From: Phytoactinopolyspora halotolerans
GTDB lineage: Bacteria; Actinomycetota; Actinomycetes; Jiangellales; Jiangellaceae
Assembly: GCF_010550675.1 (NCBI RefSeq)
Contig: NZ_JAAGOA010000012.1
Location: 1 to 64,000, forward strand
Length of the DNA stretch: 64,000 nucleotides
Direction of reading: 5' to 3'
The position numbers and the translations under genes are program-made. Under the pieces are notes generated by a model. The model searched no databases. It was given only the letters and a program-made list of their open reading frames with translations, and was not told the origin of the DNA. Numbering within the stretch: position 1 is the first letter of the stretch; each line of letters opens with the position of its first letter. This document shows, in pieces, positions 1 through 64,000 of the stretch.

Positions 1-191
1 CGTTGATCCTGTGGGGCACCGGGGGCGGGCCCGGTCAGGGCGGGCTGAGCGTGGTGGTGCACCTGTACCGCACCGCGTTCACCTCGTTCCAGCTCGGCTA
101 CGCCTCGGCCATCGGCGTCGTGCTCGCGTTGATCATCATGACGCTGTCGCTGGTCACCCTGAAACTCTTCGGCTTCTTCAAGAAGGAGTGA
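1..191 (+). CDS. Carbohydrate ABC transporter permease, MalF-like (C-terminal fragment)
   Basis: Only the last 62 or so codons are in the window; the gene enters from the left edge with no real start here. The fragment has a conserved small-residue stretch, one strongly hydrophobic final membrane segment and a short basic tail ending KLFGFFKKE, typical of the end of MalF/UgpA-type permeases (binding-protein-dependent transport family, PF00528). The stop lies 7 bases before the GTG of a MalG-type permease, so the two would form the membrane channel of one sugar importer. The binding protein is presumably just outside the window. The assignment rests on context plus hydrophobicity, because the diagnostic EAA loop lies upstream. 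Confidence 0.75.
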   Translation, partial: LILWGTGGGPGQGGLSVVVHLYRTAFTSFQLGYASAIGVVLALIIMTLSLVTLKLFGFFKKE

Positions 192-198
192 GACGGCC

Positions 199-1209
199 GT
201 GACAAGTGAGAACAACAGCGGTCAGCACGCACGGCCCACCACCGGCACCACCGGCACCACCGGCGCCGGCGCCGGCGGTGCGGGTGCGGGTGTCGCGGTC
301 CAGCCGGGCACTGGCGGCGTGCCCGGCGATGGTGACCCGCGCCGGTGGCCGGCGAGTCTGCACCCGGACGGCCGGCGCCGCCGGCTGCACGGCGGACCGA
401 AGAAGGTGATCGCGACCGCGTTGGTCACCGCGGTCGCGGTCGTGTTCATCATCCCGTTCTACTGGCTGCTGATCAGCGCGCTGCGCCCATCGGAGCGGAT
501 CTTCGCCGACGCCGGGGACTTCCTCCCCTCGGCGATCACCCTGGACAACTTCACCAACCTGTTCAACCAGACCCCGATCCTCACCTGGTTCGCCAACTCG
601 GTCATCCTCGCCACCGGCTCCACCATCGGATCGATGATCGTGGTCACCATGGCCGCCTACGCCCTGGCCAAGATCGAGTTCCCGCTACGCAACACCATCT
701 TCGTCGGGATCCTGGCCTCCCAGATGCTGCCGTTCCACCTGCTGCTCATCCCGCTGTTCCTGCTCATGATCGACCTCAGCCTGATCGACACCCACCTCGG
801 CGTGATCATACCCATGCTGGCACACCCGTTCGGGCTGTTCTACATGCGCCAATACATGCTCGGCCTACCCCAAGAAGTCTTCGACGCCGCCCGCGTGGAC
901 GGCGCCTCGGAATACCGCATCTTCTTCGGCGTCGTCGTCCCCATGGTCAAACCCGCCATGGCCACCCTGGCCATCATCTTCTCCCTGGAACAATGGAACG
1001 ACCTGCTCTGGCCCCTGATCGTCATGCGCTCAGAAAACAACTTCCCCCTCTCCGTCGGCATCACCACCCTCGTCGGTCTCTACCGCCCCCGCTGGGACCT
1101 GGTCATGACCGCCGCCGTCCTCGCCGTCGTCCCCATCATGATCCTGTTCTTCCTCCTACGCCGACAATTCATCAACGGCCTCGGCCAATTCGGAACCGGA
1201 ACCAAATAA
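199..1209 (+). CDS. Carbohydrate ABC transporter permease, MalG-like
   Basis: This 336-residue inner-membrane permease is the partner of the preceding MalF-like gene. Residues 1 to about 65 are an unusual Gly/Thr/Pro-rich cytoplasmic leader, encoded by ACC-GGC repeats at about 241-292. Six predicted membrane helices follow. The EAA loop that contacts the ATPase reads DAARVDGASEYRIFF at about residues 228-242, and the C-terminus is the usual NGLGQFGTGTK type. The start is GTG with weak upstream pairing, and translation is probably coupled to the gene 7 bases upstream. No ATPase gene is adjacent, as is usual for actinobacterial sugar importers served by MsiK. Codon choice in the 3' half (many CTA, CAA and CCA codons) differs from the 5' half, which could mean a mosaic origin. 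Confidence 0.9.
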   Translation: MTSENNSGQHARPTTGTTGTTGAGAGGAGAGVAVQPGTGGVPGDGDPRRWPASLHPDGRRRRLHGGPKKVIATALVTAVAVVFIIPFYWLLISALRPSERIFADAGDFLPSAITLDNFTNLFNQTPILTWFANSVILATGSTIGSMIVVTMAAYALAKIEFPLRNTIFVGILASQMLPFHLLLIPLFLLMIDLSLIDTHLGVIIPMLAHPFGLFYMRQYMLGLPQEVFDAARVDGASEYRIFFGVVVPMVKPAMATLAIIFSLEQWNDLLWPLIVMRSENNFPLSVGITTLVGLYRPRWDLVMTAAVLAVVPIMILFFLLRRQFINGLGQFGTGTK

Positions 1210-1211
1210 CA

Positions 1212-1268
1212 CCCATGATCATGAACAGAAACCATCCACATAACACGACTTCTGTTCATGATCATGGG
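1212..1268. terminator. Perfect 19-bp inverted repeat between permease and GH3 genes
   Basis: The arms at 1212-1230 (CCCATGATCATGAACAGAA) and 1250-1268 are perfect complements around a 19-base loop. There is no T tract. It begins three bases after the permease stop and ends about 25 bases before the GH3 ribosome site, so it could act as a terminator or attenuator, or stabilise the 3' end of the transporter mRNA. A protein-binding role is also possible, since each arm contains the small palindrome ATGATCAT. Confidence 0.65.
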
Positions 1269-1303
1269 GACGCGTCCCAGCCAGAAGCAAAGAAGGAGCG
1301 AAC

Positions 1304-3694
1304 GTGCCGAACGGCCACTCCCCCACCCGAACCATCTACAGTGACCCGGGCGCGTCCATCGAGGACCGAGTCGACGACCTGCTGGGACGGATGACACCAG
1401 ACGAGAAGCGTGCACAACTCGGCAGTGTGTGGGCCTTCTCCCTGTTGGAGGGCAACAGGCTCGCTCCACAGCGGGCGCGTTCGGTGCTAGCCCAGGGCCT
1501 CGGTCACCTGACGCGTCCCGCCGGGTCGACCGGCATGAGGCCGCGCGACGTCGCCCGGTTGACCAACGATGCCCAGCGGTTTCTCGTGACCGAGACGCGG
1601 CTGGGCATCCCCGCCATCGTGCACGAAGAGGTCTGCTCAGGGGTGATGGCCCGCGACTCGCTGATCTACCCGCAGGCGATCGGGGTGGCCAGCACGTGGG
1701 ACCCGGAACTCAATCGGCAGCTGGCCGACTCGGTCCGCATCCAGATGCGGGCGATGGGAAGCCATCAGGGCTTGTCGCCGGTCCTCGACGTCGTCCGCGA
1801 TCCACGTTGGGGACGCACGGAGGAGACCTACGGTGAGGATCCGCATCTGGTCGCCCAGATGGGTCTGGCATTCGTCCGTGGACTCCAGGGCGGCTCGCTC
1901 GCCGACGGGGTGATCGCGACGGCCAAACATCTGGTCGGGTATGGAGCATCGGAGGGCGGCATGAACTGGGCTCCCGCGCACCTGCCGCCCCGCCTGCTGC
2001 GGGAGGTCTACCTGTATCCCTTCGAGGCGGCCGTGCGCGAGGCCGGTCTCGAATCGGTCATGGCCGGATATCACGAGGTCGACGGCGTCCCGTGCCATGC
2101 GAACCATGAGCTGTTGACCACGGCGCTGCGGGACGAGTGGGGGTTCGCCGGCACCGTGGTATCCGACTACTTCGCCGTGGAACAGCTGTCCTCCTACCAC
2201 CAGCTAGCAGTGGGCAAAGAGGAGGCCGCCGGGCTGGCCCTCGATGCGGGCGTCGACGTGGAGCTGCCCGCCACCGACGCCTACGGCGAGCCGCTGGCCG
2301 ATGCGCTCGTGGCGGGACGGGTCAAGGACGACCGGCTCGACCATGCGGTGGCGCGGGTGTTGCGGCACAAGTTCGAACTCGGCCTGTTCGAGGACCCGTA
2401 TGTCGACGAGTCGGCCGTGGACGGGGCCGTCATGACCAAGGGGCAGCGAGCGCTTGCTCTAGACATCGCTCGTCGCAGCATCGTGCTGCTGAAGAATGAC
2501 GCGACCGTCCTGCCGCTCGACGACGGCGTGCGATCCGTCGCCCTCATCGGCCCGACCGCCGACGAGGCCCGCCATCTCCTCGGTGACTACACGTTTCCTG
2601 CGCATGCCGAGACGCTTGCCGTGGCACGCAGTGAGGGCGGTCTGCTCGGCGGTGACATGTCCATACCGGAGGACCTCGAGATCAACGAGCATGTCGACGG
2701 CGTGCCGACGGTACAGGACGCGCTGGTGGCGCGGCTCGGTGACCGCCTCCGGCTCGCGGTCGGCTGCGAGATCGACTCACCGTCGACCGACGGATTTGCG
2801 GATGCCGTGGCAGTGGCCGCAGCCGCCGATGTCGCGATCATGGTTCTCGGTGACCGCTCGGGACTCACCATACAGTCGACGTCGGGCGAGTCTCGCGACC
2901 GCGCGTCCCTGGACCTCCCTGGCGTGCAGGAAGATCTGTTTCGGGCGGTAGCCGCCACCGGAACCCCGATCATCGCTGTGCTGGTCGCCGGCCGGCCAGT
3001 CGGCAGTGACTTCCTGCACTCACACAGCAGCGCGGTCATCATGGCCTGGCTGCCGGGCGAGTGCGGCGCCCAGGCCATCGCTGAGACATTGTTCGGCGAC
3101 AACAACCCCAGCGGGAAGCTGCCCATCTCCTACCCGCGCGGCGTCGGCCAGATTCCCGTCTACTACGGTCACAAGCTCTCCGGGGGCAGATCTCATTGGC
3201 ACGGAGACTACGTCGACATGCCGACGAGCCCGCGGTATGCGTTCGGTCACGGACTGACCTACACGACGTTCACCGTCGAACAGGCCGGCATCGCTCGCTC
3301 GGAGGTGGTCGCCGGCGAGAATGTGGACGTGGAGGTCGTCGTCGCCAACACCGGCCAACGAGCCGGTGAGGACGTGGTCCAACTCTACGTCCGTGACCCC
3401 CAGGCCAGCGTCACCCGTCCGGTTCTGGAGCTGAAGAGCTTCGCCCGTGTCTCGGCCGCGGCCGGAGAACGGAAGACTGTGCGATTCCAGCTGCCCACCG
3501 GGCAGCTCGGCTTCTACAACCATGACATGGAGTACCTGGTAGAGGCCGGAGCCATCGAGCTGCACGTGGGGTTCGCCTCCGACGCGCTCGTGCACGCCGG
3601 CACGGCCACCGTCGCCGCAGTCAGGGACGGCCGGCCAATTCCTCCGGTTTACACCGGGTCGGTGGTCATCGAGCCGACTGCCACACGGACATGA
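1304..3694 (+). CDS. Glycoside hydrolase family 3 (beta-xylosidase/beta-glucosidase type)
   Basis: A 796-residue GH3 enzyme without a signal peptide, so it probably acts in the cytoplasm on imported oligosaccharides. The N-terminal TIM barrel covers roughly residues 10-350, with KHLVGYG and the nucleophile motif VVSDYFA, in which Asp288 is the expected nucleophile. The alpha/beta sandwich domain (about 390-610) contains SIVLLKND and a DRSGLTIQS loop. A fibronectin-III-like domain at about 680-760 includes PRYAFGHGLTYT. The order barrel, sandwich, Fn3-like is the usual GH3 layout and the length is normal. The GTG start has a good AAGGAG site seven bases upstream. GH3 and the adjacent GH39 point to xylo-oligosaccharides, but glucosides cannot be excluded. 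The last 29 bases overlap the convergent GH39 gene. Confidence 0.93.
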   Translation: MPNGHSPTRTIYSDPGASIEDRVDDLLGRMTPDEKRAQLGSVWAFSLLEGNRLAPQRARSVLAQGLGHLTRPAGSTGMRPRDVARLTNDAQRFLVTETRLGIPAIVHEEVCSGVMARDSLIYPQAIGVASTWDPELNRQLADSVRIQMRAMGSHQGLSPVLDVVRDPRWGRTEETYGEDPHLVAQMGLAFVRGLQGGSLADGVIATAKHLVGYGASEGGMNWAPAHLPPRLLREVYLYPFEAAVREAGLESVMAGYHEVDGVPCHANHELLTTALRDEWGFAGTVVSDYFAVEQLSSYHQLAVGKEEAAGLALDAGVDVELPATDAYGEPLADALVAGRVKDDRLDHAVARVLRHKFELGLFEDPYVDESAVDGAVMTKGQRALALDIARRSIVLLKNDATVLPLDDGVRSVALIGPTADEARHLLGDYTFPAHAETLAVARSEGGLLGGDMSIPEDLEINEHVDGVPTVQDALVARLGDRLRLAVGCEIDSPSTDGFADAVAVAAAADVAIMVLGDRSGLTIQSTSGESRDRASLDLPGVQEDLFRAVAATGTPIIAVLVAGRPVGSDFLHSHSSAVIMAWLPGECGAQAIAETLFGDNNPSGKLPISYPRGVGQIPVYYGHKLSGGRSHWHGDYVDMPTSPRYAFGHGLTYTTFTVEQAGIARSEVVAGENVDVEVVVANTGQRAGEDVVQLYVRDPQASVTRPVLELKSFARVSAAAGERKTVRFQLPTGQLGFYNHDMEYLVEAGAIELHVGFASDALVHAGTATVAAVRDGRPIPPVYTGSVVIEPTATRT

Positions 3695-5321
3695 CAGCCC
3701 ATGGGGGGAGGTCGATGTCGAGGGCAAGCACCCCGGTGTCCGGGACGGTCAGCGTGTAGCGCAGGAGCGAATCGGCGACATCACGCAGGTACGCGTTCTC
3801 CGCCCGGGATGGGTTGATCGGAGATCCCATCCGATACCAGGCCTCGGCGACGTTTCCGTGCTCGACGTCCATGATCTCGACCATGAACGTGGTGCCCGGC
3901 TGAAGGCCGTCGATCCGGTGCCGGATCCTCCGTTCTGATCCCAGCTCGGCAAGCGCGCGTGCCTCCCGGTATGAGCCGCACGAACCGACTGACGCCCCAC
4001 CCATGTCATCGGGGTAGTTGAAGAACAGCCCGGATACAGCCGACGTCTCGCTGTCGCGAGTGATCACCCCATGGGACGTCTCGAGCAGCAGCCGATCGCC
4101 GAGCCGTTCGAGCATGGCGAAGGCATGGAAGGTGGGCTTGTGGATGCCCTGCTCGTTGACCAGGCCGAATCCTCCGTGGAACGGCCCTATCCCGGCACCT
4201 CCCTCCTCGAACACGTCCGTGAAGGTCCAGTACGAGATCGAGTCTGCCAGGGCAGCGCATGTCAGATACGCTCGCGTGATGTACGTGGCGGCGAACAGTG
4301 AATCGTGGATGTGATCGCGCGACGACGGCGACGAGGACCACTCCGTGATGTGAATCTCCGCACCGGGATAGGCGCTGTCTGCGATCAGCCGACGAAGCAA
4401 CGTCAGGTCGTCGAAGGTCGCATCGGCATAGCGTGCGATCTGCACTCCTTCGCCGTCGGAGTCGAACGCGAAATCGGTCGGATACAGATGGGTTGAGACG
4501 AAGTCGACCGGCAGTCCCCGGTCGGCACACCAGTCGAAGAAATCCTCGATCCAGACCGGGCGCCAGTCGAGCGTGTCGACATCGGTCGCGACGGCTGTCT
4601 CGTGCATCGCCGAGCGGTCCTCGGTCTCGCCCTTGTAGCGGTCGTCAGGCACGAACACACTCGTGGAGGGCCCACCCACCTTCAGCTCGCGGTCGATCTC
4701 CTTGATCGCCGTCACGGTCTGCGCGTACAGCTCGAAGTACTCGGTCTTCGTCCCGGTCCAGAAGTGCGGAACCAGGTTCGGTTCGTTCCACACTTCGAAT
4801 CGCCACTCCCTCACCTCGGCCGATCCGTACCGCTCGATCCAGTGCTCGACCGTCCTTGTGACCAGCTCCACCCAGCGCGCCATGTCCTTGGGCGGGCTGC
4901 AGTGCGCACCCCACCAGAACACCGTCTCCTCCACCGTCGCCAGTTCTCGCGGCATGAAGCCCAGCTCGACGAACGGACGGGCGCCGCATTCCAGGATGAA
5001 GTCGAACACCTTGTCCACGTAGCTGAAGGTGTATACCGGCGACGCAAGGCGCTTGTTCGGGCCGAAGCCACCGCCATAGCTCTCCCTATACACGAACATG
5101 TCGTCGTGGAACACGCCATGGAATCGGATGTACCGGAACCCGAGCGTATCGACGGCTTCAGCGAACTGCCGCTGCCAGTCCGCACGTAGCGCTTCGTTCG
5201 CCCGCCCGGCGCCCACGCATTCTCTCCACACGTGCTTCAGAGGGCTTTCCTCGCATAGGTCGCCATCGATCCGGAATGGGGAGTCCGCCCGGAATGTGGT
5301 GCCGAACGTGTCGCGACTCAT
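3666..5321 (-). CDS. Glycoside hydrolase family 39 (beta-xylosidase-like)
   Basis: A 551-residue cytoplasmic GH39 enzyme. The barrel carries the two clan GH-A glutamates: Glu180 in EVWNEPN (acid/base) and Glu327 in HITEWSSS (nucleophile). A beta-sandwich domain follows from about residue 430 to the end. It shares no operon with GH3 because the genes converge and overlap by 29 bases. Its promoter faces the LacI gene at 5613, and the shared intergenic region holds several LacI-type palindromes, so the enzyme is very likely repressed by that protein. Family members release xylose from xylo-oligosaccharides, while a few act on iduronides; beta-xylosidase is preferred because GH3 and sugar permeases are adjacent. 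Confidence 0.9.
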   Translation of the reverse strand: MSRDTFGTTFRADSPFRIDGDLCEESPLKHVWRECVGAGRANEALRADWQRQFAEAVDTLGFRYIRFHGVFHDDMFVYRESYGGGFGPNKRLASPVYTFSYVDKVFDFILECGARPFVELGFMPRELATVEETVFWWGAHCSPPKDMARWVELVTRTVEHWIERYGSAEVREWRFEVWNEPNLVPHFWTGTKTEYFELYAQTVTAIKEIDRELKVGGPSTSVFVPDDRYKGETEDRSAMHETAVATDVDTLDWRPVWIEDFFDWCADRGLPVDFVSTHLYPTDFAFDSDGEGVQIARYADATFDDLTLLRRLIADSAYPGAEIHITEWSSSPSSRDHIHDSLFAATYITRAYLTCAALADSISYWTFTDVFEEGGAGIGPFHGGFGLVNEQGIHKPTFHAFAMLERLGDRLLLETSHGVITRDSETSAVSGLFFNYPDDMGGASVGSCGSYREARALAELGSERRIRHRIDGLQPGTTFMVEIMDVEHGNVAEAWYRMGSPINPSRAENAYLRDVADSLLRYTLTVPDTGVLALDIDLPPWAVMSVWQSAR

Positions 5322-5464
5322 CTATGCCTCACTTCTCTTCGCTTATCGGGCGTGGATTGGAAGCGGAATGGCAAATGACGCCCGTAGCTCTCCGCCCCTG
5401 CCCACATCAAGCGACAGACCTGGCTGCCAGTGCCCGGACCCGCTCCCTCATGACACCGATGACC

Positions 5465-5489
5465 CGAAAATATTTCGAAAATGTTCGAA
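5465..5489. promoter_or_regulatory. Operator cluster for the GH39/LacI divergent region
   Basis: Two overlapping palindromes are visible: CGAAAATATTTCG at 5465-5477 (CGAAA-N3-TTTCG) and TTCGAAAATGTTCGAA at 5474-5489. They lie just downstream of the predicted GH39 start of transcription, where a bound repressor would block it. A third site with the same CGAAA-N3-TTTCG form is at 5582-5596. The motif resembles CGAAA/TTTCG boxes that I recall being reported near actinomycete xylanase genes. Confidence 0.7.
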
Positions 5490-5498
5490 CGTATTCGC

Positions 5499-5527
5499 AC
5501 GATATCCAGGGCGCCCACCATCGTCAA
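5499..5527 (-). promoter_or_regulatory. Promoter of the GH39 gene
   Basis: On the minus strand a -35 TTGACG (5527-5522) is followed after 17 bases by a -10 TATCGT (5504-5499). Transcription would start near 5492, immediately before the palindromes at 5465-5489, which is a classic repression layout. Confidence 0.6.
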
Positions 5528-5581
5528 TAGGCGATCACCGAGAACCATCACCGTAGAGGACGAAGATTCGACATGGTAGGT

Positions 5582-5596
5582 TCGAAATACTTTCGA
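5582..5596. promoter_or_regulatory. LacI-type operator in the leader of the lacI-family gene
   Basis: TCGAAATACTTTCGA is a 15-bp palindrome with a three-base centre of the same CGAAA-N3-TTTCG form as the site at 5465. It ends 16 bases before the ATG, just ahead of the AGGAG ribosome site, so the regulator probably represses its own gene. Confidence 0.65.
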
Positions 5597-5612
5597 CGAC
5601 GAGAGGAGTGCC

Positions 5613-6656
5613 ATGAGCGGTCGGCCCCGTTCCGAGCGGGCCACTCTGGCGGACGTCGCCCGCTTGGCCGGCGTCTCACCCGCGACCGCCTCGAAGGTTC
5701 TCAACGGACGCAGCGACGTCGCCTCGCACACCCGTGACCGCGTCCTGCGCGTCGTCGCCGAAATCGGCTACAGGCCGACGACGGCCCATCAGGCACAGAC
5801 GCGACATCGGACCCTCGTGACCGTGCTCGACATCGTGGAATCCCGTTATGCCGCCACAGTGCTTCAAGGAATACTCGTGGCCGCGACCGCCGCGCAGGCC
5901 GAACTTCTGCTACGCCTGCCACCCGACGAATCAGTCGGCACAGGCCGAGCAGCGGCGCGCTCCTGGATCGCCGAACTGAAGTCGTCCGGTGCGATCGGGA
6001 TCGTCGAACTCGCCGTCACCGTGCCCGACGCGGTGCTGCTTGCCGCACAGGACCTCGAGCTGCCCGTCGTGACCATCGACCCGATCGACACAACCGGTTC
6101 TCGTGTCGTCAGCATCGGCGCCACCAACTGGGCCGGCGGACGGTCGGTGACCGACCACGTCCTCGAGCTCGGGCACCGGAGGATCGCCTGGATCGGCGGA
6201 CCCGTGCGCTCTGCCCCCTCGGCCGAACGCTTCCACGGATACCAGGCCGCACTCGACTTGGCCGGAATAGCGCCGGACCACGAGCTGATCCGCCACGACA
6301 CCTTCTCCGTCGAGGCGGGCCACCGCCACGGCCACGACATCCTCACCCTCGACGAGCGCCCGACCGCGATCGTCGCGGGCAACGACGAGATCGCCGTCGG
6401 CGTTCTGGCCGCTGCCAAGGAGCTGGACATCGCCGTCCCACGTCAGCTCTCGGTCACCGGGTTCGACGACACGCCACAGACCGAGTGGACCACCCCCCGA
6501 CTCACCTCGGTTCGACAGCCCCTCACCGGGATGGGCCGGATGGCCGTCGAAACCGTGCTCAGCATGGCGGACGGCACCCAGCCCGTATCCAGACACCTGC
6601 AGCTGGCCACGAGTCTCAGCGTCCGCGACTCGACAGGACCCGCGTTCTCGTCCTGA
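5613..6656 (+). CDS. LacI-family transcriptional regulator (xyloside locus)
   Basis: A 347-residue LacI/GalR regulator. The helix-turn-helix LADVARLAGVSPATASKVLNG is at about residues 11-31, followed by the usual hinge and a two-lobed periplasmic-binding-like sugar domain ending with the GFDD and LTSVRQP signatures. The ATG has a good AGGAG site. It is divergent from the GH39 gene, and three palindromes lie between them, one in its own leader. The inferred role is repression of the GH39 gene and itself, relieved by a sugar from the locus (xylobiose or xylose would fit). The ligand cannot be read from sequence. Confidence 0.92.
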   Translation: MSGRPRSERATLADVARLAGVSPATASKVLNGRSDVASHTRDRVLRVVAEIGYRPTTAHQAQTRHRTLVTVLDIVESRYAATVLQGILVAATAAQAELLLRLPPDESVGTGRAAARSWIAELKSSGAIGIVELAVTVPDAVLLAAQDLELPVVTIDPIDTTGSRVVSIGATNWAGGRSVTDHVLELGHRRIAWIGGPVRSAPSAERFHGYQAALDLAGIAPDHELIRHDTFSVEAGHRHGHDILTLDERPTAIVAGNDEIAVGVLAAAKELDIAVPRQLSVTGFDDTPQTEWTTPRLTSVRQPLTGMGRMAVETVLSMADGTQPVSRHLQLATSLSVRDSTGPAFSS

Positions 6657-6684
6657 TCCGCCGGTATCGCCGTGATGACTAGTG

Positions 6685-6759
6685 CTACTGATCGAGCAGC
6701 CACTGGAGAATCGACATGTCCTCGTACGTGGGCCCAAATGCGGCGTGGCAATCGGGCTC
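6685..6759 (-). pseudogene. Possible remnant of an esterase C-terminus
   Basis: On the minus strand the last 24 codons before a TAG read EPDCHAAFGPTYEDMSILQW and then LLDQ. This resembles the catalytic-His tail of secreted carboxylesterases (pattern GxHxxWxPxYxDPxxxxWLLxQ). Upstream sequence in that frame and the neighbouring frames shows no more of such a protein, so it would be a decayed gene end. The match is short and could be chance. Confidence 0.35.
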
Positions 6760-7024
6760 GGAGAACGCGCTGTTCCTCTGCCGTATGGCAGCAGTTCGGC
6801 GCCCTGGGCGCCTTTCAATGTCAGTAGACATCGACATCCCGCTGGTCTGCGCGGGATATCCGCCCATTCTCGCGCCGACGCTCGTCGTCGTCCTCATCTC
6901 CCAACGTCGTTTCGTCGCCGCCCTTCTGCAGGGCTCTGTGAAGGGGTGGGGAAAGCCGCTCGGCGCTGGCGGATGAGCCCGGTCCGACGGACTGACTGTC
7001 CACAGCAACGACGCTGACAAGGCG

Positions 7025-7062
7025 GTTGCATATATTGCACTTACTGTCATGTTATATGCAAC
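7025..7062. promoter_or_regulatory. Inverted repeat GTTGCATATA upstream of the esterase
   Basis: GTTGCATATA (7025-7034) is repeated perfectly in inverse at 7053-7062, separated by 18 bases. The GTTGCATAT half-site recurs inside the promoter of the binding-protein gene (9697-9705), and GTTGCA occurs in the palindrome before the iclR-type gene (9646-9660). It is therefore a likely operator of that IclR regulator. Confidence 0.6.
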
Positions 7063-7097
7063 TCGATCTTGACACGCCGGATGTGCGTCAGCCATGG

Positions 7098-7109
7098 TTT
7101 AACGATCAA
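7098..7109 (+). promoter_or_regulatory. Shared 12-mer TTTAACGATCAA (copy 1)
   Basis: The same 12 bases recur at 9728-9739 upstream of the sugar-binding-protein gene. Both copies lie in the leader or promoter region of genes that flank the IclR gene, so this is a second shared element, perhaps a transcription-start or mRNA element. Confidence 0.5.
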
Positions 7110-7157
7110 TGATCGGCGAGGCTCCGCTTGATCACTCGCCCAATGAAGGGAGAGGCA

Positions 7158-8756
7158 ATGCCCGTGGCACATCCCGATCACCTCGCGGCACGGCACGTGG
7201 CCCGGCGACTACGGCGGTCGATCCTGGCCGGCTTGGTCGTGGCAGGCGCGCTGGCCGCCGGAACGCTCACGGCTCCCGCGACGACGGCCGAGCCCGCGGC
7301 CGACCTGGGCCCCCAGGTGGTCCGCACGGACGCACCGCCGTCCGGATACTCGGTCACCTTCAGATACGACGCGCCCGACGACGTGGAGGCCGTACATATC
7401 TATGGCGACTGGTTCTACTCTCAGCCTGAGAGCGTGACCTGCTTCGACTGTGGCGACGGCCGTGACCCATCACAGTGGCGACCGGGCGACATCGCCGCCA
7501 CTCCGTGGAAGACCCTGGCGATGGAGCGCGGGGACGACGGAGTCTGGTCGATCACGGTACCGCTGCCCGCGGGCAGCTTCCGCTACGCCTTCACTCACGA
7601 CTGCACCGACGAGTTGGCCACCGGATGCACCCTGCACGACGACCCGGCCAACCGATGGCAGATCCAACCGCAGTACGAGGGCGCGCCTGGTGCTGTGCGT
7701 AGCACGATCTACGTCCCGGAGAGCAAGAAGTTCCCGACCTACGACACCGATGACCAGGCTCCACCCCGACCCAACAAGACCGGGACCTTGGAGTCGCGCC
7801 GCTATCCGTCGCCGCAGTCCACCAACCCCGTAGGCGTCCATGATCTGGTCGTGTACCTTCCGCATGGGTACGACCCGGATCGAGCGACGCCGTACCCGAC
7901 GCTCTACCTCAGCCACGGCGGCGGCGATCACTCGATCGCGTGGACCATGCAGGGCGTCGCCCACCACATCCTCGAGAACGCCATCCAGGACGGTTCAGCT
8001 CAGCCGATGGTGATCATCTCCACCGATTTCAACGGACTGCCGGGCGGGAACGAAGGTTACGTCGACGAACTCAGGGACAACGTCATCCCGTTCGTGGAGC
8101 AGAACTACAACGTGTCCGATCGAGCGGAGGACCGCGCATTCGGGGGCTTCTCCGCGGGTGGCAGCCGTGCCTACACGGTCATGTACGACCACACCGAACT
8201 GTTCGGCTATCACGCCGCATGGAGCGCCGGTGAGCGCGAGGCGAACGAGGCACAGATCGACCGCATGAAGGCCGTGACCGGAGGCATCATGATCGGCACC
8301 GGCCTGCAGGACCATTTGGGCAACATCGCCGAGAACTCGCAACTGAACGCGGCCGCTCTGAAGGCAGCCGGCGTCGATATCGACGAGCACAACGTGCCCG
8401 GCACCCATACCTGGCACGTCTGGCGCCCGCTGCTCAATCACTACCTGCGGGAGCTGGCGTTCAGCACGACGTCGACCAGCCTGGAGCTCGACGTGACCCC
8501 GGCTGGGCATGCGGATCGCGTGACGGTGACGGCGACCGCCACGGTCGACGCAGTGACCACGAGCATCACCGCACCTACGGGCAAGGTGGACTTCTTCGCC
8601 GGCGACCGCCATCTCCGATCCGCACCGTTACGCGACGGCGAAGCTCGCATCCGCACGTCCATCGACAAGGCAGTGCTCGACGAGCCCGTGGTCGCCCACT
8701 ACCACGGCGATGATCTGTTCAGCGGGTCGGACAGCACGCCGGTGACCGTTCGCTGA
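7158..8756 (+). CDS. Secreted esterase (Esterase D family) with Ig-like tail
   Basis: A 532-residue exported alpha/beta hydrolase. A Sec signal peptide covers about residues 1-46. An N-terminal beta-sandwich (about 60-170, similar to the domain before enterochelin-esterase-like enzymes) is followed by the hydrolase (PF00756), with Ser332 in GGFSAGG and catalytic His417 in GTHTWHVW. An Ig-like domain from about 435 to the end (PTGKVDFFAGD) may aid substrate or surface binding. The ATG at 7158 has an AAGGGAGAGG site and is preferred over the in-frame TTG at 7128. Family members remove acetyl, feruloyl or glucuronoyl esters from hemicellulose. The adjacent sugar importer with shared upstream motifs supports de-esterification of an oligosaccharide that is then imported, but the exact ester is unknown. 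Confidence 0.85.
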   Translation: MPVAHPDHLAARHVARRLRRSILAGLVVAGALAAGTLTAPATTAEPAADLGPQVVRTDAPPSGYSVTFRYDAPDDVEAVHIYGDWFYSQPESVTCFDCGDGRDPSQWRPGDIAATPWKTLAMERGDDGVWSITVPLPAGSFRYAFTHDCTDELATGCTLHDDPANRWQIQPQYEGAPGAVRSTIYVPESKKFPTYDTDDQAPPRPNKTGTLESRRYPSPQSTNPVGVHDLVVYLPHGYDPDRATPYPTLYLSHGGGDHSIAWTMQGVAHHILENAIQDGSAQPMVIISTDFNGLPGGNEGYVDELRDNVIPFVEQNYNVSDRAEDRAFGGFSAGGSRAYTVMYDHTELFGYHAAWSAGEREANEAQIDRMKAVTGGIMIGTGLQDHLGNIAENSQLNAAALKAAGVDIDEHNVPGTHTWHVWRPLLNHYLRELAFSTTSTSLELDVTPAGHADRVTVTATATVDAVTTSITAPTGKVDFFAGDRHLRSAPLRDGEARIRTSIDKAVLDEPVVAHYHGDDLFSGSDSTPVTVR

Positions 8757-8788
8757 TCTTTCCCTTCCGGCTCCTTCCACCAATCAGG

Positions 8789-8819
8789 GGCGGCACCTCT
8801 CACCCGCGGAGGTGCCGCC
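8789..8819. terminator. Bidirectional terminator hairpin
   Basis: GGCGGCACCTC (8789-8799) pairs perfectly with 8809-8819 around a 9-base loop. It sits between the convergent esterase and iclR-type genes. Its right arm lies within the last codons of the iclR-type gene, so its sequence serves both coding and termination. Confidence 0.75.
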
Positions 8820-9633
8820 TCGACGCCCGCGCGGAGGTCGGCCCCTCGTGGTCAGCCGTCCCGACCGACCCGCCGGGCGCGGTCTCGGCCGAGTGTCCGA
8901 GCTCGGCCGAGATCAGCGCCGCCGTGTCGAGGAGGAGCGGAAGCCTCGCCTCCAGCTGCGCCAAGGTGGCGATGACCTCGATCGCGGTGATCGAGACCGC
9001 GGCGACCACTTCGCCACGCGAGTCTCTGATCGGTGCGGCCACACACATGACGTAGGCGTCGTGTTCGCCGTTGTCGGTGGCCCAACCGCGCTCCCGGACC
9101 TGAATGAGCTCGAGCTCGAGAGAGGCCCGGTCGGTGAGGGTGGTGTCGGTGTGCCGCTCGAACCGGACGTGCGACAAGAGGCGGTCGCGCTCGTCCCGCG
9201 GCAAGTACGCCAGAATCACCTTGCCGACCGCGCTGGCATAGATCGATACGGCGCGCCCGATTCGCGACGGCAGCTTCACCGCATCGAAGGCGGGACTGTC
9301 CACCTTGTCGATGTAAATGATCTCGTCGCCGGTCAACTGGGCGAGATGCACGGTATGCCCAGTTTCGCGCTGAAGCCGCCGCAGGTGGGTCGACGCGAGC
9401 TGGCGCAGGTCCATCGAGCCGAGCGCGACTTCGGACAGTTCGATGAGGCCGCTGCCGAACACATAGGTGCCCGCTCCTGTCTTCCGAACGAACCGCGCGG
9501 CTTCGAGCGTCTGCAGGATCCGCAGGGCCGTCGACTTGTGGACGCCGAGCACGACCGCCGCCTCGGTGAGCGACAGCGGGCGCTCCGCGGACCTCCGGAT
9601 GATCTCGATCGCCCGCTGGACCGTCTGTGCCAC
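8800..9633 (-). CDS. IclR-family transcriptional regulator
   Basis: A 277-residue IclR regulator. The winged helix-turn-helix (VQRAIEII...LSLTEAAVVLGVHKSTALRIL) is in residues 1-65, and the effector-binding GAF-like domain (ESIR: SAVGKVILAYLP, RERGWATDNGEHD) fills the rest. The GTG at 9633 is chosen because GGAGG lies immediately upstream; the in-frame TTG at 9660 would place the start inside a 15-bp palindrome. It is flanked by the esterase (convergent) and the sugar importer (divergent). The three upstream regions share GTTGCA half-sites, so it probably controls all of them and itself. IclR proteins usually sense small acids, which fits a locus containing an acid-sugar dehydratase. Confidence 0.92.
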   Translation of the reverse strand: MAQTVQRAIEIIRRSAERPLSLTEAAVVLGVHKSTALRILQTLEAARFVRKTGAGTYVFGSGLIELSEVALGSMDLRQLASTHLRRLQRETGHTVHLAQLTGDEIIYIDKVDSPAFDAVKLPSRIGRAVSIYASAVGKVILAYLPRDERDRLLSHVRFERHTDTTLTDRASLELELIQVRERGWATDNGEHDAYVMCVAAPIRDSRGEVVAAVSITAIEVIATLAQLEARLPLLLDTAALISAELGHSAETAPGGSVGTADHEGPTSARASRRHLRG

Positions 9634-9645
9634 GACCCCTCCGTA

Positions 9646-9660
9646 TTGCAGTAACTGCAA
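9646..9660. promoter_or_regulatory. 15-bp palindrome before the iclR-type gene
   Basis: TTGCAGTAACTGCAA is a perfect palindrome around one central base, immediately upstream of the GGAGG site of the minus-strand regulator gene. On the minus strand it extends to GTTGCA, matching the half-sites at 7025 and 9697. It is a probable autoregulatory operator. Confidence 0.65.
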
Positions 9661-9688
9661 CCGTTCACGACTCCAACCAGAGCCGCGC

Positions 9689-9716
9689 TTGACAGCGTTG
9701 CATATGTTCTTATGAT
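9689..9716 (+). promoter_or_regulatory. Promoter of the sugar-importer operon with embedded half-site
   Basis: A -35 TTGACA (9689-9694) and a -10 TATGAT (9711-9716) are separated by 16 bases. The spacer contains GTTGCATAT (9697-9705), the half-site also found upstream of the esterase, so the IclR protein could occlude RNA polymerase here. Confidence 0.7.
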
Positions 9717-9727
9717 TGTGGCACGAC

Positions 9728-9739
9728 TTTAACGATCAA
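9728..9739 (+). promoter_or_regulatory. Shared 12-mer TTTAACGATCAA (copy 2)
   Basis: An identical copy of the element at 7098-7109, lying between the promoter and the ribosome site of the binding-protein gene. The distance from TTGACA differs by ten bases (one helical turn) between the two copies. Confidence 0.5.
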
Positions 9740-9767
9740 CCACCTATCACCTTCTGAGGAGCGCCCG

Positions 9768-11027
9768 ATGAGGACACCTCGCGTTCGCCGCGTCACGGTC
9801 GCCGCGGCAGCCGTCGGCCTTGCCGCAGTCGTCTCGACCGGATGTGGTTCCGACAGCGAATCCGGGGGTGGTGAATCCGAGGGGGGCGTGACCACGCTCG
9901 CCTTCGCCGCCTCGACCTTCGGCGACCCGGGCCGCGGCCCGCAACTGCAGGAATGGATCGACGAGTTCAACGCGAGCCAAGACGAGATCCGGGTCGAGGC
10001 CGCGTCGGTCCCCTACCCCACGTTCGGTCAGACCGTGCTGACCCAGATGGGCGGTGGTGAGGGGCCAGACCTTGTCCGCTTCGACATGCCCGAGTTCGAG
10101 GCCGCCTCGGACGCTGGCCTGATCGCGCCGCTCGACGACCTGATCGACGTCAGCCAGTATGAGCTGCTTGAGCAGCCGGATCAGTTCATGGTCCACGACG
10201 GCGTACGGCACGGGATCATCTTCGAGGCGTCCAACTACGCGATGTTCTACAACGCCGACCTGATCCCCGAACCGCCCACGACCTACGAAGAATTCTTCGA
10301 CACTGCCCAGTCGCTGACGAGCGGCGATATCTTCGGCCTGGCGTTCCGTCAGACTGAAGCCGAGGAGGCGGGCGTCTGGCAGGACATCTTCAACTACGTC
10401 TACGGCTTCGGCGGCGCGTGGTCCGACGGCGAGAACCTGACGATCAACGCGCCGGAGAACCTCGAAGGCCTGCAGGCCTACAAGGACCTCTACGACGCGA
10501 ACGTCATCCCGCGCGGCGCCGACGCCGCCACGTTCCGCCGCATGTTCGCCGAGGGCAAGGTCGCCATGGAGCTCAACAACGGCGGCTACGCCACCCACCT
10601 GCGCGCGGAGAGCCCGGAGCTGAACTTCGATGCCGCCCCGATCCCGTTCCCCGTGCGCAGCCAGGGCTCCATCCTCGCGCCGATCGTGATCAATGAGGCG
10701 AGCAGCGCCAAAGAGGAGGCGGCCACGTTCATCCGCTGGGCTCTGGAACCGGAGAACCAGGTGAAGCTCCAGGAGATCCTTGGGGCGAGCAGCGTGGCGA
10801 CGGCCACTGAACGCAGCTCCGAATCGCTACAGGACATGCCGTACCTCACAACCTTCGACGACCTCACTGAATCAAGTCTTCCGCAGGTCGTCCTCGGATT
10901 CGAAGCGCAGACGCCGGACATCCGCAAGATCGTGGTGCAGAACGTGATCGCCGCGCTGCAGGGTCAGGTCGATCTCGAGACCGCTCTGGACAACGCCCAG
11001 GAGCAGGCGACCGACCTGGTCGGCTGA
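9768..11027 (+). CDS. Sugar ABC transporter substrate-binding lipoprotein
   Basis: A 419-residue extracellular solute-binding protein (family 1). The signal peptide ends in a lipobox, VSTGC, with Cys26 as the lipid-anchored first mature residue, followed by a Ser/Gly/Glu linker. The mature part has the typical opening LAFAASTFGDPGRGPQLQEW and the internal YNADLIPEPPTTYEEF and GKVAMELNNGGY motifs of oligosaccharide-binding proteins. The ATG has a GAGGA site eight bases upstream. It is followed by two permeases and an acid-sugar dehydratase, probably one transcript from the promoter at 9689. The ligand is probably an oligosaccharide or uronate-containing sugar; the sequence does not settle this. 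Confidence 0.93.
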   Translation: MRTPRVRRVTVAAAAVGLAAVVSTGCGSDSESGGGESEGGVTTLAFAASTFGDPGRGPQLQEWIDEFNASQDEIRVEAASVPYPTFGQTVLTQMGGGEGPDLVRFDMPEFEAASDAGLIAPLDDLIDVSQYELLEQPDQFMVHDGVRHGIIFEASNYAMFYNADLIPEPPTTYEEFFDTAQSLTSGDIFGLAFRQTEAEEAGVWQDIFNYVYGFGGAWSDGENLTINAPENLEGLQAYKDLYDANVIPRGADAATFRRMFAEGKVAMELNNGGYATHLRAESPELNFDAAPIPFPVRSQGSILAPIVINEASSAKEEAATFIRWALEPENQVKLQEILGASSVATATERSSESLQDMPYLTTFDDLTESSLPQVVLGFEAQTPDIRKIVVQNVIAALQGQVDLETALDNAQEQATDLVG

Positions 11028-11096
11028 CGCCACGGCGCCGGGGGCGAGGCGCACTCGTCCCCGGTGCCGGACCACGCAACGAAGGACACCCACCCG

Positions 11097-12038
11097 ATGA
11101 CCGTGATCGAGCAGACCCGAGCGCCCCGATCCGAGGCCCGGCGTCGGCGTAGTCCACTCGGGAGCCGGTGGACGCCGTATCTGTTCCTTGCCCCAGCGGC
11201 CCTCTTCATCGCCCTGTTCCAGGCCGTTCCACTCGCTCAGGAGATCTTCCTGAGCTTCACCCACACATCTCTTCTGAATCCCACGAGCAACACATGGGTG
11301 GGGCTGGAGAACTACGCCCACATCTTCAGCGACGACGAGTTCCACCGCACTCTGACGATCACACTGGTCTACGTCGTCGTCTGTGTCGTCGGCTCCGTCG
11401 GTGCCGGGCTGGGCGTGGCCCTCATCCTCAACCGGAGCTTCCGTGGCCGGGGCATCGCCCGTGCGCTCGTCACGGTTCCATGGGCCGCTCCGGGTATCGC
11501 GGTCGCCCTCATCGCGACGTGGATGCTCAACCCCCAGTACGGGATCGTCAACCGGTTCCTCAACGCCGTCGGGCTCGGCGTTCCCGGGGGCGCCATCCTG
11601 GACAGCTCGACCTACGCCCTCCCGGCGATCCTCGTGACGACCACCTGGCAGCTTTTCCCCCTCACCTCCGTGGTGCTGCTCTCGGCTCTGCAGGCCGTCC
11701 CGAAGGATCTGACCGAGGCCGCGACCATGGACGGTGCCGGTCGATGGTGGACCTTCCAGGCCGTCACATGGCAGGTCATCAAGCCCACGGTGGGTCTGCT
11801 GGCCCTGCTCATGACCATCTGGTCGCTGCGTCGCTTCGAATTGATCTGGCTGATGACCAAAGGCGGTCCGGTGGGCTCCACCGAGACGCTCGTCATCGAC
11901 CTCTACGCCCAGGCATTCGACTCCAAGCAGCTGGGCACGGCGGCAGCCATCGGCATGGTCGGCGTCGTCATCTCGCTCATCGTCATCGCTGGAAGTCGAT
12001 TCGTCGCGCGCGCGGCGGAGAAGGAGAACATCCGATGA
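11097..12038 (+). CDS. Carbohydrate ABC transporter permease, MalF-like
   Basis: A 313-residue inner-membrane permease with six predicted helices. The EAA loop is seen as DLTEAATMDGAGRWWTFQAV about two thirds along. The ATG at 11097 is preferred over an in-frame GTG at 11064 because GAAGGA lies at the right distance. The first membrane helix begins at about residue 20 (PYLFLAPAALFIALF). It follows the binding protein by 69 bases and overlaps the next permease by four bases (ATGA), so the two are translationally coupled. With the binding protein it makes the uptake system for the locus; the ATPase is missing. Confidence 0.93.
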   Translation: MTVIEQTRAPRSEARRRRSPLGSRWTPYLFLAPAALFIALFQAVPLAQEIFLSFTHTSLLNPTSNTWVGLENYAHIFSDDEFHRTLTITLVYVVVCVVGSVGAGLGVALILNRSFRGRGIARALVTVPWAAPGIAVALIATWMLNPQYGIVNRFLNAVGLGVPGGAILDSSTYALPAILVTTTWQLFPLTSVVLLSALQAVPKDLTEAATMDGAGRWWTFQAVTWQVIKPTVGLLALLMTIWSLRRFELIWLMTKGGPVGSTETLVIDLYAQAFDSKQLGTAAAIGMVGVVISLIVIAGSRFVARAAEKENIR

Positions 12039-13063
12039 GCGGCGAGATGCCGAGCGAGCGGAGCGGCCGGCACAGCGAGGAACGAGCGCAGCCGCCCGCG
12101 GAGCAAGCGAGAAATCGAGCGCGACCAGAACACACGAGCGGCGAGATGCCGAGCGAGCGGAGCGGCCGGCACAGCGAGGAACGAGCGCAGCCGCCCGCGG
12201 AGCAAGCGAGAAATCGAGCGCGACCAGAGCCGACGAGCCGGCTCCGGATCGGTCTCACGCTGCGCATCGTCGCCGTCCTCGCCGTCATGGGGATCGCGAT
12301 CTTTCCGCTGTACTGGATGTTCGTCACAGCACTGTCGAGCGACGCCGACCTGTTCGCCTCTGACGCTCGGCTCCTCCCGGACTTCTCCCAGTTCGGCGTG
12401 TTCGTCGACGCGTTGGCCGAAGGCGAGACGGTGCGCTGGCTACGCAACAGCCTGGTGATCGCCACCGGCACAACGGCCCTGTCGATCGTCCTGGGCATAC
12501 CCCTCGGCTACGCGCTCTCGCGATTCTCGTTCCGAGGCAAGGCCCTGATGACGGTCGTGCTGCTGCTGACCCAGATGCTTCCCGAGGCGCTCATGGTGGT
12601 GCCGCTGTTCTCGCTGTTCAACCGTTTCGAGCTGCTCGACTCCCTGGTCGGGCTGATTCTGGCGAACGCGGCGTTCGTGCTGCCGATCGCGGCGCTGATC
12701 CTCAAGGGCGCGATCGACGGTATCCCGCGCGAGCTGGAGGAGGCCGGTCGAGTCGATGGTGCCCGGCCGTTCACCATGCTGACGCGCATCAATGTCCCCC
12801 TGATCGCGCCGTCGATTGCGGCCGCCGCGGTCATCGCGTTCTTCCACGCCTGGAACGAGTACGTCTTCGCGGTGACGTTCATCTACTCACCAGAGATGCA
12901 GCCGGCGTCGGTGGGTATCGCGAGCTTCATCGGCGAGGTCGGCACCCCTGTCCAGACCGTCATGGCGGTGGCCTTCATGTTCACCCTGCCCGCCGTGGGC
13001 TTCTATCTGTTCGCACAGAAATACGTGGTGGCCGGCATGACCGCCGGCGCCGTGAAGGGCTAA
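12035..13063 (+). CDS. Carbohydrate ABC transporter permease, MalG-like, with duplicated N-terminal repeat
   Basis: A 342-residue MalG-type permease. A normal family member would begin near residue 67, just before the first membrane helix (LRIGLTLRIVAVLAVMGIAIF). Residues 2-66 are instead two copies of a highly charged 33-residue unit beginning SGEMPSERSGRHSEERAQPP, encoded by a 93-bp perfect tandem repeat. The EAA loop is ELEEAGRVDGARPFTML and the protein ends KYVVAGMTAGAVKG. The ATG overlaps the stop of the upstream permease (ATGA). The extension is in frame and would be cytoplasmic. It may be tolerated filler from an inserted repeat element, or may alter coupling with the ATPase. Confidence 0.92.
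   Translation: MSGEMPSERSGRHSEERAQPPAEQARNRARPEHTSGEMPSERSGRHSEERAQPPAEQARNRARPEPTSRLRIGLTLRIVAVLAVMGIAIFPLYWMFVTALSSDADLFASDARLLPDFSQFGVFVDALAEGETVRWLRNSLVIATGTTALSIVLGIPLGYALSRFSFRGKALMTVVLLLTQMLPEALMVVPLFSLFNRFELLDSLVGLILANAAFVLPIAALILKGAIDGIPRELEEAGRVDGARPFTMLTRINVPLIAPSIAAAAVIAFFHAWNEYVFAVTFIYSPEMQPASVGIASFIGEVGTPVQTVMAVAFMFTLPAVGFYLFAQKYVVAGMTAGAVKG
12037..12228 (+). repeat. 93-bp perfect tandem duplication (period 99)
   Basis: Positions 12037-12129 and 12136-12228 are identical. The unit is built from GAGCGAGCGGAGCGG and GCGAGCAAGCGAGAAATCG type words, and a six-base variable joint separates the copies. The period of 99 keeps the reading frame. The composition (short GAGC/GCGAG runs) is unlike the rest of the operon and recalls dispersed short repeats of actinobacterial genomes. 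Confidence 0.9.
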
Positions 13064-13070
13064 CCCCGAT

Positions 13071-14252
13071 ATGAAGATCACTTCCGTCGACACCTTCGTC
13101 GTCGACTTCTACCGCACCAACCTCGTCATCGTCCGTGTGTCGACGGACGACGGCATCGTGGGGCTCGGCGAGGCCACCCTCGAGGGCAAGGAACGCGCCG
13201 TCCAAGGGGCCATCGCCGAGGTCGCCGAGGCGGTGATCGGACTGGATCCGACCCGCATCTCGGGCACCATGTACGAACTGGCCCGTGACTGGTATTGGCG
13301 CGGCGGACCGGTCATCATGACGGCCCTGAGCTCGCTGGAGACGGCCCTGTGGGACATCTCGGCCCGCGAATTGGGGGTGCCGGTGTCTCGGTTGTTCGGC
13401 GGCGCTACACGGGACCGGGTCCGCGCCTACGCGAACGGTTGGTTCTCCGGGGCGGTGACGCCAGACGACTACGCCGCGGCCGCACTCCGGACCGTCGAGA
13501 CCGGCTTTCGCGGGCTGAAGTGGGATCCGTTCGAGAATTACGATCTCACTATCACCTCGCAGCAGCTGGATCGCGCACTCGCGCAGATCGACGCCGTCCG
13601 CTCCGCCGTCGGGCGCCACGTCGAGATCTTCATCGAGGGCCACGGCCGGTTCGACGTCCGGCATGCGATCAAGATCGCCCAGGAGATCGCCCAGTTCGAA
13701 CCCGTGTGGTTCGAGGAGCCGTGCCCTCCGGACAGCCTCGACGCGCTTGCCGACGTGCGCCGGGCGTCGCCCGTGCCGATCGCTGCCGGCGAACGATGGT
13801 TCGGCCGGCAAGGTTTCGTCCCCGCTCTCTCCCGTCAGGCGGTCGACTTCGTCCAGCCGGACGTCACCCACGCCGGTGGTCTCTCCGAGCTGGCGTTCAT
13901 CTCGACCCTCGCCGCGGCCGGCTACGTGGGCTTCGCGCCGCACAACCCGAGTGGCCCGTTGAGTACGGCAGCGACCCTGCAGCTCGGCGCCACCTTGCCC
14001 AACTTTCGGTACCTGGAGATCATGGCGACCGACGTGCCGTGGCGTCCGCGCGTCACGAACGAGCGACTCACCTTGACCGAAGACGGAGACGTCCTCGTCC
14101 CGACCGGCATCGGACTCGGCATCGAGCTCGATCTCGAGGAGATCGCAAAGCATCCGTTCACCCCGCGTCCCATGCGCCTGTTCGAGGACGCCGTCTACGA
14201 CATCCGGCCGCCCGACGAGCGTTCGTTCTTCAACCTGGGCGTCGACGCCTGA
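13071..14252 (+). CDS. Enolase-superfamily acid-sugar dehydratase (galactonate dehydratase-like)
   Basis: A 393-residue mandelate racemase/muconate lactonizing enzyme family protein. Predicted metal ligands are Glu189 (FIEGHGRF), Glu215 (FEEPCPP) and Glu241 (GERWFGR); His191 and His291 (APHNPSG) would be the catalytic pair. These positions and spacings match those I recall for E. coli D-galactonate dehydratase with a constant offset of six, though its first ligand is Asp rather than Glu. It would dehydrate an aldonic acid to a 2-keto-3-deoxy acid in the cytoplasm. It starts eight bases after the second permease, as the last gene of the importer operon. The substrate (galactonate, xylonate, another aldonate) cannot be fixed from sequence. 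Confidence 0.85.
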   Translation: MKITSVDTFVVDFYRTNLVIVRVSTDDGIVGLGEATLEGKERAVQGAIAEVAEAVIGLDPTRISGTMYELARDWYWRGGPVIMTALSSLETALWDISARELGVPVSRLFGGATRDRVRAYANGWFSGAVTPDDYAAAALRTVETGFRGLKWDPFENYDLTITSQQLDRALAQIDAVRSAVGRHVEIFIEGHGRFDVRHAIKIAQEIAQFEPVWFEEPCPPDSLDALADVRRASPVPIAAGERWFGRQGFVPALSRQAVDFVQPDVTHAGGLSELAFISTLAAAGYVGFAPHNPSGPLSTAATLQLGATLPNFRYLEIMATDVPWRPRVTNERLTLTEDGDVLVPTGIGLGIELDLEEIAKHPFTPRPMRLFEDAVYDIRPPDERSFFNLGVDA

Positions 14253-14292
14253 CCTAGCCTGCGGCAGGAGCGGCTGACCTCCGGTTCGTGCG

Positions 14293-15303
14293 TCACCGGG
14301 TGGATTCCCGCAGGATCAGCTGCGCGTTCACGATCGTGGTCACCGGGTCCGGTGCCTCGTTGCCGTCGGCTCCAGCCGCGGCGATGCGGTGCTCCAACCG
14401 TTCGAGGACCCGATCGGCCATCGCATCGTTACCGGGTTCCACGGACGACAGCCGGGGCACCAGGAAGTCGGTTTCCCTGCCGTTGTCGAAACCGATCACC
14501 TGCACATCGTCCGGCACGTCGACACGCAGATCGGCCAGCGCCCGCAGCACACCCATGGCGGCGGCATCGGTGAAGACGAAGACACCGTCGAATGCGACAC
14601 CGGACTCGTACAGCTCCTTCACCGCGCGCAATCCGGAGCCGGGATCGAACGACTCGACCTCGACCACCAGTCGCTCGTCGACATCGACGCCGAGCTCGGC
14701 GTGGGCCTGACGATAGCCGCGCGTGCGCAACGACGGCATGTCGTCGACATGGTCGTCATGTCGTCCACCGATGATGGCGATGCGACGCGACCCGGTCCTG
14801 AGCAGGTGCTCAGTGGCCTGCCGAGCGCCGCCGACGTTGTCCATCATGACGTGGTCGAACGTCTTCGGGACCGGCCTCTCACCGATGAACACGACCGGCG
14901 TCCCGAAATGCAACTGCTCCAAGTCGGCGGCGTCGACGCGTAAGGGGCTGATGATCGCGCCGTCGTACATCCGCAGCCGGCCGAACGAGAGGGCTTCGAG
15001 CTCCCGCTCGGCGTCTCCCCCTGTGCGCTCGATGACGAGGTGCAGGCCACGCCGCTCGACGCCTTTGGCAAGCCGACTGGCGAGTTGTGCGTAGTACGGC
15101 CGGTCGATATCCGGGACGATCAGACCGATGGCGGCTGTGCGGCCGGCACGCAGATGGCGTGCGGCCTGATTCACCTGGTAACCGAGCTTCGAGATAGTCG
15201 CCAGCACACGCAGCCGGGTCTCGGCGCCAACGCCAGGCCGACCGTTGATGACATTGGACACCGTCTGCGCCGATACGCCGGCCTCATGGGCTACATCGAT
15301 CAT
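14293..15303 (-). CDS. LacI-family transcriptional regulator
   Basis: A 336-residue LacI regulator with the helix-turn-helix MIDVAHEAGVSAQTVSNVIN at the very N-terminus, the hinge sequence HLRAGRTAAIGLIVPDIDRP, and a sugar-binding domain ending GFDNGRETDFLVPRLSSVEP. The ATG at 15303 gives the standard family length; the open frame continues upstream, and GTG codons at 15312 and 15315 are alternative starts. It converges on the dehydratase gene with a 40-base gap. It may add a sugar signal to the control of the upstream importer locus, but no matching operator was identified. Confidence 0.88.
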   Translation of the reverse strand: MIDVAHEAGVSAQTVSNVINGRPGVGAETRLRVLATISKLGYQVNQAARHLRAGRTAAIGLIVPDIDRPYYAQLASRLAKGVERRGLHLVIERTGGDAERELEALSFGRLRMYDGAIISPLRVDAADLEQLHFGTPVVFIGERPVPKTFDHVMMDNVGGARQATEHLLRTGSRRIAIIGGRHDDHVDDMPSLRTRGYRQAHAELGVDVDERLVVEVESFDPGSGLRAVKELYESGVAFDGVFVFTDAAAMGVLRALADLRVDVPDDVQVIGFDNGRETDFLVPRLSSVEPGNDAMADRVLERLEHRIAAAGADGNEAPDPVTTIVNAQLILRESTR

Positions 15304-15625
15304 CCGTACCACCACTCCATCATCCCGCGTCGGCGGTGCGAACACGACCGCGCACCGCTGCCAAGCGGCACGACACCGGACGACCTGGCGTTTCGCTTCG
15401 AGCTGAGCTTGGTGAAGAGGCTTCGCCTTCGAACGCCGCGGTGAGATCCCCCGGCGGCTGCGGATGAACGACGAGACGCTCGTCCTCGACGACACGACGC
15501 ACGCCTGCACCCACCAGATCGTCTGAGACCCGAGGACCACGTCAGGGCGAGGACGCATAGCGTAGTGGACAAGTCAGCAAGAACGGATGGACTTAGTCCA
15601 TTGACTTAGTCATCCTTCGCCTTGC
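15304..15625. other. Intergenic region holding a toxin-antitoxin control site
   Basis: About 320 bases between the divergent LacI and Phd-type genes. The right end contains two neighbouring palindromes (15587-15612). The remainder has open frames on both strands but nothing that looks like a conserved protein. Confidence 0.5.
15587..15612. promoter_or_regulatory. Twin palindromes, likely Phd/VapC operator
   Basis: ATGGACTTAGTCCAT (15587-15601) and TGACTTAGTCA (15602-15612) are perfect palindromes around single central bases and abut each other; both contain GACTTAGTC. They end 14 bases before the antitoxin ATG. TTGACT at 15601-15606 could serve as a -35, so binding would block transcription, as expected for an autoregulated antitoxin. 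Confidence 0.7.
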
Positions 15626-15859
15626 ATGAGCCCAATTGTCAACGTCCACGACGCAAAGACTCGCTTCTCAAAGCTGCTCGAGATGGCGCACGAGGGGCAG
15701 GAGATCATCCTGGCCAAAGCGGGCAAGCCCTACGCTCGGCTCATGCCTCTGGCGCCGGAGGCCGCCACGCGGCAACCTGGACGCTTGAATGGCAGCGTGG
15801 GCGATGCGTTCTTCGAGCCGTTGCCGCCTGAGGAGCTTGATGCATGGGAGCAGTGCTGA
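15626..15859 (+). CDS. Phd/YefM-family antitoxin
   Basis: A 77-residue protein with the Phd/YefM fold signature at the N-terminus: MSPIVNVHDAKTRFSKLLEM followed by GQEIILAKAGKPYARLMPL. This half dimerises and binds operator DNA. The C-terminal 30 residues (Pro/Glu-rich, FFEPLPPEELDAWEQC) match the usual toxin-neutralising tail. The ATG lies 14 bases after twin palindromes that should be its operator. The stop overlaps the toxin start (TGATG), so translation is coupled. It should neutralise the PIN-domain protein encoded next. Confidence 0.88.
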   Translation: MSPIVNVHDAKTRFSKLLEMAHEGQEIILAKAGKPYARLMPLAPEAATRQPGRLNGSVGDAFFEPLPPEELDAWEQC

Positions 15860-16194
15860 TGCAGGCGCTGCTCGACACGCACACAGTACTGTGGTGGTTC
15901 ACCGACGACAGCCGACTATCGGCAAGCGCACGAAACGTGATCGGCGACGAATCCAACGAGATCTTCATCAGTGCCGCATCGGCGTGGGAGGTGGCTACCA
16001 AGCAGCGGATAGGCAAGCTGGAGAAGTTGAACCTCGTGACGAGAGATCCGGCGTTCGAGCATTTCGACGTCACGACCCTTCCGGTAACACGACGCACGAG
16101 CGACGAACGAGTGCTGTCGCCCGACGACGCCGTGGACCTGCTCGAAGCGCGCCGCACGTTCGACGGGCTGCATCCGCTTCGATCGAGGCGCTGA
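15859..16194 (+). CDS. VapC-like PIN-domain toxin with atypical C-terminus
   Basis: A 111-residue PIN-domain protein. The start (MQALLDTHTVLWWF) carries the first catalytic Asp, and SAASAWEVATKQRIGKL carries the conserved Glu, both typical of VapC ribonucleases. After residue 50 the usual HRDPFDRLLIAQA block is absent; instead LNLVTRDPAFEHFDVTTLPV follows directly, which resembles either the C-terminal strand or the mid region of the family, and the last 35 residues match nothing familiar. An internal deletion or scrambled end is likely, so RNase activity is doubtful. The ATG overlaps the antitoxin stop by one base. Confidence 0.75.
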   Translation: MQALLDTHTVLWWFTDDSRLSASARNVIGDESNEIFISAASAWEVATKQRIGKLEKLNLVTRDPAFEHFDVTTLPVTRRTSDERVLSPDDAVDLLEARRTFDGLHPLRSRR

Positions 16195-16293
16195 CCGGAC
16201 CACCGGGTTGACGAGGAGTTCAGCGTGCGCGATGGTGAGGACTCGCCCCCCGGCCGTTCATCGGAGCGAGCTCCGAAGCGCAGGGAGTCGATC

Positions 16294-17214
16294 ATGCGAC
16301 GTCTCATCAGCACCGCGTCCGTCGTCGGCGTCCTCGCCGCATCCACATTGACCGGAGCGGCGGGCGCCGAGCCCTTCCCCGACGTGATCGTCCTGCCAGG
16401 AGCGAGTTCGGCCGAGGGAATCGCTGTCGGCAAGGGATCCGAGTTCTTCGCCGGCGACCTGTTTCAGGGCGACATCTTCCAGGGGGATCTCCGATCGGGT
16501 GAGGCATCCCTCTTCATCGACGCCCCTGAAGGCCGATTGGCCGTAGGGCTGAAGGTCGATGTCAGCCACGACCTGCTCTTCGTCGCGGGCGGCTTGACCG
16601 GCCAGGCGTACGTGTACGACGCGCGGACGGGGGCCGACGTCGCCGCGCTGACGCTGGCCGATCCAGAGCTCGGGACGTTCGTCAACGACGTCGCGCTATC
16701 CAACGACGCGGCGTGGTTCACCGACTCCGTCCAGCCGCACCTTTACCGCGTCCCCATTGCACCGAACGGATCTGTGGGCACGCCGTCCACCCTGGTTCTC
16801 ACGGGACCGGCCGCGAACCTGTCCGGCGAGTTCAACCTGAACGGAATCGCGGTCGCCCCACACGGGAAGGCGCTGATCGTCTCCCATGGCGGAGACTCGA
16901 CCCTGTACACGGTCGATCCGGCCACGGGAGCGAGTGCGCCCATCTCCGGCGCGGACCTACCCTCCGTCGACGGCATCCTTGTCGAGGCTGGGCGGCTCTG
17001 GGCCGTGCAGAACTTCCTCAACCAGGTGACCGAACTGCGGCTCAGCCCCGACCTGTCGTCCGCCACCGTCCAGGACGTCATCACCAGCCCCGACTTCCAG
17101 ACACCGACGACGGTGGCACGCCACGGCGGCAGGCTCGCGCTTGTCAATGCCAAGTTCGACACGGGTATCCCGCCCACCGCGGACCGATACGAGGTCATCC
17201 TCGTCGACCGATGA
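16294..17214 (+). CDS. Secreted SMP-30/gluconolactonase-like beta-propeller protein
   Basis: A 306-residue exported protein. The signal peptide is MRRLISTASVVGVLAASTLT and ends near GAEP. The mature part consists of repeated blades (EGIAVGKGSEFFAGDLFQGD, VNDVALSNDAAWFTD, LNGIAVAPHGKALIV, VDGILVEAGRLWAVQN) typical of six-bladed propellers of the SMP-30/LRE family. The ATG at 16294 has an AGGGAG site six bases upstream; an in-frame GTG at 16225 would bury the signal peptide. The neighbouring genes give no pathway. Lactonase activity is possible, but many such secreted actinobacterial propellers have no known substrate. Confidence 0.75.
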   Translation: MRRLISTASVVGVLAASTLTGAAGAEPFPDVIVLPGASSAEGIAVGKGSEFFAGDLFQGDIFQGDLRSGEASLFIDAPEGRLAVGLKVDVSHDLLFVAGGLTGQAYVYDARTGADVAALTLADPELGTFVNDVALSNDAAWFTDSVQPHLYRVPIAPNGSVGTPSTLVLTGPAANLSGEFNLNGIAVAPHGKALIVSHGGDSTLYTVDPATGASAPISGADLPSVDGILVEAGRLWAVQNFLNQVTELRLSPDLSSATVQDVITSPDFQTPTTVARHGGRLALVNAKFDTGIPPTADRYEVILVDR

Positions 17215-17229
17215 TCGCTGGTAGCCCGG

Positions 17230-17254
17230 GCCGAGGCTCGGCGAGCGCCTCGGC
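17230..17254. terminator. Hairpin between convergent genes
   Basis: GCCGAGGC (17230-17237) pairs with GCCTCGGC (17247-17254) around a nine-base loop, located between the ends of the propeller gene and the leftward M81 operon. It probably acts as a bidirectional terminator; there is no T tract. Confidence 0.55.
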
Positions 17255-17308
17255 ACACGGCCCGAGTCGCAACTGGTCTCCGGCGCGACCGCATCTGGAC
17301 TCGTCCTG

Positions 17309-18796
17309 TCAACCGTTCCAGCCGGCGTCCGGCTCGAAAGGGAACATCGGCCGGCGGCGGTGCCGGTGGTCGAGGAGGGAAAGGTCGGCGGTGGTGCAGC
17401 CGGGGGTGTTGGCCCAGATGAGCCGGGCGGCGATCGGTTCGAACGCGGCCCGCGGCGAGTGCACGCCCTTGGCGGCGATGATCTTGGCCGCGGTCGGGTC
17501 GATGCCGACCATACGGAACTGCTCACGGCTGGCGGTGCCGGCCGGGCGGGAATGGATGGCCAGCAAGAAGCCGTCGTCGGTGCGCAGTCCTGCGGACGGG
17601 CCGAGATCGTAGTACCGCGCCCCGCCATGCGTCGGCGTCGGGTCCTCGAACCTTCCGTCGGTCAGCGCGATCACCTCACCGGCAACCGGGAACGGCTCGC
17701 CGTGCCGGTGGTCGGTCCGGCCGCCGACGTCCAGCTCCACCCGCCCGCCGACCTCCGCGTCGGTACACGCGGCGACCGCCTGGGCGTCGTTGATCGACAT
17801 GATGAGGCCGGTGACGCCGAGGCGCCGGGCGGCGTGCAGCACGTGCGTGGAATCGCCGGGGCTGCCGCCGCCGACGTTATCGCCCATGTCCATGAGCAGC
17901 ACCGGTCCGGATTCGGCGGCCTCGGCCTGCCGGAGCGCGTCGTCGACGGGCGTCAAGTCGGCGTCGAGCCGGTCCCGGACCGTCCACGCCGCGTCCGCCA
18001 GCACCCGCGCGACGTCCGCGGCCAGGCTCGCGTCGTCGTCGGTGACAGCGACGAAGGTCATCCCCATCTCGGCGACGTCGGCATAGGGGAATCCCTCTAC
18101 GACGCTGGTGGAGAGCACGCCGGGACGCTGCTCCTGCTCACGGGCGAGCGCCAGCAGAGAGGCCATCGGCTCGTCGCCGGTGCCCTGACGCAGGATGTTC
18201 ACCGCCAGCGGCGGATCGGCCAGGGCAGTCACCGGACGTATCTCACCCCGCACGGCCGCACCGAGGATCCGCGCGCAGGCCAGACCCTGCTTCGCCGCAT
18301 CGACGTGCGGATTGGTCTGGTAGACGGTCACCACGTCGGCATGGTCCACGAACTGCCGGGAGATGTTGGCGTGCATATCCACGGTGACGCCGAGCGGCAC
18401 GTCACCGCCGATGAGGTCCCGCACCCGCCGGACGAAATCGCCGTCCGCGTCGCGGGCGTTCTCCGCCACCGCCGCACCGTGCAGGGCCAGCAGCACACCG
18501 TCGAACGGGCCCTGCGCCGCAAGTGCGTCGAGCATGCGCGCGGTGAGGTGATCGTAGGCTTCCGCCGTGCTCGCTCCGGCCGGGGTCAACCACGCGAACA
18601 CCAGCGGCACCACTTCCGCCTCCGGCTGCTCGGCCCCATACGCGAAGAACCCGGCCAGCGTCGAGTCGGACTCCGCGTAAATCGCCCGGATCTGCTCGCC
18701 TTCGGTGATGCCTGCTTCGTGCCAGGCCTGCAGCGTGGCCCGGCCCGGCGCGAACGTGTTCGACTCGTGGTTGAACCCGAGCGTCGCCAACCGCAT
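17309..18796 (-). CDS. M81-family metallopeptidase (MlrC-like)
   Basis: A 495-residue cytoplasmic protein with the two MlrC domains: an N-terminal part (PF07364) with GFNHESNTFAPG near residue 8 and a VTVDMHANIS metal-site motif, and a C-terminal part (PF07171) starting near LLMDMGDNVGGGSPGDSTHVL. MlrC is known as the last enzyme of microcystin breakdown in sphingomonads; most homologues have unknown substrates. It is the last gene of a leftward five-gene operon and overlaps the RidA gene by one base. Next to an N-acyl-D-amino-acid deacylase, a role in cleaving small or D-residue-containing peptides, or another amide bond, is plausible. Confidence 0.88.
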   Translation of the reverse strand: MRLATLGFNHESNTFAPGRATLQAWHEAGITEGEQIRAIYAESDSTLAGFFAYGAEQPEAEVVPLVFAWLTPAGASTAEAYDHLTARMLDALAAQGPFDGVLLALHGAAVAENARDADGDFVRRVRDLIGGDVPLGVTVDMHANISRQFVDHADVVTVYQTNPHVDAAKQGLACARILGAAVRGEIRPVTALADPPLAVNILRQGTGDEPMASLLALAREQEQRPGVLSTSVVEGFPYADVAEMGMTFVAVTDDDASLAADVARVLADAAWTVRDRLDADLTPVDDALRQAEAAESGPVLLMDMGDNVGGGSPGDSTHVLHAARRLGVTGLIMSINDAQAVAACTDAEVGGRVELDVGGRTDHRHGEPFPVAGEVIALTDGRFEDPTPTHGGARYYDLGPSAGLRTDDGFLLAIHSRPAGTASREQFRMVGIDPTAAKIIAAKGVHSPRAAFEPIAARLIWANTPGCTTADLSLLDHRHRRRPMFPFEPDAGWNG

Positions 18797-19260
18797 CAGG
18801 GCGCCACCTTCACCACGAGCTCCACCTCGACCGGGACGCCGAGCGGCAGGCTGGCCACGCCGACGGCCGAGCGCGCATGCCGGCCCCGCTCGCCCAGCAC
18901 ATCCAGCAGCACCCGGCTGGCGCCGTTGGCCACGGCGGGGTGGTCGGTGTACTCAGGCGTGGAGTTGACGAACACGGTCAACTTCAGCGCCCGCTGCACC
19001 GCATCCAGCGACCCGAACGTCTCGATCAGCCGGTACAGACCATTCGCCACCGCTGTACCCGCCTCAGCCGCGGCCTTCTCGGTATCCACGTCCACGCCGA
19101 CCTTGCCCAGCAGCGGACCCTGGGCTCCGGCGAAGGCCACCTGGCCGGAGACGTAGGCGGTCCCACCGTCGACGACGACGGCGTCGATCACGGCGTCGGC
19201 ACCAAGCGGGGTCGGCGCCACCGGCGCAACGGTAGCCAGCCGGTTCTCAGCAGTACTCAC
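18796..19260 (-). CDS. RidA-family protein (enamine/imine deaminase-like)
   Basis: A 154-residue RidA/YjgF/UK114-fold protein of the longer subtype. It opens NRLATVAPVAPTPLGADAVIDAVVVDGGTAYVSGQVAF and has the NGLYRLIETFGSLDAVQRALKLTVFVNS core. Family trimers hydrolyse reactive enamine/imine intermediates made by PLP enzymes. The Arg-containing active-site pattern near the C-terminus is only partly like canonical RidA (ARSAVGVASLPLGVPVEVEL, with the Arg retained). The GTG start has an AGAGGA site eight bases upstream. It lies between the deacylase and M81 genes; an aminotransferase is encoded in the same operon and could produce the imines it would act on. Confidence 0.9.
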   Translation of the reverse strand: MSTAENRLATVAPVAPTPLGADAVIDAVVVDGGTAYVSGQVAFAGAQGPLLGKVGVDVDTEKAAAEAGTAVANGLYRLIETFGSLDAVQRALKLTVFVNSTPEYTDHPAVANGASRVLLDVLGERGRHARSAVGVASLPLGVPVEVELVVKVAP

Positions 19261-19323
19261 GATAAGGGTTCCTCTCTCAGTTGTGTCTCACAAGGCGGCG
19301 CAGTCCAGGCCATGACAACATCG

Positions 19324-20910
19324 TCATCGTGATCGCAAGACCCGTCCCGGCCGTGCCGGCGTCTGGCATCCGGCATCGATCACCGGCACGCCGTCGACGA
19401 TGACGTGGTGCACGCCGACCGGCGGCCGGCACGGATCGAGAAACGTCGCCTGATCGGCGACGGTCAGCGGGTCGAACACCGTGATGTCGGCGGCCAGTCC
19501 GAGCAGCAGCCTGCCGCGGTCGCGCAGACCGACGCGATCGGCGACCGCGCCGGTCATCTTGTGCACCGCCCCGCCCAGGTCCAGATCCCCCAACCCGCGC
19601 ACGTAACGCCCCAGGACGCGGGCATGCGCGCCGAACGCCCGTGGATGGGGTCTGCGTCCGTGCTGCTCGTACGGGATCGCCGATCCGTCCGAGCCGAGCG
19701 TGCAATGCGCGTACCGCAGGAACGTGCGCATGTCCGCCTCGGCGCGGTAGAACAGCACCACCTGCACCCGGTTGCCGCCCTCGCGGCACAACTCGAGGAC
19801 GTAGCGCGCCGGCGACATTCCGGCGCCCGCCGCGGCGGCCTCGATCGTCGCGCCCTCGGGCGCGTCGAGCACCGCGTCGGTGCGGGCCAACACCACCCGG
19901 TCCCAGAACCACGGGATCCGGGCACCGTCGCCCCAGCCGGCCGCGAGATCCGCTTCGGCTCGCTGCATCGTGCTCGCGTCGCCCAGCCGCTCTCGCAGCG
20001 CCGACACGCCGCCCTCCTGCACCCAGGCGGGAAGGTACTGAGTCAGCGCGGACGCCGACGCGTCGTACGGATACACATCGCACGCGGCGTCCACCCCGTC
20101 CGCGCGGGCGTCGTCCAGCACGGCCAGCAGCTCGCTCCCCCGCCCCCAGCTGTTCGGCTCGTTCAACGCGATGTGCGAATACTGCACCCGCGCACCGGTG
20201 GCGCGACCCAGTGCGACCGCCTCGCGCATGCCGGAGAACCCGTCGCCCCGCGCGTGCGTCGCGTACAGGGCGCCGTATCCGGCGAGCGTCGAGCACAGCG
20301 TCTCCAGCTCCGCGGTCTCCGCATAGCTGGAGGGGACGTAGGTCAACCCGGTCGACATCCCGAACGCGCCCTGCTCCAGCGACTCCTCGAGCAGGCCCCG
20401 CATCTTCCTGACCTGATCTCCGGTGATCTGCGCGCTCATCCCCGCGGCGGCGATGCGCAGCTGTCCGTGGCCCACCAGGGGCGCCACGTTCACCGCGACC
20501 CCTGCGTCATGCACCGCGTCGGCGTAGCCGGCCAGGTCATGCCAGGACGGGCGGACCGGGTCGTCGCCGATCCCGGCCAACAGGTCCACGTGGTCGGAGA
20601 ACGACGGCGCGGAGACCGGGAACGCGGAGAATCCGCAGTTCCCCACCACCTCGGTGGTCACCCCCTGATGGACCTTGCTCTGCGCCCGGCCGTCCAGAAG
20701 CACGCTCACGTCGGAATGGGTGTGGATGTCGATGAATCCGGGCGTCACGGCCAACCCGGTGGCATCGATCACCCGGCGCGCCTCGATGTCGGCATCACCG
20801 GTGGTCAGCGCATCGATCCGGCCGTCGCAGACCAACACGTCGCGACGCACCGGACCGGCGCCGGTGCCGTCGTACACCATGCCGCCACGGATCAACAGAT
20901 CAACTGACAC
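19324..20910 (-). CDS. N-acyl-D-amino-acid deacylase (D-aminoacylase family)
   Basis: A 528-residue amidohydrolase-superfamily enzyme. The metal-site motif is H63-T-H65-S-D, with Cys92 in VVGNCG; the spacing equals that of H67, H69 and C96 in Alcaligenes D-aminoacylase as I recall it. Further His ligands are expected in YATHARGD and YSHIALN. The N- and C-terminal strands form the usual small beta domain (LLIRGGMVYDGTG, VIVDGVPVIDAG). The GTG at 20910 is chosen for its GGGAG site; the frame is open further upstream. It would release a free D-amino acid from an N-acylated form in the cytoplasm. D-glutamate or D-aspartate specificity cannot be told, and dihydroorotase- or hydantoinase-like activity is less likely. 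Confidence 0.9.
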   Translation of the reverse strand: MSVDLLIRGGMVYDGTGAGPVRRDVLVCDGRIDALTTGDADIEARRVIDATGLAVTPGFIDIHTHSDVSVLLDGRAQSKVHQGVTTEVVGNCGFSAFPVSAPSFSDHVDLLAGIGDDPVRPSWHDLAGYADAVHDAGVAVNVAPLVGHGQLRIAAAGMSAQITGDQVRKMRGLLEESLEQGAFGMSTGLTYVPSSYAETAELETLCSTLAGYGALYATHARGDGFSGMREAVALGRATGARVQYSHIALNEPNSWGRGSELLAVLDDARADGVDAACDVYPYDASASALTQYLPAWVQEGGVSALRERLGDASTMQRAEADLAAGWGDGARIPWFWDRVVLARTDAVLDAPEGATIEAAAAGAGMSPARYVLELCREGGNRVQVVLFYRAEADMRTFLRYAHCTLGSDGSAIPYEQHGRRPHPRAFGAHARVLGRYVRGLGDLDLGGAVHKMTGAVADRVGLRDRGRLLLGLAADITVFDPLTVADQATFLDPCRPPVGVHHVIVDGVPVIDAGCQTPARPGRVLRSR

Positions 20911-20965
20911 CGAACGCTCCCCGACTCGACTCGCTCCACCGCACGCTCCCACGTCCGTCCCGGCT

Positions 20966-21736
20966 TCAGTAATGCACCATGCCGCCGTCGACGTTGAGCA
21001 CCTGCCCCGTCATGAACGAGCTCTCGTCGCCGGCCAGGAAGACGAACACGCCGGTCATATCCTCGGCGAACCCGCGTCGCCGCAACGCCTGCACGGGCAC
21101 GACCCGCTCGAACACCGCGTCCGCGTCCGGCGACAGCTCGGCCTCGTGCTCGGTCCGGATCGCCCCCGGCATCACCGCGTTCACGCGTACCCCGTCGGGC
21201 CCCACCTCACGTGCCAACGCTCTGGTCAGGCCGATCAACGCGGACTTGCTCGCCGTGTAGTGCAGCTTGCCGGGCTGCCCGGTCTGCGCCATCACACTCG
21301 TCACGTTGATGATCGCGCCGCGCCCGCCGGCGCGCAGGTCCGGGTACGCCGCGCGCGCCAGCAACCAGGAGCCGCGCACGTTGACCCGCTGCACATGGTC
21401 CCACTCCTCCACGCTCAGCTCCAGCCACGAGGCGGACCCAGAGGCGGCCGCGTTGTTCACCACCACATCGACCGGTCCCAGCTCGGCGCGTACCTGCGCC
21501 ACCAGCGACTCGATGGCCCGCGGGTCCGCCAGATCCGCCGGCACGGCCACCGCGCGTCCGCCGCTCGCGCGAATCTCGGCCGCCAGCTTCTCGGCCAGTT
21601 CGACCGGCGTCGGCGACGGCTCACATGCCAGCCCCACCGCCGCGCCTTCGGCGGCATAGGCACGGGCGACGGCCGCGCCGATCCCGCGCGACGCACCGGT
21701 GACGATCGCCACCCGGCCGGCCAGCCGCCCGTTCAT
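20966..21736 (-). CDS. SDR-family oxidoreductase
   Basis: A 256-residue classical short-chain dehydrogenase/reductase. The nucleotide-binding motif VTGASRGIGAAVA is at residues 12-24, NNAA follows, and the catalytic Tyr and Lys are in YTASKSALIG. The C-terminus (GQVLNVDGGMVHY) is that of the FabG-like group. It has a normal ATG start and lies between the aminotransferase (18 bases upstream) and the deacylase (55 bases downstream), within one leftward operon. A reduction or oxidation of the keto or hydroxy acid linked to the aminotransferase product is a reasonable guess. Confidence 0.92.
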   Translation of the reverse strand: MNGRLAGRVAIVTGASRGIGAAVARAYAAEGAAVGLACEPSPTPVELAEKLAAEIRASGGRAVAVPADLADPRAIESLVAQVRAELGPVDVVVNNAAASGSASWLELSVEEWDHVQRVNVRGSWLLARAAYPDLRAGGRGAIINVTSVMAQTGQPGKLHYTASKSALIGLTRALAREVGPDGVRVNAVMPGAIRTEHEAELSPDADAVFERVVPVQALRRRGFAEDMTGVFVFLAGDESSFMTGQVLNVDGGMVHY

Positions 21737-21754
21737 CGTCGTACCTGCATGCGG

Positions 21755-23032
<1,278 letters not shown>

Positions 23033-23058
23033 ATGCACCTCGTTCCCACTGTATGAGT

Positions 23059-23074
23059 TCTAGTTTCTACTAGA
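23059..23074. promoter_or_regulatory. Inverted repeat upstream of the aminotransferase operon
   Basis: TCTAGT and ACTAGA are inverted around TTCT (23059-23074), bracketed by GTTC at 23057-23060 and GAAC at 23077-23080. It lies 27 to 42 bases upstream of the aminotransferase start and is a candidate site for the IclR protein encoded at 23219-23998. Confidence 0.5.
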
Positions 23075-23218
23075 TGGAACCTACCGGACGCGAGCTGGAC
23101 AACGCAATGCCCGATCGGCGAATCATCTCGCTGAAAGAGGGATATGTCCCGCCAGATGGAACCGAGCGCGGGCATGCCGATGCACGCGCCGCGCGCAGCC
23201 TGCTCAGATCGCGCTGGT

Positions 23219-23998
23219 TCAGCCGGCCGCGCCGGTGAACTCCTGCCTGATCACCACAGCGGCGTCCGCCAGCGCCTTCGCGACATTCGCGACGCCATCC
23301 GAGGTCAGCCGGGTTGTCGGGGCGGAGATGCTGATGGCTGCCGGCAAGCCGATATCCGACAGCGGCACGGCGACACAGCGACCGTCCGGCTCGTTCTCGG
23401 TGTCGTCCACCGCGTAGCCGCGCTCACGAACCCGGGCCAGGTCCTCCAGGTACGCCGGGAGGTCGGTGATCGTCGCCGGCGTGCGTCGAGGCAGCCCTTC
23501 GGCGTACAAGATCGCCTTCACCCGGTCCTCCTCCAGGCCGGCGGCGATCGCTTTCCCCAGCGCGGTGCAATGCAGGTGATCACGGTCACCTGGACGGGCC
23601 GCCAGGCGGACGCTGTGCGGGCTCTCGACGATCTCGACGTAGGACACCCGGTAGCCGTCCAGGATCCCGAGATTGAACGTCTCCCGGAACTCGTCCCGCA
23701 GCCGCATCAGGTGCGGCCGCACGCGGTCGGCCAGCACCGTCAGCTGTCTGGACTGCAGGGGCAGGAACGCGGGACCGATGCGGTACGTCCCGCTCAACGG
23801 GTCACGCATGACGTACCGCCGCGACTCCAGCGTCGCCAGGTACCGGTACGCCGAGCTCTTCGGCAGCGCAGTCACCTCGGCCACCTGGGTCAGCGAGAAG
23901 CTCTCCGGGCTCTCCTGGATGAGATCGAGGATGTTGCAGACCCGCTGAACAGCACGGATCGAGTAGGCACTGTCCCGCGAGTCGCCGCCCTGCTCCAT
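23219..23998 (-). CDS. IclR-family transcriptional regulator (aminotransferase operon)
   Basis: A 259-residue IclR regulator. The winged helix (SIRAVQRVCNILDLIQ, LTQVAEVTALPKSSAYRYL) lies in residues 10-70 and the effector domain follows, with LHCTALGKAIAAGL and RERGYAVDDTENEPDGRCVA. The ATG at 23998 is chosen for its AAAGGAG site nine bases upstream; the frame is open further upstream to 24106. It precedes the five-gene operon in the same direction with a 186-base gap containing an inverted repeat, and is divergent from a lactonase gene. It probably controls one or both, with an acidic metabolite as signal. Confidence 0.9.
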   Translation of the reverse strand: MEQGGDSRDSAYSIRAVQRVCNILDLIQESPESFSLTQVAEVTALPKSSAYRYLATLESRRYVMRDPLSGTYRIGPAFLPLQSRQLTVLADRVRPHLMRLRDEFRETFNLGILDGYRVSYVEIVESPHSVRLAARPGDRDHLHCTALGKAIAAGLEEDRVKAILYAEGLPRRTPATITDLPAYLEDLARVRERGYAVDDTENEPDGRCVAVPLSDIGLPAAISISAPTTRLTSDGVANVAKALADAAVVIRQEFTGAAG

Positions 23999-24154
23999 CG
24001 CACACAGCTCCTTTGTGTCACCGATCGGATCAGCACCCATAGTGTCTGCCCGTGGCCGTGCGCCTGACAAATCGGGCTCGTTGGGTGAGAACGGCTCCTC
24101 GCTCACTGAGATACGGTGATCCGACCACGAACACCCAGACTGCGGAAGGACGGC

Positions 24155-25201
24155 ATGTACGCATACGTCGGCGGTACGGCGATCGGGAGCCAGGGCGGCC
24201 CCGCCACCGGAATCAGCATCATCGAGCTCGACGGGGCAGCCGCCGCCACCCGCACGTTGACCGCCGCCGAGGCCATCCAGCCGATGTATATGGCGCTCTC
24301 GCCCGACCGCCGGACGCTCTACGCCACCCAGGCCACCGCCGACGGCCGGGTCAGCTCATGGACGGTCGGTGACGGCCGGCGGCTCACCGCGCTCGGCGAC
24401 GCCAAGTCCAGCGGAGGCGGCGTACCCTGCCATCTCTCCGTCCACCCTGCCGGAACGCACCTGCTCACCGCGAATTACGCGACCGGAACGGTGGCCGTCC
24501 ACCCCATCAACGATGACGGCTCCCTCGGCGAGGCCAGTCACGTGCTCAGGCACGACGGATCAGGGCCACACGAGCGTCAGGGCGCCGCCCATCCGCACAT
24601 GATCACCACGGACCCCGTCACCGCGGAGGGACGAGGCCACGTGCTCGCCGTCGACCTCGGCACCGACACGATCTACCGCTACCACCTCGACCTGGATACC
24701 GGGCGTCTGGCCGAGCACGACCACATCCACCTCCCGGACGGCACCGGGCCGCGGCACATCGTCGTCCGCGGTGGCTACGGATACGTGGTCGGGGAACTCG
24801 CCTCCACGTTGACCGTCATCGATCTCACCACGTCACCCGCCCAGCCGGCCGGGACGGTATCGACCCACGTCACCGGCGGTGATCGGCCCAGTCTCCCGTC
24901 CGCCGTCCGGCTCTCCGCCGACGGATCTCGCGCGTACGTCCTCAACCGCGGCCCGGACACCATCGCCACGTTCGCCGTCAACGGCCCGGACGTCGCGCTC
25001 ATCTCCACCGTCGACGCTGAGGGCGAGTACCCGTGGGACGCCCTCCTCCGGGACGGCCACCTGTACGTCGTCAACCAGCGTTCCAGCAGCCTGACCACGT
25101 TCGCCATCGACGCCGCCACGGGTATCCCGGGGCCGGTCGGCGTCGTGCGCCAGGTGCGCCATCCCGTGTGCATCCTGCCGGCGGATCCAGACGGCTCTTG
25201 A
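24155..25201 (+). CDS. Lactonase family protein (6-phosphogluconolactonase type propeller)
   Basis: A 348-residue cytoplasmic seven-bladed beta-propeller of the YbhE/Pgl lactonase family (PF10282). Repeated blade motifs are visible: MYMALSPDRRTLYATQ, CHLSVHPAGTHLLTANY, the HPHM turn, GPRHIVVRGGYGYVVGEL, and VRLSADGSRAYVLNRG. The ATG has a GGAAGGA site. The family hydrolyses sugar lactones such as 6-phosphogluconolactone, though many members have other roles. It is divergent from the IclR gene, and its stop overlaps the -35 of the aldo/keto reductase promoter. It may be part of the IclR regulon or an independent sugar-acid step. Confidence 0.85.
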   Translation: MYAYVGGTAIGSQGGPATGISIIELDGAAAATRTLTAAEAIQPMYMALSPDRRTLYATQATADGRVSSWTVGDGRRLTALGDAKSSGGGVPCHLSVHPAGTHLLTANYATGTVAVHPINDDGSLGEASHVLRHDGSGPHERQGAAHPHMITTDPVTAEGRGHVLAVDLGTDTIYRYHLDLDTGRLAEHDHIHLPDGTGPRHIVVRGGYGYVVGELASTLTVIDLTTSPAQPAGTVSTHVTGGDRPSLPSAVRLSADGSRAYVLNRGPDTIATFAVNGPDVALISTVDAEGEYPWDALLRDGHLYVVNQRSSSLTTFAIDAATGIPGPVGVVRQVRHPVCILPADPDGS

Positions 25202-25228
25202 CCTGGAGCGCGCTCCAGTTCATAGCGT
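25198..25228 (+). promoter_or_regulatory. MerR-type promoter of the aldo/keto reductase gene
   Basis: TTGACC (25198-25203) and TAGCGT (25223-25228) are separated by an over-long 19-base spacer filled by the perfect 16-bp palindrome CTGGAGCGCGCTCCAG (25203-25218). This is the geometry used by MerR-family activators, which untwist such spacers. The -35 overlaps the stop codon of the lactonase gene. No MerR gene lies in the window. Confidence 0.8.
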
Positions 25229-25261
25229 CATCGACAGTCACGACGACGCGAAGGAGCAACA

Positions 25262-26269
25262 GTGAAGACCGTCGAACTCGCCCGCACGGGCGAACAGGTG
25301 AGCCAGCTGGCACTCGGCTGCATGCTGATGGGGACGAGCACGGACGAGACAACGGCGACCACGATGCTCGACCGGTACCTCGACGCCGGTGGCACGTTCC
25401 TGGATACCGCCAATTGCTACGCCTGGTGGCACGAGCGCGGCAGCCAGGGCGGAGAGAGCGAACAGGTACTGGGTCGCTGGTTCGCCCGCACCGGACGCCG
25501 GGACGAGGTGTTCCTGGCGACCAAGGGAACCGCAATGGTCAAGGACCCGGACCAGGTCTTGGTGGACGGCCGGCCAGACTGGGAACGCGCCTACCAGAGC
25601 TTCGACGGAGCGGGCGCGGATAACCTGCGCAGGTCCGTCGACGACAGCCTGCGCAGGCTGCAGACCGACCACATCGATCTGTATTACGTCCACGTCGATG
25701 ACCTGTCCACACCGCTGGAGGAGACGCTGGAGGCGCTCGCCGGAATCGTGCAGGCCGGCAAGGTCCGCTACATCGGCTGGTCCAACGTGCGCACCTGGCG
25801 CCTGGAGCGCATCCGCCAGCTCTGCGCGCAGCACGGGTGGCCGGCTCCGGTGGCCGTCCAGCAGCAGCACTCCTACCTGCGCCGCAAGGCCGGCCTGCGA
25901 CACGCCTCGATCGTCGACGACGAGCAGCTGCACTATCTGCAGACGCATGACGACCTGATGCTCGTGGCGTATTCGCCGATTCTCAAGGGCATCTACGACG
26001 ACGCCGAGAAGCGCGCCGACCACCCGATGATGGGAGCCTATGCCGGTCCGGACGCCGAGGCGCGCATCGCCACGCTCGGGGAGATCGCCGACGAGGTGGG
26101 CGCCACCGGTAACCAGGTGGTTCTCGCGTGGCTCATGCACCAGACATCGCCCTGCATCGTGCCGCTGATCGGTCCCCGGACGTTGGAGCAGTTCGACACC
26201 GCGCTACCGGCGGTCGACATCAAGCTCACCGACGAGCAGCTCACACGGCTGGACGCCGCCGGCGCATGA
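25262..26269 (+). CDS. Aldo/keto reductase
   Basis: A 335-residue NADPH-type aldo/keto reductase. The catalytic tetrad is visible: Asp in GTFLDTANCY, the following Tyr, Lys in FLATKGT, and His in DLYYVHVDD. An insertion with Trp/His residues follows the active-site Tyr (CYAWWHERGSQGG), as in the actinobacterial Tas/YajO-like group. The C-terminal cofactor region includes VPLIGPRTLEQFD. The GTG start has a GAAGGAG site. The gene stands alone behind a MerR-type promoter, so it probably responds to a stress or xenobiotic signal; the substrate is unknown. Confidence 0.92.
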   Translation: MKTVELARTGEQVSQLALGCMLMGTSTDETTATTMLDRYLDAGGTFLDTANCYAWWHERGSQGGESEQVLGRWFARTGRRDEVFLATKGTAMVKDPDQVLVDGRPDWERAYQSFDGAGADNLRRSVDDSLRRLQTDHIDLYYVHVDDLSTPLEETLEALAGIVQAGKVRYIGWSNVRTWRLERIRQLCAQHGWPAPVAVQQQHSYLRRKAGLRHASIVDDEQLHYLQTHDDLMLVAYSPILKGIYDDAEKRADHPMMGAYAGPDAEARIATLGEIADEVGATGNQVVLAWLMHQTSPCIVPLIGPRTLEQFDTALPAVDIKLTDEQLTRLDAAGA

Positions 26270-26344
26270 GTGTCAGTCCGGTCCCGTAGCCTGTCTGGGT
26301 TGCGTCGCGGCGGGCGCGGGCGCACAGGCGAAGGAGGTGCGCCG

Positions 26345-27238
26345 ATGTCGAAGCGGGGCTGGGGCCTGTTCCTGGCGATGAGCCTGATCTGGGGTATCCC
26401 GTACCTGTTGATCAAGGTTGCCGTGGAGGACCTCTCACCGGCCACGATCGTGTTCGGCCGCACGGCCATCGGCGCCGCGCTGCTGCTGCCGGTCGCGATC
26501 GCCCGTGGCTACCTCAGGCCGGTGCTTCGACATTGGCGCGCGCTCCTGGCGTTCACCGCCATCGAGATCTGCATGCCCTGGCTCCTGCTCGGCTATGCCG
26601 AGCAGCGCCTGTCCAGCTCCTTGACCGGGCTGCTGATCGCCGCCGTACCGCTGGTGGGCGCGGTCCTGGTCACCGCCACCGGCCACGAACGCATCGATGG
26701 GCGGCGCGTCGTCGGGCTGCTGGTCGGGCTCGTCGGGGTCGCCGCCCTGGTCGGCTTCGATGTCGCCACCGGTGACCTCTGGGCGGTCGCCGCCATCGGC
26801 GGCGTCGCCATCGGCTATGCCGTGGGACCGATCATCCTCGCCCGGCATCTCGCCGGCCTGCCAGGGCTCGGCGTGATGGCGCTCGCGCTGTCGATCGCCG
26901 CGGTCGCCTACGTGCCGGTCGGCATCGCTCAGTGGCCCTCGACCACACCCGAGTCCGAGGTGTGGTTGTCCGTCGCAGGCCTCGGCCTCATCTGTACGGC
27001 GCTGGCGTTCGTCGTTTTCTATCAGCTGATCGCCGAGGTCGGCCCCGCACGCTCCACCGTGATCACCTACGTCAACCCAGCCGTGGCGCTCGTCCTCGGC
27101 ATCGTGATTCTCGACGAGTCGTTCACGGTCACCACCGCGATCGGCTTCGCGCTGATCCTCACCGGGTGCGTGCTCGCCACGGCGCGGGACAGGAAACGCG
27201 GAATGCCTCGCCCGGAGCCTCAGGTGTCCGGAGCGTGA
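26345..27238 (+). CDS. EamA/DMT-superfamily transporter
   Basis: A 297-residue membrane protein with ten predicted helices arranged as two EamA repeats of five. The first repeat begins GWGLFLAMSLIWGIPYLLIK and the second near GDLWAVAAIGGVAIGYAVGP, with the conserved SRSTVITYVNPAVAL-like segment written as ARSTVITYVNPAVALVLG. The ATG at 26345 has a strong GGAGG site; an earlier in-frame GTG at 26270 would add a charged leader and is rejected. It is probably an exporter of small metabolites or amino acids. It lies 75 bases after the aldo/keto reductase and may be cotranscribed. Confidence 0.9.
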   Translation: MSKRGWGLFLAMSLIWGIPYLLIKVAVEDLSPATIVFGRTAIGAALLLPVAIARGYLRPVLRHWRALLAFTAIEICMPWLLLGYAEQRLSSSLTGLLIAAVPLVGAVLVTATGHERIDGRRVVGLLVGLVGVAALVGFDVATGDLWAVAAIGGVAIGYAVGPIILARHLAGLPGLGVMALALSIAAVAYVPVGIAQWPSTTPESEVWLSVAGLGLICTALAFVVFYQLIAEVGPARSTVITYVNPAVALVLGIVILDESFTVTTAIGFALILTGCVLATARDRKRGMPRPEPQVSGA

Positions 27239-27260
27239 CGGGCCGTGCGCCGCGACCGCC

Positions 27261-28103
27261 TCACTCCGCCGTGACCAGCCAGGTAGCGCCTGGGAACCGG
27301 ACTGTACCGCGAACACGGTGACGACGAAGCTCCGCCCGGACCTCATCCAGCGCCGCTGCCCAGCCGTCCGGACCCAGCCTCGGTTCCACCTGTGCCCGGG
27401 CCAAGCGACCCGTGGTGGTGCCGAGGATCGTGGCAAGCCGCTCTTCCACCCCGTCGCTGCCGTCGATCCCGTAATCGCATTCGAAGTCGAACGCGTTCAC
27501 GGTGATGTCGGTCCAGCCGGCACCGGCCAGCAGCGCCCGCAACCGATCCGGATCGGCGAAGGCATGGGGACCGGGCGCGCCGGGTGCCGGCGGCTCCGGC
27601 GGCGGATCGAGCCGCTCGACGAGCAGGCTCGTCCCGAGCGTGAACATGGGGTTCTCCTCCCGCCCACGCCAGCACGCGAACGTCATCCGGGCACCGGGTC
27701 CGGTCGAGCGGCGGATGTTGGCGAAGGCCGCCGCGGGCTCATCGAAGAACATGACGCCGAACCGGGAGAGCACGCGGTCGAACGGCGCGCCGGGTGCCTC
27801 GCCGAGGAGGTCTGCCACCTGCGCGTCCCCCACCACGATCGTCGCGTCCGGTACCCGCCGCTGCGCGGCCGCGGCCATCCCCTCGGAGATGTCGATCCCG
27901 ACGACGTTCGCACCGGCCGCCGCACCTGCTGCGAGCAGCGTGCCGGAACCACAACCGACGTCCAGCAGCCGGCGCCCCGGCCGCACATCCGCGTGGTCCA
28001 GGATCGCCGCCGTCACCGGTGCGAACACCGCATCGAAGATCCGCTCGTTCTCCACCCATCCGGCAGCGCCGTCGGCCCAGATCTGCCGCATCTGCTCGTT
28101 CAT
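27261..28103 (-). CDS. Class I SAM-dependent methyltransferase
   Basis: A 280-residue methyltransferase. Motif I (LLDVGCGSGTLLA) starts at about residue 46, motif II is VVGIDISEGM, and FDRVLSRFGVMFFDEPAAAF holds the post-II region of the UbiE/Coq5-like group. A mainly helical C-terminal part (LLAGAGWTDITVNAFDFE) is also typical. The ATG at 28103 is directly preceded by an alternative GTG. It converges on the EamA gene with a 22-base gap and lies 13 bases downstream of the TetR gene in the same direction, so those two may form an operon. The substrate is unknown. Confidence 0.88.
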   Translation of the reverse strand: MNEQMRQIWADGAAGWVENERIFDAVFAPVTAAILDHADVRPGRRLLDVGCGSGTLLAAGAAAGANVVGIDISEGMAAAAQRRVPDATIVVGDAQVADLLGEAPGAPFDRVLSRFGVMFFDEPAAAFANIRRSTGPGARMTFACWRGREENPMFTLGTSLLVERLDPPPEPPAPGAPGPHAFADPDRLRALLAGAGWTDITVNAFDFECDYGIDGSDGVEERLATILGTTTGRLARAQVEPRLGPDGWAAALDEVRAELRRHRVRGTVRFPGATWLVTAE

Positions 28104-28116
28104 CACAGGCGCAACC

Positions 28117-28707
28117 CTAGTGTGCGCCCGAGTCGCCGGATCCGACGCCGTGCAGGAACGTGCGCACCGCGACGTCCACCGCGCGATGCCGGGGCAGTTG
28201 GTCCGACGCGATGGCTTCGGCCGCGGTGTAGATCAGTGAGTAGAACACTCCCAAGATCCAGCCGGGCGTGACATCGGCGGCGATCCCGCCTTCCGCCTGA
28301 GCGCGGGTGATCACGCCGAGCACGTCCTCGTCCTCGGACTCGTCCCAGTACGGATTCCCGGCGAACCGGTTGGGGTCGGAGAACAGGAACAGGATCGCGT
28401 CGCCGTTGTCGATCCCGGCGCGCATGAGCGCTGATAGCTCGTCCACGGCGGTGCGGCAGCCCACTAGAGCTTTCTCCCCCTCGCGCTCGATCGCCGCGAC
28501 CGCCTCCGCCAGCGCGGCGTCGACCAGGGCCTGCCGCTCCGGAAAGTATCGATGGAGCGTGCTGCGGCTGACGGCGGCCCGTTCCGCGATGTCGCCCAGC
28601 GAAGCGGAGAAGTCCCGCGACCATAGTGCGATGGCCGCGTCGAGGATGGCGCGGCGGGTACGTTGCCGCACACCCGACGATTCATGCCGCTGCCGTCCCA
28701 CTGTCAC
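28117..28707 (-). CDS. TetR-family transcriptional regulator
   Basis: A TetR regulator of about 196 residues. The helix-turn-helix region TRRAILDAAIALWSRDFSAS through IAERAAVSRSTLHRYFPERQ is at residues 15-60, followed by an all-helical ligand domain. The start is uncertain: GTG at 28707 or 28701 fits family length, whereas a TTG at 28731 would overlap the promoter region. No clear ribosome site is present, so it may be leaderless. It is divergent from an ABC exporter, and an operator-like inverted repeat lies between them, the common layout for drug-responsive efflux control. Confidence 0.88.
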   Translation of the reverse strand: MTVGRQRHESSGVRQRTRRAILDAAIALWSRDFSASLGDIAERAAVSRSTLHRYFPERQALVDAALAEAVAAIEREGEKALVGCRTAVDELSALMRAGIDNGDAILFLFSDPNRFAGNPYWDESEDEDVLGVITRAQAEGGIAADVTPGWILGVFYSLIYTAAEAIASDQLPRHRAVDVAVRTFLHGVGSGDSGAH

Positions 28708-28751
28708 ATCAAGTGAGCGTAACAGCGCCAATCAAAACGGCACATCCAGAG

Positions 28752-28780
28752 TTGAAAATGAGACATCAATGTGTCATTCT
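28752..28780 (+). promoter_or_regulatory. ABC-exporter promoter with TetR operator in the spacer
   Basis: AATGAGACAT (28757-28766) and ATGTGTCATT (28769-28778) form an inverted repeat with one mismatch. It fills the spacer of a possible promoter, TTGAAA (28752-28757) and CATTCT (28775-28780). A weaker related site, TCACATCAAGTGA, lies at 28704-28716 over the regulator's own start, sharing the core TTGATGT on the other strand. Confidence 0.65.
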
Positions 28781-28832
28781 CGGATGGACGCGTCCCACGT
28801 CGTCACCGCCAGCACATCATCCGGAGCTCGCC

Positions 28833-30665
28833 ATGACCTATGCTCTGCCGGCCAACAGCGCCGATCCCGGCGCGACGCCGAACATGCCGATGCGCGAACG
28901 GATCGCCGTGCTCTGGTCATATGCCCGTCCACACCGCGCGATGATCGGCCTCGGTGTCTTCCTCGGACTACTCGGAACCGGGACGGAGCTGGCCACCCCG
29001 ATGGTCACGAAGTGGGTCCTGGACGGGTTGGCACTGTCCGAATCACTCCGCGGGCCGGTCACGGCGCTGGCCGTCCTGCTCGTCGCCGGCACCGTCATCG
29101 GGCTGATCCAGGCGATCATGCTCGGCACCCTGGCCGAGCGGATCATCCTCGCGACTCGAACGGGCATCATCCGACATCTGCTGCGCGTGAAGGTGCCCGA
29201 ACTCGCCCACCGCTCCAGCGGCGAGATGGTCGCCCGCGTGACATCGGACACCTTGCTGATCCGCGAGGCAACCATGTCCAGTGTGGTCAATGGGGTCAAC
29301 GGCTTGGTCGGCGTGGTCGGCGCGCTGGTGTTGATGGGCGTGCTCGACCTTCCGCTCCTGGCGACCACGGTCGCGGTCATCATCGTCGTCGGTGTTGCGG
29401 CGGCGCTGCTGATGCCGGGACTGTCCAAGGCCCAGCAAGAAGCGCAGGCCGAGATCGGCCTGATGGGTGGCCGGCTCGAGGGCATCCTCCGCGCCCTGCG
29501 GACGGTCAAGGCGAGCCGCGCCGAGGATCGCGAAACCGAGCGGATCAGCGAATTCGCACGCCGCTCCACCCAGAAAGGCATCCGCGCGGTCAAGATCGAG
29601 GCGTGGGCCTGGACGATCACCGGCGGCGGAATCAACCTCGCGATCATGATCGTGCTGGGGTTCGGCGCCTGGCGAGTCTCCACCGGAGCGCTGGAGGTCA
29701 GCGCGCTGATCGCCTTCCTGCTCTACGGCTTCCAGCTGATGATGCCGGTCATGCTGCTGACGATGAGTATGACCGCCATCCAGTCCGGACTGGCCGCGGC
29801 GGCCCGCATCGCCGAGATCACGGACATGGAATCCGAAACCGACGATCACACCACCCGTCCGGCCGGCGCCGACGCAATCTCCCCCGACGACGCTCACACG
29901 CTCGTCCTCCGCGATGTCGTGTTCCGCTACTCCCCCGACGCCACGCCCGCGCTCGACGGCGTGAGCCTGACGATCCCCCGCCGCGGGCACACCGCCATCG
30001 TCGGCCCGTCCGGGGCCGGCAAGACGACGATCTTCTCCCTGCTGTTGAAGTTCTTCCGACCCGAGCACGGTGAGATCCAGCTCGACGGCCGCCCGTTCAG
30101 CCAGTGGACGTTGGACGACCTCCGCGGCCGGATCGCCTACGTGGAACAGGACACGCCTTTGATCCCGGGCACGCTGCGCGAGAACCTCACCTACGCTGCG
30201 CCGGACACCGATGAGTCCGCGCTCTGGCGCGCTCTCGAGGCGGTCCGGATGGACGAACGCGCCCGCACCCTGCCCGATGGCCTGGACACCGACGTCACCG
30301 CATCCACACTCTCCGGTGGCGAGCGCCAGCGCATCGCCGTGGCACGGGCACTGGTCGCGGACCCGGAGTTGCTCCTGCTCGACGAGGTGACCGCGCAACT
30401 CGACGGCCTCACCGAAGCCGCAGTCGCCGAGGGCATCCGGCGCCAAGCCTCTCGGGGAGCGGTGGTGACCATCGCGCATCGGCTGTCCACCGTGATGGAC
30501 GCCGACCAGATCATCGTCCTAGAGGCGGGCCGGGTCCGCGCCGTGGGCAGTCACACGGCGCTGCTGGCCACCGATGAACTGTACCGAGAACTGGTCACCG
30601 CCCTGCGCATCACCAGCGATCAGGGCGCCGGCGACGACGAAGCGGCCACGCTCAGCCCGGCCTGA
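28833..30665 (+). CDS. ABC exporter half-transporter (membrane plus ATPase)
   Basis: A 610-residue fused exporter. Six helices fill about residues 35-320 (LGVFLGLLGTGTELATPMVT onward). The ATPase domain has Walker A GPSGAGKTT at 391-399, signature LSGGE at 493-497, and Walker B LLLLDEVT, with Thr rather than Ser/Glu-Ala just after it, followed by the H-loop AHRLSTV. This is the MsbA/MDR type and works as a homodimer, as no partner gene is present. The ATG at 28833 has GGAG upstream. The adjacent TetR gene suggests inducible efflux of a drug, lipid or peptide. Confidence 0.92.
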   Translation: MTYALPANSADPGATPNMPMRERIAVLWSYARPHRAMIGLGVFLGLLGTGTELATPMVTKWVLDGLALSESLRGPVTALAVLLVAGTVIGLIQAIMLGTLAERIILATRTGIIRHLLRVKVPELAHRSSGEMVARVTSDTLLIREATMSSVVNGVNGLVGVVGALVLMGVLDLPLLATTVAVIIVVGVAAALLMPGLSKAQQEAQAEIGLMGGRLEGILRALRTVKASRAEDRETERISEFARRSTQKGIRAVKIEAWAWTITGGGINLAIMIVLGFGAWRVSTGALEVSALIAFLLYGFQLMMPVMLLTMSMTAIQSGLAAAARIAEITDMESETDDHTTRPAGADAISPDDAHTLVLRDVVFRYSPDATPALDGVSLTIPRRGHTAIVGPSGAGKTTIFSLLLKFFRPEHGEIQLDGRPFSQWTLDDLRGRIAYVEQDTPLIPGTLRENLTYAAPDTDESALWRALEAVRMDERARTLPDGLDTDVTASTLSGGERQRIAVARALVADPELLLLDEVTAQLDGLTEAAVAEGIRRQASRGAVVTIAHRLSTVMDADQIIVLEAGRVRAVGSHTALLATDELYRELVTALRITSDQGAGDDEAATLSPA

Positions 30666-32019
30666 CGCCCCGGGTCCGGCGCTTTCGCGTCCCGGGTGCG
30701 CGCGGCGGTGCTGATCGGTAGGTGTGTCCGGTGGGTGTGGTGGTTTCGACGATGTGGCGCTGGGCGTCGACCACGCGGACGTTCCAGCCGGGGATTTGGC
30801 GGGTGTGGTTGCCGCGTTGGCACACGCCGCGTCCGTTGGCCGGCATGGTGTCTCCGCCGTCGGCGTAGGGGTGCACGTGGTCGTACTCGCGGATGTCGGC
30901 GTCGCAGTACGGATCCCGGCAGACGCCGCCATCACGGTAGTGCAACAGCTTGGCCAGCACGCCGTCGAAGCGGCGCCGGCGGGGGTCGCAGTCACGCACG
31001 ATCCCGGTAGCGGGGTCGGTGTAGAGCCGCCGGATCCAGATCCGCGCCCGCTCGGCTGCACCCTCGCCGCCCTGGCCGTGGGTGTAGTCGGCATCGTCGT
31101 CGCCGCTGCCCCCGCTGGTGCCGTGGGTGTGGGTGTGGGCGGCTTGTGCGGCGAGGTTGCGCGCGATCTGGGCCGGGACGGGTCCGTAGCCGGGAATCTC
31201 CGCGGGCGTCTCATCACCGCCGAGCAGCGACGTGTCGGTCATCACCAGCCCGATCTCGGCGGACACCGCGTCGGCCTGTCCGCTCACCCGCGCGATCAAC
31301 TCGTCGGCCATGATCTGGTTGCGGGAACGCTCATCCCCGGACGACACGGCCGCGTCGGCGTGACGACGCAGCGACGCATACGCCTTCACGCCCTGTTCCA
31401 CCGGGAGCAGCGCGGTCAGGATGGTCATGGTGTCCGGAGCCGGGCGCAAACTCACCCGCCGATCCTTGCGCGCGTTCGACGCCCGCGCGACCGCGGCGGC
31501 GGGGTCGGCCTCGATCGCCAACCGCCGCGCCATGCCCGCGGCCTTCTTCGGCCCCAACCCCGCCAACTCCTCGGCCAGCCGCGCGTCGACCGCACGGCGC
31601 TCGTCCGCACCCAAATGGGAGGTCTCGTTCACCACCAGGGTGGCCACGAACTCCGAGACCTCACCCCGGCGCAGCAGCGCCAGAGTCTGCGGCATGTCCC
31701 GGATGAGCACCCGCGCATGGGTCAGCTGCCGGGCCGCCGACGCCGGTGAAAGCCCGCGGGCAAGCCCGACCTGCTCAGCGATCCCCCGCCTGGCCCGCTC
31801 CCCACGCAGCCCTCTCGCCTGGTTCGCCGCCTGCTGCGAGGCGTCGAAGTCGACCTGCTCACCCACCTGCGCCGCGAACACCGCGGCCTTGAGCCTCTCC
31901 AGCACCGCGATCCGGTCGATACGTTCCGCATCGTCCACCGCACCAGGCAGCCCGGCCAGCCGGTCGATCAGACCGGCCAGCTCGGCAACCACCCCGGAAG
32001 GCGACACAGAATCGTTCAT
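30652..32019 (-). CDS. DUF222/13E12-repeat protein with HNH endonuclease domain
   Basis: A 455-residue protein of the large actinobacterial DUF222 family. The helical DUF222 region spans about residues 30-300 (LARGLSPASAARQLTHARVL, MPQTLALLRRGEVSEF). The C-terminal HNH motif has CRDPYCD, YDHVHPYADGG, then NGRGVCQRGNHTRQI. Family members are multicopy and often DNA-damage inducible in mycobacteria; some carry or sit in mobile introns. Glycine- and histidine-rich insertion HTHTHGTSGGSGDD occurs near residue 325. The ATG seems leaderless: a TAGCCT -10 lies seven bases upstream. The gene ends convergently with the exporter with a 14-base overlap. Confidence 0.9.
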   Translation of the reverse strand: MNDSVSPSGVVAELAGLIDRLAGLPGAVDDAERIDRIAVLERLKAAVFAAQVGEQVDFDASQQAANQARGLRGERARRGIAEQVGLARGLSPASAARQLTHARVLIRDMPQTLALLRRGEVSEFVATLVVNETSHLGADERRAVDARLAEELAGLGPKKAAGMARRLAIEADPAAAVARASNARKDRRVSLRPAPDTMTILTALLPVEQGVKAYASLRRHADAAVSSGDERSRNQIMADELIARVSGQADAVSAEIGLVMTDTSLLGGDETPAEIPGYGPVPAQIARNLAAQAAHTHTHGTSGGSGDDDADYTHGQGGEGAAERARIWIRRLYTDPATGIVRDCDPRRRRFDGVLAKLLHYRDGGVCRDPYCDADIREYDHVHPYADGGDTMPANGRGVCQRGNHTRQIPGWNVRVVDAQRHIVETTTPTGHTYRSAPPRAPGTRKRRTRGVRPG

Positions 32020-32327
32020 ACGTTCGAGGCTAGACGATCTCGAACCCCGTTCACAAGAGAATTGACGGTGTATCCCGTTCACCCGACGCTGAACAGTTCC
32101 AACAGCACCATCAACAAGACAAAGCATTCAAATTACTCGTCACGGATGTACTGGAGGTATAACCAGCCACACGTCACGTAGACGGTACGCGCTTACGCCC
32201 TGGCCCTGACGGTTCGGTTTCGCACATCGGCGAGTTGCCCGACCTCATCAGGGGTTGCGAGGCTGGCGTCGACTGAGAGCAGCGTCAGCAGTTGGAGTGA
32301 TCGGCTGGCCCGGGCCGCGGCCTCCAC
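32020..32327. other. Upstream region of the DUF222 gene
   Basis: About 300 bases without a gene. The first 40 hold the DUF222 promoter; the rest shows no conserved open frame, clear hairpin or repeat. Confidence 0.5.
32027..32056 (-). promoter_or_regulatory. Promoter of the DUF222 gene, with LexA-like sequence
   Basis: On the minus strand TTGTGA (32056-32051) and TAGCCT (32032-32027) are 18 bases apart, and the -10 is seven bases before the ATG, implying a leaderless mRNA. The spacer contains GAAC-GGG-GTTC, and TCGAACGTATGAACG covers the start codon; both look like degenerate actinobacterial LexA boxes (TCGAAC-N4-GTTCGA). Confidence 0.55.
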
Positions 32328-32588
32328 CTAGTGGTGCCCGTCCAACAGGACGTGGGTCAACGCCCAGTGCGCGTAGTCATCACGGCTCTCGTCGGCATCA
32401 GCAGGCCGGCAGATGTCGAGCGTCAAGACCGCCACCGCAGTGGGCGCCGAAGATGCCTTCAGCAACACCTCATAACGTCCCACCTGGGCCGCGTCGTTCC
32501 AGCTCGCCGCCGACGCCTCACCGAACCGGATCCGAGCGGTGTCCGCGTGCACGCCAAGACTCCGCACGGGTCCGATCAACGCAGTCAT
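32328..32588 (-). CDS. Small hypothetical protein
   Basis: An 86-residue acidic protein that I do not recognise. The coding case rests on a good AGAGGTGG ribosome site before the ATG, plausible mixed alpha/beta composition (RYEVLLKASSAPTAVAVLTL) and a distinctive ending, DYAHWALTHVLLDGHH. It has no signal peptide or membrane segment. It stands alone between the DUF222 gene and the glycerophosphodiesterase gene. A search for conserved homologues ending HWALTHVLLDGHH would decide whether it is real. Confidence 0.5.
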   Translation of the reverse strand: MTALIGPVRSLGVHADTARIRFGEASAASWNDAAQVGRYEVLLKASSAPTAVAVLTLDICRPADADESRDDYAHWALTHVLLDGHH

Positions 32589-32826
32589 CCAGTCGCCACC
32601 TCTTGTGCGCCGTCGGCGTGGCCGTTCTTTCTCACAACACTGTGTCCAGGAGATCGTCTAGACGTGATCGCGACATGTTGATTCAGCTTCGCGCAGAAAC
32701 CTCACATCACACACCTGGTGTTCAACCGTTGCCGACACCATCGCGGACATCGGCCGCGTCGCACCCTCGGGCGTCCACGCCCGACGCGGCGCGCCGAAGC
32801 CATTCCGTACCGAAGGGATTGTGCCG

Positions 32827-34908
32827 ATGGCATCGCGGCAGAAGCTCGTCTCGACGACCCTCGCCAGCACGCTCGTGCTCGGGTTGCTCGCCACCGCCGT
32901 TTCGACGGCCGCGGCGGAACCGGAACCCGACGCCGCGCGCGCCGGCGGCCAGCGCCAGGCCCAGACGTTCGACCTGCAGGCCCACCGCGGCGGACTAGCG
33001 CTCCGTCCGGAAAGCACACTTGCGTCGTTCGGCAACGCGCTGCAGCTCGGGGTCTCCACGCTGGAGCTCGACATCCAGATCACCAAGGACGGCCACGCCG
33101 TCGTCACCCACGATCGGCGGATCAACCCGGCCAAGTGCGCCGACACCGAGCCGGTGACACCGGACGACCCCCAGTTCCCCTACGCGCAGGGCACGTATAT
33201 CAAGGACCTGACACTCGAGCAGGTGCGCACGCTCGACTGCGGCACGCAGACGCTGTCGAACTACCCCGAGCAGGAGGCCGTACCCGGCGCGAAGATGCCG
33301 TTGCTGAGCGAGGTCTTCGACCTGGTGAAGCGGTACGGCGCCGACGACGTCATGCTGAACATCGAGACGAAGGTGGAGGCGGGCGCCCCGCACGAGACAG
33401 CCCCTCGGGAGCAGTTCGTCGAGGTCACGGCGGCAGAGATCCGCGAGGCCGACGTGGAGAAGCAGGTCACCATCCAGAGCTTCGACTGGGGCGCGCTCAT
33501 GCTGATGGGCGAGGTCGCACCGGAGCTGCCCCTGGTGGCCCTGACCAACTACAGCTTCCTCCAGGTGGATCAGCCGGGCGCGTCGCCATGGCTGGGCGGC
33601 ATCGACATCGACGACTTCGACGGCGACCCGATCGCGGCCATCAAGTCGTTCGGCGCTGACGTCTTCTCCCCCGTACACGGCTTTCCCCAGGGCGGCTCGG
33701 TCGACGACCCGGACTACCAGCCGTACGTGACCGCCGAGATGGTGGACCACGCGCACCGCAACGGCATCGAGGTGATCCCGTGGACCATCAACGACGTCGC
33801 CACCATGAACAAGCTGATCGATGACGGCGTCGACGGCATCATCACCGACTACCCGGACCGGCTACGGCAGGTCATGGACGAGCGTGGCTTCCGGCTGCCG
33901 CGTGGCTACGAGTCGCCGTTCGACATCCAGGGCCACCGCGGCGCGCGGGCGGTCCGGCCGGAGAACACCCTGCCGGCGTTCGAGTACGCGCTCGCCAATG
34001 AGGATGTGTCCACCCTGGAACTCGACACCGGCGTCACGGAGGACGGCGAGCTGGTGGTGATCCACGATCGCACCATCAACGGCTCGCACTGTGAAGACAC
34101 CGAGCCCGCGACACCCGGCGACCCGGAGTTCCCCTACGTCGGCGACCGCGTGCACGACCTGACGCTGGAGCAGATCAAGACGATCGACTGCGGTTCGAAG
34201 ACGCTGCCGAACTTCCCCGACCAGGTCGCCGTGCCCGGAGCGCGGATTCCGACCCTGGACGAGGTGTTCGATCTGGTGGAGCAGAGCGGACGGGACGACA
34301 TCCGGCTCAACATCGAGACGAAGATCAGCCCGCTGGTAGACGACACCGCACCGTACCGGGAGTTCACCCGCGCCCTCGTCGAGGCCATCCAGGACGCCGG
34401 CCTGCGGGACCGCGCCACCATCCAGTCCTTCGACTGGCGGACCGTCAAGCACGCCCGCCGGCTGGACCGTGGCATCGACACGGTGGCGCTGATCTGGCAG
34501 TACGGCCCCGAGGAGTGCGCGACGCTGGCCGACGAGTGCTCGTTGCGCGCATCCTACGACGACCCCTCGGTGAAGAGCCCGTGGACCGCGGGCGTCGACT
34601 GGTGGCGCATCCGGGACATCGGCGTGATGGCCAAGATCGTCGGCGCGTCGACCATCTCGGCCAACTGGCAGGTGCACGATCCGGAGCAGGGCAGTGTCAG
34701 CTCCGACGACTGGTACGCGCGCGAGGATCCGGCATACTTCCACGGCCCGGAGATCGAACGGCTGCACCGGATGAAGCTCAGCGTGGTGCCCTACACCGTC
34801 AACGACGAGGCCACCATGCAGCGGGTGATCGACCTCGGCGTCGACGGTCTCATCAGTGACGATCCGGACGCGGCCGTCCTGGTGGCCAAGCGCAACGGCC
34901 TGCGCTGA
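32827..34908 (+). CDS. Secreted protein with two glycerophosphodiester phosphodiesterase domains
   Basis: A 693-residue exported protein made of two GDPD domains (PF03009) in tandem. The signal peptide is residues 1 to about 32. Domain 1 (about 45-355) starts AHRGGLALRPESTLASF with His53 and has LELDIQITKDGHAVVTHD. Domain 2 (about 365-690) starts GHRGARAVRPENTLPAF with His370 and has LELDTGVTEDGELVVIHD. Both keep the catalytic His pair and the ELD metal motif, so both may be active. They share the same unusual insertion (DTEPxTPxDPxFPY), so the gene arose by internal duplication. The ATG at 32827 is favoured over GTG 32821 by spacing to GAAGGGA. It probably releases glycerol phosphate from deacylated lipids or teichoic acids outside the cell. 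Confidence 0.9.
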   Translation: MASRQKLVSTTLASTLVLGLLATAVSTAAAEPEPDAARAGGQRQAQTFDLQAHRGGLALRPESTLASFGNALQLGVSTLELDIQITKDGHAVVTHDRRINPAKCADTEPVTPDDPQFPYAQGTYIKDLTLEQVRTLDCGTQTLSNYPEQEAVPGAKMPLLSEVFDLVKRYGADDVMLNIETKVEAGAPHETAPREQFVEVTAAEIREADVEKQVTIQSFDWGALMLMGEVAPELPLVALTNYSFLQVDQPGASPWLGGIDIDDFDGDPIAAIKSFGADVFSPVHGFPQGGSVDDPDYQPYVTAEMVDHAHRNGIEVIPWTINDVATMNKLIDDGVDGIITDYPDRLRQVMDERGFRLPRGYESPFDIQGHRGARAVRPENTLPAFEYALANEDVSTLELDTGVTEDGELVVIHDRTINGSHCEDTEPATPGDPEFPYVGDRVHDLTLEQIKTIDCGSKTLPNFPDQVAVPGARIPTLDEVFDLVEQSGRDDIRLNIETKISPLVDDTAPYREFTRALVEAIQDAGLRDRATIQSFDWRTVKHARRLDRGIDTVALIWQYGPEECATLADECSLRASYDDPSVKSPWTAGVDWWRIRDIGVMAKIVGASTISANWQVHDPEQGSVSSDDWYAREDPAYFHGPEIERLHRMKLSVVPYTVNDEATMQRVIDLGVDGLISDDPDAAVLVAKRNGLR

Positions 34909-34947
34909 ACCATCCACACCCAGGCCGGCAGGTGTCCGGATAAGGCT

Positions 34948-34983
34948 GGAGGGTTGTACCGGCTGTCACCGGCACAACCCTCC
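34948..34983 (+). terminator. Terminator hairpin after the GDPD gene
   Basis: GGAGGGTTGT (34948-34957) pairs with ACAACCCTCC (34974-34983); inside, CCGG pairs with CCGG after one mismatch, leaving a six-base loop. An outer pair TGTCCG/CGGACA surrounds it. It lies 40 bases after the stop. Confidence 0.75.
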
Positions 34984-35081
34984 GGTCATGTTCGGACAGC
35001 CGGCTACCCTCTGGGCCGGCCACACGTTCGCGTCCTCGGATGGGCGTCGGCGATGTGAACGCTCAGCTCTACGATAGGGCC

Positions 35082-35855
35082 GTGACCGAACGCCAGTTCC
35101 AGCCGGTCAAGTCGGCTGACCGCACGCTGGAGATCCTCGAGGTGCTAGCCGATTCCACCGAGCGGCTCAGTCTCGCGCATCTCGCTCGCGCGCTGTCCAT
35201 CCCTAAGAGCAGCCTGCACGGCATCCTTCGGACGATGGTGCAGCGCGGATGGGCCGAGACCGACCCGTCCGGCACGTACTTCGGCCTGGGCGTTCGTGCC
35301 CTTCTCGTCGGCGCGTCGTACGTCGACCGGGACGACGTCGTCAGCCGGACGCAACCGTTGCTCGACCGGCTCGGCGCCGAAACCGGCGAAACGACGCATC
35401 TGGGCCGGTTGGATGGCTCAGACGTCGTCTATCTCGCCAAGCATGAGTCGCCGCACCCGCTGCGCATGTTCTCCGCCATCGGCCGCCGGGTGCCGGCACA
35501 CAGCACCGCGCTCGGCAAGTCGCTGCTGGCCGAGCGTTCCGACGCAGCCGTGGCCGATCTGCTGCCACGGCCGTTACCCCGGCTGACCGCCAACACCGTC
35601 ACCGACCTCGAGACGCTACTCGGTGAGCTCGCCCGGGTCCGCGCGACGGGTCACGCCGCGGATCGAGAGGAGAGCAGCGACGGCATCTGTTGCTTCGCCG
35701 TCGCCCTCCCCACGACGCGCCCGGCGGTCGATGCACTCAGTGTCTCGATACCGGCGTTCCGGTTGGACGACGAGGTGGAGCGCAGGGTCGTCGACGCCTT
35801 GACGCGCGTCCGCGACCAGTTCCGCCGGTCCGCCGGGGCGGCCGTGCCTACCTGA
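35082..35855 (+). CDS. IclR-family transcriptional regulator (alginate-lyase locus)
   Basis: A 257-residue IclR regulator. The winged helix contains KSADRTLEILEVLADSTERL and LARALSIPKSSLHGILRTM; the effector domain contains YLAKHESPHPLRMFSAIGRR and SSDGICCFAVALP. The GTG at 35082 fits family alignment; TACGAT at 35070-35075 lies six bases before it, suggesting a leaderless transcript, and there is no ribosome site. It lies about 140 bases upstream of a PL7 alginate lyase gene in the same direction. KdgR-like IclR regulators commonly sense 2-keto-3-deoxy sugar acids, which would fit control of uronate polysaccharide breakdown. Confidence 0.9.
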   Translation: MTERQFQPVKSADRTLEILEVLADSTERLSLAHLARALSIPKSSLHGILRTMVQRGWAETDPSGTYFGLGVRALLVGASYVDRDDVVSRTQPLLDRLGAETGETTHLGRLDGSDVVYLAKHESPHPLRMFSAIGRRVPAHSTALGKSLLAERSDAAVADLLPRPLPRLTANTVTDLETLLGELARVRATGHAADREESSDGICCFAVALPTTRPAVDALSVSIPAFRLDDEVERRVVDALTRVRDQFRRSAGAAVPT

Positions 35856-35902
35856 TCGCGGCGTTTGCGCACCAGCACCCGAAAACCTTGTCGTCGACAC
35901 CC

Positions 35903-35947
35903 TTGACGGCGGGTAACGCCCTCTTTACGATCGCCGTACATATATGT
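35903..35947 (+). promoter_or_regulatory. Promoter of the PL7 gene with palindrome at the start site
   Basis: TTGACG (35903-35908) and TACGAT (35926-35931) are exactly 17 bases apart. The perfect palindrome ACATATATGT (35938-35947) covers the expected transcription start and is a candidate repressor site for the upstream IclR protein. Confidence 0.7.
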
Positions 35948-35949
35948 GA

Positions 35950-35975
35950 ACGGCGTTCGCATCATCGAACGCCGT
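35950..35975 (+). promoter_or_regulatory. Leader hairpin/operator upstream of PL7
   Basis: ACGGCGTTCG (35950-35959) is repeated perfectly in inverse at 35966-35975 around CATCAT. It lies in the predicted untranslated leader, 24 bases before the ATG, and could be an mRNA hairpin or a second operator. Confidence 0.6.
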
Positions 35976-35998
35976 CGACGATCGAGAGGGTGAGCTGG

Positions 35999-36850
35999 AT
36001 GGGACGTGCACGCCGCAGGGTCGCCGGCCTGCTGGGCCTGACGACGATGATGATGACAACCCTGATCGCCCCGGCACTGGGCGCCTCTCCCCCGGCAGCC
36101 GGCAGCTCGCGAGACCCGGCGACGGTCGTCGCCGGGCTCGCCGCGGTGGAGGGCGCGGCCGGCGGCGCAGGCTGCGACTACCCGGCACAGATCCTCGACC
36201 TCACCGACTGGAAGATCACCCTTCCGATCGACGATCCGGACCGATCGGGCGAGCAACCGCTGGAGATCCGCCAACCGGAGCTGAACACGTACGCGATCGA
36301 GCCGTGGTTCGCGGTCACCTCCACGTGCGACGGGGTGCAATTCCGCGCACCGGTCAACGGCGCCACCACCCCGAACTCCAGCTACCCCCGATCCGAACTG
36401 CGCGAGATGACCAACGGCGGCGCCGACCATGCCGGCTGGTCCTCCGACTCCGGCACGCACACCATGGTGATCACCCAGTCGATCAAGAACGTGCCGAACG
36501 ACAAACCGCACGTCGTGGCCGGCCAGATCCACGACGGCGACGATGATGTGAGCGTCTTTCGGCTGCAGGGCAACAAGCTCTACGTCACCCGCGGCAACGA
36601 CAGCACCTACCACCTCATCACCGATGACTACCGGCTCGGTACCAAGTTCGAGGCCAAGTTCGTGGTCAGCGACGGCGAGATCAGGGCCTACTACAACGGC
36701 CGGTTGGAGACGACCATCCCGGCGGACTTCGACGGCGGCTACTTCAAGGCCGGCGCCTATACGCAGGCGAACTGCACCAACTCCTCGCCGTGCGACAGCA
36801 GCAACTTCGGACAGGTCATGATCTACGACGTCGAGGTGACTCATCAGTGA
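35999..36850 (+). CDS. Secreted polysaccharide lyase family 7 (alginate lyase)
   Basis: A 283-residue exported lyase. After a signal peptide (residues 1 to about 29) the PL7 jelly-roll shows all three family motifs: R131-S-E-L-R135, Q176-I-H178, and Y248-F-K-A-G-A-Y254-T-Q. Gln176, His178, Tyr254 and Arg131 are the expected catalytic residues for beta-elimination of uronate polymers; QIH is associated with guluronate-containing substrates in this family. The ATG at 35999 has GAGAGGG upstream. The stop overlaps the GTG of the following beta-helix gene (GTGA). It would cut alginate or a related uronan outside the cell. Confidence 0.92.
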   Translation: MGRARRRVAGLLGLTTMMMTTLIAPALGASPPAAGSSRDPATVVAGLAAVEGAAGGAGCDYPAQILDLTDWKITLPIDDPDRSGEQPLEIRQPELNTYAIEPWFAVTSTCDGVQFRAPVNGATTPNSSYPRSELREMTNGGADHAGWSSDSGTHTMVITQSIKNVPNDKPHVVAGQIHDGDDDVSVFRLQGNKLYVTRGNDSTYHLITDDYRLGTKFEAKFVVSDGEIRAYYNGRLETTIPADFDGGYFKAGAYTQANCTNSSPCDSSNFGQVMIYDVEVTHQ

Positions 36851-38778
36851 ACCGCCGCACCGCCGTCGCCGCTGCGGCGGCATTGACGATCATCCCGCTG
36901 GCACCGGCCGCGGCCGCCGCACAGGAGACGCCAGAACCCCCGGAACCGATCAGCGTCGCGGAGGTCACGGCGTCGAGCAGCGACGGCAACCTGCCGGAGA
37001 ACACCCTCGACGGCGACCTCACCACCCGGTGGTCCGCCCTGACCGAAGACCCGGCGGATCCCGAGTGGATCACCTGGGACCTCGGTGCGGTCCGCACCGT
37101 CGGATACCTCGGCCTCGCCTGGCACCGCGGTGACGTCCGCGCCGCCTTCTACGACGTGCAGATCTCCCACGACGGCCAGACCTGGACGACGGCCGTCGCG
37201 GACGGTGAGAGTTCGGGCGGCACGATCGACCTGGAACCGGTCACGCTCGGCGCGTCGCCGCAGGCCGGGCTCGAGGCTCGGTTTATCCGCTACCTCGGAT
37301 ACGGCAACAGCGCGGGCAGCGGCTGGAACAGCGTCGCCGACGTGCGGGTCTATCCGCCCAACGCCGACGGCGCCGTCGTCGAGGAACTCGCCTCCCAGCT
37401 GCCGGAGCCGGATCCGGACGCGAAGCCGTGGACGCGGCCCGGCCTGGTCGACCCGGACGGCCACCCGATCGCGGTCGATCCTCCGGCACCCGTTTCCGGA
37501 CGCACGCTCGACGTCCTCGAGTTCGGGGCAGATCCCGAGCCGGTCTCCGGGGACGACGCGTCCGCCATCCGGGAGGCCGTCGCCGCGGCCGAACCGGGCG
37601 ACGAGGTGTATCTCCCGCCGGGGGTCTACGACCTGGACACCACCGTGCCCGCCGACCCGACCAGCAACATCGCGCTGCGCTCCGGGATCCATCTGAGAGG
37701 CGCCGGGGCGGGCGAGACCATCCTGCGCTCGTCGTTGACGCCGGACACCCACTCCGGCAAGGTGTTGCGCGGCCTGGGCATCTCCGACGTGGCCATCACC
37801 GGGCTCACCGTGACCTCTACCTTCGACGGCGAGTTCACCGACGATCCGTCCGACGCGGGAGGTGGCGGCCCCGCCTACGGAGTCTTCGTCGCCAACGCCG
37901 GGATGCGTCCAAGCGTCCGGGTGCTGGTCGAGGACGTCGTCGTCGAACGTTTCCAGCGCTCTGGCGTGCGCATCGAGAAGAGCCGGCACGTCGCCGTGCG
38001 CGGCAGCACGTTCCGGAACGCGACCAGCGTCGGCGGCGGTGGCCAGGGCTATGGTGTGACGATCCAGGGCACGCCGTCGGTGGACCGGTACGCCTACACC
38101 GACGACTCGCGGTACAACGTCGTCGAAGACAACACGTTCGAGGGCCCGTACCTGCGGCACGCGATCCTGCTGCAGTACTGGACGCACAACAACCTGGTGG
38201 CCGGCAACACCATCACCCGCACCGTCTACGACGCCATCGACCTGCACGGCGAAGACGAGTATCTGAACGAGGTGCGACACAACACGGTGACCGGCAGTCG
38301 CGCGGCCGGCATCGGACTCGGCAACACGGGCGGATCGGCCACCCAGCACGATGCGTCGGGGCCCGGGAACTGGATCCACCACAACGTGCTCCAGGGCAAC
38401 CGGGAGGGCGTCATCGTCCACCTCGGATCTCCGGAGACGCTGATCGAGCACAACGTCATCACGCGGCGCAGCTCGGCGCCGGCGCGGGTGGGTATCGAGG
38501 TCCGCAATGCTCCGGACACGGTCGTCCGGGACAATCGGATCTCCGGCAACCGCGCCGACGGATTCTGGGGCATCCGGCTGCAGGAGGATCCCGGCGATGA
38601 CGGTCACGCCGCCGGCATCCCCAGCGACGTGCTGATCGAGCGGAACACCGTCAGCGGCAACGCCAACGGCATCCGCATCGACGCCGGTACCGGCATCGTC
38701 CTGGACGCCAATCGCGTTGAGGGCAACGCCGGCGAGCAGCTGCACATCGCCGACGACGCCGACGTGACGCTCCGCTGA
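36847..38778 (+). CDS. Secreted right-handed beta-helix protein with F5/8C-like domain
   Basis: A 643-residue exported protein. The signal region MNRRTAVAAAAALTIIPLAP may be a Tat or Sec signal. Residues about 28-170 form a discoidin/CBM32-like domain (ENTLDGDLTTRWSAL, WDLGAVRTVGYL). From about 215 a pectate-lyase-like fold starts (LDVLEFGADPEPVSGDDASA) and continues as a long parallel beta-helix with NosD-type repeats (IEHNVI, VRDNRI, IERNTV). It is translationally coupled to the PL7 gene (GTGA overlap), so it likely attacks or binds the same uronate polysaccharide. A PL6- or PL31-like lyase role is possible, but no diagnostic catalytic motif can be asserted. Confidence 0.82.
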   Translation: MNRRTAVAAAAALTIIPLAPAAAAAQETPEPPEPISVAEVTASSSDGNLPENTLDGDLTTRWSALTEDPADPEWITWDLGAVRTVGYLGLAWHRGDVRAAFYDVQISHDGQTWTTAVADGESSGGTIDLEPVTLGASPQAGLEARFIRYLGYGNSAGSGWNSVADVRVYPPNADGAVVEELASQLPEPDPDAKPWTRPGLVDPDGHPIAVDPPAPVSGRTLDVLEFGADPEPVSGDDASAIREAVAAAEPGDEVYLPPGVYDLDTTVPADPTSNIALRSGIHLRGAGAGETILRSSLTPDTHSGKVLRGLGISDVAITGLTVTSTFDGEFTDDPSDAGGGGPAYGVFVANAGMRPSVRVLVEDVVVERFQRSGVRIEKSRHVAVRGSTFRNATSVGGGGQGYGVTIQGTPSVDRYAYTDDSRYNVVEDNTFEGPYLRHAILLQYWTHNNLVAGNTITRTVYDAIDLHGEDEYLNEVRHNTVTGSRAAGIGLGNTGGSATQHDASGPGNWIHHNVLQGNREGVIVHLGSPETLIEHNVITRRSSAPARVGIEVRNAPDTVVRDNRISGNRADGFWGIRLQEDPGDDGHAAGIPSDVLIERNTVSGNANGIRIDAGTGIVLDANRVEGNAGEQLHIADDADVTLR

Positions 38779-38784
38779 GCCGGG

Positions 38785-38821
38785 CCGCATCGGCCGGACT
38801 ACCCGGGTCCGGCCGATGCGG
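38785..38821. terminator. 15-bp perfect hairpin between convergent genes
   Basis: CCGCATCGGCCGGAC (38785-38799) pairs perfectly with 38807-38821 around a seven-base loop. It lies seven bases after the beta-helix stop, and includes the stop codon and last codons of the convergent isomerase gene, so it can terminate both. Confidence 0.8.
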
Positions 38822-39629
38822 TAGCGGCCAGCCAGTCGCGGACCGCGGCGAGTGCGTCGCGAGCCTCCGGGAGGTCGGGGTGCCACGCCTTCTCCCATTC
38901 GAGGCTCAGCACACCCGCGTACCGGCGCCGATCAAGGACGCCGGTGATCTCGCCGAGCGGGACGTGCCCGGTGCCGGGCAGGACGGGCTCAGGGCGGCCG
39001 TCGGCGAGCACCGCGTCCTTGACCTGGACGTAGGCCAGTAGGCCGTCCAGCGACGCCGCGCTGGCCTCGGGCGATTCGCCGGCGGCCCAGCTGTGGACGA
39101 TGTCCCAGATGGCTCCGATGTACCGAGGATGATCGCCGGCCACATCCTGCACGAGTGGCGCCACCAGGCGCGCGACGTCTTCGCCGGTGCGGTGGCTGTC
39201 ATGGGTCTCCACCAGCAGCCGGACGCCGGAGTCCGCGGCTGTCGGGACGGCGGCCTCCAACCGGCGCCGTCCGCGTTCTTCCGCGACGGCGCCGGCGTCA
39301 TTCTCCGCGCCGGGGAACAACCGCACGCCGCCGGCACCCAGGTCGGCCGCTAGCCGCACGTGCTCGGTGATGTCGTCCACGACCGCGTCGTCGTCCCCCG
39401 CAGCGCACAGCTTGACGTACGAGCACACCGCGAGCACGCCCAGACCTGCTTCGTCGAGGCACCCGCGGAGTTCCGCCCGCTCGGCGGACGACATGCCGAC
39501 GTGCGCCAGCTGGCCCTCTCCAGCCCGCAACTCGAGTGCCACGCAACCTGCCGACGCCGCGACATCGATCACCTCGCCGATCAGGGCGCCGGGCATACCC
39601 AGGGTCGAGACGGCAAGCGGCCACGTCAT
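38799..39629 (-). CDS. Sugar phosphate isomerase/epimerase family protein
   Basis: A 276-residue TIM barrel of the xylose-isomerase-like family (PF01261). Visible metal-site segments are LLVETHDSHRTGEDVARL, AIWDIVHSW and YVQVKDAVL, with the final LSLEWEKAWHPDLPEA. The start is ATG 39629, which gives MTWPLAVSTLGMP. It converges on the lyase genes through a shared terminator and lies downstream of a toxin-antitoxin-like pair. An isomerase or epimerase of this family is common in uronate catabolic loci, which suggests processing of unsaturated uronates or related keto sugars; no substrate can be assigned. Confidence 0.88.
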   Translation of the reverse strand: MTWPLAVSTLGMPGALIGEVIDVAASAGCVALELRAGEGQLAHVGMSSAERAELRGCLDEAGLGVLAVCSYVKLCAAGDDDAVVDDITEHVRLAADLGAGGVRLFPGAENDAGAVAEERGRRRLEAAVPTAADSGVRLLVETHDSHRTGEDVARLVAPLVQDVAGDHPRYIGAIWDIVHSWAAGESPEASAASLDGLLAYVQVKDAVLADGRPEPVLPGTGHVPLGEITGVLDRRRYAGVLSLEWEKAWHPDLPEARDALAAVRDWLAATASAGPG

Positions 39630-39636
39630 GACGTGG

Positions 39637-39903
39637 TCACTTCTTCTCGGTTCTGGCATGGAACTTGCGGTGAGCCGCCTGCCGCGAGGTGCCCAACACA
39701 GTACCGATCGCCTCCCACGAATCCCCGGCTGCACGGGCATCTGCAACAGCCTGATCGAGCGCTCGCTCCGCCTCCTCCAGATTGGCGAGTGCTTGGCCGA
39801 TAGCCCTCAGATGACGTGCGTCGCGCGCAGGCGTAACCTCCGGGTCGAGGGTGTCCAACCATTCCTCGACGCTGCTCTTATGCTGTGCCTTGGCCATCAT
39901 CAT
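39637..39903 (-). CDS. Small helix-turn-helix protein, candidate antitoxin
   Basis: An 88-residue protein with a long acidic helix (LRAIGQALANLEEAERALDQ) and a C-terminal helix-turn-helix of the type SWEAIGTVLGTSRQAAHRKF, as in sigma-region-4-like or Xre-like domains. The first of three tandem ATG codons (39903) overlaps the stop of the upstream gene (TGATG); the third (39897) is best spaced from AAAGGG, so the exact start may be 0, 1 or 2 codons later. Paired with a small RelE/BrnT-like protein under one operator-covered promoter, it is probably the DNA-binding antitoxin. It could also be a plain regulator. Confidence 0.7.
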   Translation of the reverse strand: MMMAKAQHKSSVEEWLDTLDPEVTPARDARHLRAIGQALANLEEAERALDQAVADARAAGDSWEAIGTVLGTSRQAAHRKFHARTEKK

Positions 39904-40145
39904 CACCCTTTGGACAGGTAGTCGTAGAACCTCGGGCGCATCCGATCAGCGTGGATGACACGTTGCGGATCATGCGCCGGCACCACCACGATCTCCAGCA
40001 AACGACCCGTGCAATCGGCACCGAGAACCAAGATCCGCAACTCGCCGTCGTACTCCTGCTCGATGTACCGAAATGGATTCCGAATCGCATGAAGAATGTC
40101 GGAGTCGCCGAGGCCATGTTTCCGCACCGCGTCCGTGATCGCCAC
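39903..40145 (-). CDS. Small RelE/BrnT-like protein, candidate toxin
   Basis: An 80-residue protein with the pattern DAVRKHGLGDSDILHAIRNP, then RILVLGADCTGRLLEIVVV, then RVIHADRMRPRFYDYL. This resembles the helix-then-sheet layout and conserved Arg/His of RelE/BrnT-superfamily toxins. The GTG start has GGAGG eight bases upstream. It is the first gene of a two-gene unit, with the helix-turn-helix gene overlapping its stop by one base; toxin-first order is usual for BrnT and HigB systems. Assignment is from pattern only, with no family match confirmed. Confidence 0.62.
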   Translation of the reverse strand: MAITDAVRKHGLGDSDILHAIRNPFRYIEQEYDGELRILVLGADCTGRLLEIVVVPAHDPQRVIHADRMRPRFYDYLSKG

Positions 40146-40168
40146 GTCGCGCCCTCCATCATCGTGTC

Positions 40169-40210
40169 ATCATAATGTTGACATCGACCTCTGTCAACAA
40201 CTTGTTGACA
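40169..40210 (-). promoter_or_regulatory. Consensus promoter buried in a perfect palindrome
   Basis: On the minus strand TTGACA (40197-40192) and TATGAT (40174-40169) are 17 bases apart. The -35 lies in the perfect 19-bp palindrome TGTCAACAACTTGTTGACA (40192-40210), and a further half-site GTTGACA is at 40177-40183 in the spacer. This is a strong promoter under an operator array, as expected for a toxin-antitoxin pair. Confidence 0.8.
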
Positions 40211-40219
40211 GAAGCGATC

Positions 40220-40269
40220 TTATGGGCGCCACATTATCGGCCGGTACCGACAATGTTCGGCGCCCATAA
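40220..40269. repeat. 50-bp imperfect palindrome
   Basis: TTATGGGCGCC (40220-40230) pairs perfectly with 40259-40269; inside, ACATTATCGG (40231-40240) pairs with CCGACAATGT (40247-40256) with one mismatch, and a two-base bulge lies between. The loop is CCGGTA. It lies between the end of the giant lyase gene and the toxin-antitoxin promoter. It may be a terminator for the lyase operon or a small mobile palindromic element. Confidence 0.7.
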
Positions 40270-40353
40270 AACATCAACAGACGTAGAATGAGGAGTTATC
40301 AATCAGTTGCAGACATCCACGAGCTAGAACGCTCAACCAACCTTCGAGGCTCC

Positions 40354-43300
40354 TCACTCCGGCAGGAGCTCACGAAGCTCACCATCCCCGTCCACCGATG
40401 CCGGCTCGGACGGCGCGGACTCTCCCACGGCGTTCGACGCCACGACGACGTACTCCGCGCCGTCCACCACTTCGGAATCCGTCCACGTCGTCGCGGTCAC
40501 ATCGGTGACCACGACCTCGCCGTCCCGCAGCACCGTGTACGACGCGGCCAGCCGGCTGCCGGACCAGGACACGGTCACCTCGTCCCCCTCCGATGCCGCT
40601 GCCACCGAGGTCACCGTCTCGGGCGCGGCTGGTTCGCCCGCCCCGTCGCCGCATTCCGGCCGCGCCGGCAGCGTCCACGTGCCGGAGAACCGCACCTCGT
40701 CCGGGATGCTGTCGTCCGGATAGACGACGAACCGGTCCACCAGCGCACCGTCTTCCCTCGCCTTGATCAGCAGCGTGTGGAAGCCGGGCTGCAGATCGAA
40801 CCCGATCGGCGACTGCCGGTAGAACCAGTCCCCGACGCTGAGGTTCACCGTCGCCGGAGTGCTGTTGTCCATCGAGATGTAGACGCTGTCCGTGGACCCG
40901 GACTCGCCATGGCCGAGCACCGCCACGTGGTAACGCCCGGCCTCCGTGACCTCCAGGTCGTAGCGGCCCCACAGGTCGGGGTTGTTCTTGTACTCCGAGC
41001 CCCGCGGCACCGACGCGACCCGTCCGCCATAGCGGGTCAGGTCGTCCACGAGCTGGTACTCGCCGCTGCGGCCGCTGTACCGCTCGGCCTCGACGACGGC
41101 GCCGTCCGCGCCGACCTCGTGCGTGAGGGAGCACCCGGGTACACCACTGACGGTGGACGACGGCTCGCTCGCTCCGGCGTCGTTGACGGCGACGACCCGG
41201 TAGGTATAGCCGGAGCCGTCCTCGACGTCGTCGTCGGTCCACGTCGTGGCGCTGATCCCGTCCGCGACGACCTCGGCGTCGTCATCGGTGAGCCCGCCGC
41301 GCAGTACATGGTAACTCTCTGCTCTAGCCGAACCGTCCCAGGTCAGCGTGACCTCACCGGCCGCACGGCTCACTCGCACCCCATCCGGCGTCCCGGGAGG
41401 AGTGGTCTGCGGCGTCGCCTCCACGACGCCGGAGAGCGGGCCCGTGCCGATCTGATTGACCGCGCGGACCGCGTACCGGTACGTGATGCCGTTCGACACA
41501 TCCGTGTCGACCCAGCCCGGCTCGGTGACGCCCTCGGCGACGGGCTGCAGCTCGGCGTCACCGGTGGCCCGCAGCACGTCGTATGACGACGCGTCCCGCA
41601 CCGGCAGCCAGCCGAGCTCCACCCGCCGATGCGAGGCCACGGCCACCAGGCCGTCCGGCGCGGCCGGCTCCTGCGCGCCCGCGGTACCGATCGCGGCGGA
41701 CGACGGCCGGCTCCGGCCGACCTCGTTCACAGCCACGACGCGGTACGGATACGCTTCGCCGTCGGACAGGTCCCGGTCCGCGTAGAACGGGACGGCGACC
41801 TCCGCGATCTCCCGGCCGCGCCGCAACACCCGGTAGGACGTGGCCGTGTCCACCGGCTCCCACGACACCTCGATCACTCCGGCGTGACCCTGCGCCGTGA
41901 CGCCCGACGGCGCCGCAGGTGCGGCGTGCGGAGCTCCGTACTTCAGAACCAGCTCGCCGCCGCCGCTCACTTCGACGCTCACGCGGCCGTCCGCGAGGTC
42001 CACCGGCACCGCGGATCCGTCCAGCGTCGCCCGCTCCAGCGCCCGGCCGGGCGACGCCGCCAGCGACAGCTCGTAGGAGGTGTCCGGACCGTCGGCGATC
42101 TCGACCGTATGACGGGTCGGGTCGCTGACGTCGGCGGAGAGCGTCACCGACGCCGACGACGACGCCAGCACGGTGCCCCGCCACGAGACGGCGACGGCGT
42201 CGTGCATGGCGTATCCCGCCAGCGCACCGCCGGTGGTCCGCACCCAGCCCAGGGCGCCGTCGACCACGACGTCTCCCGCTGCCGCGGTCGAGCCGGAGCG
42301 TGCCGCCACCACCGTGTCGACGTAGTCGTCGGCGGAGATCCGCGCTGCCAGCGCATCCGCGGTACCGAGGTCCTCCAGCCGCGGCTCCGCATCGTCGAGG
42401 CCGGCCGGCACCAGCACGGACAGCAGGTCCGCGGACGTGCCTTCCTGGCTCAGCCGCAGGCCGGTCGTCTCCTCCACGTCGGTAGACGGGTCCGGGTAAC
42501 CCTCGAAACCGGTGTCCGTGCCGGTGCCGTACGGGTTGAACCGGTCGGTCACCAGCGTCGTCTCGACGTCGGCGGGCACGGTCAGCGCGTGCAGCCGCGC
42601 GGGGTCACCCCAGGGGCCGTCGCCCGTGGTCCAGGTGCGACGGTTGGCGACGCCGGAGAGGGTGCCGCGCACGTGCCAGTAGGCGTCCCACTCCTTCGAG
42701 CTCTCGGCCGCCATCCGGTCGAGCACCACGAAGTAGTCCGAGCCGGGGAACGCCACCGCACGGGTATGCGTCGCGTCCTGGTCGTCCCAGTACGCCGCCG
42801 ACTTCTCGGCGAAGCCGAACATCGGGCCGGAGAGGAACCCGCGGGTGGGCGTCGGGTCACCCACCGCCGAGCCGTCGGCGGTCACCACGTTGTGGTGCTC
42901 GGGGCCCTTCCATCCGTCGCGACCGCCGAACCGCTGCGGTCCGTAGCCGTTGTCCCGGGCGAGCACCGCGTTCTCCGCGTCGATGAGCAGCTGCAGGCCG
43001 TCGGCGTGGTCGTGGTTGTTGCTCATCGCCACGCCGCTGAAGTATCCCCAGCGGGTGTCGGCGTCGCCCATCCGCCAGTCGCTGCGGAAGATCGTGTCCC
43101 CGCCGCGCGGGCCGGCGTCCATATCGATGGTGCCGGTGCCCTCGTCCGGGGCCACCTCGGCGATGGTGGAGTCGTAGAGTGCTATCTCCTCCGGCCAGCC
43201 GTAGAACTGGTTGCGCGCTCCCGTCCAGTCGTCCGGGTACCGGGCCGCATTCCAGTCGCTGTTGAAGAACTGCCACTGGAACAGCTCGCCCAGACTCGCC

Positions 43301-44319
43301 GACTCGCTGAGCGGCGTCGGCGTGTCCGCGTACGCGGCCGCGACCGTGTTCAACCAGGTCACCTTGGACCAGCCGTCGTCCAGCGGCGGCATCAGGCCCT
43401 TCGGATTGACGGTCTTCAGCTGCCACTCGAACGCCGGCTGCAGGGCCGGGAAGAGATCGACGCCGGAGGCGTTGCGGTACTGCCACATGAACGGCGTGCT
43501 GTTGAGGATGGTGAAGATCCAGTAATACCCGGCGCCGTCCCGATAGATGCCGTCCTTGGTGAACATGTAGCGGAAGACCCGGTTCATGTTCTCCAGCCCG
43601 CGGTCCAGGTACGCCTGCGCGTCCGGGTCAGCCGAGAAGGCCAGCGCCCAGGAACCCAGCGCCGCGCCCGCCTTGGACCGGTGGTTGTGGCTGCGCACCC
43701 CCTCGTCCTCCAGGTACGTGTACAGCCAGTCCGCGCCGCGTTTCACCGCCGCCCGGATCGCCGCGTCGTCGTCCGGACCGATATCGGCCGCGATCCAGTC
43801 GTAGGCGAGCGCGTAGTTGGTCATCTGCTGGGCGACGTACTGGTCGGTGGGCACGATCGTGTCGAACGCGGCGCGCAGGTTCGCCACCGCCGCGTCGAGA
43901 TACCGCTGCTCCCGGGTGATCAGCCAGGCGAACGACGTCGCCTTGGCCGCCTTGGTCTTGACGTCGTCGGCCGGGTCGACACCGTCCGCGGCCGCTGCCG
44001 CGTCGGCGTCCTCCACCAGGCGTCCCCACGCCATCGCGTAATGCCGGTGCGGGTCGGGTGCGTCGCCGCTCACCCGGGCGCGCAGGAGTTCGACGCCGTC
44101 GGTGTCGACATACTGGCTCGGGTGCACCTCCTGCGGCGGAAGGACACCCTCGGTCGGGATGGTGATCCCTTCCCACCATTCCTCGTCCGGGTCGTGACCG
44201 ACCGACTCCCCCGGCACCAGCGGCGGACTGGCCGCCTGCAGCGGCGCCGCCAGCGCGCCCGCGACGAGCACCGCCGCGAGGCCGGCCACTACCGAATGAA
44301 CCGTTCTTCGCCGAGACAT
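40354..44319 (-). CDS. Secreted heparinase II/III-type lyase with fibronectin III domains
   Basis: A 1321-residue exported multidomain protein. The signal peptide is residues 1 to about 29. An alpha/alpha-toroid lyase domain (about 60-390) and a beta-sandwich (about 395-790) follow; the heparinase II/III-type site is SNNHDHADGLQLL with His436, and DGIYRDGAGYYW is in the toroid. FnIII domains occupy about 800-885, 885-970 and 975-1060; a CBM35-like domain (VVEAERYSGRSGEYQLVDD) about 1070-1200; and a last FnIII about 1230-1310. The ATG has GGGAG six bases upstream. It is the last gene of the leftward lyase operon. It probably depolymerises a uronate polysaccharide outside the cell (PL15/17/21-like); the subfamily is not resolved. 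Confidence 0.87.
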   Translation of the reverse strand: MSRRRTVHSVVAGLAAVLVAGALAAPLQAASPPLVPGESVGHDPDEEWWEGITIPTEGVLPPQEVHPSQYVDTDGVELLRARVSGDAPDPHRHYAMAWGRLVEDADAAAAADGVDPADDVKTKAAKATSFAWLITREQRYLDAAVANLRAAFDTIVPTDQYVAQQMTNYALAYDWIAADIGPDDDAAIRAAVKRGADWLYTYLEDEGVRSHNHRSKAGAALGSWALAFSADPDAQAYLDRGLENMNRVFRYMFTKDGIYRDGAGYYWIFTILNSTPFMWQYRNASGVDLFPALQPAFEWQLKTVNPKGLMPPLDDGWSKVTWLNTVAAAYADTPTPLSESASLGELFQWQFFNSDWNAARYPDDWTGARNQFYGWPEEIALYDSTIAEVAPDEGTGTIDMDAGPRGGDTIFRSDWRMGDADTRWGYFSGVAMSNNHDHADGLQLLIDAENAVLARDNGYGPQRFGGRDGWKGPEHHNVVTADGSAVGDPTPTRGFLSGPMFGFAEKSAAYWDDQDATHTRAVAFPGSDYFVVLDRMAAESSKEWDAYWHVRGTLSGVANRRTWTTGDGPWGDPARLHALTVPADVETTLVTDRFNPYGTGTDTGFEGYPDPSTDVEETTGLRLSQEGTSADLLSVLVPAGLDDAEPRLEDLGTADALAARISADDYVDTVVAARSGSTAAAGDVVVDGALGWVRTTGGALAGYAMHDAVAVSWRGTVLASSSASVTLSADVSDPTRHTVEIADGPDTSYELSLAASPGRALERATLDGSAVPVDLADGRVSVEVSGGGELVLKYGAPHAAPAAPSGVTAQGHAGVIEVSWEPVDTATSYRVLRRGREIAEVAVPFYADRDLSDGEAYPYRVVAVNEVGRSRPSSAAIGTAGAQEPAAPDGLVAVASHRRVELGWLPVRDASSYDVLRATGDAELQPVAEGVTEPGWVDTDVSNGITYRYAVRAVNQIGTGPLSGVVEATPQTTPPGTPDGVRVSRAAGEVTLTWDGSARAESYHVLRGGLTDDDAEVVADGISATTWTDDDVEDGSGYTYRVVAVNDAGASEPSSTVSGVPGCSLTHEVGADGAVVEAERYSGRSGEYQLVDDLTRYGGRVASVPRGSEYKNNPDLWGRYDLEVTEAGRYHVAVLGHGESGSTDSVYISMDNSTPATVNLSVGDWFYRQSPIGFDLQPGFHTLLIKAREDGALVDRFVVYPDDSIPDEVRFSGTWTLPARPECGDGAGEPAAPETVTSVAAASEGDEVTVSWSGSRLAASYTVLRDGEVVVTDVTATTWTDSEVVDGAEYVVVASNAVGESAPSEPASVDGDGELRELLPE

Positions 44320-44390
44320 GGATCGCTCCCATCATGTGGTGAACGGGTTGTCGTACGTCTGGTGCAGGTGTCGTAGATGCGGTGCAGGCG

Positions 44391-45074
44391 TCATGCGGAT
44401 GGAGCCCGTCGAAGGCGCCCTTCCGGTCGAAGGCGGCGCCGGGCCGGATGCTCTCGTTGATCCGCCGCCGTACCGGCGCCGTTCCCGGTGGCGACGAGGG
44501 CAAGCCAGACGGGAAGGGAGATGCCGAGGAAGGGCACGATCGTGGGAAGCAGCACGCACGTCAGTCCGAAAGCCGCGACGATCGACAGCAGGACCAGCGA
44601 GCTGATCGGGCGCTGGGCGCCTAGGGCCACCACCGCACGCAGCCATTGAGCCGTCGTCGCGTCCCGATCCCGCGACGCGGCGGCCGGAAGCATCAGCGCC
44701 AGCAGCAACAGCGCGCCCGCCACCGGGAGCATCGCCGTGGCCAGCAGGAAGGCCGCCGGCGATTCTCGGGTGCCCAGGAACAGCAGGTTCACCAGCACCA
44801 TCGCGGCCAACACGGTGGCGACGACGCTGAGCAGCCAGGTCCGGCGCCAGGTCGCCGCCATCTCGCGGAAGGTCTGCGTGAACACGGCGTCGTCGCCGTG
44901 TTCCTGCCAGCGGTGCAGCGCCCTTCCTGCCGCCACCGCGGCGGAGAGCCAGGTCACCACCCCGAGCGACAGGATGAACGCCGCGACTCCCGCCAGCGCG
45001 AGGTTGGCCGGGTAGGACAGGACCGCCAGCGCGGTGTCCTCCCAGCGTCGCCGCCGCACCTCGGTGCCGTTCAC
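44391..45074 (-). CDS. YesL/DUF624-family membrane protein
   Basis: A 227-residue membrane protein with about five hydrophobic segments and the YesL-type central region (RALHRWQEHGDDAVFTQTFREM followed by TWLLSVVATVLAAMV). Family members occur in polysaccharide-use operons such as the Bacillus rhamnogalacturonan cluster, where their function is unknown. The GTG at 45074 overlaps the stop of the upstream lyase gene (GTGA), so it is coupled to it. It lies between two lyase genes in the operon, which supports a role in the same transport or export pathway. Confidence 0.82.
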   Translation of the reverse strand: MNGTEVRRRRWEDTALAVLSYPANLALAGVAAFILSLGVVTWLSAAVAAGRALHRWQEHGDDAVFTQTFREMAATWRRTWLLSVVATVLAAMVLVNLLFLGTRESPAAFLLATAMLPVAGALLLLALMLPAAASRDRDATTAQWLRAVVALGAQRPISSLVLLSIVAAFGLTCVLLPTIVPFLGISLPVWLALVATGNGAGTAADQREHPARRRLRPEGRLRRAPSA

Positions 45075-47086
45075 GACCGTGGGCCGTTCCCGGCCGGGTA
45101 CGCCGCCACGGAATACGCCGCGAACCCGTCCGCGGCGATGTCCGGTTCGGCGCCCAGCGCGTCGGTGGCGTCCTTCCCGTCCAGCTGGACGGCGACGATC
45201 TCCCGATCGCCGTCGCGCTCCACGTCGACGACGACGCTGCGTGCGCCGTCCCCCTCCCGGACGCTGATCACCGACGGCGCGTCGTCGTCCCACGCGAGCG
45301 GCTCCAGCACCGTGACGAACCGGGCGCGTTCCCAGGGCCCGGTGGTACGGCGCAGGGTGTGCTGCACCTTCTCCAGGGAAAGGCTCGGCGTGCTGGACGT
45401 CGGGTTCGCCGCGATCGGGGTCGCCACCACCTCGTCGTCGGTGTCACCGGGTTCGAGCGCGGTGACGCGCAGCCGACCCGATCCGGCGGCGGCGATCCAC
45501 TGCCCGTCGCCGACCGGCTCGGCCGGATTGTCGGTCTGCAGCAGCCACGTCCAGGCCCGCGGCACCTCGGCGGCGGACTCGTCGACGATCACCAGCGTGC
45601 CGCGCGGCGACATCACCAGATGCCGATCCACCTGGCGTACCCCCAGCTCCGGCTCGTACATCGCGGCCGTTTCGCTGACCGCGTGCACCCAGCCGTCGCC
45701 CACCGTCGCGGTGCGGATGCGGGCGGTGTGCCGGTGCGGCAACCCCTTGTAGACGTGGTAGCGGTCCTCGTTGACGAACCCCTTGCCGTCGACGAGCACC
45801 GAGCTGTGATGAGCGGTGAGCTTGCGGTTGGAGTAACCTTCGTCGACCGCCAGGTACGCGCCGTGACCGAGCAGCACGAAACTGCCCGCGTCCGGATGGT
45901 GGTGACCGGCGTTGAGCGTGGTCCACCCCTGCTCGACGGCCATCCGGTGCGACGCCTCCCACGCCTTGTGCCCGCCGCCCGGCGAGGCCTTGAACGACAC
46001 CAGACAGGCGTCCGGCGACCACGACGTGCGGCCGACCACCAACCCCAGATCGCCGAAGACGCGCCCCAGCGGCAACGATCCCGGGTCCTGTTCCGGCACC
46101 TCCGGGTCGTACCAGAGGAGCTCCTGGTACGCCTCCGGACGCACGCCCGGCTTGACCCCGCTCTCGTACGCCTCCCGCCAGAAGAAGTCGTCGAGCACCC
46201 GGTTGGCGAGCCACTGCGCCTGCGGGATCCGGTACTCCGCGGCGAGCTTGTAATAGAACGCGGCCGAATGTCCGCTGCGCCGGTCGTGGCAGTCCCCGTG
46301 GTCGACGATCCGTTCCAGATCTGGGGCGGCCTGGTAGAGCCGGTACCAGAACGTCTCCCGGAGATAGGGACTGTCGGCGAACCAGTCGAGTCCTTCGGCG
46401 GCGCGCAGCACGTCGAGGTATGAGGCGATCCACGGCACGCCGTAGCGCCAGTACACGACGCCCTCGCAGTTCGAACCGTCCTCGGGCAGCAACTCCAGCA
46501 CGGTGGCGAAGTTGCGCTTGGCCCGCTCCGTCCACTCCCTACCGGGCGGATGCTCGTCGACCAGGACGTATCCGGCGGTAGCCAGCCCGGCATAACAGAT
46601 CCAGTTGTGGTTCTGCCAGTACGACGAGGACCACCAGTCACCCTCGGAGGCGACGGCGAAGTCATAGAGCCGGGTGCCCTGCAGGATGAGCTTGTCGCGC
46701 AGCGCGGCGCGCTCGTCGTCGGGAAGGGAGTCGCCGGCCCAGGCGTAGGCCAGTGACAGCCCGTGGCAGAGCCAGCCGGCGTCGAGGTCGTGGTCCGGCA
46801 TGTGCGCCTTGCCCCAGTGCGGGAAGGACACCGGCGGCGCCAGCCAGCGGCGCAGTTCGGCCAGGTAGTGCGTCTGTCCGGTCAGCCGGTACGCCAGCGC
46901 CAGGTTGGCCGCTGTGGGCCCGAAATAGGTGATGCTCGCCTGCGGATGTTCGGCCGGCGGGACTTCGCCGCGGTAGCGTTCGCATTCGTCCAGCAGCCGG
47001 CGGAACTGTCGCCGGTGCGTGGTGTGGACGTCGCTGCGCAGCTGATCGAGCCTTCCGGCAAGCAAGAGGGGGCGAGGGACGGTCAC
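45071..47086 (-). CDS. Heparinase II/III family protein (intracellular, 671 residues)
   Basis: A 671-residue protein without a signal peptide. The N-terminal half is an alpha/alpha toroid (YFGPTAANLALAYRLTGQTH, YWQNHNWICYAGLATAGY, WRYGVPWIASYLDVL), and the C-terminal half is a beta-sandwich with a His cluster, LNAGHHHPDAGSFVLLGHGA, at about residues 394-413. This is the layout of PL15/PL21-type exo-lyases. The GTG has GGAGGA directly upstream and overlaps the previous stop (GTGA). It probably converts imported unsaturated or intact uronate oligosaccharides to monomers in the cytoplasm. The sugar specificity cannot be read. Confidence 0.87.
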   Translation of the reverse strand: MTVPRPLLLAGRLDQLRSDVHTTHRRQFRRLLDECERYRGEVPPAEHPQASITYFGPTAANLALAYRLTGQTHYLAELRRWLAPPVSFPHWGKAHMPDHDLDAGWLCHGLSLAYAWAGDSLPDDERAALRDKLILQGTRLYDFAVASEGDWWSSSYWQNHNWICYAGLATAGYVLVDEHPPGREWTERAKRNFATVLELLPEDGSNCEGVVYWRYGVPWIASYLDVLRAAEGLDWFADSPYLRETFWYRLYQAAPDLERIVDHGDCHDRRSGHSAAFYYKLAAEYRIPQAQWLANRVLDDFFWREAYESGVKPGVRPEAYQELLWYDPEVPEQDPGSLPLGRVFGDLGLVVGRTSWSPDACLVSFKASPGGGHKAWEASHRMAVEQGWTTLNAGHHHPDAGSFVLLGHGAYLAVDEGYSNRKLTAHHSSVLVDGKGFVNEDRYHVYKGLPHRHTARIRTATVGDGWVHAVSETAAMYEPELGVRQVDRHLVMSPRGTLVIVDESAAEVPRAWTWLLQTDNPAEPVGDGQWIAAAGSGRLRVTALEPGDTDDEVVATPIAANPTSSTPSLSLEKVQHTLRRTTGPWERARFVTVLEPLAWDDDAPSVISVREGDGARSVVVDVERDGDREIVAVQLDGKDATDALGAEPDIAADGFAAYSVAAYPAGNGPRS

Positions 47087-48915
47087 GTGTCCTCCAGGGT
47101 GTGCTCGTCGATCCGGCCGGAACCGTGCTCCACCCGGAGGCGAGCCGGCCCGGTCTGGTCGGTGCTGATGAGTTCGATGCGGTGGACGGCTCCCGGGTCG
47201 CCCGGCCAGTAGACGGAGACGAAGGCCACCGCGGAACAGGTGGCGGAACAGGTCGCGGTCCAGTCGGCGACGGCGACGACGGCCGCGGGGTCGTCCGACG
47301 GTCCGCGGCCCGGGACGGTGGCCAGCGTGGACGGCGCCGTGGCGACGTGCCGGCCGTGCAGCACCGTGCCGCCGGTGTCCCAGCGGCTGCACCACGTCCC
47401 GTCCGGTTCGGTCCGGATGTCCAGCGTTCCGCCGGGCCGTAACCCGAGGTCGACGACGTGCTCCGCACCCGACGGCACCGTCACGCACACGGCGTCGAGC
47501 AGGTACTCGTCGTTCATGATCACCGCACGGCGCAGACCCGCGCCCGGAAAGGCGTCGTCGGCGCCGACCAGAAGACGAGCCGGCGGGCCGGGTTCCCACG
47601 CCAGCACCGTGCCGGTGCACGGCTGCTGGTCCGCGCCGTCGATGCGGACCGTCGGATGTGCGACGGTGCGTGTGTAGTGCCCGCGACGCAGCGGGCTGCC
47701 GTAGGGCGGGACGCCGGGGGCCGGCTGCCACGGTTCGTCCGCGCCGTACAGGTACAGCGCGAGCTTGTCCAGATGACCGTGCGAGCCACCGTGCGGCCCG
47801 GCGTCGACGACGGCCTGCCACGTGTCGGCCGGATCGCGCAGCACGACGGCACCCGTGCTCGCGTACCACACGGACCCACGTTCGGTGCCGATCCCCTCGT
47901 CCAGCGGTGGACCGGCGAACCAGCCGTCCAGCAGATCCTCCAGCCCGTCGTGCCGGTCACCCAGCTGCCGGCGGGCATACGCCTCGATCCACTCCACGCC
48001 CGGCGCCGTCCACAGTTGCCGGGCCAGCGCACACACCTCGATCAGCTCGAGCAGCGCGCCGTCCCGCCGGTACGGCCCGTCGTGCAGCACCGGGACCAGC
48101 CCGGCCGGCGTGGCCAGCGTGGTCAGCACCCGGACCATGCCGGCCAGCCGGGCCACGGCGTCGCCCGGAAGCTCGCGCGGGTCCTGGCCGGCCAGGTTGA
48201 GCAAGTGTGCCCGGAGCACGAACAGGTGGTAGTAGGTGGCGCCCTCCCACTCCCAGCCGTCCTCGCCGACGGCGGCCGCCAGCTGCTCGAACGCTCCCTT
48301 CAGCCATGGCCCCGCGTCGACCGGCTCGCCGAGCGCGTGCAACGCCCGCGCCGCCATCCCGCCCGCGCAGTCCAGCCACGCGGTGTAGTTGCTGCGCAGA
48401 TCACCCCGTTCGTCCACGAGGACCCGGCGAGCCTCGTGCACCGTGGACATCAGCCCACGGAGCAGGTCGACGGTGTCGTCGCGCAGCCGCCCGCGCAGCG
48501 ATGGGTCGGCGGCGGCGAGCACCCGGACGGCGTCGGCGATCTGCGTGCCCCACAGCGCCTCGGTCAGGGCCTGGGAGAAGAGCTTGCCCCGCAGCATCCA
48601 GGGCTCGGCCTGCTCGCTCCACCCGTCCGCGGCCACCTGAGGGTAGAGCCGCCCGTAGGCGTCCAGGAGCTCCGACGCCCGGTCCCGGTCCGCCGCCTCC
48701 CCGCGGATCCGGTATCGGTGCGCGCGACGACGCAGCTCCCGCGCCTGCGCCTGATGTGCCAGCACCGTCCAGGCGGCGTCGTAGCGTGGACCGCTCATTC
48801 GGCATCCGTGCGGGCACGGATACCCGTCGCCCGTCGGCGGGCCGAGCTCGGTGCCGTGCGTCGGACAGACGTGGTCATGCCACCACCCGCCACGCGCCCA
48901 CGGAATCGGCGTCAT
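47083..48915 (-). CDS. Heparinase II/III family protein (610 residues)
   Basis: A 610-residue protein without a signal peptide. The N-terminus has a Cys/His pattern, C17-P-T-H20 and C34-P-H36-G-C38, common in this family and probably metal-binding. The toroid follows (YTAWLDCAGGMAARALHALG, WEGATYYHLFVLRAHLLNL), then the beta-sandwich with the active-site-like VVDAGPHGGSHGHLDKLALY at about residues 371-390. It differs clearly from the neighbouring 671-residue homologue, so the two are not recent duplicates and probably act on different linkages. Start and stop overlap the adjacent genes by four bases each. Confidence 0.87.
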   Translation of the reverse strand: MTPIPWARGGWWHDHVCPTHGTELGPPTGDGYPCPHGCRMSGPRYDAAWTVLAHQAQARELRRRAHRYRIRGEAADRDRASELLDAYGRLYPQVAADGWSEQAEPWMLRGKLFSQALTEALWGTQIADAVRVLAAADPSLRGRLRDDTVDLLRGLMSTVHEARRVLVDERGDLRSNYTAWLDCAGGMAARALHALGEPVDAGPWLKGAFEQLAAAVGEDGWEWEGATYYHLFVLRAHLLNLAGQDPRELPGDAVARLAGMVRVLTTLATPAGLVPVLHDGPYRRDGALLELIEVCALARQLWTAPGVEWIEAYARRQLGDRHDGLEDLLDGWFAGPPLDEGIGTERGSVWYASTGAVVLRDPADTWQAVVDAGPHGGSHGHLDKLALYLYGADEPWQPAPGVPPYGSPLRRGHYTRTVAHPTVRIDGADQQPCTGTVLAWEPGPPARLLVGADDAFPGAGLRRAVIMNDEYLLDAVCVTVPSGAEHVVDLGLRPGGTLDIRTEPDGTWCSRWDTGGTVLHGRHVATAPSTLATVPGRGPSDDPAAVVAVADWTATCSATCSAVAFVSVYWPGDPGAVHRIELISTDQTGPARLRVEHGSGRIDEHTLEDT

Positions 48916-49676
48916 CGGAACTGTGATCCTCCGTTGATGTCGATCACCTGGCCGGTGACGAAACCCGACAGCGACGACGCGAGGAACGCCACCACGCCGG
49001 CCACGTCGTCCGGCACCCCTTCCCGGCCGAGCGGGATGCCGGCCACGATGCCGGCCCGCGCCTCCGGCGAGGTGAACGTATCGTGAAACGCGGTCTGCCC
49101 GATGAACCCGGGGGCCACGGCGTTGACCGTGACACCGTCCGGCGCCAGCTCCTTGGCCAGGCCTCGGGCCAGGCCGATCACCGCGGCCTTGGCCGCCGCA
49201 TAACCGGCGGAACCGTTGCCGCCACCGTTCTCGGCCGCCATCGACGACATCATCACCACACGTCCGGCCTCGGATCGGGCCAGGTGCGGGATGGCCGCCC
49301 GCGTGGTCATGAAGGCGGTGGTGACGTTGACGTCCATGACCTTGGCCCAGTGTTCGTCGGACATCTGCGCGACGGTGCTGCGGCCCACCAGGTGCCCGGC
49401 GTTGGTGACCAGGATGTCCAGCCCGTCCAGCGCGTCGACGGTTCCGGCGACCACGGCGTTCGCGTCGGAGGCCGCGGTCAGGTCGCCGGGCAGGGCGACG
49501 GCGCGCCGGCCGCTGTCGAGGATCTCCTTGGCCAGCGTCTCGGCACCGTCCTTGCTGGAGGCGTAATGGACGGCGACGTCCGCGCCACCGGCGGCGAGGG
49601 CTCTGGCGATCGCCAGGCCGATGCCGCTGCCGCCACCGGTGACCAAGGCGCGCCGTCCGGTCAGATCGAGTTGCAT
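48912..49676 (-). CDS. SDR-family oxidoreductase (lyase locus)
   Basis: A 254-residue classical SDR. The cofactor motif is VTGGGSGIGLAIA at about residues 12-24, then TNAGHLVG, and the catalytic Tyr/Lys in GYAAAKAAVIGL; the end is GQVIDINGGSQF. The ATG at 49676 with AGAGGAC upstream is chosen; the frame is open upstream but without a good site. In an operon of uronate lyases it may reduce 4-deoxy-5-keto uronate (DEH reductase-like) or similar keto-deoxy sugars, as SDRs do in alginate metabolism. That role is inferred from context. Confidence 0.9.
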   Translation of the reverse strand: MQLDLTGRRALVTGGGSGIGLAIARALAAGGADVAVHYASSKDGAETLAKEILDSGRRAVALPGDLTAASDANAVVAGTVDALDGLDILVTNAGHLVGRSTVAQMSDEHWAKVMDVNVTTAFMTTRAAIPHLARSEAGRVVMMSSMAAENGGGNGSAGYAAAKAAVIGLARGLAKELAPDGVTVNAVAPGFIGQTAFHDTFTSPEARAGIVAGIPLGREGVPDDVAGVVAFLASSLSGFVTGQVIDINGGSQFR

Positions 49677-49717
49677 AGTCCGTCCTCTCGGTTGGTGTTT
49701 CTGGTGCGTCGCCGGGC

Positions 49718-50623
49718 TCATTTGATGCCCGCGTTGGTGAAGCCCTGAATGAAGTACCGCTGCGCCACCAGGAAGAGCAGCACCATCGGGATCGTCGCCA
49801 AGGTGCTGCCGGCCATCAGGTAGGCCCACTGTGTCGTCTCCTCCTGGCGGAACACCGCCAGCCCGACCTGGATCACGCGCAGGTCGTCCCGGGTGGTCAC
49901 CAGCAACGGCCAGAGGAAGTTGTTCCAGCTGTCCTGGAAGGTGAGCAGGGCGACCGTGGCCAGGGCCGGTTTGATCAGCGGCGTGTAGACCTGTCCCCAG
50001 ATCCGGAACTCGCCCAGACCGTCGATGCGCGCCGCCTCCTCCAGCTCACGCGGCAGCGACAAGTAGAACTGCCGGAACAGGAAGATGGCGAACGGGCTCA
50101 GCCCGCCTGGGATGAGCAACGCCCACCAGGTGTTCAGCCAACCGCTGCCGCCCTGACCGAGGATGTCGTTGCCTCCGAACAGCGGCATGAACTTCACGAT
50201 CAGGAACTGCGGCACGATCTTGGTGTACGTGGGGATCATCAACATGGCGATGAAGCCCAGGAACACGAGCTCGCGGCCGCGGAACGGGATGCGCGCCAGC
50301 GCGTATCCCGCCATCGCGCCGAAGATCAAGGTGATGATCGTGTGGCCGGTGGCGATGATGAAGCTGTTCCGGAAGTAGGTGGCGAACGGTGCGGCGTCGA
50401 GCGCCTCGGCATAGTTGCTCCACGCCCACTCCTTCGGCCAGAACGTCGGCGGGAACTCGATGAGTTCGCCCGGACCCTTCACCGAGGTGAGGATCATCCA
50501 CAGGAACGGCACGATCATGGTGAACGCGCCGAACGCCAGCACGCAGGTCAGGGCGATGCGCTTGCCGTCGAACCGTCGTTTGACCGGAGACGCCGCAGTG
50601 GTCTGCGTCATGGCCGCACTCAC
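49718..50623 (-). CDS. Carbohydrate ABC transporter permease, MalG-like
   Basis: A 301-residue permease with six predicted helices; the EAA loop reads ELEEAARIDGLGEFRIWGQV and the end is FIQGFTNAGIK, typical of MalG/UgpE. The GTG at 50623 has GGAGG nine bases upstream and overlaps the stop of the MalF-type gene (GTGA). It is the third gene of the lyase operon. With the adjacent permease and binding protein it imports the oligosaccharide products of the secreted lyases. There is no ATPase in the operon. Confidence 0.93.
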   Translation of the reverse strand: MSAAMTQTTAASPVKRRFDGKRIALTCVLAFGAFTMIVPFLWMILTSVKGPGELIEFPPTFWPKEWAWSNYAEALDAAPFATYFRNSFIIATGHTIITLIFGAMAGYALARIPFRGRELVFLGFIAMLMIPTYTKIVPQFLIVKFMPLFGGNDILGQGGSGWLNTWWALLIPGGLSPFAIFLFRQFYLSLPRELEEAARIDGLGEFRIWGQVYTPLIKPALATVALLTFQDSWNNFLWPLLVTTRDDLRVIQVGLAVFRQEETTQWAYLMAGSTLATIPMVLLFLVAQRYFIQGFTNAGIK

Positions 50624-51570
50624 GTGTCGTCACCTCCGGTGAGCCGCCGGTTGACGACGGTCAGCACGATCAGGAAGGCGAACAGGACCACCGACTGCGC
50701 ACACGCCATGCCCATCCGGAAGTTCTGGAACGCGCTGCGGTAGACCTCGTAGGTCATCATGGTCGTCGCGTTCGCCGGGCCGCCGTCGGTCAGCACGTAG
50801 ATCTGGTCGAATACCTGGAACGCGCCGATGATCGAGACGACGAAGACGAAGAACGTGGCCGGTTTGAGCATCGGCAGCGTCACCGAGAAGAACTGCTGAA
50901 TCTTGGACGCTCCGTCGATGGAGGCCGCCTCGTACAGGTTGGGGTCGATGTTCTGCAGTGCCGCCAGGTAGATCAGCATCTTGATCCCGATCCCCTGCCA
51001 GATGCCGACGATGATCACCGACCACAGCGCCCAGTCCGGGTTGCCCAGCCACACCTGGCCGGGCAGCCCGACGATCGACAGCAGTCCGTTGAGCAGCCCG
51101 TACTGCGGGTTGTACATCCACAGCCACACCATCGCGATGGCGACGGTCGCGGTGACATGCGGAAGGAAGAACGCCGCCCGGTAGAGCGTGCGCCCGACGA
51201 TCCGCTGGTTCAGCAGCACGGCGATGACGACGGCGACGGCCATCGACACCGGGACGGTGAAGAAGGTGTAGACGATCGTGTTCCACGTGGCCTTGCGGAA
51301 CACGGCGTCGTTCCAGATCTCGATGTAGTTGTCCAGCCCGACCCACCGGGGCGCGCTGATCACGCGATAGTCGGTGAAACTGAGTACCAGCGTCGCCAGC
51401 ACCGGGATGGCGATCCAGAGGATGCTGTGGCCGAGTGCCGGCGCCACCATCAGCCAACCGGCCCGGCGCAACTTGCGCGACGCCGACGGGCGGCGCCGGG
51501 AGCGCCACCGCCGGGCGGTGGCGGGCTCGGAGCCGGCCACCGTGCCGGACGGTTTGGTCGTCATGGTCAT
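50620..51570 (-). CDS. Carbohydrate ABC transporter permease, MalF-like
   Basis: A 316-residue permease. A basic leader (residues 1-35) precedes six helices; the EAA loop is NLYEAASIDGASKIQQFFSV. The start is ATG 51570, two bases after the end of the binding-protein gene; there is only a weak ribosome site, so translation is probably coupled. It forms the channel with the MalG-like protein encoded next. Confidence 0.93.
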   Translation of the reverse strand: MTMTTKPSGTVAGSEPATARRWRSRRRPSASRKLRRAGWLMVAPALGHSILWIAIPVLATLVLSFTDYRVISAPRWVGLDNYIEIWNDAVFRKATWNTIVYTFFTVPVSMAVAVVIAVLLNQRIVGRTLYRAAFFLPHVTATVAIAMVWLWMYNPQYGLLNGLLSIVGLPGQVWLGNPDWALWSVIIVGIWQGIGIKMLIYLAALQNIDPNLYEAASIDGASKIQQFFSVTLPMLKPATFFVFVVSIIGAFQVFDQIYVLTDGGPANATTMMTYEVYRSAFQNFRMGMACAQSVVLFAFLIVLTVVNRRLTGGDDT

Positions 51571-51572
51571 GC

Positions 51573-52877
51573 CTACCGCGCCATTGCCTCGCGTGCTTCG
51601 CCGGCGAGATCGTCGAGCGCCTGCTGGGGCGTTTTCTCACCGAGCAGGGCCGCCTCGATCGCCGGGGTGAAGTCGCCCCGGATCTCCAGCCACTGCGGCA
51701 CGCCGCCTTCGCGCTGGGCGATCTCGAGGTTTTCCATCGCGAACTGGACCAGCGGGTTGTTCTGCACGTACTCGCTGTCGAGCAATTCGGTCCGCGCCGG
51801 GACGTTGCCGCGCTGTTCGTTGGCGCCGAGCGCCGCCTCCGGTCCGGTGAGGAACTCGACCAGTGCCGCGGCGGCCTCCGGATGATCGGAGCCGGCCGAG
51901 ACGGTGGCCAGCGTGCCGCCGAAGAACATGCCGGGTTCGCTGCCCGTGATCGTGAACGGCACGAGCTGGTCGGCCAGCTCCGGTGCGGCCTCCTGCAGCT
52001 GGATCCACAGGTTGTTGTGGCCTACCGCCATCGCCGCCCGGTCGTTGAGCAGCGGATGCACGTCGATGTCGGTGCTGGAGAAGCCGATGTCCTCCACGCG
52101 GTCCTCGTGCATCAGATCCACCAGGTACTGCAGCGCGGCGACGCCCTCGGGCGAGTTGAACGTCGGCTCGGTGAAGTCCTCGCTGAACAGTGAGCCGCCG
52201 TGGGCGAAGAGAAAGACCTCGTACATCTGGCGCAGATCCATCGAGAGCATGTCGAAGCCGGCGCGCTGGAGCTGACCGCCCGAGTCTCGCTCGGTGAGAG
52301 CGATCGCGTATTCGCGCAACTCCTCCAGCGAACTCGGCGGCTCGTCGAAACCGGCCTCGGCGAGCAGGTCCTTGCGGGCGATGCCGAACCGGGTGTCCAG
52401 CATGATCGGAATCGCGTAGAGGTCGTCCTGCCACACCCCGCCCGCGAGAATCTCCGGGGTGAAGTCCTCGGACAGGTCATCCACGGTGATTCCGAGTTCG
52501 CCGAGGTCGGCCAGGATCCCGTTCTCGGCGAAGGCCTCGATCCAGCCGACGCCCATCATCATCACGTCCGGCACCAAACCGCTGGCCACAGCGGTGGTGA
52601 GCTTCTCGTTGAGGCTGCCGTAGTCGGTGTAATCGACCGTCACGGTGACGTCGGGGTACTGCTCGTAGAACTGCGGAAGCAGTTCCTCTTCGAGCAGCGC
52701 CTTGCCCTCCGCGCCCTCGAAGATGGGCGTGAGGACGGTGAGCTCTCCGCTCACCTGCCCGTCGCCTGAACCGTTCTCGCTACTGGTCTCCGAGTCGTCG
52801 CCGCAGGCGGCGAGGACGAGTGAGGTCGTCGCGGCCGCGAGAAGCGCCGCCGCGCCTCGGCGTGTCCAAGATGTCAT
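51573..52877 (-). CDS. Sugar ABC transporter substrate-binding lipoprotein
   Basis: A 434-residue extracellular solute-binding protein (family 1). The signal peptide ends LVLAAC, with Cys25 as the lipid anchor. The mature protein begins after an acidic Ser/Gly linker and contains ELTVLTPIFEGAEGKALLEE, DVMMMGVGWIEAFAENGIL and GGTLATVSAGSDHPEAAAAL motifs of the family. The ATG has AAGGAG nine bases upstream. It is the first gene of the eight-gene lyase operon and is expressed from a promoter overlapped by a LacI-type operator. The ligand is presumably a uronate oligosaccharide. Confidence 0.93.
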   Translation of the reverse strand: MTSWTRRGAAALLAAATTSLVLAACGDDSETSSENGSGDGQVSGELTVLTPIFEGAEGKALLEEELLPQFYEQYPDVTVTVDYTDYGSLNEKLTTAVASGLVPDVMMMGVGWIEAFAENGILADLGELGITVDDLSEDFTPEILAGGVWQDDLYAIPIMLDTRFGIARKDLLAEAGFDEPPSSLEELREYAIALTERDSGGQLQRAGFDMLSMDLRQMYEVFLFAHGGSLFSEDFTEPTFNSPEGVAALQYLVDLMHEDRVEDIGFSSTDIDVHPLLNDRAAMAVGHNNLWIQLQEAAPELADQLVPFTITGSEPGMFFGGTLATVSAGSDHPEAAAALVEFLTGPEAALGANEQRGNVPARTELLDSEYVQNNPLVQFAMENLEIAQREGGVPQWLEIRGDFTPAIEAALLGEKTPQQALDDLAGEAREAMAR

Positions 52878-52928
52878 GCGCTGTGCTCCTTCCGAGGAGT
52901 CAACCGGCGATGTGCTGTATGCCGAGCT

Positions 52929-52974
52929 ACTGTAACGATGCAGTGACCCTAGGGGAGCATTTCCAGCACGTCAA
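52929..52974 (-). promoter_or_regulatory. Lyase-operon promoter with operator at the start site
   Basis: On the minus strand TTGACG (52974-52969) and TAGGGT (52951-52946) are 17 bases apart. Transcription would begin near 52939, inside the 16-bp imperfect palindrome ACTGTAACGATGCAGT (52929-52944), which has a central CG as in LacI-family operators. Confidence 0.75.
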
Positions 52975-53028
52975 TAGGGTGTTACTCGGAAGACAACCAT
53001 CTGCCCTGCTCGGAACGGTGGAATTGCT

Positions 53029-53044
53029 ACTGCATCGTTACACT
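53029..53044. promoter_or_regulatory. Second LacI-type operator, inverse copy
   Basis: ACTGCATCGTTACACT repeats the reverse complement of the 52929 operator with one difference; 14 bases are identical. The centres are exactly 100 bases apart. It lies in the promoter region of the divergent LacI gene and suggests autoregulation, possibly with DNA looping. Confidence 0.75.
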
Positions 53045-53089
53045 GATACGCTACGATCGCCCCTAGTCGACTAGCAGAAATCGGGTGCG

Positions 53090-54136
53090 ATGGCAGGCGT
53101 CACCATTCAGCACGTCGCTCAGGCCGCCGGTGTATCCCCCACCACGGTCTCCAATCTGCTGAACGGCAGGGCGAATCAGATGCTCCCCGAGACCCGGCAG
53201 CGCGTCGAAGCCGCCATCGAGCGGCTCGGCTACCGGCCGAACCGGGCCGCGCGGCACCTGCGCACCGGCCGGTCCCGAACCGTCGGCCTGGTGGTGCCGT
53301 CCGTCGGCAACCCGTTCTGGGGCACGTTCGCCCGTTACCTCGAGGCTGCGGCCTTGACCGAGGGGTACAACGTGTTGCTCTGCAACAGCGAGCGCGACCC
53401 GGACCGGGAGCGGCGGTACGTCGAAGAGTTATGGTCGGACGGCGTCCAGGGTGTGGTGCTGTGCTCGTCGCTGCCGTCGCTGGAGCACGTCATGCCGCTG
53501 ATGGACCGGGGCCTGCAGATCGTCGCCTTCGACCGGGCCGCCCAAGCCAACGACGCCGACTCGCTGGTCAGCATCAGCATCGACAACGCCGTCGGCAGCC
53601 AGCTGGCCACCACGCACCTCACCTCGCTGGGACACCGGCGGCTCGCCTTCGTCTCCGGTGCGCTCGGCAGTATCAACCGCAAGGAGCGCTACCGCGGATT
53701 CACGGCCGCCCTGGAACAGGCCGGGCTGTCCACCGAGAACACCCTCTGGCCGGGTGCGTCCGGCGAGCAGTTCGGCGACGTCGAGACGGCCGAACTGGGT
53801 CGCCGCGCCGCACGCGAGCTGCTGGCGACCGACGATCCGCCCACCGGGATCGTCGCCATCAACGACATGTGCGCGCTCGGGGTCTGCCGGGGTGTCCGCG
53901 ACGCGGGACTGGAGGTCGCCAAGGACGTCTCGGTCGTCGGATTCGACGACATCGTCCTCGCCGACCTCTACGATCCGCCCCTCACCACGGTCCGCCAGCC
54001 GATGCCGGAGATGGCCAAGGCGGCGATCGCCGAACTGAAATCGCGGGTCGAGGGCCCCGGCACCGGCCAGGGCCGCTCCCTTCTCCTGCGCCCGGAACTC
54101 GTGGTGCGCCAGTCGAGCGCTCCCCCACGGGGCTGA
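53090..54136 (+). CDS. LacI-family transcriptional regulator (lyase operon)
   Basis: A 348-residue LacI regulator. The helix-turn-helix IQHVAQAAGVSPTTVSNLLN is at residues 5-24, the hinge is NRAARHLRTGRSRTVGLVVP, and the sugar domain ends VSVVGFDDIVLADLYDPPLTT. It is divergent from the lyase operon, and two near-identical inverse operators lie over the two promoters. The inferred role is repression of the operon and itself until a uronate oligosaccharide or breakdown product binds. The ribosome site is weak, in keeping with low-level expression. Confidence 0.93.
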   Translation: MAGVTIQHVAQAAGVSPTTVSNLLNGRANQMLPETRQRVEAAIERLGYRPNRAARHLRTGRSRTVGLVVPSVGNPFWGTFARYLEAAALTEGYNVLLCNSERDPDRERRYVEELWSDGVQGVVLCSSLPSLEHVMPLMDRGLQIVAFDRAAQANDADSLVSISIDNAVGSQLATTHLTSLGHRRLAFVSGALGSINRKERYRGFTAALEQAGLSTENTLWPGASGEQFGDVETAELGRRAARELLATDDPPTGIVAINDMCALGVCRGVRDAGLEVAKDVSVVGFDDIVLADLYDPPLTTVRQPMPEMAKAAIAELKSRVEGPGTGQGRSLLLRPELVVRQSSAPPRG

Positions 54137-54151
54137 ACGCCGGATCTTCGC

Positions 54152-54871
54152 TCAGCCCGGTCCGCGCCCCGGCGCGATACCGGCGCCGGCCTCGTCGATC
54201 CGTTCGTCGACACGGCGGGCCAGTTCCACGTCCCGAGCGGTCACCGCGCCGACCGACGCGGTCTGGATCACCAGCTCCGCCGAGCTGCCGTCTCGATCCA
54301 CATGCGGCGTGCTCCCGAACTCGCCACGCAGCTCCGAAAGGCCGGCCAGCACCGCGTCCAGGTTCTCGGGCGGGAGTTCGATCGTGCGTCGCAACGCCGT
54401 CGCGTCGCCCGTCCAGTAAGGCAACCGTCGCAGCGCGTCGTCGACCTCGTCGTCCGTGAGCGGCGCTTCGTGCCCCGTCGCCCCGGTGATTCCGCCACCG
54501 GGACCGGGATCGGCGAACAGCGGCCGTATGGCATCGGGCAGGTGCAGGCTGCGGACCAGCTCCGGATCCTGCTCCGCCAGTGAGGAGAGCACTGTCTGCA
54601 CGCGCAGCGGGACGTCTTCCGGGGGCTGCTCGGTCACCATCGCCACCGCGCGTACGAACGTCGCGTCGTCCCAGTGGCGGACGGGTTCGCCCGCCGGGAG
54701 GTCCTCCCGGAACTCTCCGGGAAGACCGTGATACAGGCGGTCCCTCCCGTCCTGGTCGAGGACGCGCGCGAGCACGGCGAGGGTGGCCCTCGTCAGCGTG
54801 CGCGCCTGGGGAGTGTCGAGGCCGAGGTTCCTCGACACGGCGGTAAGAAGCTCTTGGTATTCCACGCTCAT
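54152..54871 (-). CDS. DUF2267 protein fused to a pterin-dehydratase-like domain
   Basis: A 239-residue protein with two parts. Residues 1 to about 125 match DUF2267 (YQELLTAVSRNLGLDTPQAR, LARVLDQDGRDRLYHGLPGEF). Residues about 145-235 have the layout of pterin-4a-carbinolamine dehydratase (LTDDEVDDALRRLPYWTGD, then AVTARDVELARRVDE), but the catalytic HHP and TH motifs are replaced by TPHVD and TAS, so dehydratase activity is doubtful. The ATG at 54871 has AGGAG upstream. The neighbours give no pathway. It may be a binding or scaffold protein, perhaps stress related. Confidence 0.8.
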   Translation of the reverse strand: MSVEYQELLTAVSRNLGLDTPQARTLTRATLAVLARVLDQDGRDRLYHGLPGEFREDLPAGEPVRHWDDATFVRAVAMVTEQPPEDVPLRVQTVLSSLAEQDPELVRSLHLPDAIRPLFADPGPGGGITGATGHEAPLTDDEVDDALRRLPYWTGDATALRRTIELPPENLDAVLAGLSELRGEFGSTPHVDRDGSSAELVIQTASVGAVTARDVELARRVDERIDEAGAGIAPGRGPG

Positions 54872-55131
54872 CGGCTTCCACTCCTCGATCGACCGGGTCG
54901 TCGGGGCCGGTGATGGCTCGCGTACCCACCGGACGCCCGGCCGAAACGGCCCACCGGCCCTCGAACGTGACTGCCCGAGTCGGCCCATAGTCAGCCCGTC
55001 GTCCGCCCGCGGTGCGCCTGCACCCTTTCACCGATGCGACCGCCGCCGTTCATTGCCGGGACAACTTTCACCGTCTATGGTCTAGATCACTCCGGAATGG
55101 GTCCATTCAGGCAAGGACGAGGTGAGCTGAC

Positions 55132-56448
55132 ATGACAGTGTCTCGACGTTCGGTGCTGGGCGGTATCGCGGCCACGGTGGCAGCCGTGCCACTCGGGGGT
55201 GTCGCCGTCGCCAACCCGGATGCGACGACGGCGCAGCGGCGGTCCCGCCACGTCGTCCTGGTGGACTGGGACGGCTTCGACCCTGACTACCGCGGCCGCG
55301 TCCCTACGCCCAACCTCGACCGGCTCGCCGCACGTGGCAGCCTCTCCATCGCCGAGACCACGTTTCACACCGTCTCCAACCCGGTCCGAGCCTCCATGAG
55401 CACCGGCGCCTACCCGGAGACGCACGGCAACGTCGCCTACGTCTACGATCCCGCGACCGACACCGCACAGGGCCAGAGCCGATTCCTTGCCGCCGAGACC
55501 ATCGCCGAGGCGCTGGCGGCCGAGGGGCGCACGATCGCCTCGGTGCAGTGGTACATGATCCAGAACAACGGGGTCACCTACGGCGATCCCGAGCACCTCT
55601 ACGTCCAGCCGGGCGGGCCCTTCCAGCAACGGGTCGACGCCGCGATCGACATCCTCCACCAACGCCCCGTCGATTCCAACGGTCAGCAGGTGACGGTCCC
55701 CAAGATTCCCGATTTCCTCGCCGTCTACAGCTCCGACCTCGACGGGACCGGCCACAACGAAGGGCCGGACAGCCCGGCGATCGGCTCCATCCTCGCCGAA
55801 CACGATCACCAGCTCGGCCGCCTCATCCAGGCCACCAAGGACGTGGGTATCTACCCGGATACCACGTTCATCCTCACCAGCGACCACGGCATGACCGCGT
55901 GGAACCGGACCCTCATCCCGGACGTACTGGCGGCTGTGGACAGCGCCGGATATCAAGCCGAGATCGTCACACCGGGCAACTCGCCGGCTCCGGAGACGGA
56001 AGTGATCATCGTGCCGAACTCGGTGCGCGTGGGCCATATCACGCTCCGTGGCCGAGCTGCCGATAACCCCCACCGGCTCAAGATCACCGCCACGCTCCGC
56101 CGGCTCCGGCAGGTGATGCGCGTCCTGGACCGGGACGACCTCGCCCGGATCCACGCCAGCGAGAAGCTCGGCGACCTGGCGGTGGAGGCCAGGCCGCCGT
56201 GGGGCTTCGCGCTCAGCGAGCCGCCCGAAGGGACGTGGCGCGGCTCGCACGGCGGGCTCGAGGAGATCGAGGTTCCGCTGTTCCTCGCCGGCGCCGGAAT
56301 CCGTTCCGGTGTCCGTCCCCGCCAACCCAAGATCGTCGACGTGGCGCCGACCATCGCCGAGCTCCTCGGTGCCCGGCCGCCGGCGCAGGCACAGGGCCGT
56401 GTCCTCAGCGAGGTCTTCGCGGAAAGCCCGGCGCGATCGCGAGGCTGA
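55132..56448 (+). CDS. Tat-exported alkaline phosphatase-superfamily phosphodiesterase
   Basis: A 438-residue exported enzyme. The N-terminus has a twin-arginine signal, S4-R-R-S-V-L9, with a cleavage region near VAVANP. The body is of the type I phosphodiesterase/nucleotide pyrophosphatase group (PF01663): metal-site Asp in VVLVDWDGFDPDY, the PTPNLDRLAARG helix, a Ser/Thr nucleophile region around HTVSNPVRASMSTG, DLDGTGHNEGPDS, and TSDHGM. The ATG has GAGGTGAG. Tat export fits a metal-loaded enzyme. It probably hydrolyses phosphodiesters or pyrophosphates outside the cell; the substrate is unknown. Confidence 0.87.
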   Translation: MTVSRRSVLGGIAATVAAVPLGGVAVANPDATTAQRRSRHVVLVDWDGFDPDYRGRVPTPNLDRLAARGSLSIAETTFHTVSNPVRASMSTGAYPETHGNVAYVYDPATDTAQGQSRFLAAETIAEALAAEGRTIASVQWYMIQNNGVTYGDPEHLYVQPGGPFQQRVDAAIDILHQRPVDSNGQQVTVPKIPDFLAVYSSDLDGTGHNEGPDSPAIGSILAEHDHQLGRLIQATKDVGIYPDTTFILTSDHGMTAWNRTLIPDVLAAVDSAGYQAEIVTPGNSPAPETEVIIVPNSVRVGHITLRGRAADNPHRLKITATLRRLRQVMRVLDRDDLARIHASEKLGDLAVEARPPWGFALSEPPEGTWRGSHGGLEEIEVPLFLAGAGIRSGVRPRQPKIVDVAPTIAELLGARPPAQAQGRVLSEVFAESPARSRG

Positions 56449-56463
56449 CACGACGGCGGGGGC

Positions 56464-57624
56464 GTGTCGACACCCGCCGTTCGCCCGCAGATCAGCATGC
56501 GGACGGATCGATCGGGGCACTATGAGAAGGTGATGATCGACGACGTCGACTCGCCGGCCCGGCAGGCCTCAGCCTTCCAGGCCGGCTCACGGCGCCGCGT
56601 CATCGGGCTGATCGTGTTCGGGGCGGTGCTCGTCGCGGCGGGCGTGACCGTCCTCCCCACATGCGCGCCGCAGCTGGCCGGTGCCCTGCGAGACAAGCCC
56701 GCCGCGCCCCTGCTGCTGACGGCGTGCTGGCTGCTGGCGGCGTCCGCGTCGGTGATCGGCAAGAAGGTCGTCGCCGCGGGTCACCTCACCTGGCGGACAG
56801 CGGTCACGTCGCACATCGGCGGCACGGTGGCCAATCGGGTCGTCCCGGCCGGCCTGGGCGCGGCGGGCGTGTTCATCGCCGCCCTGCGCCGTGGAGGCGC
56901 CACCACCACCGGAGCCGTCGGCGTGGTCGCCTTGTGGGCCGCCGCCAGCGGTGTCATCCATGCCGTCGGGCTCGTGTTGGGTGTGGCCTGGCTGCGTGGC
57001 GGAGGCTCGGCGACGGTAGCGGCGCTCCTGGCGATCGGCGCGACGATCGTGATCGGCCGCCGCGTCGTCACGCGATACGGTACGTCGGTCACCATGTTCC
57101 TGAGCCGGCGACGGATGCCTGCCGCCGTTTCCGGCGCCCTCACCACCAGACTCCGCCGGATCGCATCCGCCGTCGGCGAGGTCGTTGCGGCAGCCCGGGC
57201 GCGGCCGGGGATGGCGTTCGCGGCACTGCTCGCGCACCTCGCGGCCATGTCGAGCTTGGCCATGGGTTTCGCGACCGCGTCCGCTGTCGTCGGTGTCCCG
57301 GTGACGGCCACCGCGAGCGTCGCGGCGTATCTGGCGGGCACGGCGCTGTCGGCCTCCACGGCGACCCCCGCCGGGATCGGGTCCGCGGAGGCCGCGCTCG
57401 TGGGTGCCCTCGTCGTCGCCGGCGCCGGCGTCAGCGAGGCTCTGCCTGCCGTGCTGCTCTTCCGCGCGGTGACGTTGCTGGCGCCAGTCGTTATTGCCGC
57501 CCTGATCGCCGTCAGCCACCTGCTGTCGGCGATGACGCGCCGAGCGTGGTCAGTGGCGGCGTGGCGAACCGTGGACGGTCCATCAGCAGCTTCCACTCCC
57601 CCGTCTGTCGATCCAGTGCCCTGA
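56464..57624 (+). CDS. Flippase-like membrane protein (UPF0104/MprF N-domain type)
   Basis: A protein of up to 386 residues with about eight membrane helices and the family segments VANRVVPAGLGAAGVFIAAL and STATPAGIGSAEAALVGALV, typical of lysylphosphatidylglycerol synthase transmembrane (flippase) domains. No synthase domain is attached. The start is uncertain: GTG 56464, ATG 56497 or ATG 56533 all precede the first helix, which begins near residue 46; none has an ideal ribosome site. It follows the phosphodiesterase gene by 15 bases if GTG is used and may be cotranscribed. A role in lipid flipping or membrane modification is inferred. Confidence 0.82.
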   Translation: MSTPAVRPQISMRTDRSGHYEKVMIDDVDSPARQASAFQAGSRRRVIGLIVFGAVLVAAGVTVLPTCAPQLAGALRDKPAAPLLLTACWLLAASASVIGKKVVAAGHLTWRTAVTSHIGGTVANRVVPAGLGAAGVFIAALRRGGATTTGAVGVVALWAAASGVIHAVGLVLGVAWLRGGGSATVAALLAIGATIVIGRRVVTRYGTSVTMFLSRRRMPAAVSGALTTRLRRIASAVGEVVAAARARPGMAFAALLAHLAAMSSLAMGFATASAVVGVPVTATASVAAYLAGTALSASTATPAGIGSAEAALVGALVVAGAGVSEALPAVLLFRAVTLLAPVVIAALIAVSHLLSAMTRRAWSVAAWRTVDGPSAASTPPSVDPVP

Positions 57625-57731
57625 CGTCCCCGCGGTGACACCGCATTGAAGAGGAGCCCGGCAGCCACTGCTGATCCACGGCGGAGCCGGATGCGACAAC
57701 TGGCCGCGGAAGGTGCGTTAGCGTTGGCGTG

Positions 57732-58118
57732 ATGACACCCTCCGGCGACCTCTCTCGTTCCGTGTGGGGCGCCGGCGTGGTCGACCTCGTGCTCATCGGC
57801 GTGTTCGCCGTTGCCGGCCGAAGCAGCCACGATCGCGCCGTCCTCGCACTCGGTTACTTCACGACGCTGTGGACTTTCGCGGTCGGCGCCGCGGTGGGCT
57901 GGCTGCTGACACGCGCCTGGCGGCGTCCACTCGCCCCGGTACCGACCGGCGTCGGGGTCTGGCTGTCGACCGTGACCGTCGGCGTCGCGTTGCGGGCCGT
58001 CTCCGGGCAGGGCACGGCGATTCCCTTCGTCATCGTCGCCACCGCCACACTGGCGCTGTGCCTGGTCGGCTGGCGGTTGGTCGCCACCTGTGCGGTTCGC
58101 GTTCGCGCCGCGCGCTAA
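57732..58118 (+). CDS. DUF3054 family membrane protein
   Basis: A 128-residue protein with four predicted helices. It has the DUF3054 pattern: DLVLIGVFAVAGRSSHD, then TTLWTFAVGAAVGWLL, GVGVWLSTVTVGVALRAVSGQGTAIPFVIVATA in order, and a basic tail. The GTG at 57729 or the ATG at 57732 can start it; TAGCGT lies five bases before the GTG, so the transcript may be leaderless. The family is common in actinomycetes and has no known function. Confidence 0.85.
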   Translation: MTPSGDLSRSVWGAGVVDLVLIGVFAVAGRSSHDRAVLALGYFTTLWTFAVGAAVGWLLTRAWRRPLAPVPTGVGVWLSTVTVGVALRAVSGQGTAIPFVIVATATLALCLVGWRLVATCAVRVRAAR

Positions 58119-58229
58119 CGCCCGCCGCGGCCACGTACCGCATTCTTCCCCTGGCCGGTGGGTATCCCTGTTGAATGACATCGATATGTGGCGGCCCTGA
58201 ACCGCAACCGAACGGTCCGGAGGTCGACC

Positions 58230-58916
58230 ATGCCCGACCCTGCTGATTCCAACGAGTTCGCCGGCTTCGCCGTGGAGTTGCACAGCGAGCCGGACACCGA
58301 GCACACGTTGCAACGCGTCGTCGAATACGCACAGGAAGCGACCGGTTGCGACGACGTCGGCGTACTGCTCCGCCGGGAACGTGGCCGGCTGGAGAGCGCA
58401 CTGACGACCAGTCCCCGGGTCAACGAGTCCGATCGGCTGCAGAGTGAACTCGGCGAGGGACCCTGCATCGAGGCGATCTGGAACGACGACTCGTTCCTCG
58501 TGCCGGACACCACCACGGATGAGCGCTGGCCCAAATGGGGCAAGAGAGTGGCCGAGTTGGGCATCCGCAGCGCCATCGGCCTGCGCCTGTCCACTCTGAG
58601 GCGGACCATCGGGGCGCTCAATCTGTACGCGAACGAGCCGGAGTATTTCACCGACGACGACCTCGAGGTCGCGGACCTCTTCGCGCAGCACGCGGCGCTG
58701 GCGCTGGCCGCCGCAAACGAAGAAGATGGATTGAAACGAGCCATCGGCACGCGGCAGCTGATCGGCCAAGCTCAGGGCATCCTGATGGAGCGCTACAGCC
58801 TCGACGCGGATCGCGCGTTCGCACTGATGAGGCGACACTCGCAGCAGCACAACATCAAGCTCAACCGCGTGGCGGAGCAGATCATCGAGACTCGGCGACT
58901 CCCCGGGAAAGAATAG
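58230..58916 (+). CDS. GAF and ANTAR domain-containing regulator
   Basis: A 228-residue cytoplasmic regulator. A GAF sensor domain occupies about residues 20-160 (GCDDVGVLLRRERGRLESAL, RSAIGLRLSTLRRTIGALNL), and an ANTAR RNA-binding domain fills about 165-225 (GTRQLIGQAQGILMERYSLD, AFALMRRHSQQHNIKLNRVA). ANTAR proteins bind paired hexaloop RNA hairpins and prevent termination. The ATG has a strong CCGGAGG site. No obvious ANTAR target hairpin pair is seen in the adjacent leaders. It lies just upstream of the photolyase gene, which may hint at stress or light control. Confidence 0.92.
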   Translation: MPDPADSNEFAGFAVELHSEPDTEHTLQRVVEYAQEATGCDDVGVLLRRERGRLESALTTSPRVNESDRLQSELGEGPCIEAIWNDDSFLVPDTTTDERWPKWGKRVAELGIRSAIGLRLSTLRRTIGALNLYANEPEYFTDDDLEVADLFAQHAALALAAANEEDGLKRAIGTRQLIGQAQGILMERYSLDADRAFALMRRHSQQHNIKLNRVAEQIIETRRLPGKE

Positions 58917-59009
58917 GCTCGGCCGCAGGACACATCGTCACGTCCGCGACGACGCGCCTGACCACAACGGCGCCGAGCGTCGCCGGAACGGGTAAAGTCC
59001 GTCAAGACG

Positions 59010-60353
59010 ATGACCACCACCACTGTCGCCGTGTTCACCCGCGATCTGCGCGTACACGACAATCCCATGCTCGCGGCGGCCGCCCGCGCCGACCACGTCG
59101 TGCCGCTGTTCGTCCGTGATCGCCGCGTCGAGAACGGCACGTTCGCCGCTGGACGTGCACGGTTCCTGGACCAATGCCTCACGGATCTCGACGCTGGTCT
59201 GCGCGAGCTCGGTGGGCGGCTCGTCGTGCGCAGCGGAGACCCGGTCGAAGAGATCTGCCGCCTCGCCGCCGAGGTCGACGCCGAGCGGGTTCACCTCTCT
59301 CGGGACGTGTCGGCCTACGCAGGCTCCCGAGAGCGCAGCCTGGTCGCAGCGCTCGGCCGTCGTGTGCTCCACGTGCACGACGACGTGCACACGGTGGTGC
59401 CGCCGGGCCGGATCCTGCCCCAGGGCAACGATCACTTCGCCGTCTTCACCCCGTATCACCGACGGTGGATCGCGACCCGGTGGCGCGATCCCGTCCCGGC
59501 ACCGAGACACCTCTCGTTGCCGCCCGGAGCCGGGCGAACCGACACCAACCCGGACGGACCAACGGCCGACGTGGAGCGGCGGGGCGAGACCGCCGGCGTC
59601 GCCCGGACTCGTTCCTGGCTGGATACCGGGATCGACGCGTACGAGCAGCGACACGACGATCTCGCCGCCGACGGCACGTCGCGCCTGTCGCCGTACCTGC
59701 ACCTGGGGTGCGTGTCACCACTGCTGCTGGCGCGGCGCGCCGCCGCGGCCGGGACGGACGGCGCCGCGGCGTTCGCTCGACAGCTCGCCTGGCGCGACTT
59801 CCACCATCAGGTGCTCGCGGCCCGGCCGGACACCGCGCACGCCGATTACCGGCCACGCGCAGATCGCTGGAACGATGACGCCGACGGGCTGGACGCCTGG
59901 CGAGAGGGGCAGACCGGGATCCCGATCGTCGACGCCGGGATGCGTCAACTCCGCGCCGAGGGCTGGATGCACAATCGTGCCCGGCTGATCACCGGCAGCT
60001 TCCTGACGAAGACGCTATACATCGACTGGCGGGCAGGCGCACGGCATTTCTTCACCTGGTTGCTCGACGGCGACATCGCCAACAACTGCCTCAATTGGCA
60101 ATGGGTCGCCGGAACGGGCACGGATACCCGCCCGAACCGGGTGCTCAACCCGATCCGCCAGGCCCAGCGCTACGACCCCGACGGAGCGTACGTGCGCCGC
60201 TACGTGCCCGAACTGGCGCACCTGAGCACTGCGGACGTCCACCAGCCGTGGCGGCTACCCGAGCGTGAACGCCGTGGCTACCCGGCGCCGATCGTGGATC
60301 TGGCCGAGGCACGCACCCGCTTCCTCGCCGCCCGCCACGGCGGAGCCGGATAG
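59010..60353 (+). CDS. phrB: Deoxyribodipyrimidine photolyase (class I)
   Basis: A 447-residue photolyase/cryptochrome-family enzyme. The N-terminal Rossmann-like domain (VAVFTRDLRVHDNPMLAAAA) binds an antenna chromophore. The C-terminal FAD domain has the usual GIPIVDAGMRQLRAEGWMHN, RLITGSFLTKTLYIDWRAGA and DIANNCLNWQWVAGTGTD segments with the conserved Trp residues for electron transfer. It repairs cyclobutane pyrimidine dimers using blue light. The ATG lacks a clear ribosome site; TAAAGT upstream could be the -10 of a short-leader transcript. Motifs fit a CPD photolyase better than a 6-4 photolyase. Confidence 0.93.
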   Translation: MTTTTVAVFTRDLRVHDNPMLAAAARADHVVPLFVRDRRVENGTFAAGRARFLDQCLTDLDAGLRELGGRLVVRSGDPVEEICRLAAEVDAERVHLSRDVSAYAGSRERSLVAALGRRVLHVHDDVHTVVPPGRILPQGNDHFAVFTPYHRRWIATRWRDPVPAPRHLSLPPGAGRTDTNPDGPTADVERRGETAGVARTRSWLDTGIDAYEQRHDDLAADGTSRLSPYLHLGCVSPLLLARRAAAAGTDGAAAFARQLAWRDFHHQVLAARPDTAHADYRPRADRWNDDADGLDAWREGQTGIPIVDAGMRQLRAEGWMHNRARLITGSFLTKTLYIDWRAGARHFFTWLLDGDIANNCLNWQWVAGTGTDTRPNRVLNPIRQAQRYDPDGAYVRRYVPELAHLSTADVHQPWRLPERERRGYPAPIVDLAEARTRFLAARHGGAG

Positions 60354-60354
60354 G

Positions 60355-60855
60355 TCACGCCGCGAAGGTCTCGGCGGCCACCCGCCGCCGTAGCTCCTCT
60401 ACCCGTCTGGCCTGATCTTCGGCCCGCTGCGTCAGGTGATCGATCTGTTCGACCGAGAGCCGGCCGTCCCGCTCGGCGACGCTGCGCAGGCTGCGCCAGC
60501 CGGACGCCTTGCCCTCGATGCCGAGCTTGAGCAGCTCCAGCTCTTCAAGTGTGCTCAGCGGCGAACGCTGCAGCACGCGACCGTTGGGTTTCAGCCGTCC
60601 GGCCAGTTCGGCCGCGACGGCGACTCCGGTCTTATAGCGACGCAACGGAATGCCCAGCGTGCGCATGATGGACATCAACTCGGCCCGGTCGTCGGCGATG
60701 TCCGCCGCAAGCCCGGACACGCTCGAGCCCAGTGACGCATCGATGTCGGCTTCGGCCAGGTAACGGGCGCGCCTGGCGCCGAGCGTCGCACCGGCCAGGT
60801 GATCGTTGAGGTAGATCGCCAGCAGCCGGTCGCCACGCGGCGACGTGCGCGGCAC
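60355..60855 (-). CDS. Conserved hypothetical helical protein
   Basis: A 166-residue, nearly all-helical protein that I do not assign to a named family. It contains RLLAIYLNDHLAGATLGARR and LEELELLKLGIEGKASGWRS, and ends in a likely coiled coil (QRAEDQARRVEELRRRVAAE). The Asn/Asp/His and Glu pattern recalls ferritin-like or DUF892-like helical bundles seen in stress operons, but no metal motif is clear. The GTG at 60855 is chosen because GAGAGG lies five bases upstream. It converges with photolyase (one base between) and follows the SRPBCC gene closely. Confidence 0.7.
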   Translation of the reverse strand: MPRTSPRGDRLLAIYLNDHLAGATLGARRARYLAEADIDASLGSSVSGLAADIADDRAELMSIMRTLGIPLRRYKTGVAVAAELAGRLKPNGRVLQRSPLSTLEELELLKLGIEGKASGWRSLRSVAERDGRLSVEQIDHLTQRAEDQARRVEELRRRVAAETFAA

Positions 60856-60864
60856 GCCCACCTC

Positions 60865-61323
60865 TCAGCCCTCGCGCGGGACTTCGCCGCGCCAGGCCCC
60901 GGTCTCGGTACCGCGCGACTCGATGAACTCCTTGAAGTTCTTCATGTCCCGCTCGACGACGCGGGACACCATGCCGGTCTTCTCACCGACCGTTTCCACG
61001 GCGCCGGACGGCTCCATCTCCATCTGCAGCGTCACCCGGGTGGTGGTGTCGTCGATCTTGTGGAAGGTCACCACGCCGGACTGATCCGTGCCGCCGGTAG
61101 AACGCCAGGCGATCCGCTCCTCCGGATGCTGCTCGGTGATCTCGGCATCGAACACCCGCTCCATGCCGCCGACCTCCACCACCCAGTGCAGATGCCGGTC
61201 GTCGACCTGCGTGACGGACTCCACGTCGGCCATGAACTCGGGGAAGTCCTCGAACTGGGTCCACTGGTTGTACGCCGTACTGATCGGGACGTTCACGTCC
61301 ACGGACTTCTCGGCTGTCGTCAT
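60865..61323 (-). CDS. SRPBCC family protein (polyketide cyclase/dehydrase-like)
   Basis: A 152-residue START/SRPBCC-fold protein. It begins EKSVDVNVPISTAYNQWTQF, then EDFPEFMADVESVTQVDDRH and HWVVEVGG, with the closing helix SRVVERDMKNFKEFIESRG: the layout of the coenzyme Q-binding/polyketide-cyclase2 group. The ATG has GGAGG six bases upstream. Its partner downstream is the helical hypothetical protein, nine bases away, so they probably share a transcript. The ligand is unknown; such proteins are frequent in actinobacterial stress regulons. Confidence 0.87.
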   Translation of the reverse strand: MTTAEKSVDVNVPISTAYNQWTQFEDFPEFMADVESVTQVDDRHLHWVVEVGGMERVFDAEITEQHPEERIAWRSTGGTDQSGVVTFHKIDDTTTRVTLQMEMEPSGAVETVGEKTGMVSRVVERDMKNFKEFIESRGTETGAWRGEVPREG

Positions 61324-61392
61324 CGTTCCTCCATCCGGCTCGGACGCTCTCGTCATGCGGATACCCTGCAGCCGGGAGCGGTAACGTCCGGA

Positions 61393-62046
61393 TCAGCGCG
61401 CCGGGACGATGAACCCTGATTCGTAGGCCGCGATCACCGCCTGCGTACGGTCCCGCGCTCCGAGCTTGGCCAGCACGTTGCCGACATGAGTCTTCACCGT
61501 CTCCTGCCCGAGGACCAGCTTCTCCGCGATCTCGGCGTTGGACAGACCGGTCGCCATCAGGCGCAGCACCTCCTCCTCACGTTCGGTGAGGCCGGCGTCC
61601 GCCAAGGCGCGCCGGTCCGGGCGGCCGCCGCCGTGCGTCTGGACCAGCCGCTGAAGTGCCGCCGGGAAGAGGATGGAGTCGCCCCGCGCCACCACGCGTA
61701 CGGCCTCCGCGACCTCGGCCGGGCGGGCGCGCTTGAGCAGGAAGCCGCCGGCCCCGGCCCGCAGCGCCTCGTAGACGTAGTCGTCGTTCTCGAACGTGGT
61801 CACGACCAGCACCGCCGGCGGCGCGTCCATGGTGGAGCGCAGGTGCCGGGTGGCCTGGATACCGTCGACGGCGGGCATGCGCACGTCCATCAGTACGACG
61901 TCGGGCCGCAGCCGCCGCACCAGCGGTACCGCCTCCGCACCGTCGGCGGCCTCACCGACGACCTCCAGGTCCGGCTGCGCGTCGATGATGGCCCGCAGGC
62001 CGGTGCGCACCAGCTCCTCGTCGTCGACGATCGCGACAGTGATCAT
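61393..62046 (-). CDS. NarL/FixJ-family response regulator
   Basis: A 217-residue response regulator. The receiver domain has acidic residues D8-D9, the phosphoacceptor Asp54 in VVLMDVRMP, and Lys in FLLKRARP. The LuxR-type helix-turn-helix at the C-terminus reads LTEREEEVLRLMATGLSNAE then QETVKTHVGNVLAKLGARD. The ATG overlaps the stop of the histidine kinase gene by one base (TGATG), so the two form a coupled two-component pair. Targets are unknown; such pairs often control adjacent transporters. Confidence 0.94.
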   Translation of the reverse strand: MITVAIVDDEELVRTGLRAIIDAQPDLEVVGEAADGAEAVPLVRRLRPDVVLMDVRMPAVDGIQATRHLRSTMDAPPAVLVVTTFENDDYVYEALRAGAGGFLLKRARPAEVAEAVRVVARGDSILFPAALQRLVQTHGGGRPDRRALADAGLTEREEEVLRLMATGLSNAEIAEKLVLGQETVKTHVGNVLAKLGARDRTQAVIAAYESGFIVPAR

Positions 62047-63305
62047 CACGCGCCGCTCCGCCCGCGCCTGCCACCCAGGGGCAACCGCACCGAGACCTTC
62101 CACATGCCGTCATTCTGCCCGGCGCTCATCCGCCCGCCCAACAGCGCCACCCGCTCGCGCATGCCCGCCAGCCCGCGCCCGCCTTGCCGAGGCGTCCCGG
62201 GCCCGGCCGAGGCGTCACCGCGGACCGGGTTCACGACGTCGATGGCAAGCGTCGTGCTGCCGACCTCCACGTGCACCGACACCGGCGCGCCGCCCGCATG
62301 CCGCGTCGCGTTGGTCAGCCCTTCCTGCACGATGCGGAACCCCTCCCGGGACACCACCGCCGGCATCTGAGCGACGGGACCCGTCACGTCCGCGGCGACG
62401 TCCGTCCCACCGGCCCGGACGTCGTCGATCAGCCGGTCGAGATCCGTCAGCTTCCGCGCCTGCGCGGTGTCCGCCCGTCCGTCCTCGCGGAGCAGGCCGA
62501 GCACATGGTCGAGGTCGGCCATCGCGGCGCGGCCGGTCTCCTCCACCGCGCTCAGCGCTCGCCGGACGAACTCCGGGTCGGAGTCGAGCAGTTCGCGCGC
62601 GGCGGCCGCCTGCAGCGTCGTCACGGTGAGCGCATGGCCGACGGAGTCGTGCAGCTCACGCGCGAGGCGGTTGCGCTCCGCCAGCTGGTCCGCCTCGGCT
62701 TCGAGCGCCGCGATCCGCTCGTCCGGCGACGGCCCCATCAGCACCGGCGCCATCATGGCGGCCAGCGCTCCGAGTCCGGCCACCACGTAGCCGAGCGCGA
62801 CCAGCATGGCCAGCCCCAGCAGGGACAGCCACACCGTGTCATCGCCGTCCAACGGCCCCACCTGGAAGCCGTCCAGTGTCTCCTCACCGATACCGAGCTG
62901 CGCGAGGATGAAGACGAAGGCGAGCGGCATCGCGATGAGCAGCGCCAGCATGACGCCACCGCCGGCCACCAGGTGGACGGCGAACCAGAGCGCTCCGCGC
63001 AGCCGGGTCTCCGGAGCGATCCGCTCCCCCGGTACATCGGGCACATCGACGCCGAGCAGCAGGCGCGCGGCGGCGATCTCCAGCGTGCGGGTCGCGCGCA
63101 GGAATGCGGGGGCACCCGCGATCACCGCCGCCACCGCCAGCAGGAGCGCGATGACCACGAGCGACGACCCGTTCCGGTACATCTGCACGAACGCGAGGGC
63201 CAGCAGCACGTACGGCAACGCCACCACTCCGCCGAGCAGCAGATGCACCCCGCGCCGATAGGTGGATCCGCTCGTCAGCGGCGCGAGCAGAGTACGCATG
63301 GCCAT
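62046..63305 (-). CDS. Sensor histidine kinase (HisKA_3 type)
   Basis: A 419-residue membrane kinase. About four helices in residues 20-170 form the sensor region (LLLGGVVALPYVLLALAFVQ; GALWFAVHLVAGGGVMLALL). The dimerisation and phosphoacceptor segment is RNRLARELHDSVGHALTVTT with His219, and the ATPase domain has EGLTNATRHAGG (N box) and GRGLAGMRERV (G box). The ATG at 63305 follows GACAAT, a possible leaderless -10; a second ATG is at 63299. It pairs with the overlapping NarL-type regulator. The signal is unknown, probably at the membrane. Confidence 0.92.
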   Translation of the reverse strand: MAMRTLLAPLTSGSTYRRGVHLLLGGVVALPYVLLALAFVQMYRNGSSLVVIALLLAVAAVIAGAPAFLRATRTLEIAAARLLLGVDVPDVPGERIAPETRLRGALWFAVHLVAGGGVMLALLIAMPLAFVFILAQLGIGEETLDGFQVGPLDGDDTVWLSLLGLAMLVALGYVVAGLGALAAMMAPVLMGPSPDERIAALEAEADQLAERNRLARELHDSVGHALTVTTLQAAAARELLDSDPEFVRRALSAVEETGRAAMADLDHVLGLLREDGRADTAQARKLTDLDRLIDDVRAGGTDVAADVTGPVAQMPAVVSREGFRIVQEGLTNATRHAGGAPVSVHVEVGSTTLAIDVVNPVRGDASAGPGTPRQGGRGLAGMRERVALLGGRMSAGQNDGMWKVSVRLPLGGRRGRSGA

Positions 63306-63367
63306 GACGACGATTGTCTCAACCACACGGAACGCGCGGGACGGATCGGAATGACCGCGGCTCGACG

Positions 63368-64000
63368 TCACCGCACGGCGGCGTACGGCAAGCAGACGAC
63401 CGACCCGGTCACCGGGTCCGCCGTCACGGTCGCCCGCACCCCGAACCGTTCGGCCAGGAAGTCTTCGGTCACCACGTCCGCCGGCGCGCCGTCGGCGACC
63501 ACCCGGCCGTCGGACAGGGCGATGATCCGGTCGCAGTAGTGCGCCGCCTGGTTGAGATCGTGCAGCACCAGCACCACGGTGAGCCGCCGGTCCCGCCGCA
63601 ACCGCGCGACCAGGTCGAGAACCTCGAGCTGATGCCCCATGTCGAGGAACGTGGTCGGCTCGTCGAGCAGCAGCACCGGCGTCTCCTGCGCGATCGTCAG
63701 CGCGATCCACGCGCGTTGCCGTTCGCCACCGGAGAGCCGGTCGACGTAACGCTCGGCATACGCGCTCAGGCCGGTCAGCTCCAGCGCCTCGTCCACGGCG
63801 CGGCGGTCGTCGGCGGTGACCCGCGCCAGCGCGCTTCGATGCGGGAACCGGCCATGTTCCACCAGCTCGCGCACCGTGACACCACCCGGAGGGACCGGCC
63901 CCTGTGGCAGCACGGCCAACCGCCTCGCCACCTCGACCGTCGGCAGGCGGGCGATGTCCGCGCCGTCCAGCAGCACCGTGCCCGCGTCGGCGTCCAGCAA
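63368..64000 (-). CDS. Iron-siderophore ABC transporter ATP-binding protein (partial)
   Basis: The gene runs off the right edge; its start and Walker A motif are outside the window. The visible 210 residues contain the Q-loop (LAVLPQGPVPPGGVTVREL), the YGRFPH-like HGRFPHRSAL, the signature LSGGERQRAW, Walker B VLLLDEPTTFLD and the H-loop LVLHDLNQAAHYCD. This is the FecE/FepC/ViuC type that drives uptake of ferric siderophores. The C-terminus (LAERFGVRATVTADPVTGSV) also matches. Permease and binding-protein genes would be expected beyond position 64000. Confidence 0.93.
   Translation of the reverse strand: MLDADAGTVLLDGADIARLPTVEVARRLAVLPQGPVPPGGVTVRELVEHGRFPHRSALARVTADDRRAVDEALELTGLSAYAERYVDRLSGGERQRAWIALTIAQETPVLLLDEPTTFLDMGHQLEVLDLVARLRRDRRLTVVLVLHDLNQAAHYCDRIIALSDGRVVADGAPADVVTEDFLAERFGVRATVTADPVTGSVVCLPYAAVR

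Follow-up and report, generated by a model that had tools for sequence, protein, structure and literature searches.

A probable alginate utilisation locus with two little-studied cytoplasmic enzymes in a Phytoactinopolyspora-like actinomycete

Introduction

A leftward gene cluster of Phytoactinopolyspora halotolerans, lying within the 64,000-nt window analysed here (positions 1 to 64,000 of contig NZ_JAAGOA010000012.1), combines sugar importer components with a reductase and three heparinase II/III-like proteins (P0001, P0002 and P0003), and raises the question of which polymer these genes serve and what each enzyme contributes. The first-pass annotation had read the cluster as secreted cleavage, import, exolytic cleavage and keto-sugar reduction, with only the substrate missing. 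Alginate use has been reviewed for Bacteroidetes, Proteobacteria and several Firmicutes (PMC8286568); the words 'actinobacteria' and 'streptomyces' are absent from the main text of that review. In our literature search, titles and abstracts on single actinobacterial lyases did not describe the operon, and no relevant paper on Phytoactinopolyspora and alginate was found. Alginate use is a known lifestyle; what seems to have received little study is this arrangement and its pair of cytoplasmic enzymes. We propose that the locus is very probably an alginate utilisation locus.

Results

The eight leftward genes described by the first-pass annotation were all recovered in place by coordinates and Pfam, forming a minus-strand unit at 40354–52877 beside a divergent LacI gene (Table 1). 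Pfam supports the solute-binding protein (SBP), the permeases, the SDR, the heparinase II/III proteins and LacI. From the SBP gene onward the intergenic gaps are +2, −4, +41, −4, −4, −4 and +71 nt, the first six of which bear out the very short or overlapping spacing claimed from the binding protein to the YesL-like gene; P0002 has a GTG start that overlaps the stop of the preceding gene. The left boundary at 40354 is correct for this unit but overlooked the PL7 and CBM32/beta-helix genes further left, the second of which starts in overlap with the stop of the first. A KdgR-like role is conceivable for the IclR-family regulator upstream, and the inverted repeat before the PL7 gene is possibly an operator. 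Two minus-strand ORFs in this region (35651–36883 and 36844–38898) were rejected as genes: Pfam gives nothing for them at the 1e-4 threshold, the plus-strand ORFs match strongly, and the BLAST matches of 36844–38898 are antisense to the beta-helix gene. A codon-position G+C heuristic also favours the plus strand at 35651–38898, with the reservation that it is unreliable, the same run having chosen 44646–45752 on the plus strand over the P0002 and YesL-like genes. For the TIM barrel ORF between the locus halves, tblastn at E 1e-6 finds nothing corresponding in any of the 80 related loci described below. Other heparinase II/III genes of this genome, on contigs C6, C26 and C10, lie in different contexts.

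Table 1. Features of the locus, in window coordinates.
Position	Strand	Feature	Basis
35040..35855	+	IclR-family regulator, upstream of PL7 gene	Pfam IclR_C 6.5e-41
35952..35973	.	Inverted repeat, perfect 8-bp arms, 6-bp spacer, directly before PL7 gene	Read in sequence
35999..36850	+	Predicted secreted PL7 alginate lyase, 283 aa	Pfam Alginate_lyase2 2e-44
36847..38778	+	Predicted secreted CBM32 and right-handed beta-helix protein	Beta_helix 1.4e-24, F5_F8_type_C 2.4e-17
38799..39746	-	Xylose-isomerase-like TIM barrel ORF, between locus halves	AP_endonuc_2 8e-32
40354..44319	-	P0001, secreted PL39-type predicted alginate lyase, 1321 residues	PDB 6jph/6jp4 similarity
44391..45074	-	YesL/MusI-like small membrane protein	DUF624, MusI_fam, both under cut-offs
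45071..47086	-	P0002, cytoplasmic DUF4962/heparinase II/III-like protein	Nearest DS-epi1 and PL15
47083..48915	-	P0003, cytoplasmic PL17-like heparinase II/III protein, N-terminal Cys/His motif	Profile, fold
48912..49676	-	SDR reductase	Pfam (on longer ORF)
49718..50623	-	Sugar ABC permease, UgpE/MalG type	Below NCBIfam cut-offs
50620..51570	-	Sugar ABC permease, UgpA/MalF type	Below NCBIfam cut-offs
51573..52877	-	Lipoprotein solute-binding protein (SBP)	SBP_bac_1 1.2e-40; lipobox-like LAAC
52931..52942	.	Putative LacI operator copy 1, TGYAWCGWTRCA	Conserved operator-like motif
53031..53042	.	Putative LacI operator copy 2	Conserved operator-like motif
53090..54136	+	Divergent LacI-family regulator	Pfam LacI, Peripla_BP_3

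The secreted proteins bear on the substrate. P0001 is, by sequence, a predicted PL39-type alginate lyase: its residues 47–795 align with residues 4–769 of the PL39 alginate lyase Dp0100 (6jp4) over 749 residues (E about 3e-98), covering the complete catalytic domain, and a hand count on the alignment places N212, H213, Y265 and H436 opposite Dp0100 N186, H187, Y239 and H405, all four of which are thus retained and are given as the catalytic residues in Table 4 of PMC12088678. Fn3 units and a GH115_C-like domain follow the region ~47–795. The four FnIII domains of the first-pass annotation are about right but not clean, the piecewise scan returning three fn3 units (two above the Pfam cut-off, one below), one GH115_C-like sandwich and an extra piece whose sole match, under the cut-off, is an RGI_lyase beta-sheet domain. 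Dp0100 also has fn3 units, as described in PMC9971899, according to which the CBM96 family was founded on an alginate-binding module of that enzyme; in contrast, domain scans gave no CBM96 match in P0001. CBM96 is present on the beta-helix gene of a related operon (L018). The PL7 protein has a signal-like N-terminus, as read in the sequence, its best match is the polyguluronate lyase PDB 1uai (E 1.4e-94), and it scores 152.5 bits with Alginate_lyase2 against a curated cut-off of 29.7. Its neighbour is putatively an alginate lyase or a C5-epimerase: among the matches of its CBM32, AlyQ and other alginate-lyase/CBM32 entries take the first five places (E 7e-24 to 2e-22), and the protein matches AlgE4 weakly (E 3e-5). 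The substrate that the first-pass annotation had left blank is thus indicated by P0001 and its PL7 and CBM32 neighbours, which point to alginate.

P0003 is probably an oligo-alginate exolyase. With the PL17 oligo-alginate lyases (Alg17C, BoPL17, AlgL17) it shares profile, fold and Asn and Tyr positions, whereas single-sequence similarity to PL17 is slight (E 0.001). PL17 alginate lyases come first in the profile search (8bdd, E 5.9e-22 over profile positions 61–482, which take in toroid and beta-sheet domains, then 9irq and Alg17C), and VIA-align scores the P0003 model equally against PL17 4ok2 (Z 26.8, rmsd 3.5 over 529) and PL12 heparinase III 5jmd (Z 26.8, rmsd 5.3 over 504). Conservation in P0002 and P0003 was read from alignments A3 and A4, which hold 34 and 35 homologues after thinning at 80% identity, together with the protein from the window, the cut P0003 of locus L111 having been dropped. 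N176, Y177, Y228, Y229, H379, H381 and Y414 of P0003 are conserved in 36/36 aligned sequences; Y228/Y229 and Y414 align with Tyr of 8bdd and are candidates for the catalytic acid and base. PMC12336832 describes an Asn–His pair at the +1 carboxylate as conserved in PL17. P0003 retains the Asn but has Tyr for the His in all 36 sequences, and three Firmicutes PL17-like proteins have Ile there. Both the missing His and the tie between PL17 and PL12 count against the alginate reading.

P0002 is probably an oligo-alginate exolyase as well, in line with the first-pass lyase label. By profile it is close to a PL15 alginate lyase, but among solved structures an epimerase lies nearest to it. This epimerase, human DS-epi1, heads the PDB matches of P0002 in the single-sequence search (E 8e-16) and in the profile search (E 1.4e-36), and ranks first for the P0002 model by Foldseek and VIA-align (Z 35.0, rmsd 2.9 over 626; next Z 31.9). 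P0002 might therefore be a DS-epi1-type C5-epimerase that converts G to M (or the reverse) in imported oligosaccharides, which the PL17-like P0003 would then finish, an alternative that we regard as unlikely. H159, Y211, Y417 and H394 (P0002 numbering omits the initiator) align with DS-epi1 His205, Tyr261, Tyr473 and His450, numbered as chain index plus 22, an inferred offset with which all seven named residues fit the letters; in the sequence alignment, the metal ligands His452, Glu470 and Asn481 correspond to H396, D414 and H426, so that His452 is matched by an identical residue, while Asp stands opposite Glu470 and His opposite Asn481, both of a kind that can bind metal. Small active-site changes are argued to separate lyases from epimerases (PMC8006597), and the identified PL17 enzymes are reported as mostly poly-M-specific (PMC12336832), which would suit an epimerase acting ahead of P0003. 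However, the residues aligned with DS-epi1 catalysis also occur in true lyases (PMC8006597) and so cannot separate the two activities, and the PL15 oligo-alginate lyase comes second in the profile search, at little distance (E 3e-34). By hand count on the profile alignment, H159, Y211 and H394 also match His311, Tyr365 and His531 of PL15 Atu3025. The neutraliser Arg314 of Atu3025 is replaced by I162, Ile in 35/35 sequences; a PL15 exoHep is likewise listed with Asn336 in place of Arg314 (PMC12088678). H159, Y211, H394, H396, D414, Y417 and H426 are conserved in 35/35. P0002, a bacterial protein in a catabolic operon, shares the fold and the His/Tyr/His positions with both DS-epi1 and Atu3025 (18% and 22% identity in structure alignments), and Tyr473 with DS-epi1, from which it differs in kind at two of the three aligned metal-ligand positions. 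The epimerase alternative is compatible with alginate as substrate and competes solely with the lyase role of P0002. Slightly more doubtful still is the broader proposal that P0002 and its orthologues are bacterial catabolic C5-epimerases of the DS-epi kind, interconverting guluronate and mannuronate within alginate oligosaccharides after import, and that the animal epimerase descended from, or shares an ancestor with, an alginate-catabolic enzyme.

The importer is putatively of CUT1 type, comprising the SBP, probably an alginate-oligosaccharide binder, and two permeases; the operon has no ATPase gene, and the genome holds four ORFs with an OB_MalK match. Support for the YesL label is slight, the small membrane protein scoring under the curated cut-offs of both families (DUF624 E 0.009, 16.6 of 24.2, on a longer ORF; MusI_fam E 5e-4, 19.9 of 160). 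The protein has a counterpart at the same place in 66 whole loci and is possibly an accessory subunit of the importer. The SDR belongs to its family by Pfam and PDB sequence search and is probably a DEH reductase: it matches the DEH reductase A1-R' at E 2e-44, eighth by E-value of 166 PDB sequences, and its best PDB matches are other dehydrogenases, which we count against the alginate reading. In favour of that reading are the presence of DEH reductases among the matches of the SDR and the cluster at C11:102445-105932, where a KDG kinase-like gene lies with two genes for KDPG aldolase.

The two putative LacI operators between the divergent genes are conserved. The motif is absent, with one mismatch allowed, before the PL7 and PL39 genes and so lends no support to co-regulation of the locus halves. 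Since the promoters used for counting it had also supplied its consensus, with mononucleotide shuffles as the only background, those counts are not independent; the better check is the whole-genome count, which gives three other sites, two before a different LacI gene (C32) and one on C19 among ORFs without Pfam matches.

Of 160 confirmed stretches the best 80 were kept; these include 71 actinobacterial loci, 66 with the complete module and 5 in which contig ends cut it. Given this selection, 66/71 is a count among close relatives. Both figures leave out L016–L019 (L038 and L039 are, judged by length, the same contigs as L016 and L017), which are included in the 84 P0002 and 74 P0003 homologues; one search step scored at most three candidates per genome. 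Within the fetched flanks, PL39, PL7 or PL8 occurs in 38/66 whole loci, or 43/66 when the CBM32 beta-helix type is added. A Streptomyces plasmid copy of the module is followed by two genes annotated PL7. Outside the actinobacteria, the alginate degrader Defluviitalea phaphyphila has a P0002 relative (39%) with a PL17-like gene, and Ilyobacter has one with a PL17-like gene, a cupin, an SDR and KduD, its heparinase gene being 45% identical to that of Defluviitalea. Counting against alginate, 18/66 loci have none of the searched endolyase or beta-helix types within the flanks, PL39 lies near the operon in just five of the examined genomes, and a PL8 protein is present in 27/66 whole loci, all Streptomyces or Kribbella. 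PL8 is a mixed-substrate family of hyaluronan, chondroitin and alginate lyases.

These PL8 neighbours would fit a different uronan (hyaluronan, chondroitin, heparosan or glucuronan) as the true substrate, the adjacent alginate lyases being coincidental or side activities, as would the proximity of P0002 to PL15 exo-heparinase, to PL35 GAG lyases, whose reported substrates are several GAGs and, in one case, alginate (PMC12088678), and to DS-epi1, a GAG epimerase whose position as nearest solved structure is itself a point against alginate. We nevertheless judge another uronan to be improbable: alginate lyases are very strong matches of both the PL39 and the PL7 protein, the gene neighbourhoods in Defluviitalea and Ilyobacter are those expected for a polymer made of uronate alone, and the window ORFs scanned, a subset of all ORFs, contain no GH88, hexosaminidase or sulfatase and no glycoside hydrolase catalytic domain. 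Moreover, the Streptomyces PL8 enzyme Aly16-1, which may or may not be akin to the PL8 proteins counted here, is described as an M-preferring alginate lyase (PMC11596371).

Structure-based assignment places P0002 nearest DS-epi1 and leaves P0003 tied between PL17 and PL12, while P0001 is assigned to PL39 by sequence. The first-pass suggestion of three different lyase folds for a polymer joined by more than one kind of linkage, in favour of which the presence of three heparinase II/III-like proteins of different families might speak, is highly improbable: among the PL families listed by VIA-align, those that the P0002 and P0003 models resemble almost from end to end are PL39, PL15, PL17, PL12 and PL21, whose structures combine an alpha/alpha-toroid with an antiparallel beta-sheet, a fold class stated for these families in PMC12088678 and to which P0001, a sequence relative of the PL39 structure, would also belong. 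They are three families, not three folds, and the occurrence of both M and G in alginate, together with endo- versus exo-cleavage, accounts better for several enzymes, with no second linkage needed.

Discussion

From the gene families, synteny, conserved residues and operator-like sites, we infer the following scheme of catalytic activities, transport substrate, repressor action and inducer, in which (i) the secreted PL39 and PL7 enzymes, probably with the CBM32 beta-helix protein, would cleave alginate to unsaturated oligosaccharides; (ii) the lipoprotein SBP and two permeases would import these, energised by a shared MalK/MsiK-type ATPase encoded elsewhere and perhaps assisted by the YesL/MusI-like protein; (iii) P0003 and P0002 would convert them to unsaturated monomer and thus DEH; (iv) the SDR would reduce DEH to KDG, which a KDG kinase and KDPG aldolase encoded elsewhere would pass into the Entner–Doudoroff route; and (v) the divergent LacI regulator, presumably released by its inducer, would repress the unit via the two operators. 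The pathway drawn in the first-pass annotation agrees with the families found, except that P0002 may be an epimerase.

Import by binding proteins and ABC permeases followed by cytoplasmic lyases is also described for the pit/ABC importer of Sphingomonas A1 (PMC8286568). Unlike that system and the Bacteroidetes PULs, as presented there, the locus belongs to a Gram-positive organism, has LacI beside the operon and no operon ATPase, and uses other lyase families. The Alg1 system of D. phaphyphila, the species of Dp0100, shares the PL39 lyase; its L116 cluster holds within one 22-kb stretch the P0002 relative (39%), the PL17-like gene, distant permease-like genes (23–25%) and an SDR (36%), whereas tblastn found no P0003, SBP, LacI, YesL or PL39 match there. 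In Firmicutes, the genes for alginate use are reported to lie scattered (PMC8286568).

In summary, the operon is conserved in Jiangellales, Micrococcales, Streptomyces, Kribbella and others, which would make actinomycetes of soil and sediment participants in alginate turnover. In these habitats the polymer may stem from bacteria, whose alginate is often acetylated, as suggested by the esterases near the 66 whole loci (AXE1-type at 30, GDSL-type at 25). If P0002-type enzymes were epimerases, they would open the entire polymer to a single M-preferring exolyase. The locus supplies two little-studied enzyme families, and the closeness of one of them in sequence to a human epimerase makes the question of lyase or epimerase directly testable.

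Gene content of the locus

The genes at 40354–54136, together with their plus-strand neighbours, most likely form an alginate utilisation locus, as judged from sequence comparison. The gene positions of the first-pass annotation were confirmed: from right to left, an SBP lipoprotein is followed by two permeases, both of the CUT1 type, an SDR, the heparinase II/III-like proteins P0003 and P0002, which lack obvious signal peptides, a YesL-like protein, small and membrane-bound, and the secreted P0001 of 1321 residues, and a LacI gene lies divergent from the operon. Of the seven gaps, five are overlaps or measure 2 nt, and the other two are 41 and 71 nt long; the overlap between P0003 and P0002 amounts to 4 nt, with a GTG start of P0002 at 47086. 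That annotation had overlooked three plus-strand genes directly to the left, for an IclR regulator, a PL7 lyase and a protein whose CBM32 is closest to the CBM32s of alginate lyases.

Features of the locus and its surroundings
Feature	Position	Strand	Remark
IclR regulator	35040–35855	+	
Perfect 8-bp inverted repeat	35952–35973		3' of IclR gene, directly 5' of PL7 gene; possible second operator
Secreted PL7 lyase	35999–36850	+	1uai polyguluronate lyase, E 1.4e-94
Secreted CBM32/beta-helix protein	36847–38778	+	Start overlaps PL7 stop codon
P0001	40354–44319	-	Secreted
P0002	45071–47086	-	Heparinase II/III-like
P0003	47083–48915	-	Heparinase II/III-like
DUF2267/pterin-4a-carbinolamine dehydratase	54152–54988		Both domains fused in a single ORF

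The sole PDB matches of the catalytic part of P0001 (E up to 1) were three sequences of the PL39 enzyme Dp0100, with an E value of 3e-98. By hand count, N212, H213, Y265 and H436 are the residues listed for PL39 in Table 4 of PMC12088678, all kept. Besides the catalytic part, P0001 has three fn3 units, one GH115_C-like sandwich and a final segment with a weak match.

Two divergent cytoplasmic enzymes

As a single sequence, P0003 matched PL17 with an E value of 0.001, and its 36-sequence profile placed the PL17 alginate lyases at the top (E 6e-22), followed by PL12. Against a PL17-like set from Defluviitalea, Halolactibacillus and Clostridium, the profile reached an hhalign probability of 99.2, and in VIA-align PL17 and PL12 scored equally (Z 26.8) for the AlphaFold2 model (pLDDT 93). 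The Asn-His pair of PL17 is Asn-Tyr in all 36 aligned sequences and Asn-Ile in three Firmicutes PL17-like proteins, so the His position varies among relatives. At the residue 399 column, an Asp that presumably aligns with a PL17 metal ligand is replaced by Ala in 16 of 36 sequences, the window's among them. Near the N-terminus (residues 17–38), a Cys-x2-His ... Cys-x3-Cys motif, each place kept in 34 to 36 of the 36 sequences, resembles a small zinc site, and the PL17-like proteins of Firmicutes and Ilyobacter begin with a similar stretch that contains Cys.

For P0002, the profile ranked human DS-epi1 first (E 1.4e-36) and PL15 second (E 3e-34), and the model (pLDDT 91.5) superimposed on DS-epi1 with a Z of 35.0 and an rmsd of 2.9 over 626 residues, the next row having a Z of 31.9 (VIA-align). 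In the profile alignment (hand count, inferred offset 22), H159, Y211, H394 and Y417 correspond to DS-epi1 His205, Tyr261, His450 and Tyr473, and H396, D414 and H426 fall on the metal ligands His452, Glu470 and Asn481; none of the seven varies across the 35 aligned sequences. This resemblance would suit a DS-epi1-type C5-epimerase in place of a lyase, which we consider unlikely. Its odds overlap with those of the main reading because both take alginate as the substrate. H159, Y211 and H394 also align with PL15 His311, Tyr365 and His531, and since DS-epi1-type catalytic residues are shared by heparinase II and PL15 (PMC8006597), they do not tell lyase and epimerase apart. According to the same source, searching with the DS-epi1 sequence alone identified no bacterial protein; in contrast, P0002, a single bacterial sequence, matches human dermatan sulfate epimerase 1 with an E value of 8e-16.

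Outside the actinobacteria, P0002 relatives and PL17-like genes occur together in Defluviitalea, Clostridium and Halolactibacillus. In Ilyobacter, the P0002 relative adjoins a heparinase II/III gene, followed by cupin, SDR and KduD genes. The product of this heparinase II/III gene is 45% identical to that of Defluviitalea and, in a single comparison, 22% identical to P0003 over most of its length (E 2e-8). Three more heparinase II/III-like genes in the window's genome, on contigs C6, C26 and C10, belong to sugar-type loci of other kinds: one is accompanied by Gfo/Idh and amidohydrolase genes, one lies beside a family-5 SBP and one near an ABC importer.

Regulation and downstream genes

Between the SBP and LacI genes lie two copies of a palindromic site. 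The exact motif occurs five times in the 7.3-Mb genome, including these two, and a reversed control pattern once. With one mismatch allowed, 20 of 100 shuffles of the window gave at least two matches, so the count in the window alone is not striking; the case for an operator is made by position, genome count and related promoters. Among 68 such promoters, 31 have the motif exactly and 56 in a looser form, against none in 50 mononucleotide shuffles; the motif had been derived from these promoters. The window motif search found no such site upstream of the PL7 gene. On contig C32 (about 6660–6720 of stretch L123), two TGCATCGATGCA sites, 44 bp apart, directly precede another LacI gene.

Elsewhere in the genome, contig C11 clusters two KDPG aldolase genes with a KDG kinase-like gene, whose product is 40% identical to the PfkB adjoining a related operon (L018). 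OB_MalK matched four ORFs in the genome.

Distribution in actinobacteria

With the window's own genome included, P0003 is carried by 4 of the order's 22 genomes and two of the five in the genus; in the phylum sample, 3 of 396 genomes have a strong match and four more a match at E 1e-4 to 9e-4. When named genomes were scanned with the P0002 profile, the best 80 of 160 loci comprised 71 actinobacterial and 9 non-actinobacterial ones. The seven genes from SBP to YesL, in order on one strand and with a divergent LacI, were found at 66 of these 71; contig ends interrupt the remaining five.

According to tblastn inside the fetched flanks of these 66 whole loci from the best 80 of 160, PL39 occurs in 2, PL7 in 9 and PL8 in 27 (any of the three in 38), the CBM32 beta-helix type in 6 and the other beta-helix type in 38, AXE1-type and GDSL esterases in 30 and 25, MFS in 15 and PfkB in 16; in 18, no endolyase or beta-helix gene of these types was found. 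The flanking PfkB is often just 34–41% identical, so some of these may not be KDG kinases. Five genomes have PL39 close to the operon, namely that of the window, that of P. alkaliphila, G030, G096 and a MAG (L040). On a Streptomyces plasmid, two genes with a PL7 annotation follow the module.

As a substrate indicator, PL8 is ambiguous; Aly16-1, a Streptomyces PL8 enzyme, prefers poly-M alginate (PMC11596371). Kribbella and Streptomyces operon copies (L066, 13600–17518; L070, 14200–18195) run on into PL8, GDSL and AXE1-like esterase genes, the last labelled from the N-terminus and not by Pfam. This combination may point to acetylated bacterial alginate.

Among the titles and abstracts listed, with subscription literature mostly outside their scope, none gave a description of the operon, a limited negative; the sources used also included PMC4818487, PMC12336832, PMC9971899 and PMC8286568. 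The wide spread of the module in actinobacteria is apparently undescribed. The locus would be ordinary in function and less so in its arrangement, its actinobacterial spread and its two divergent cytoplasmic enzymes.
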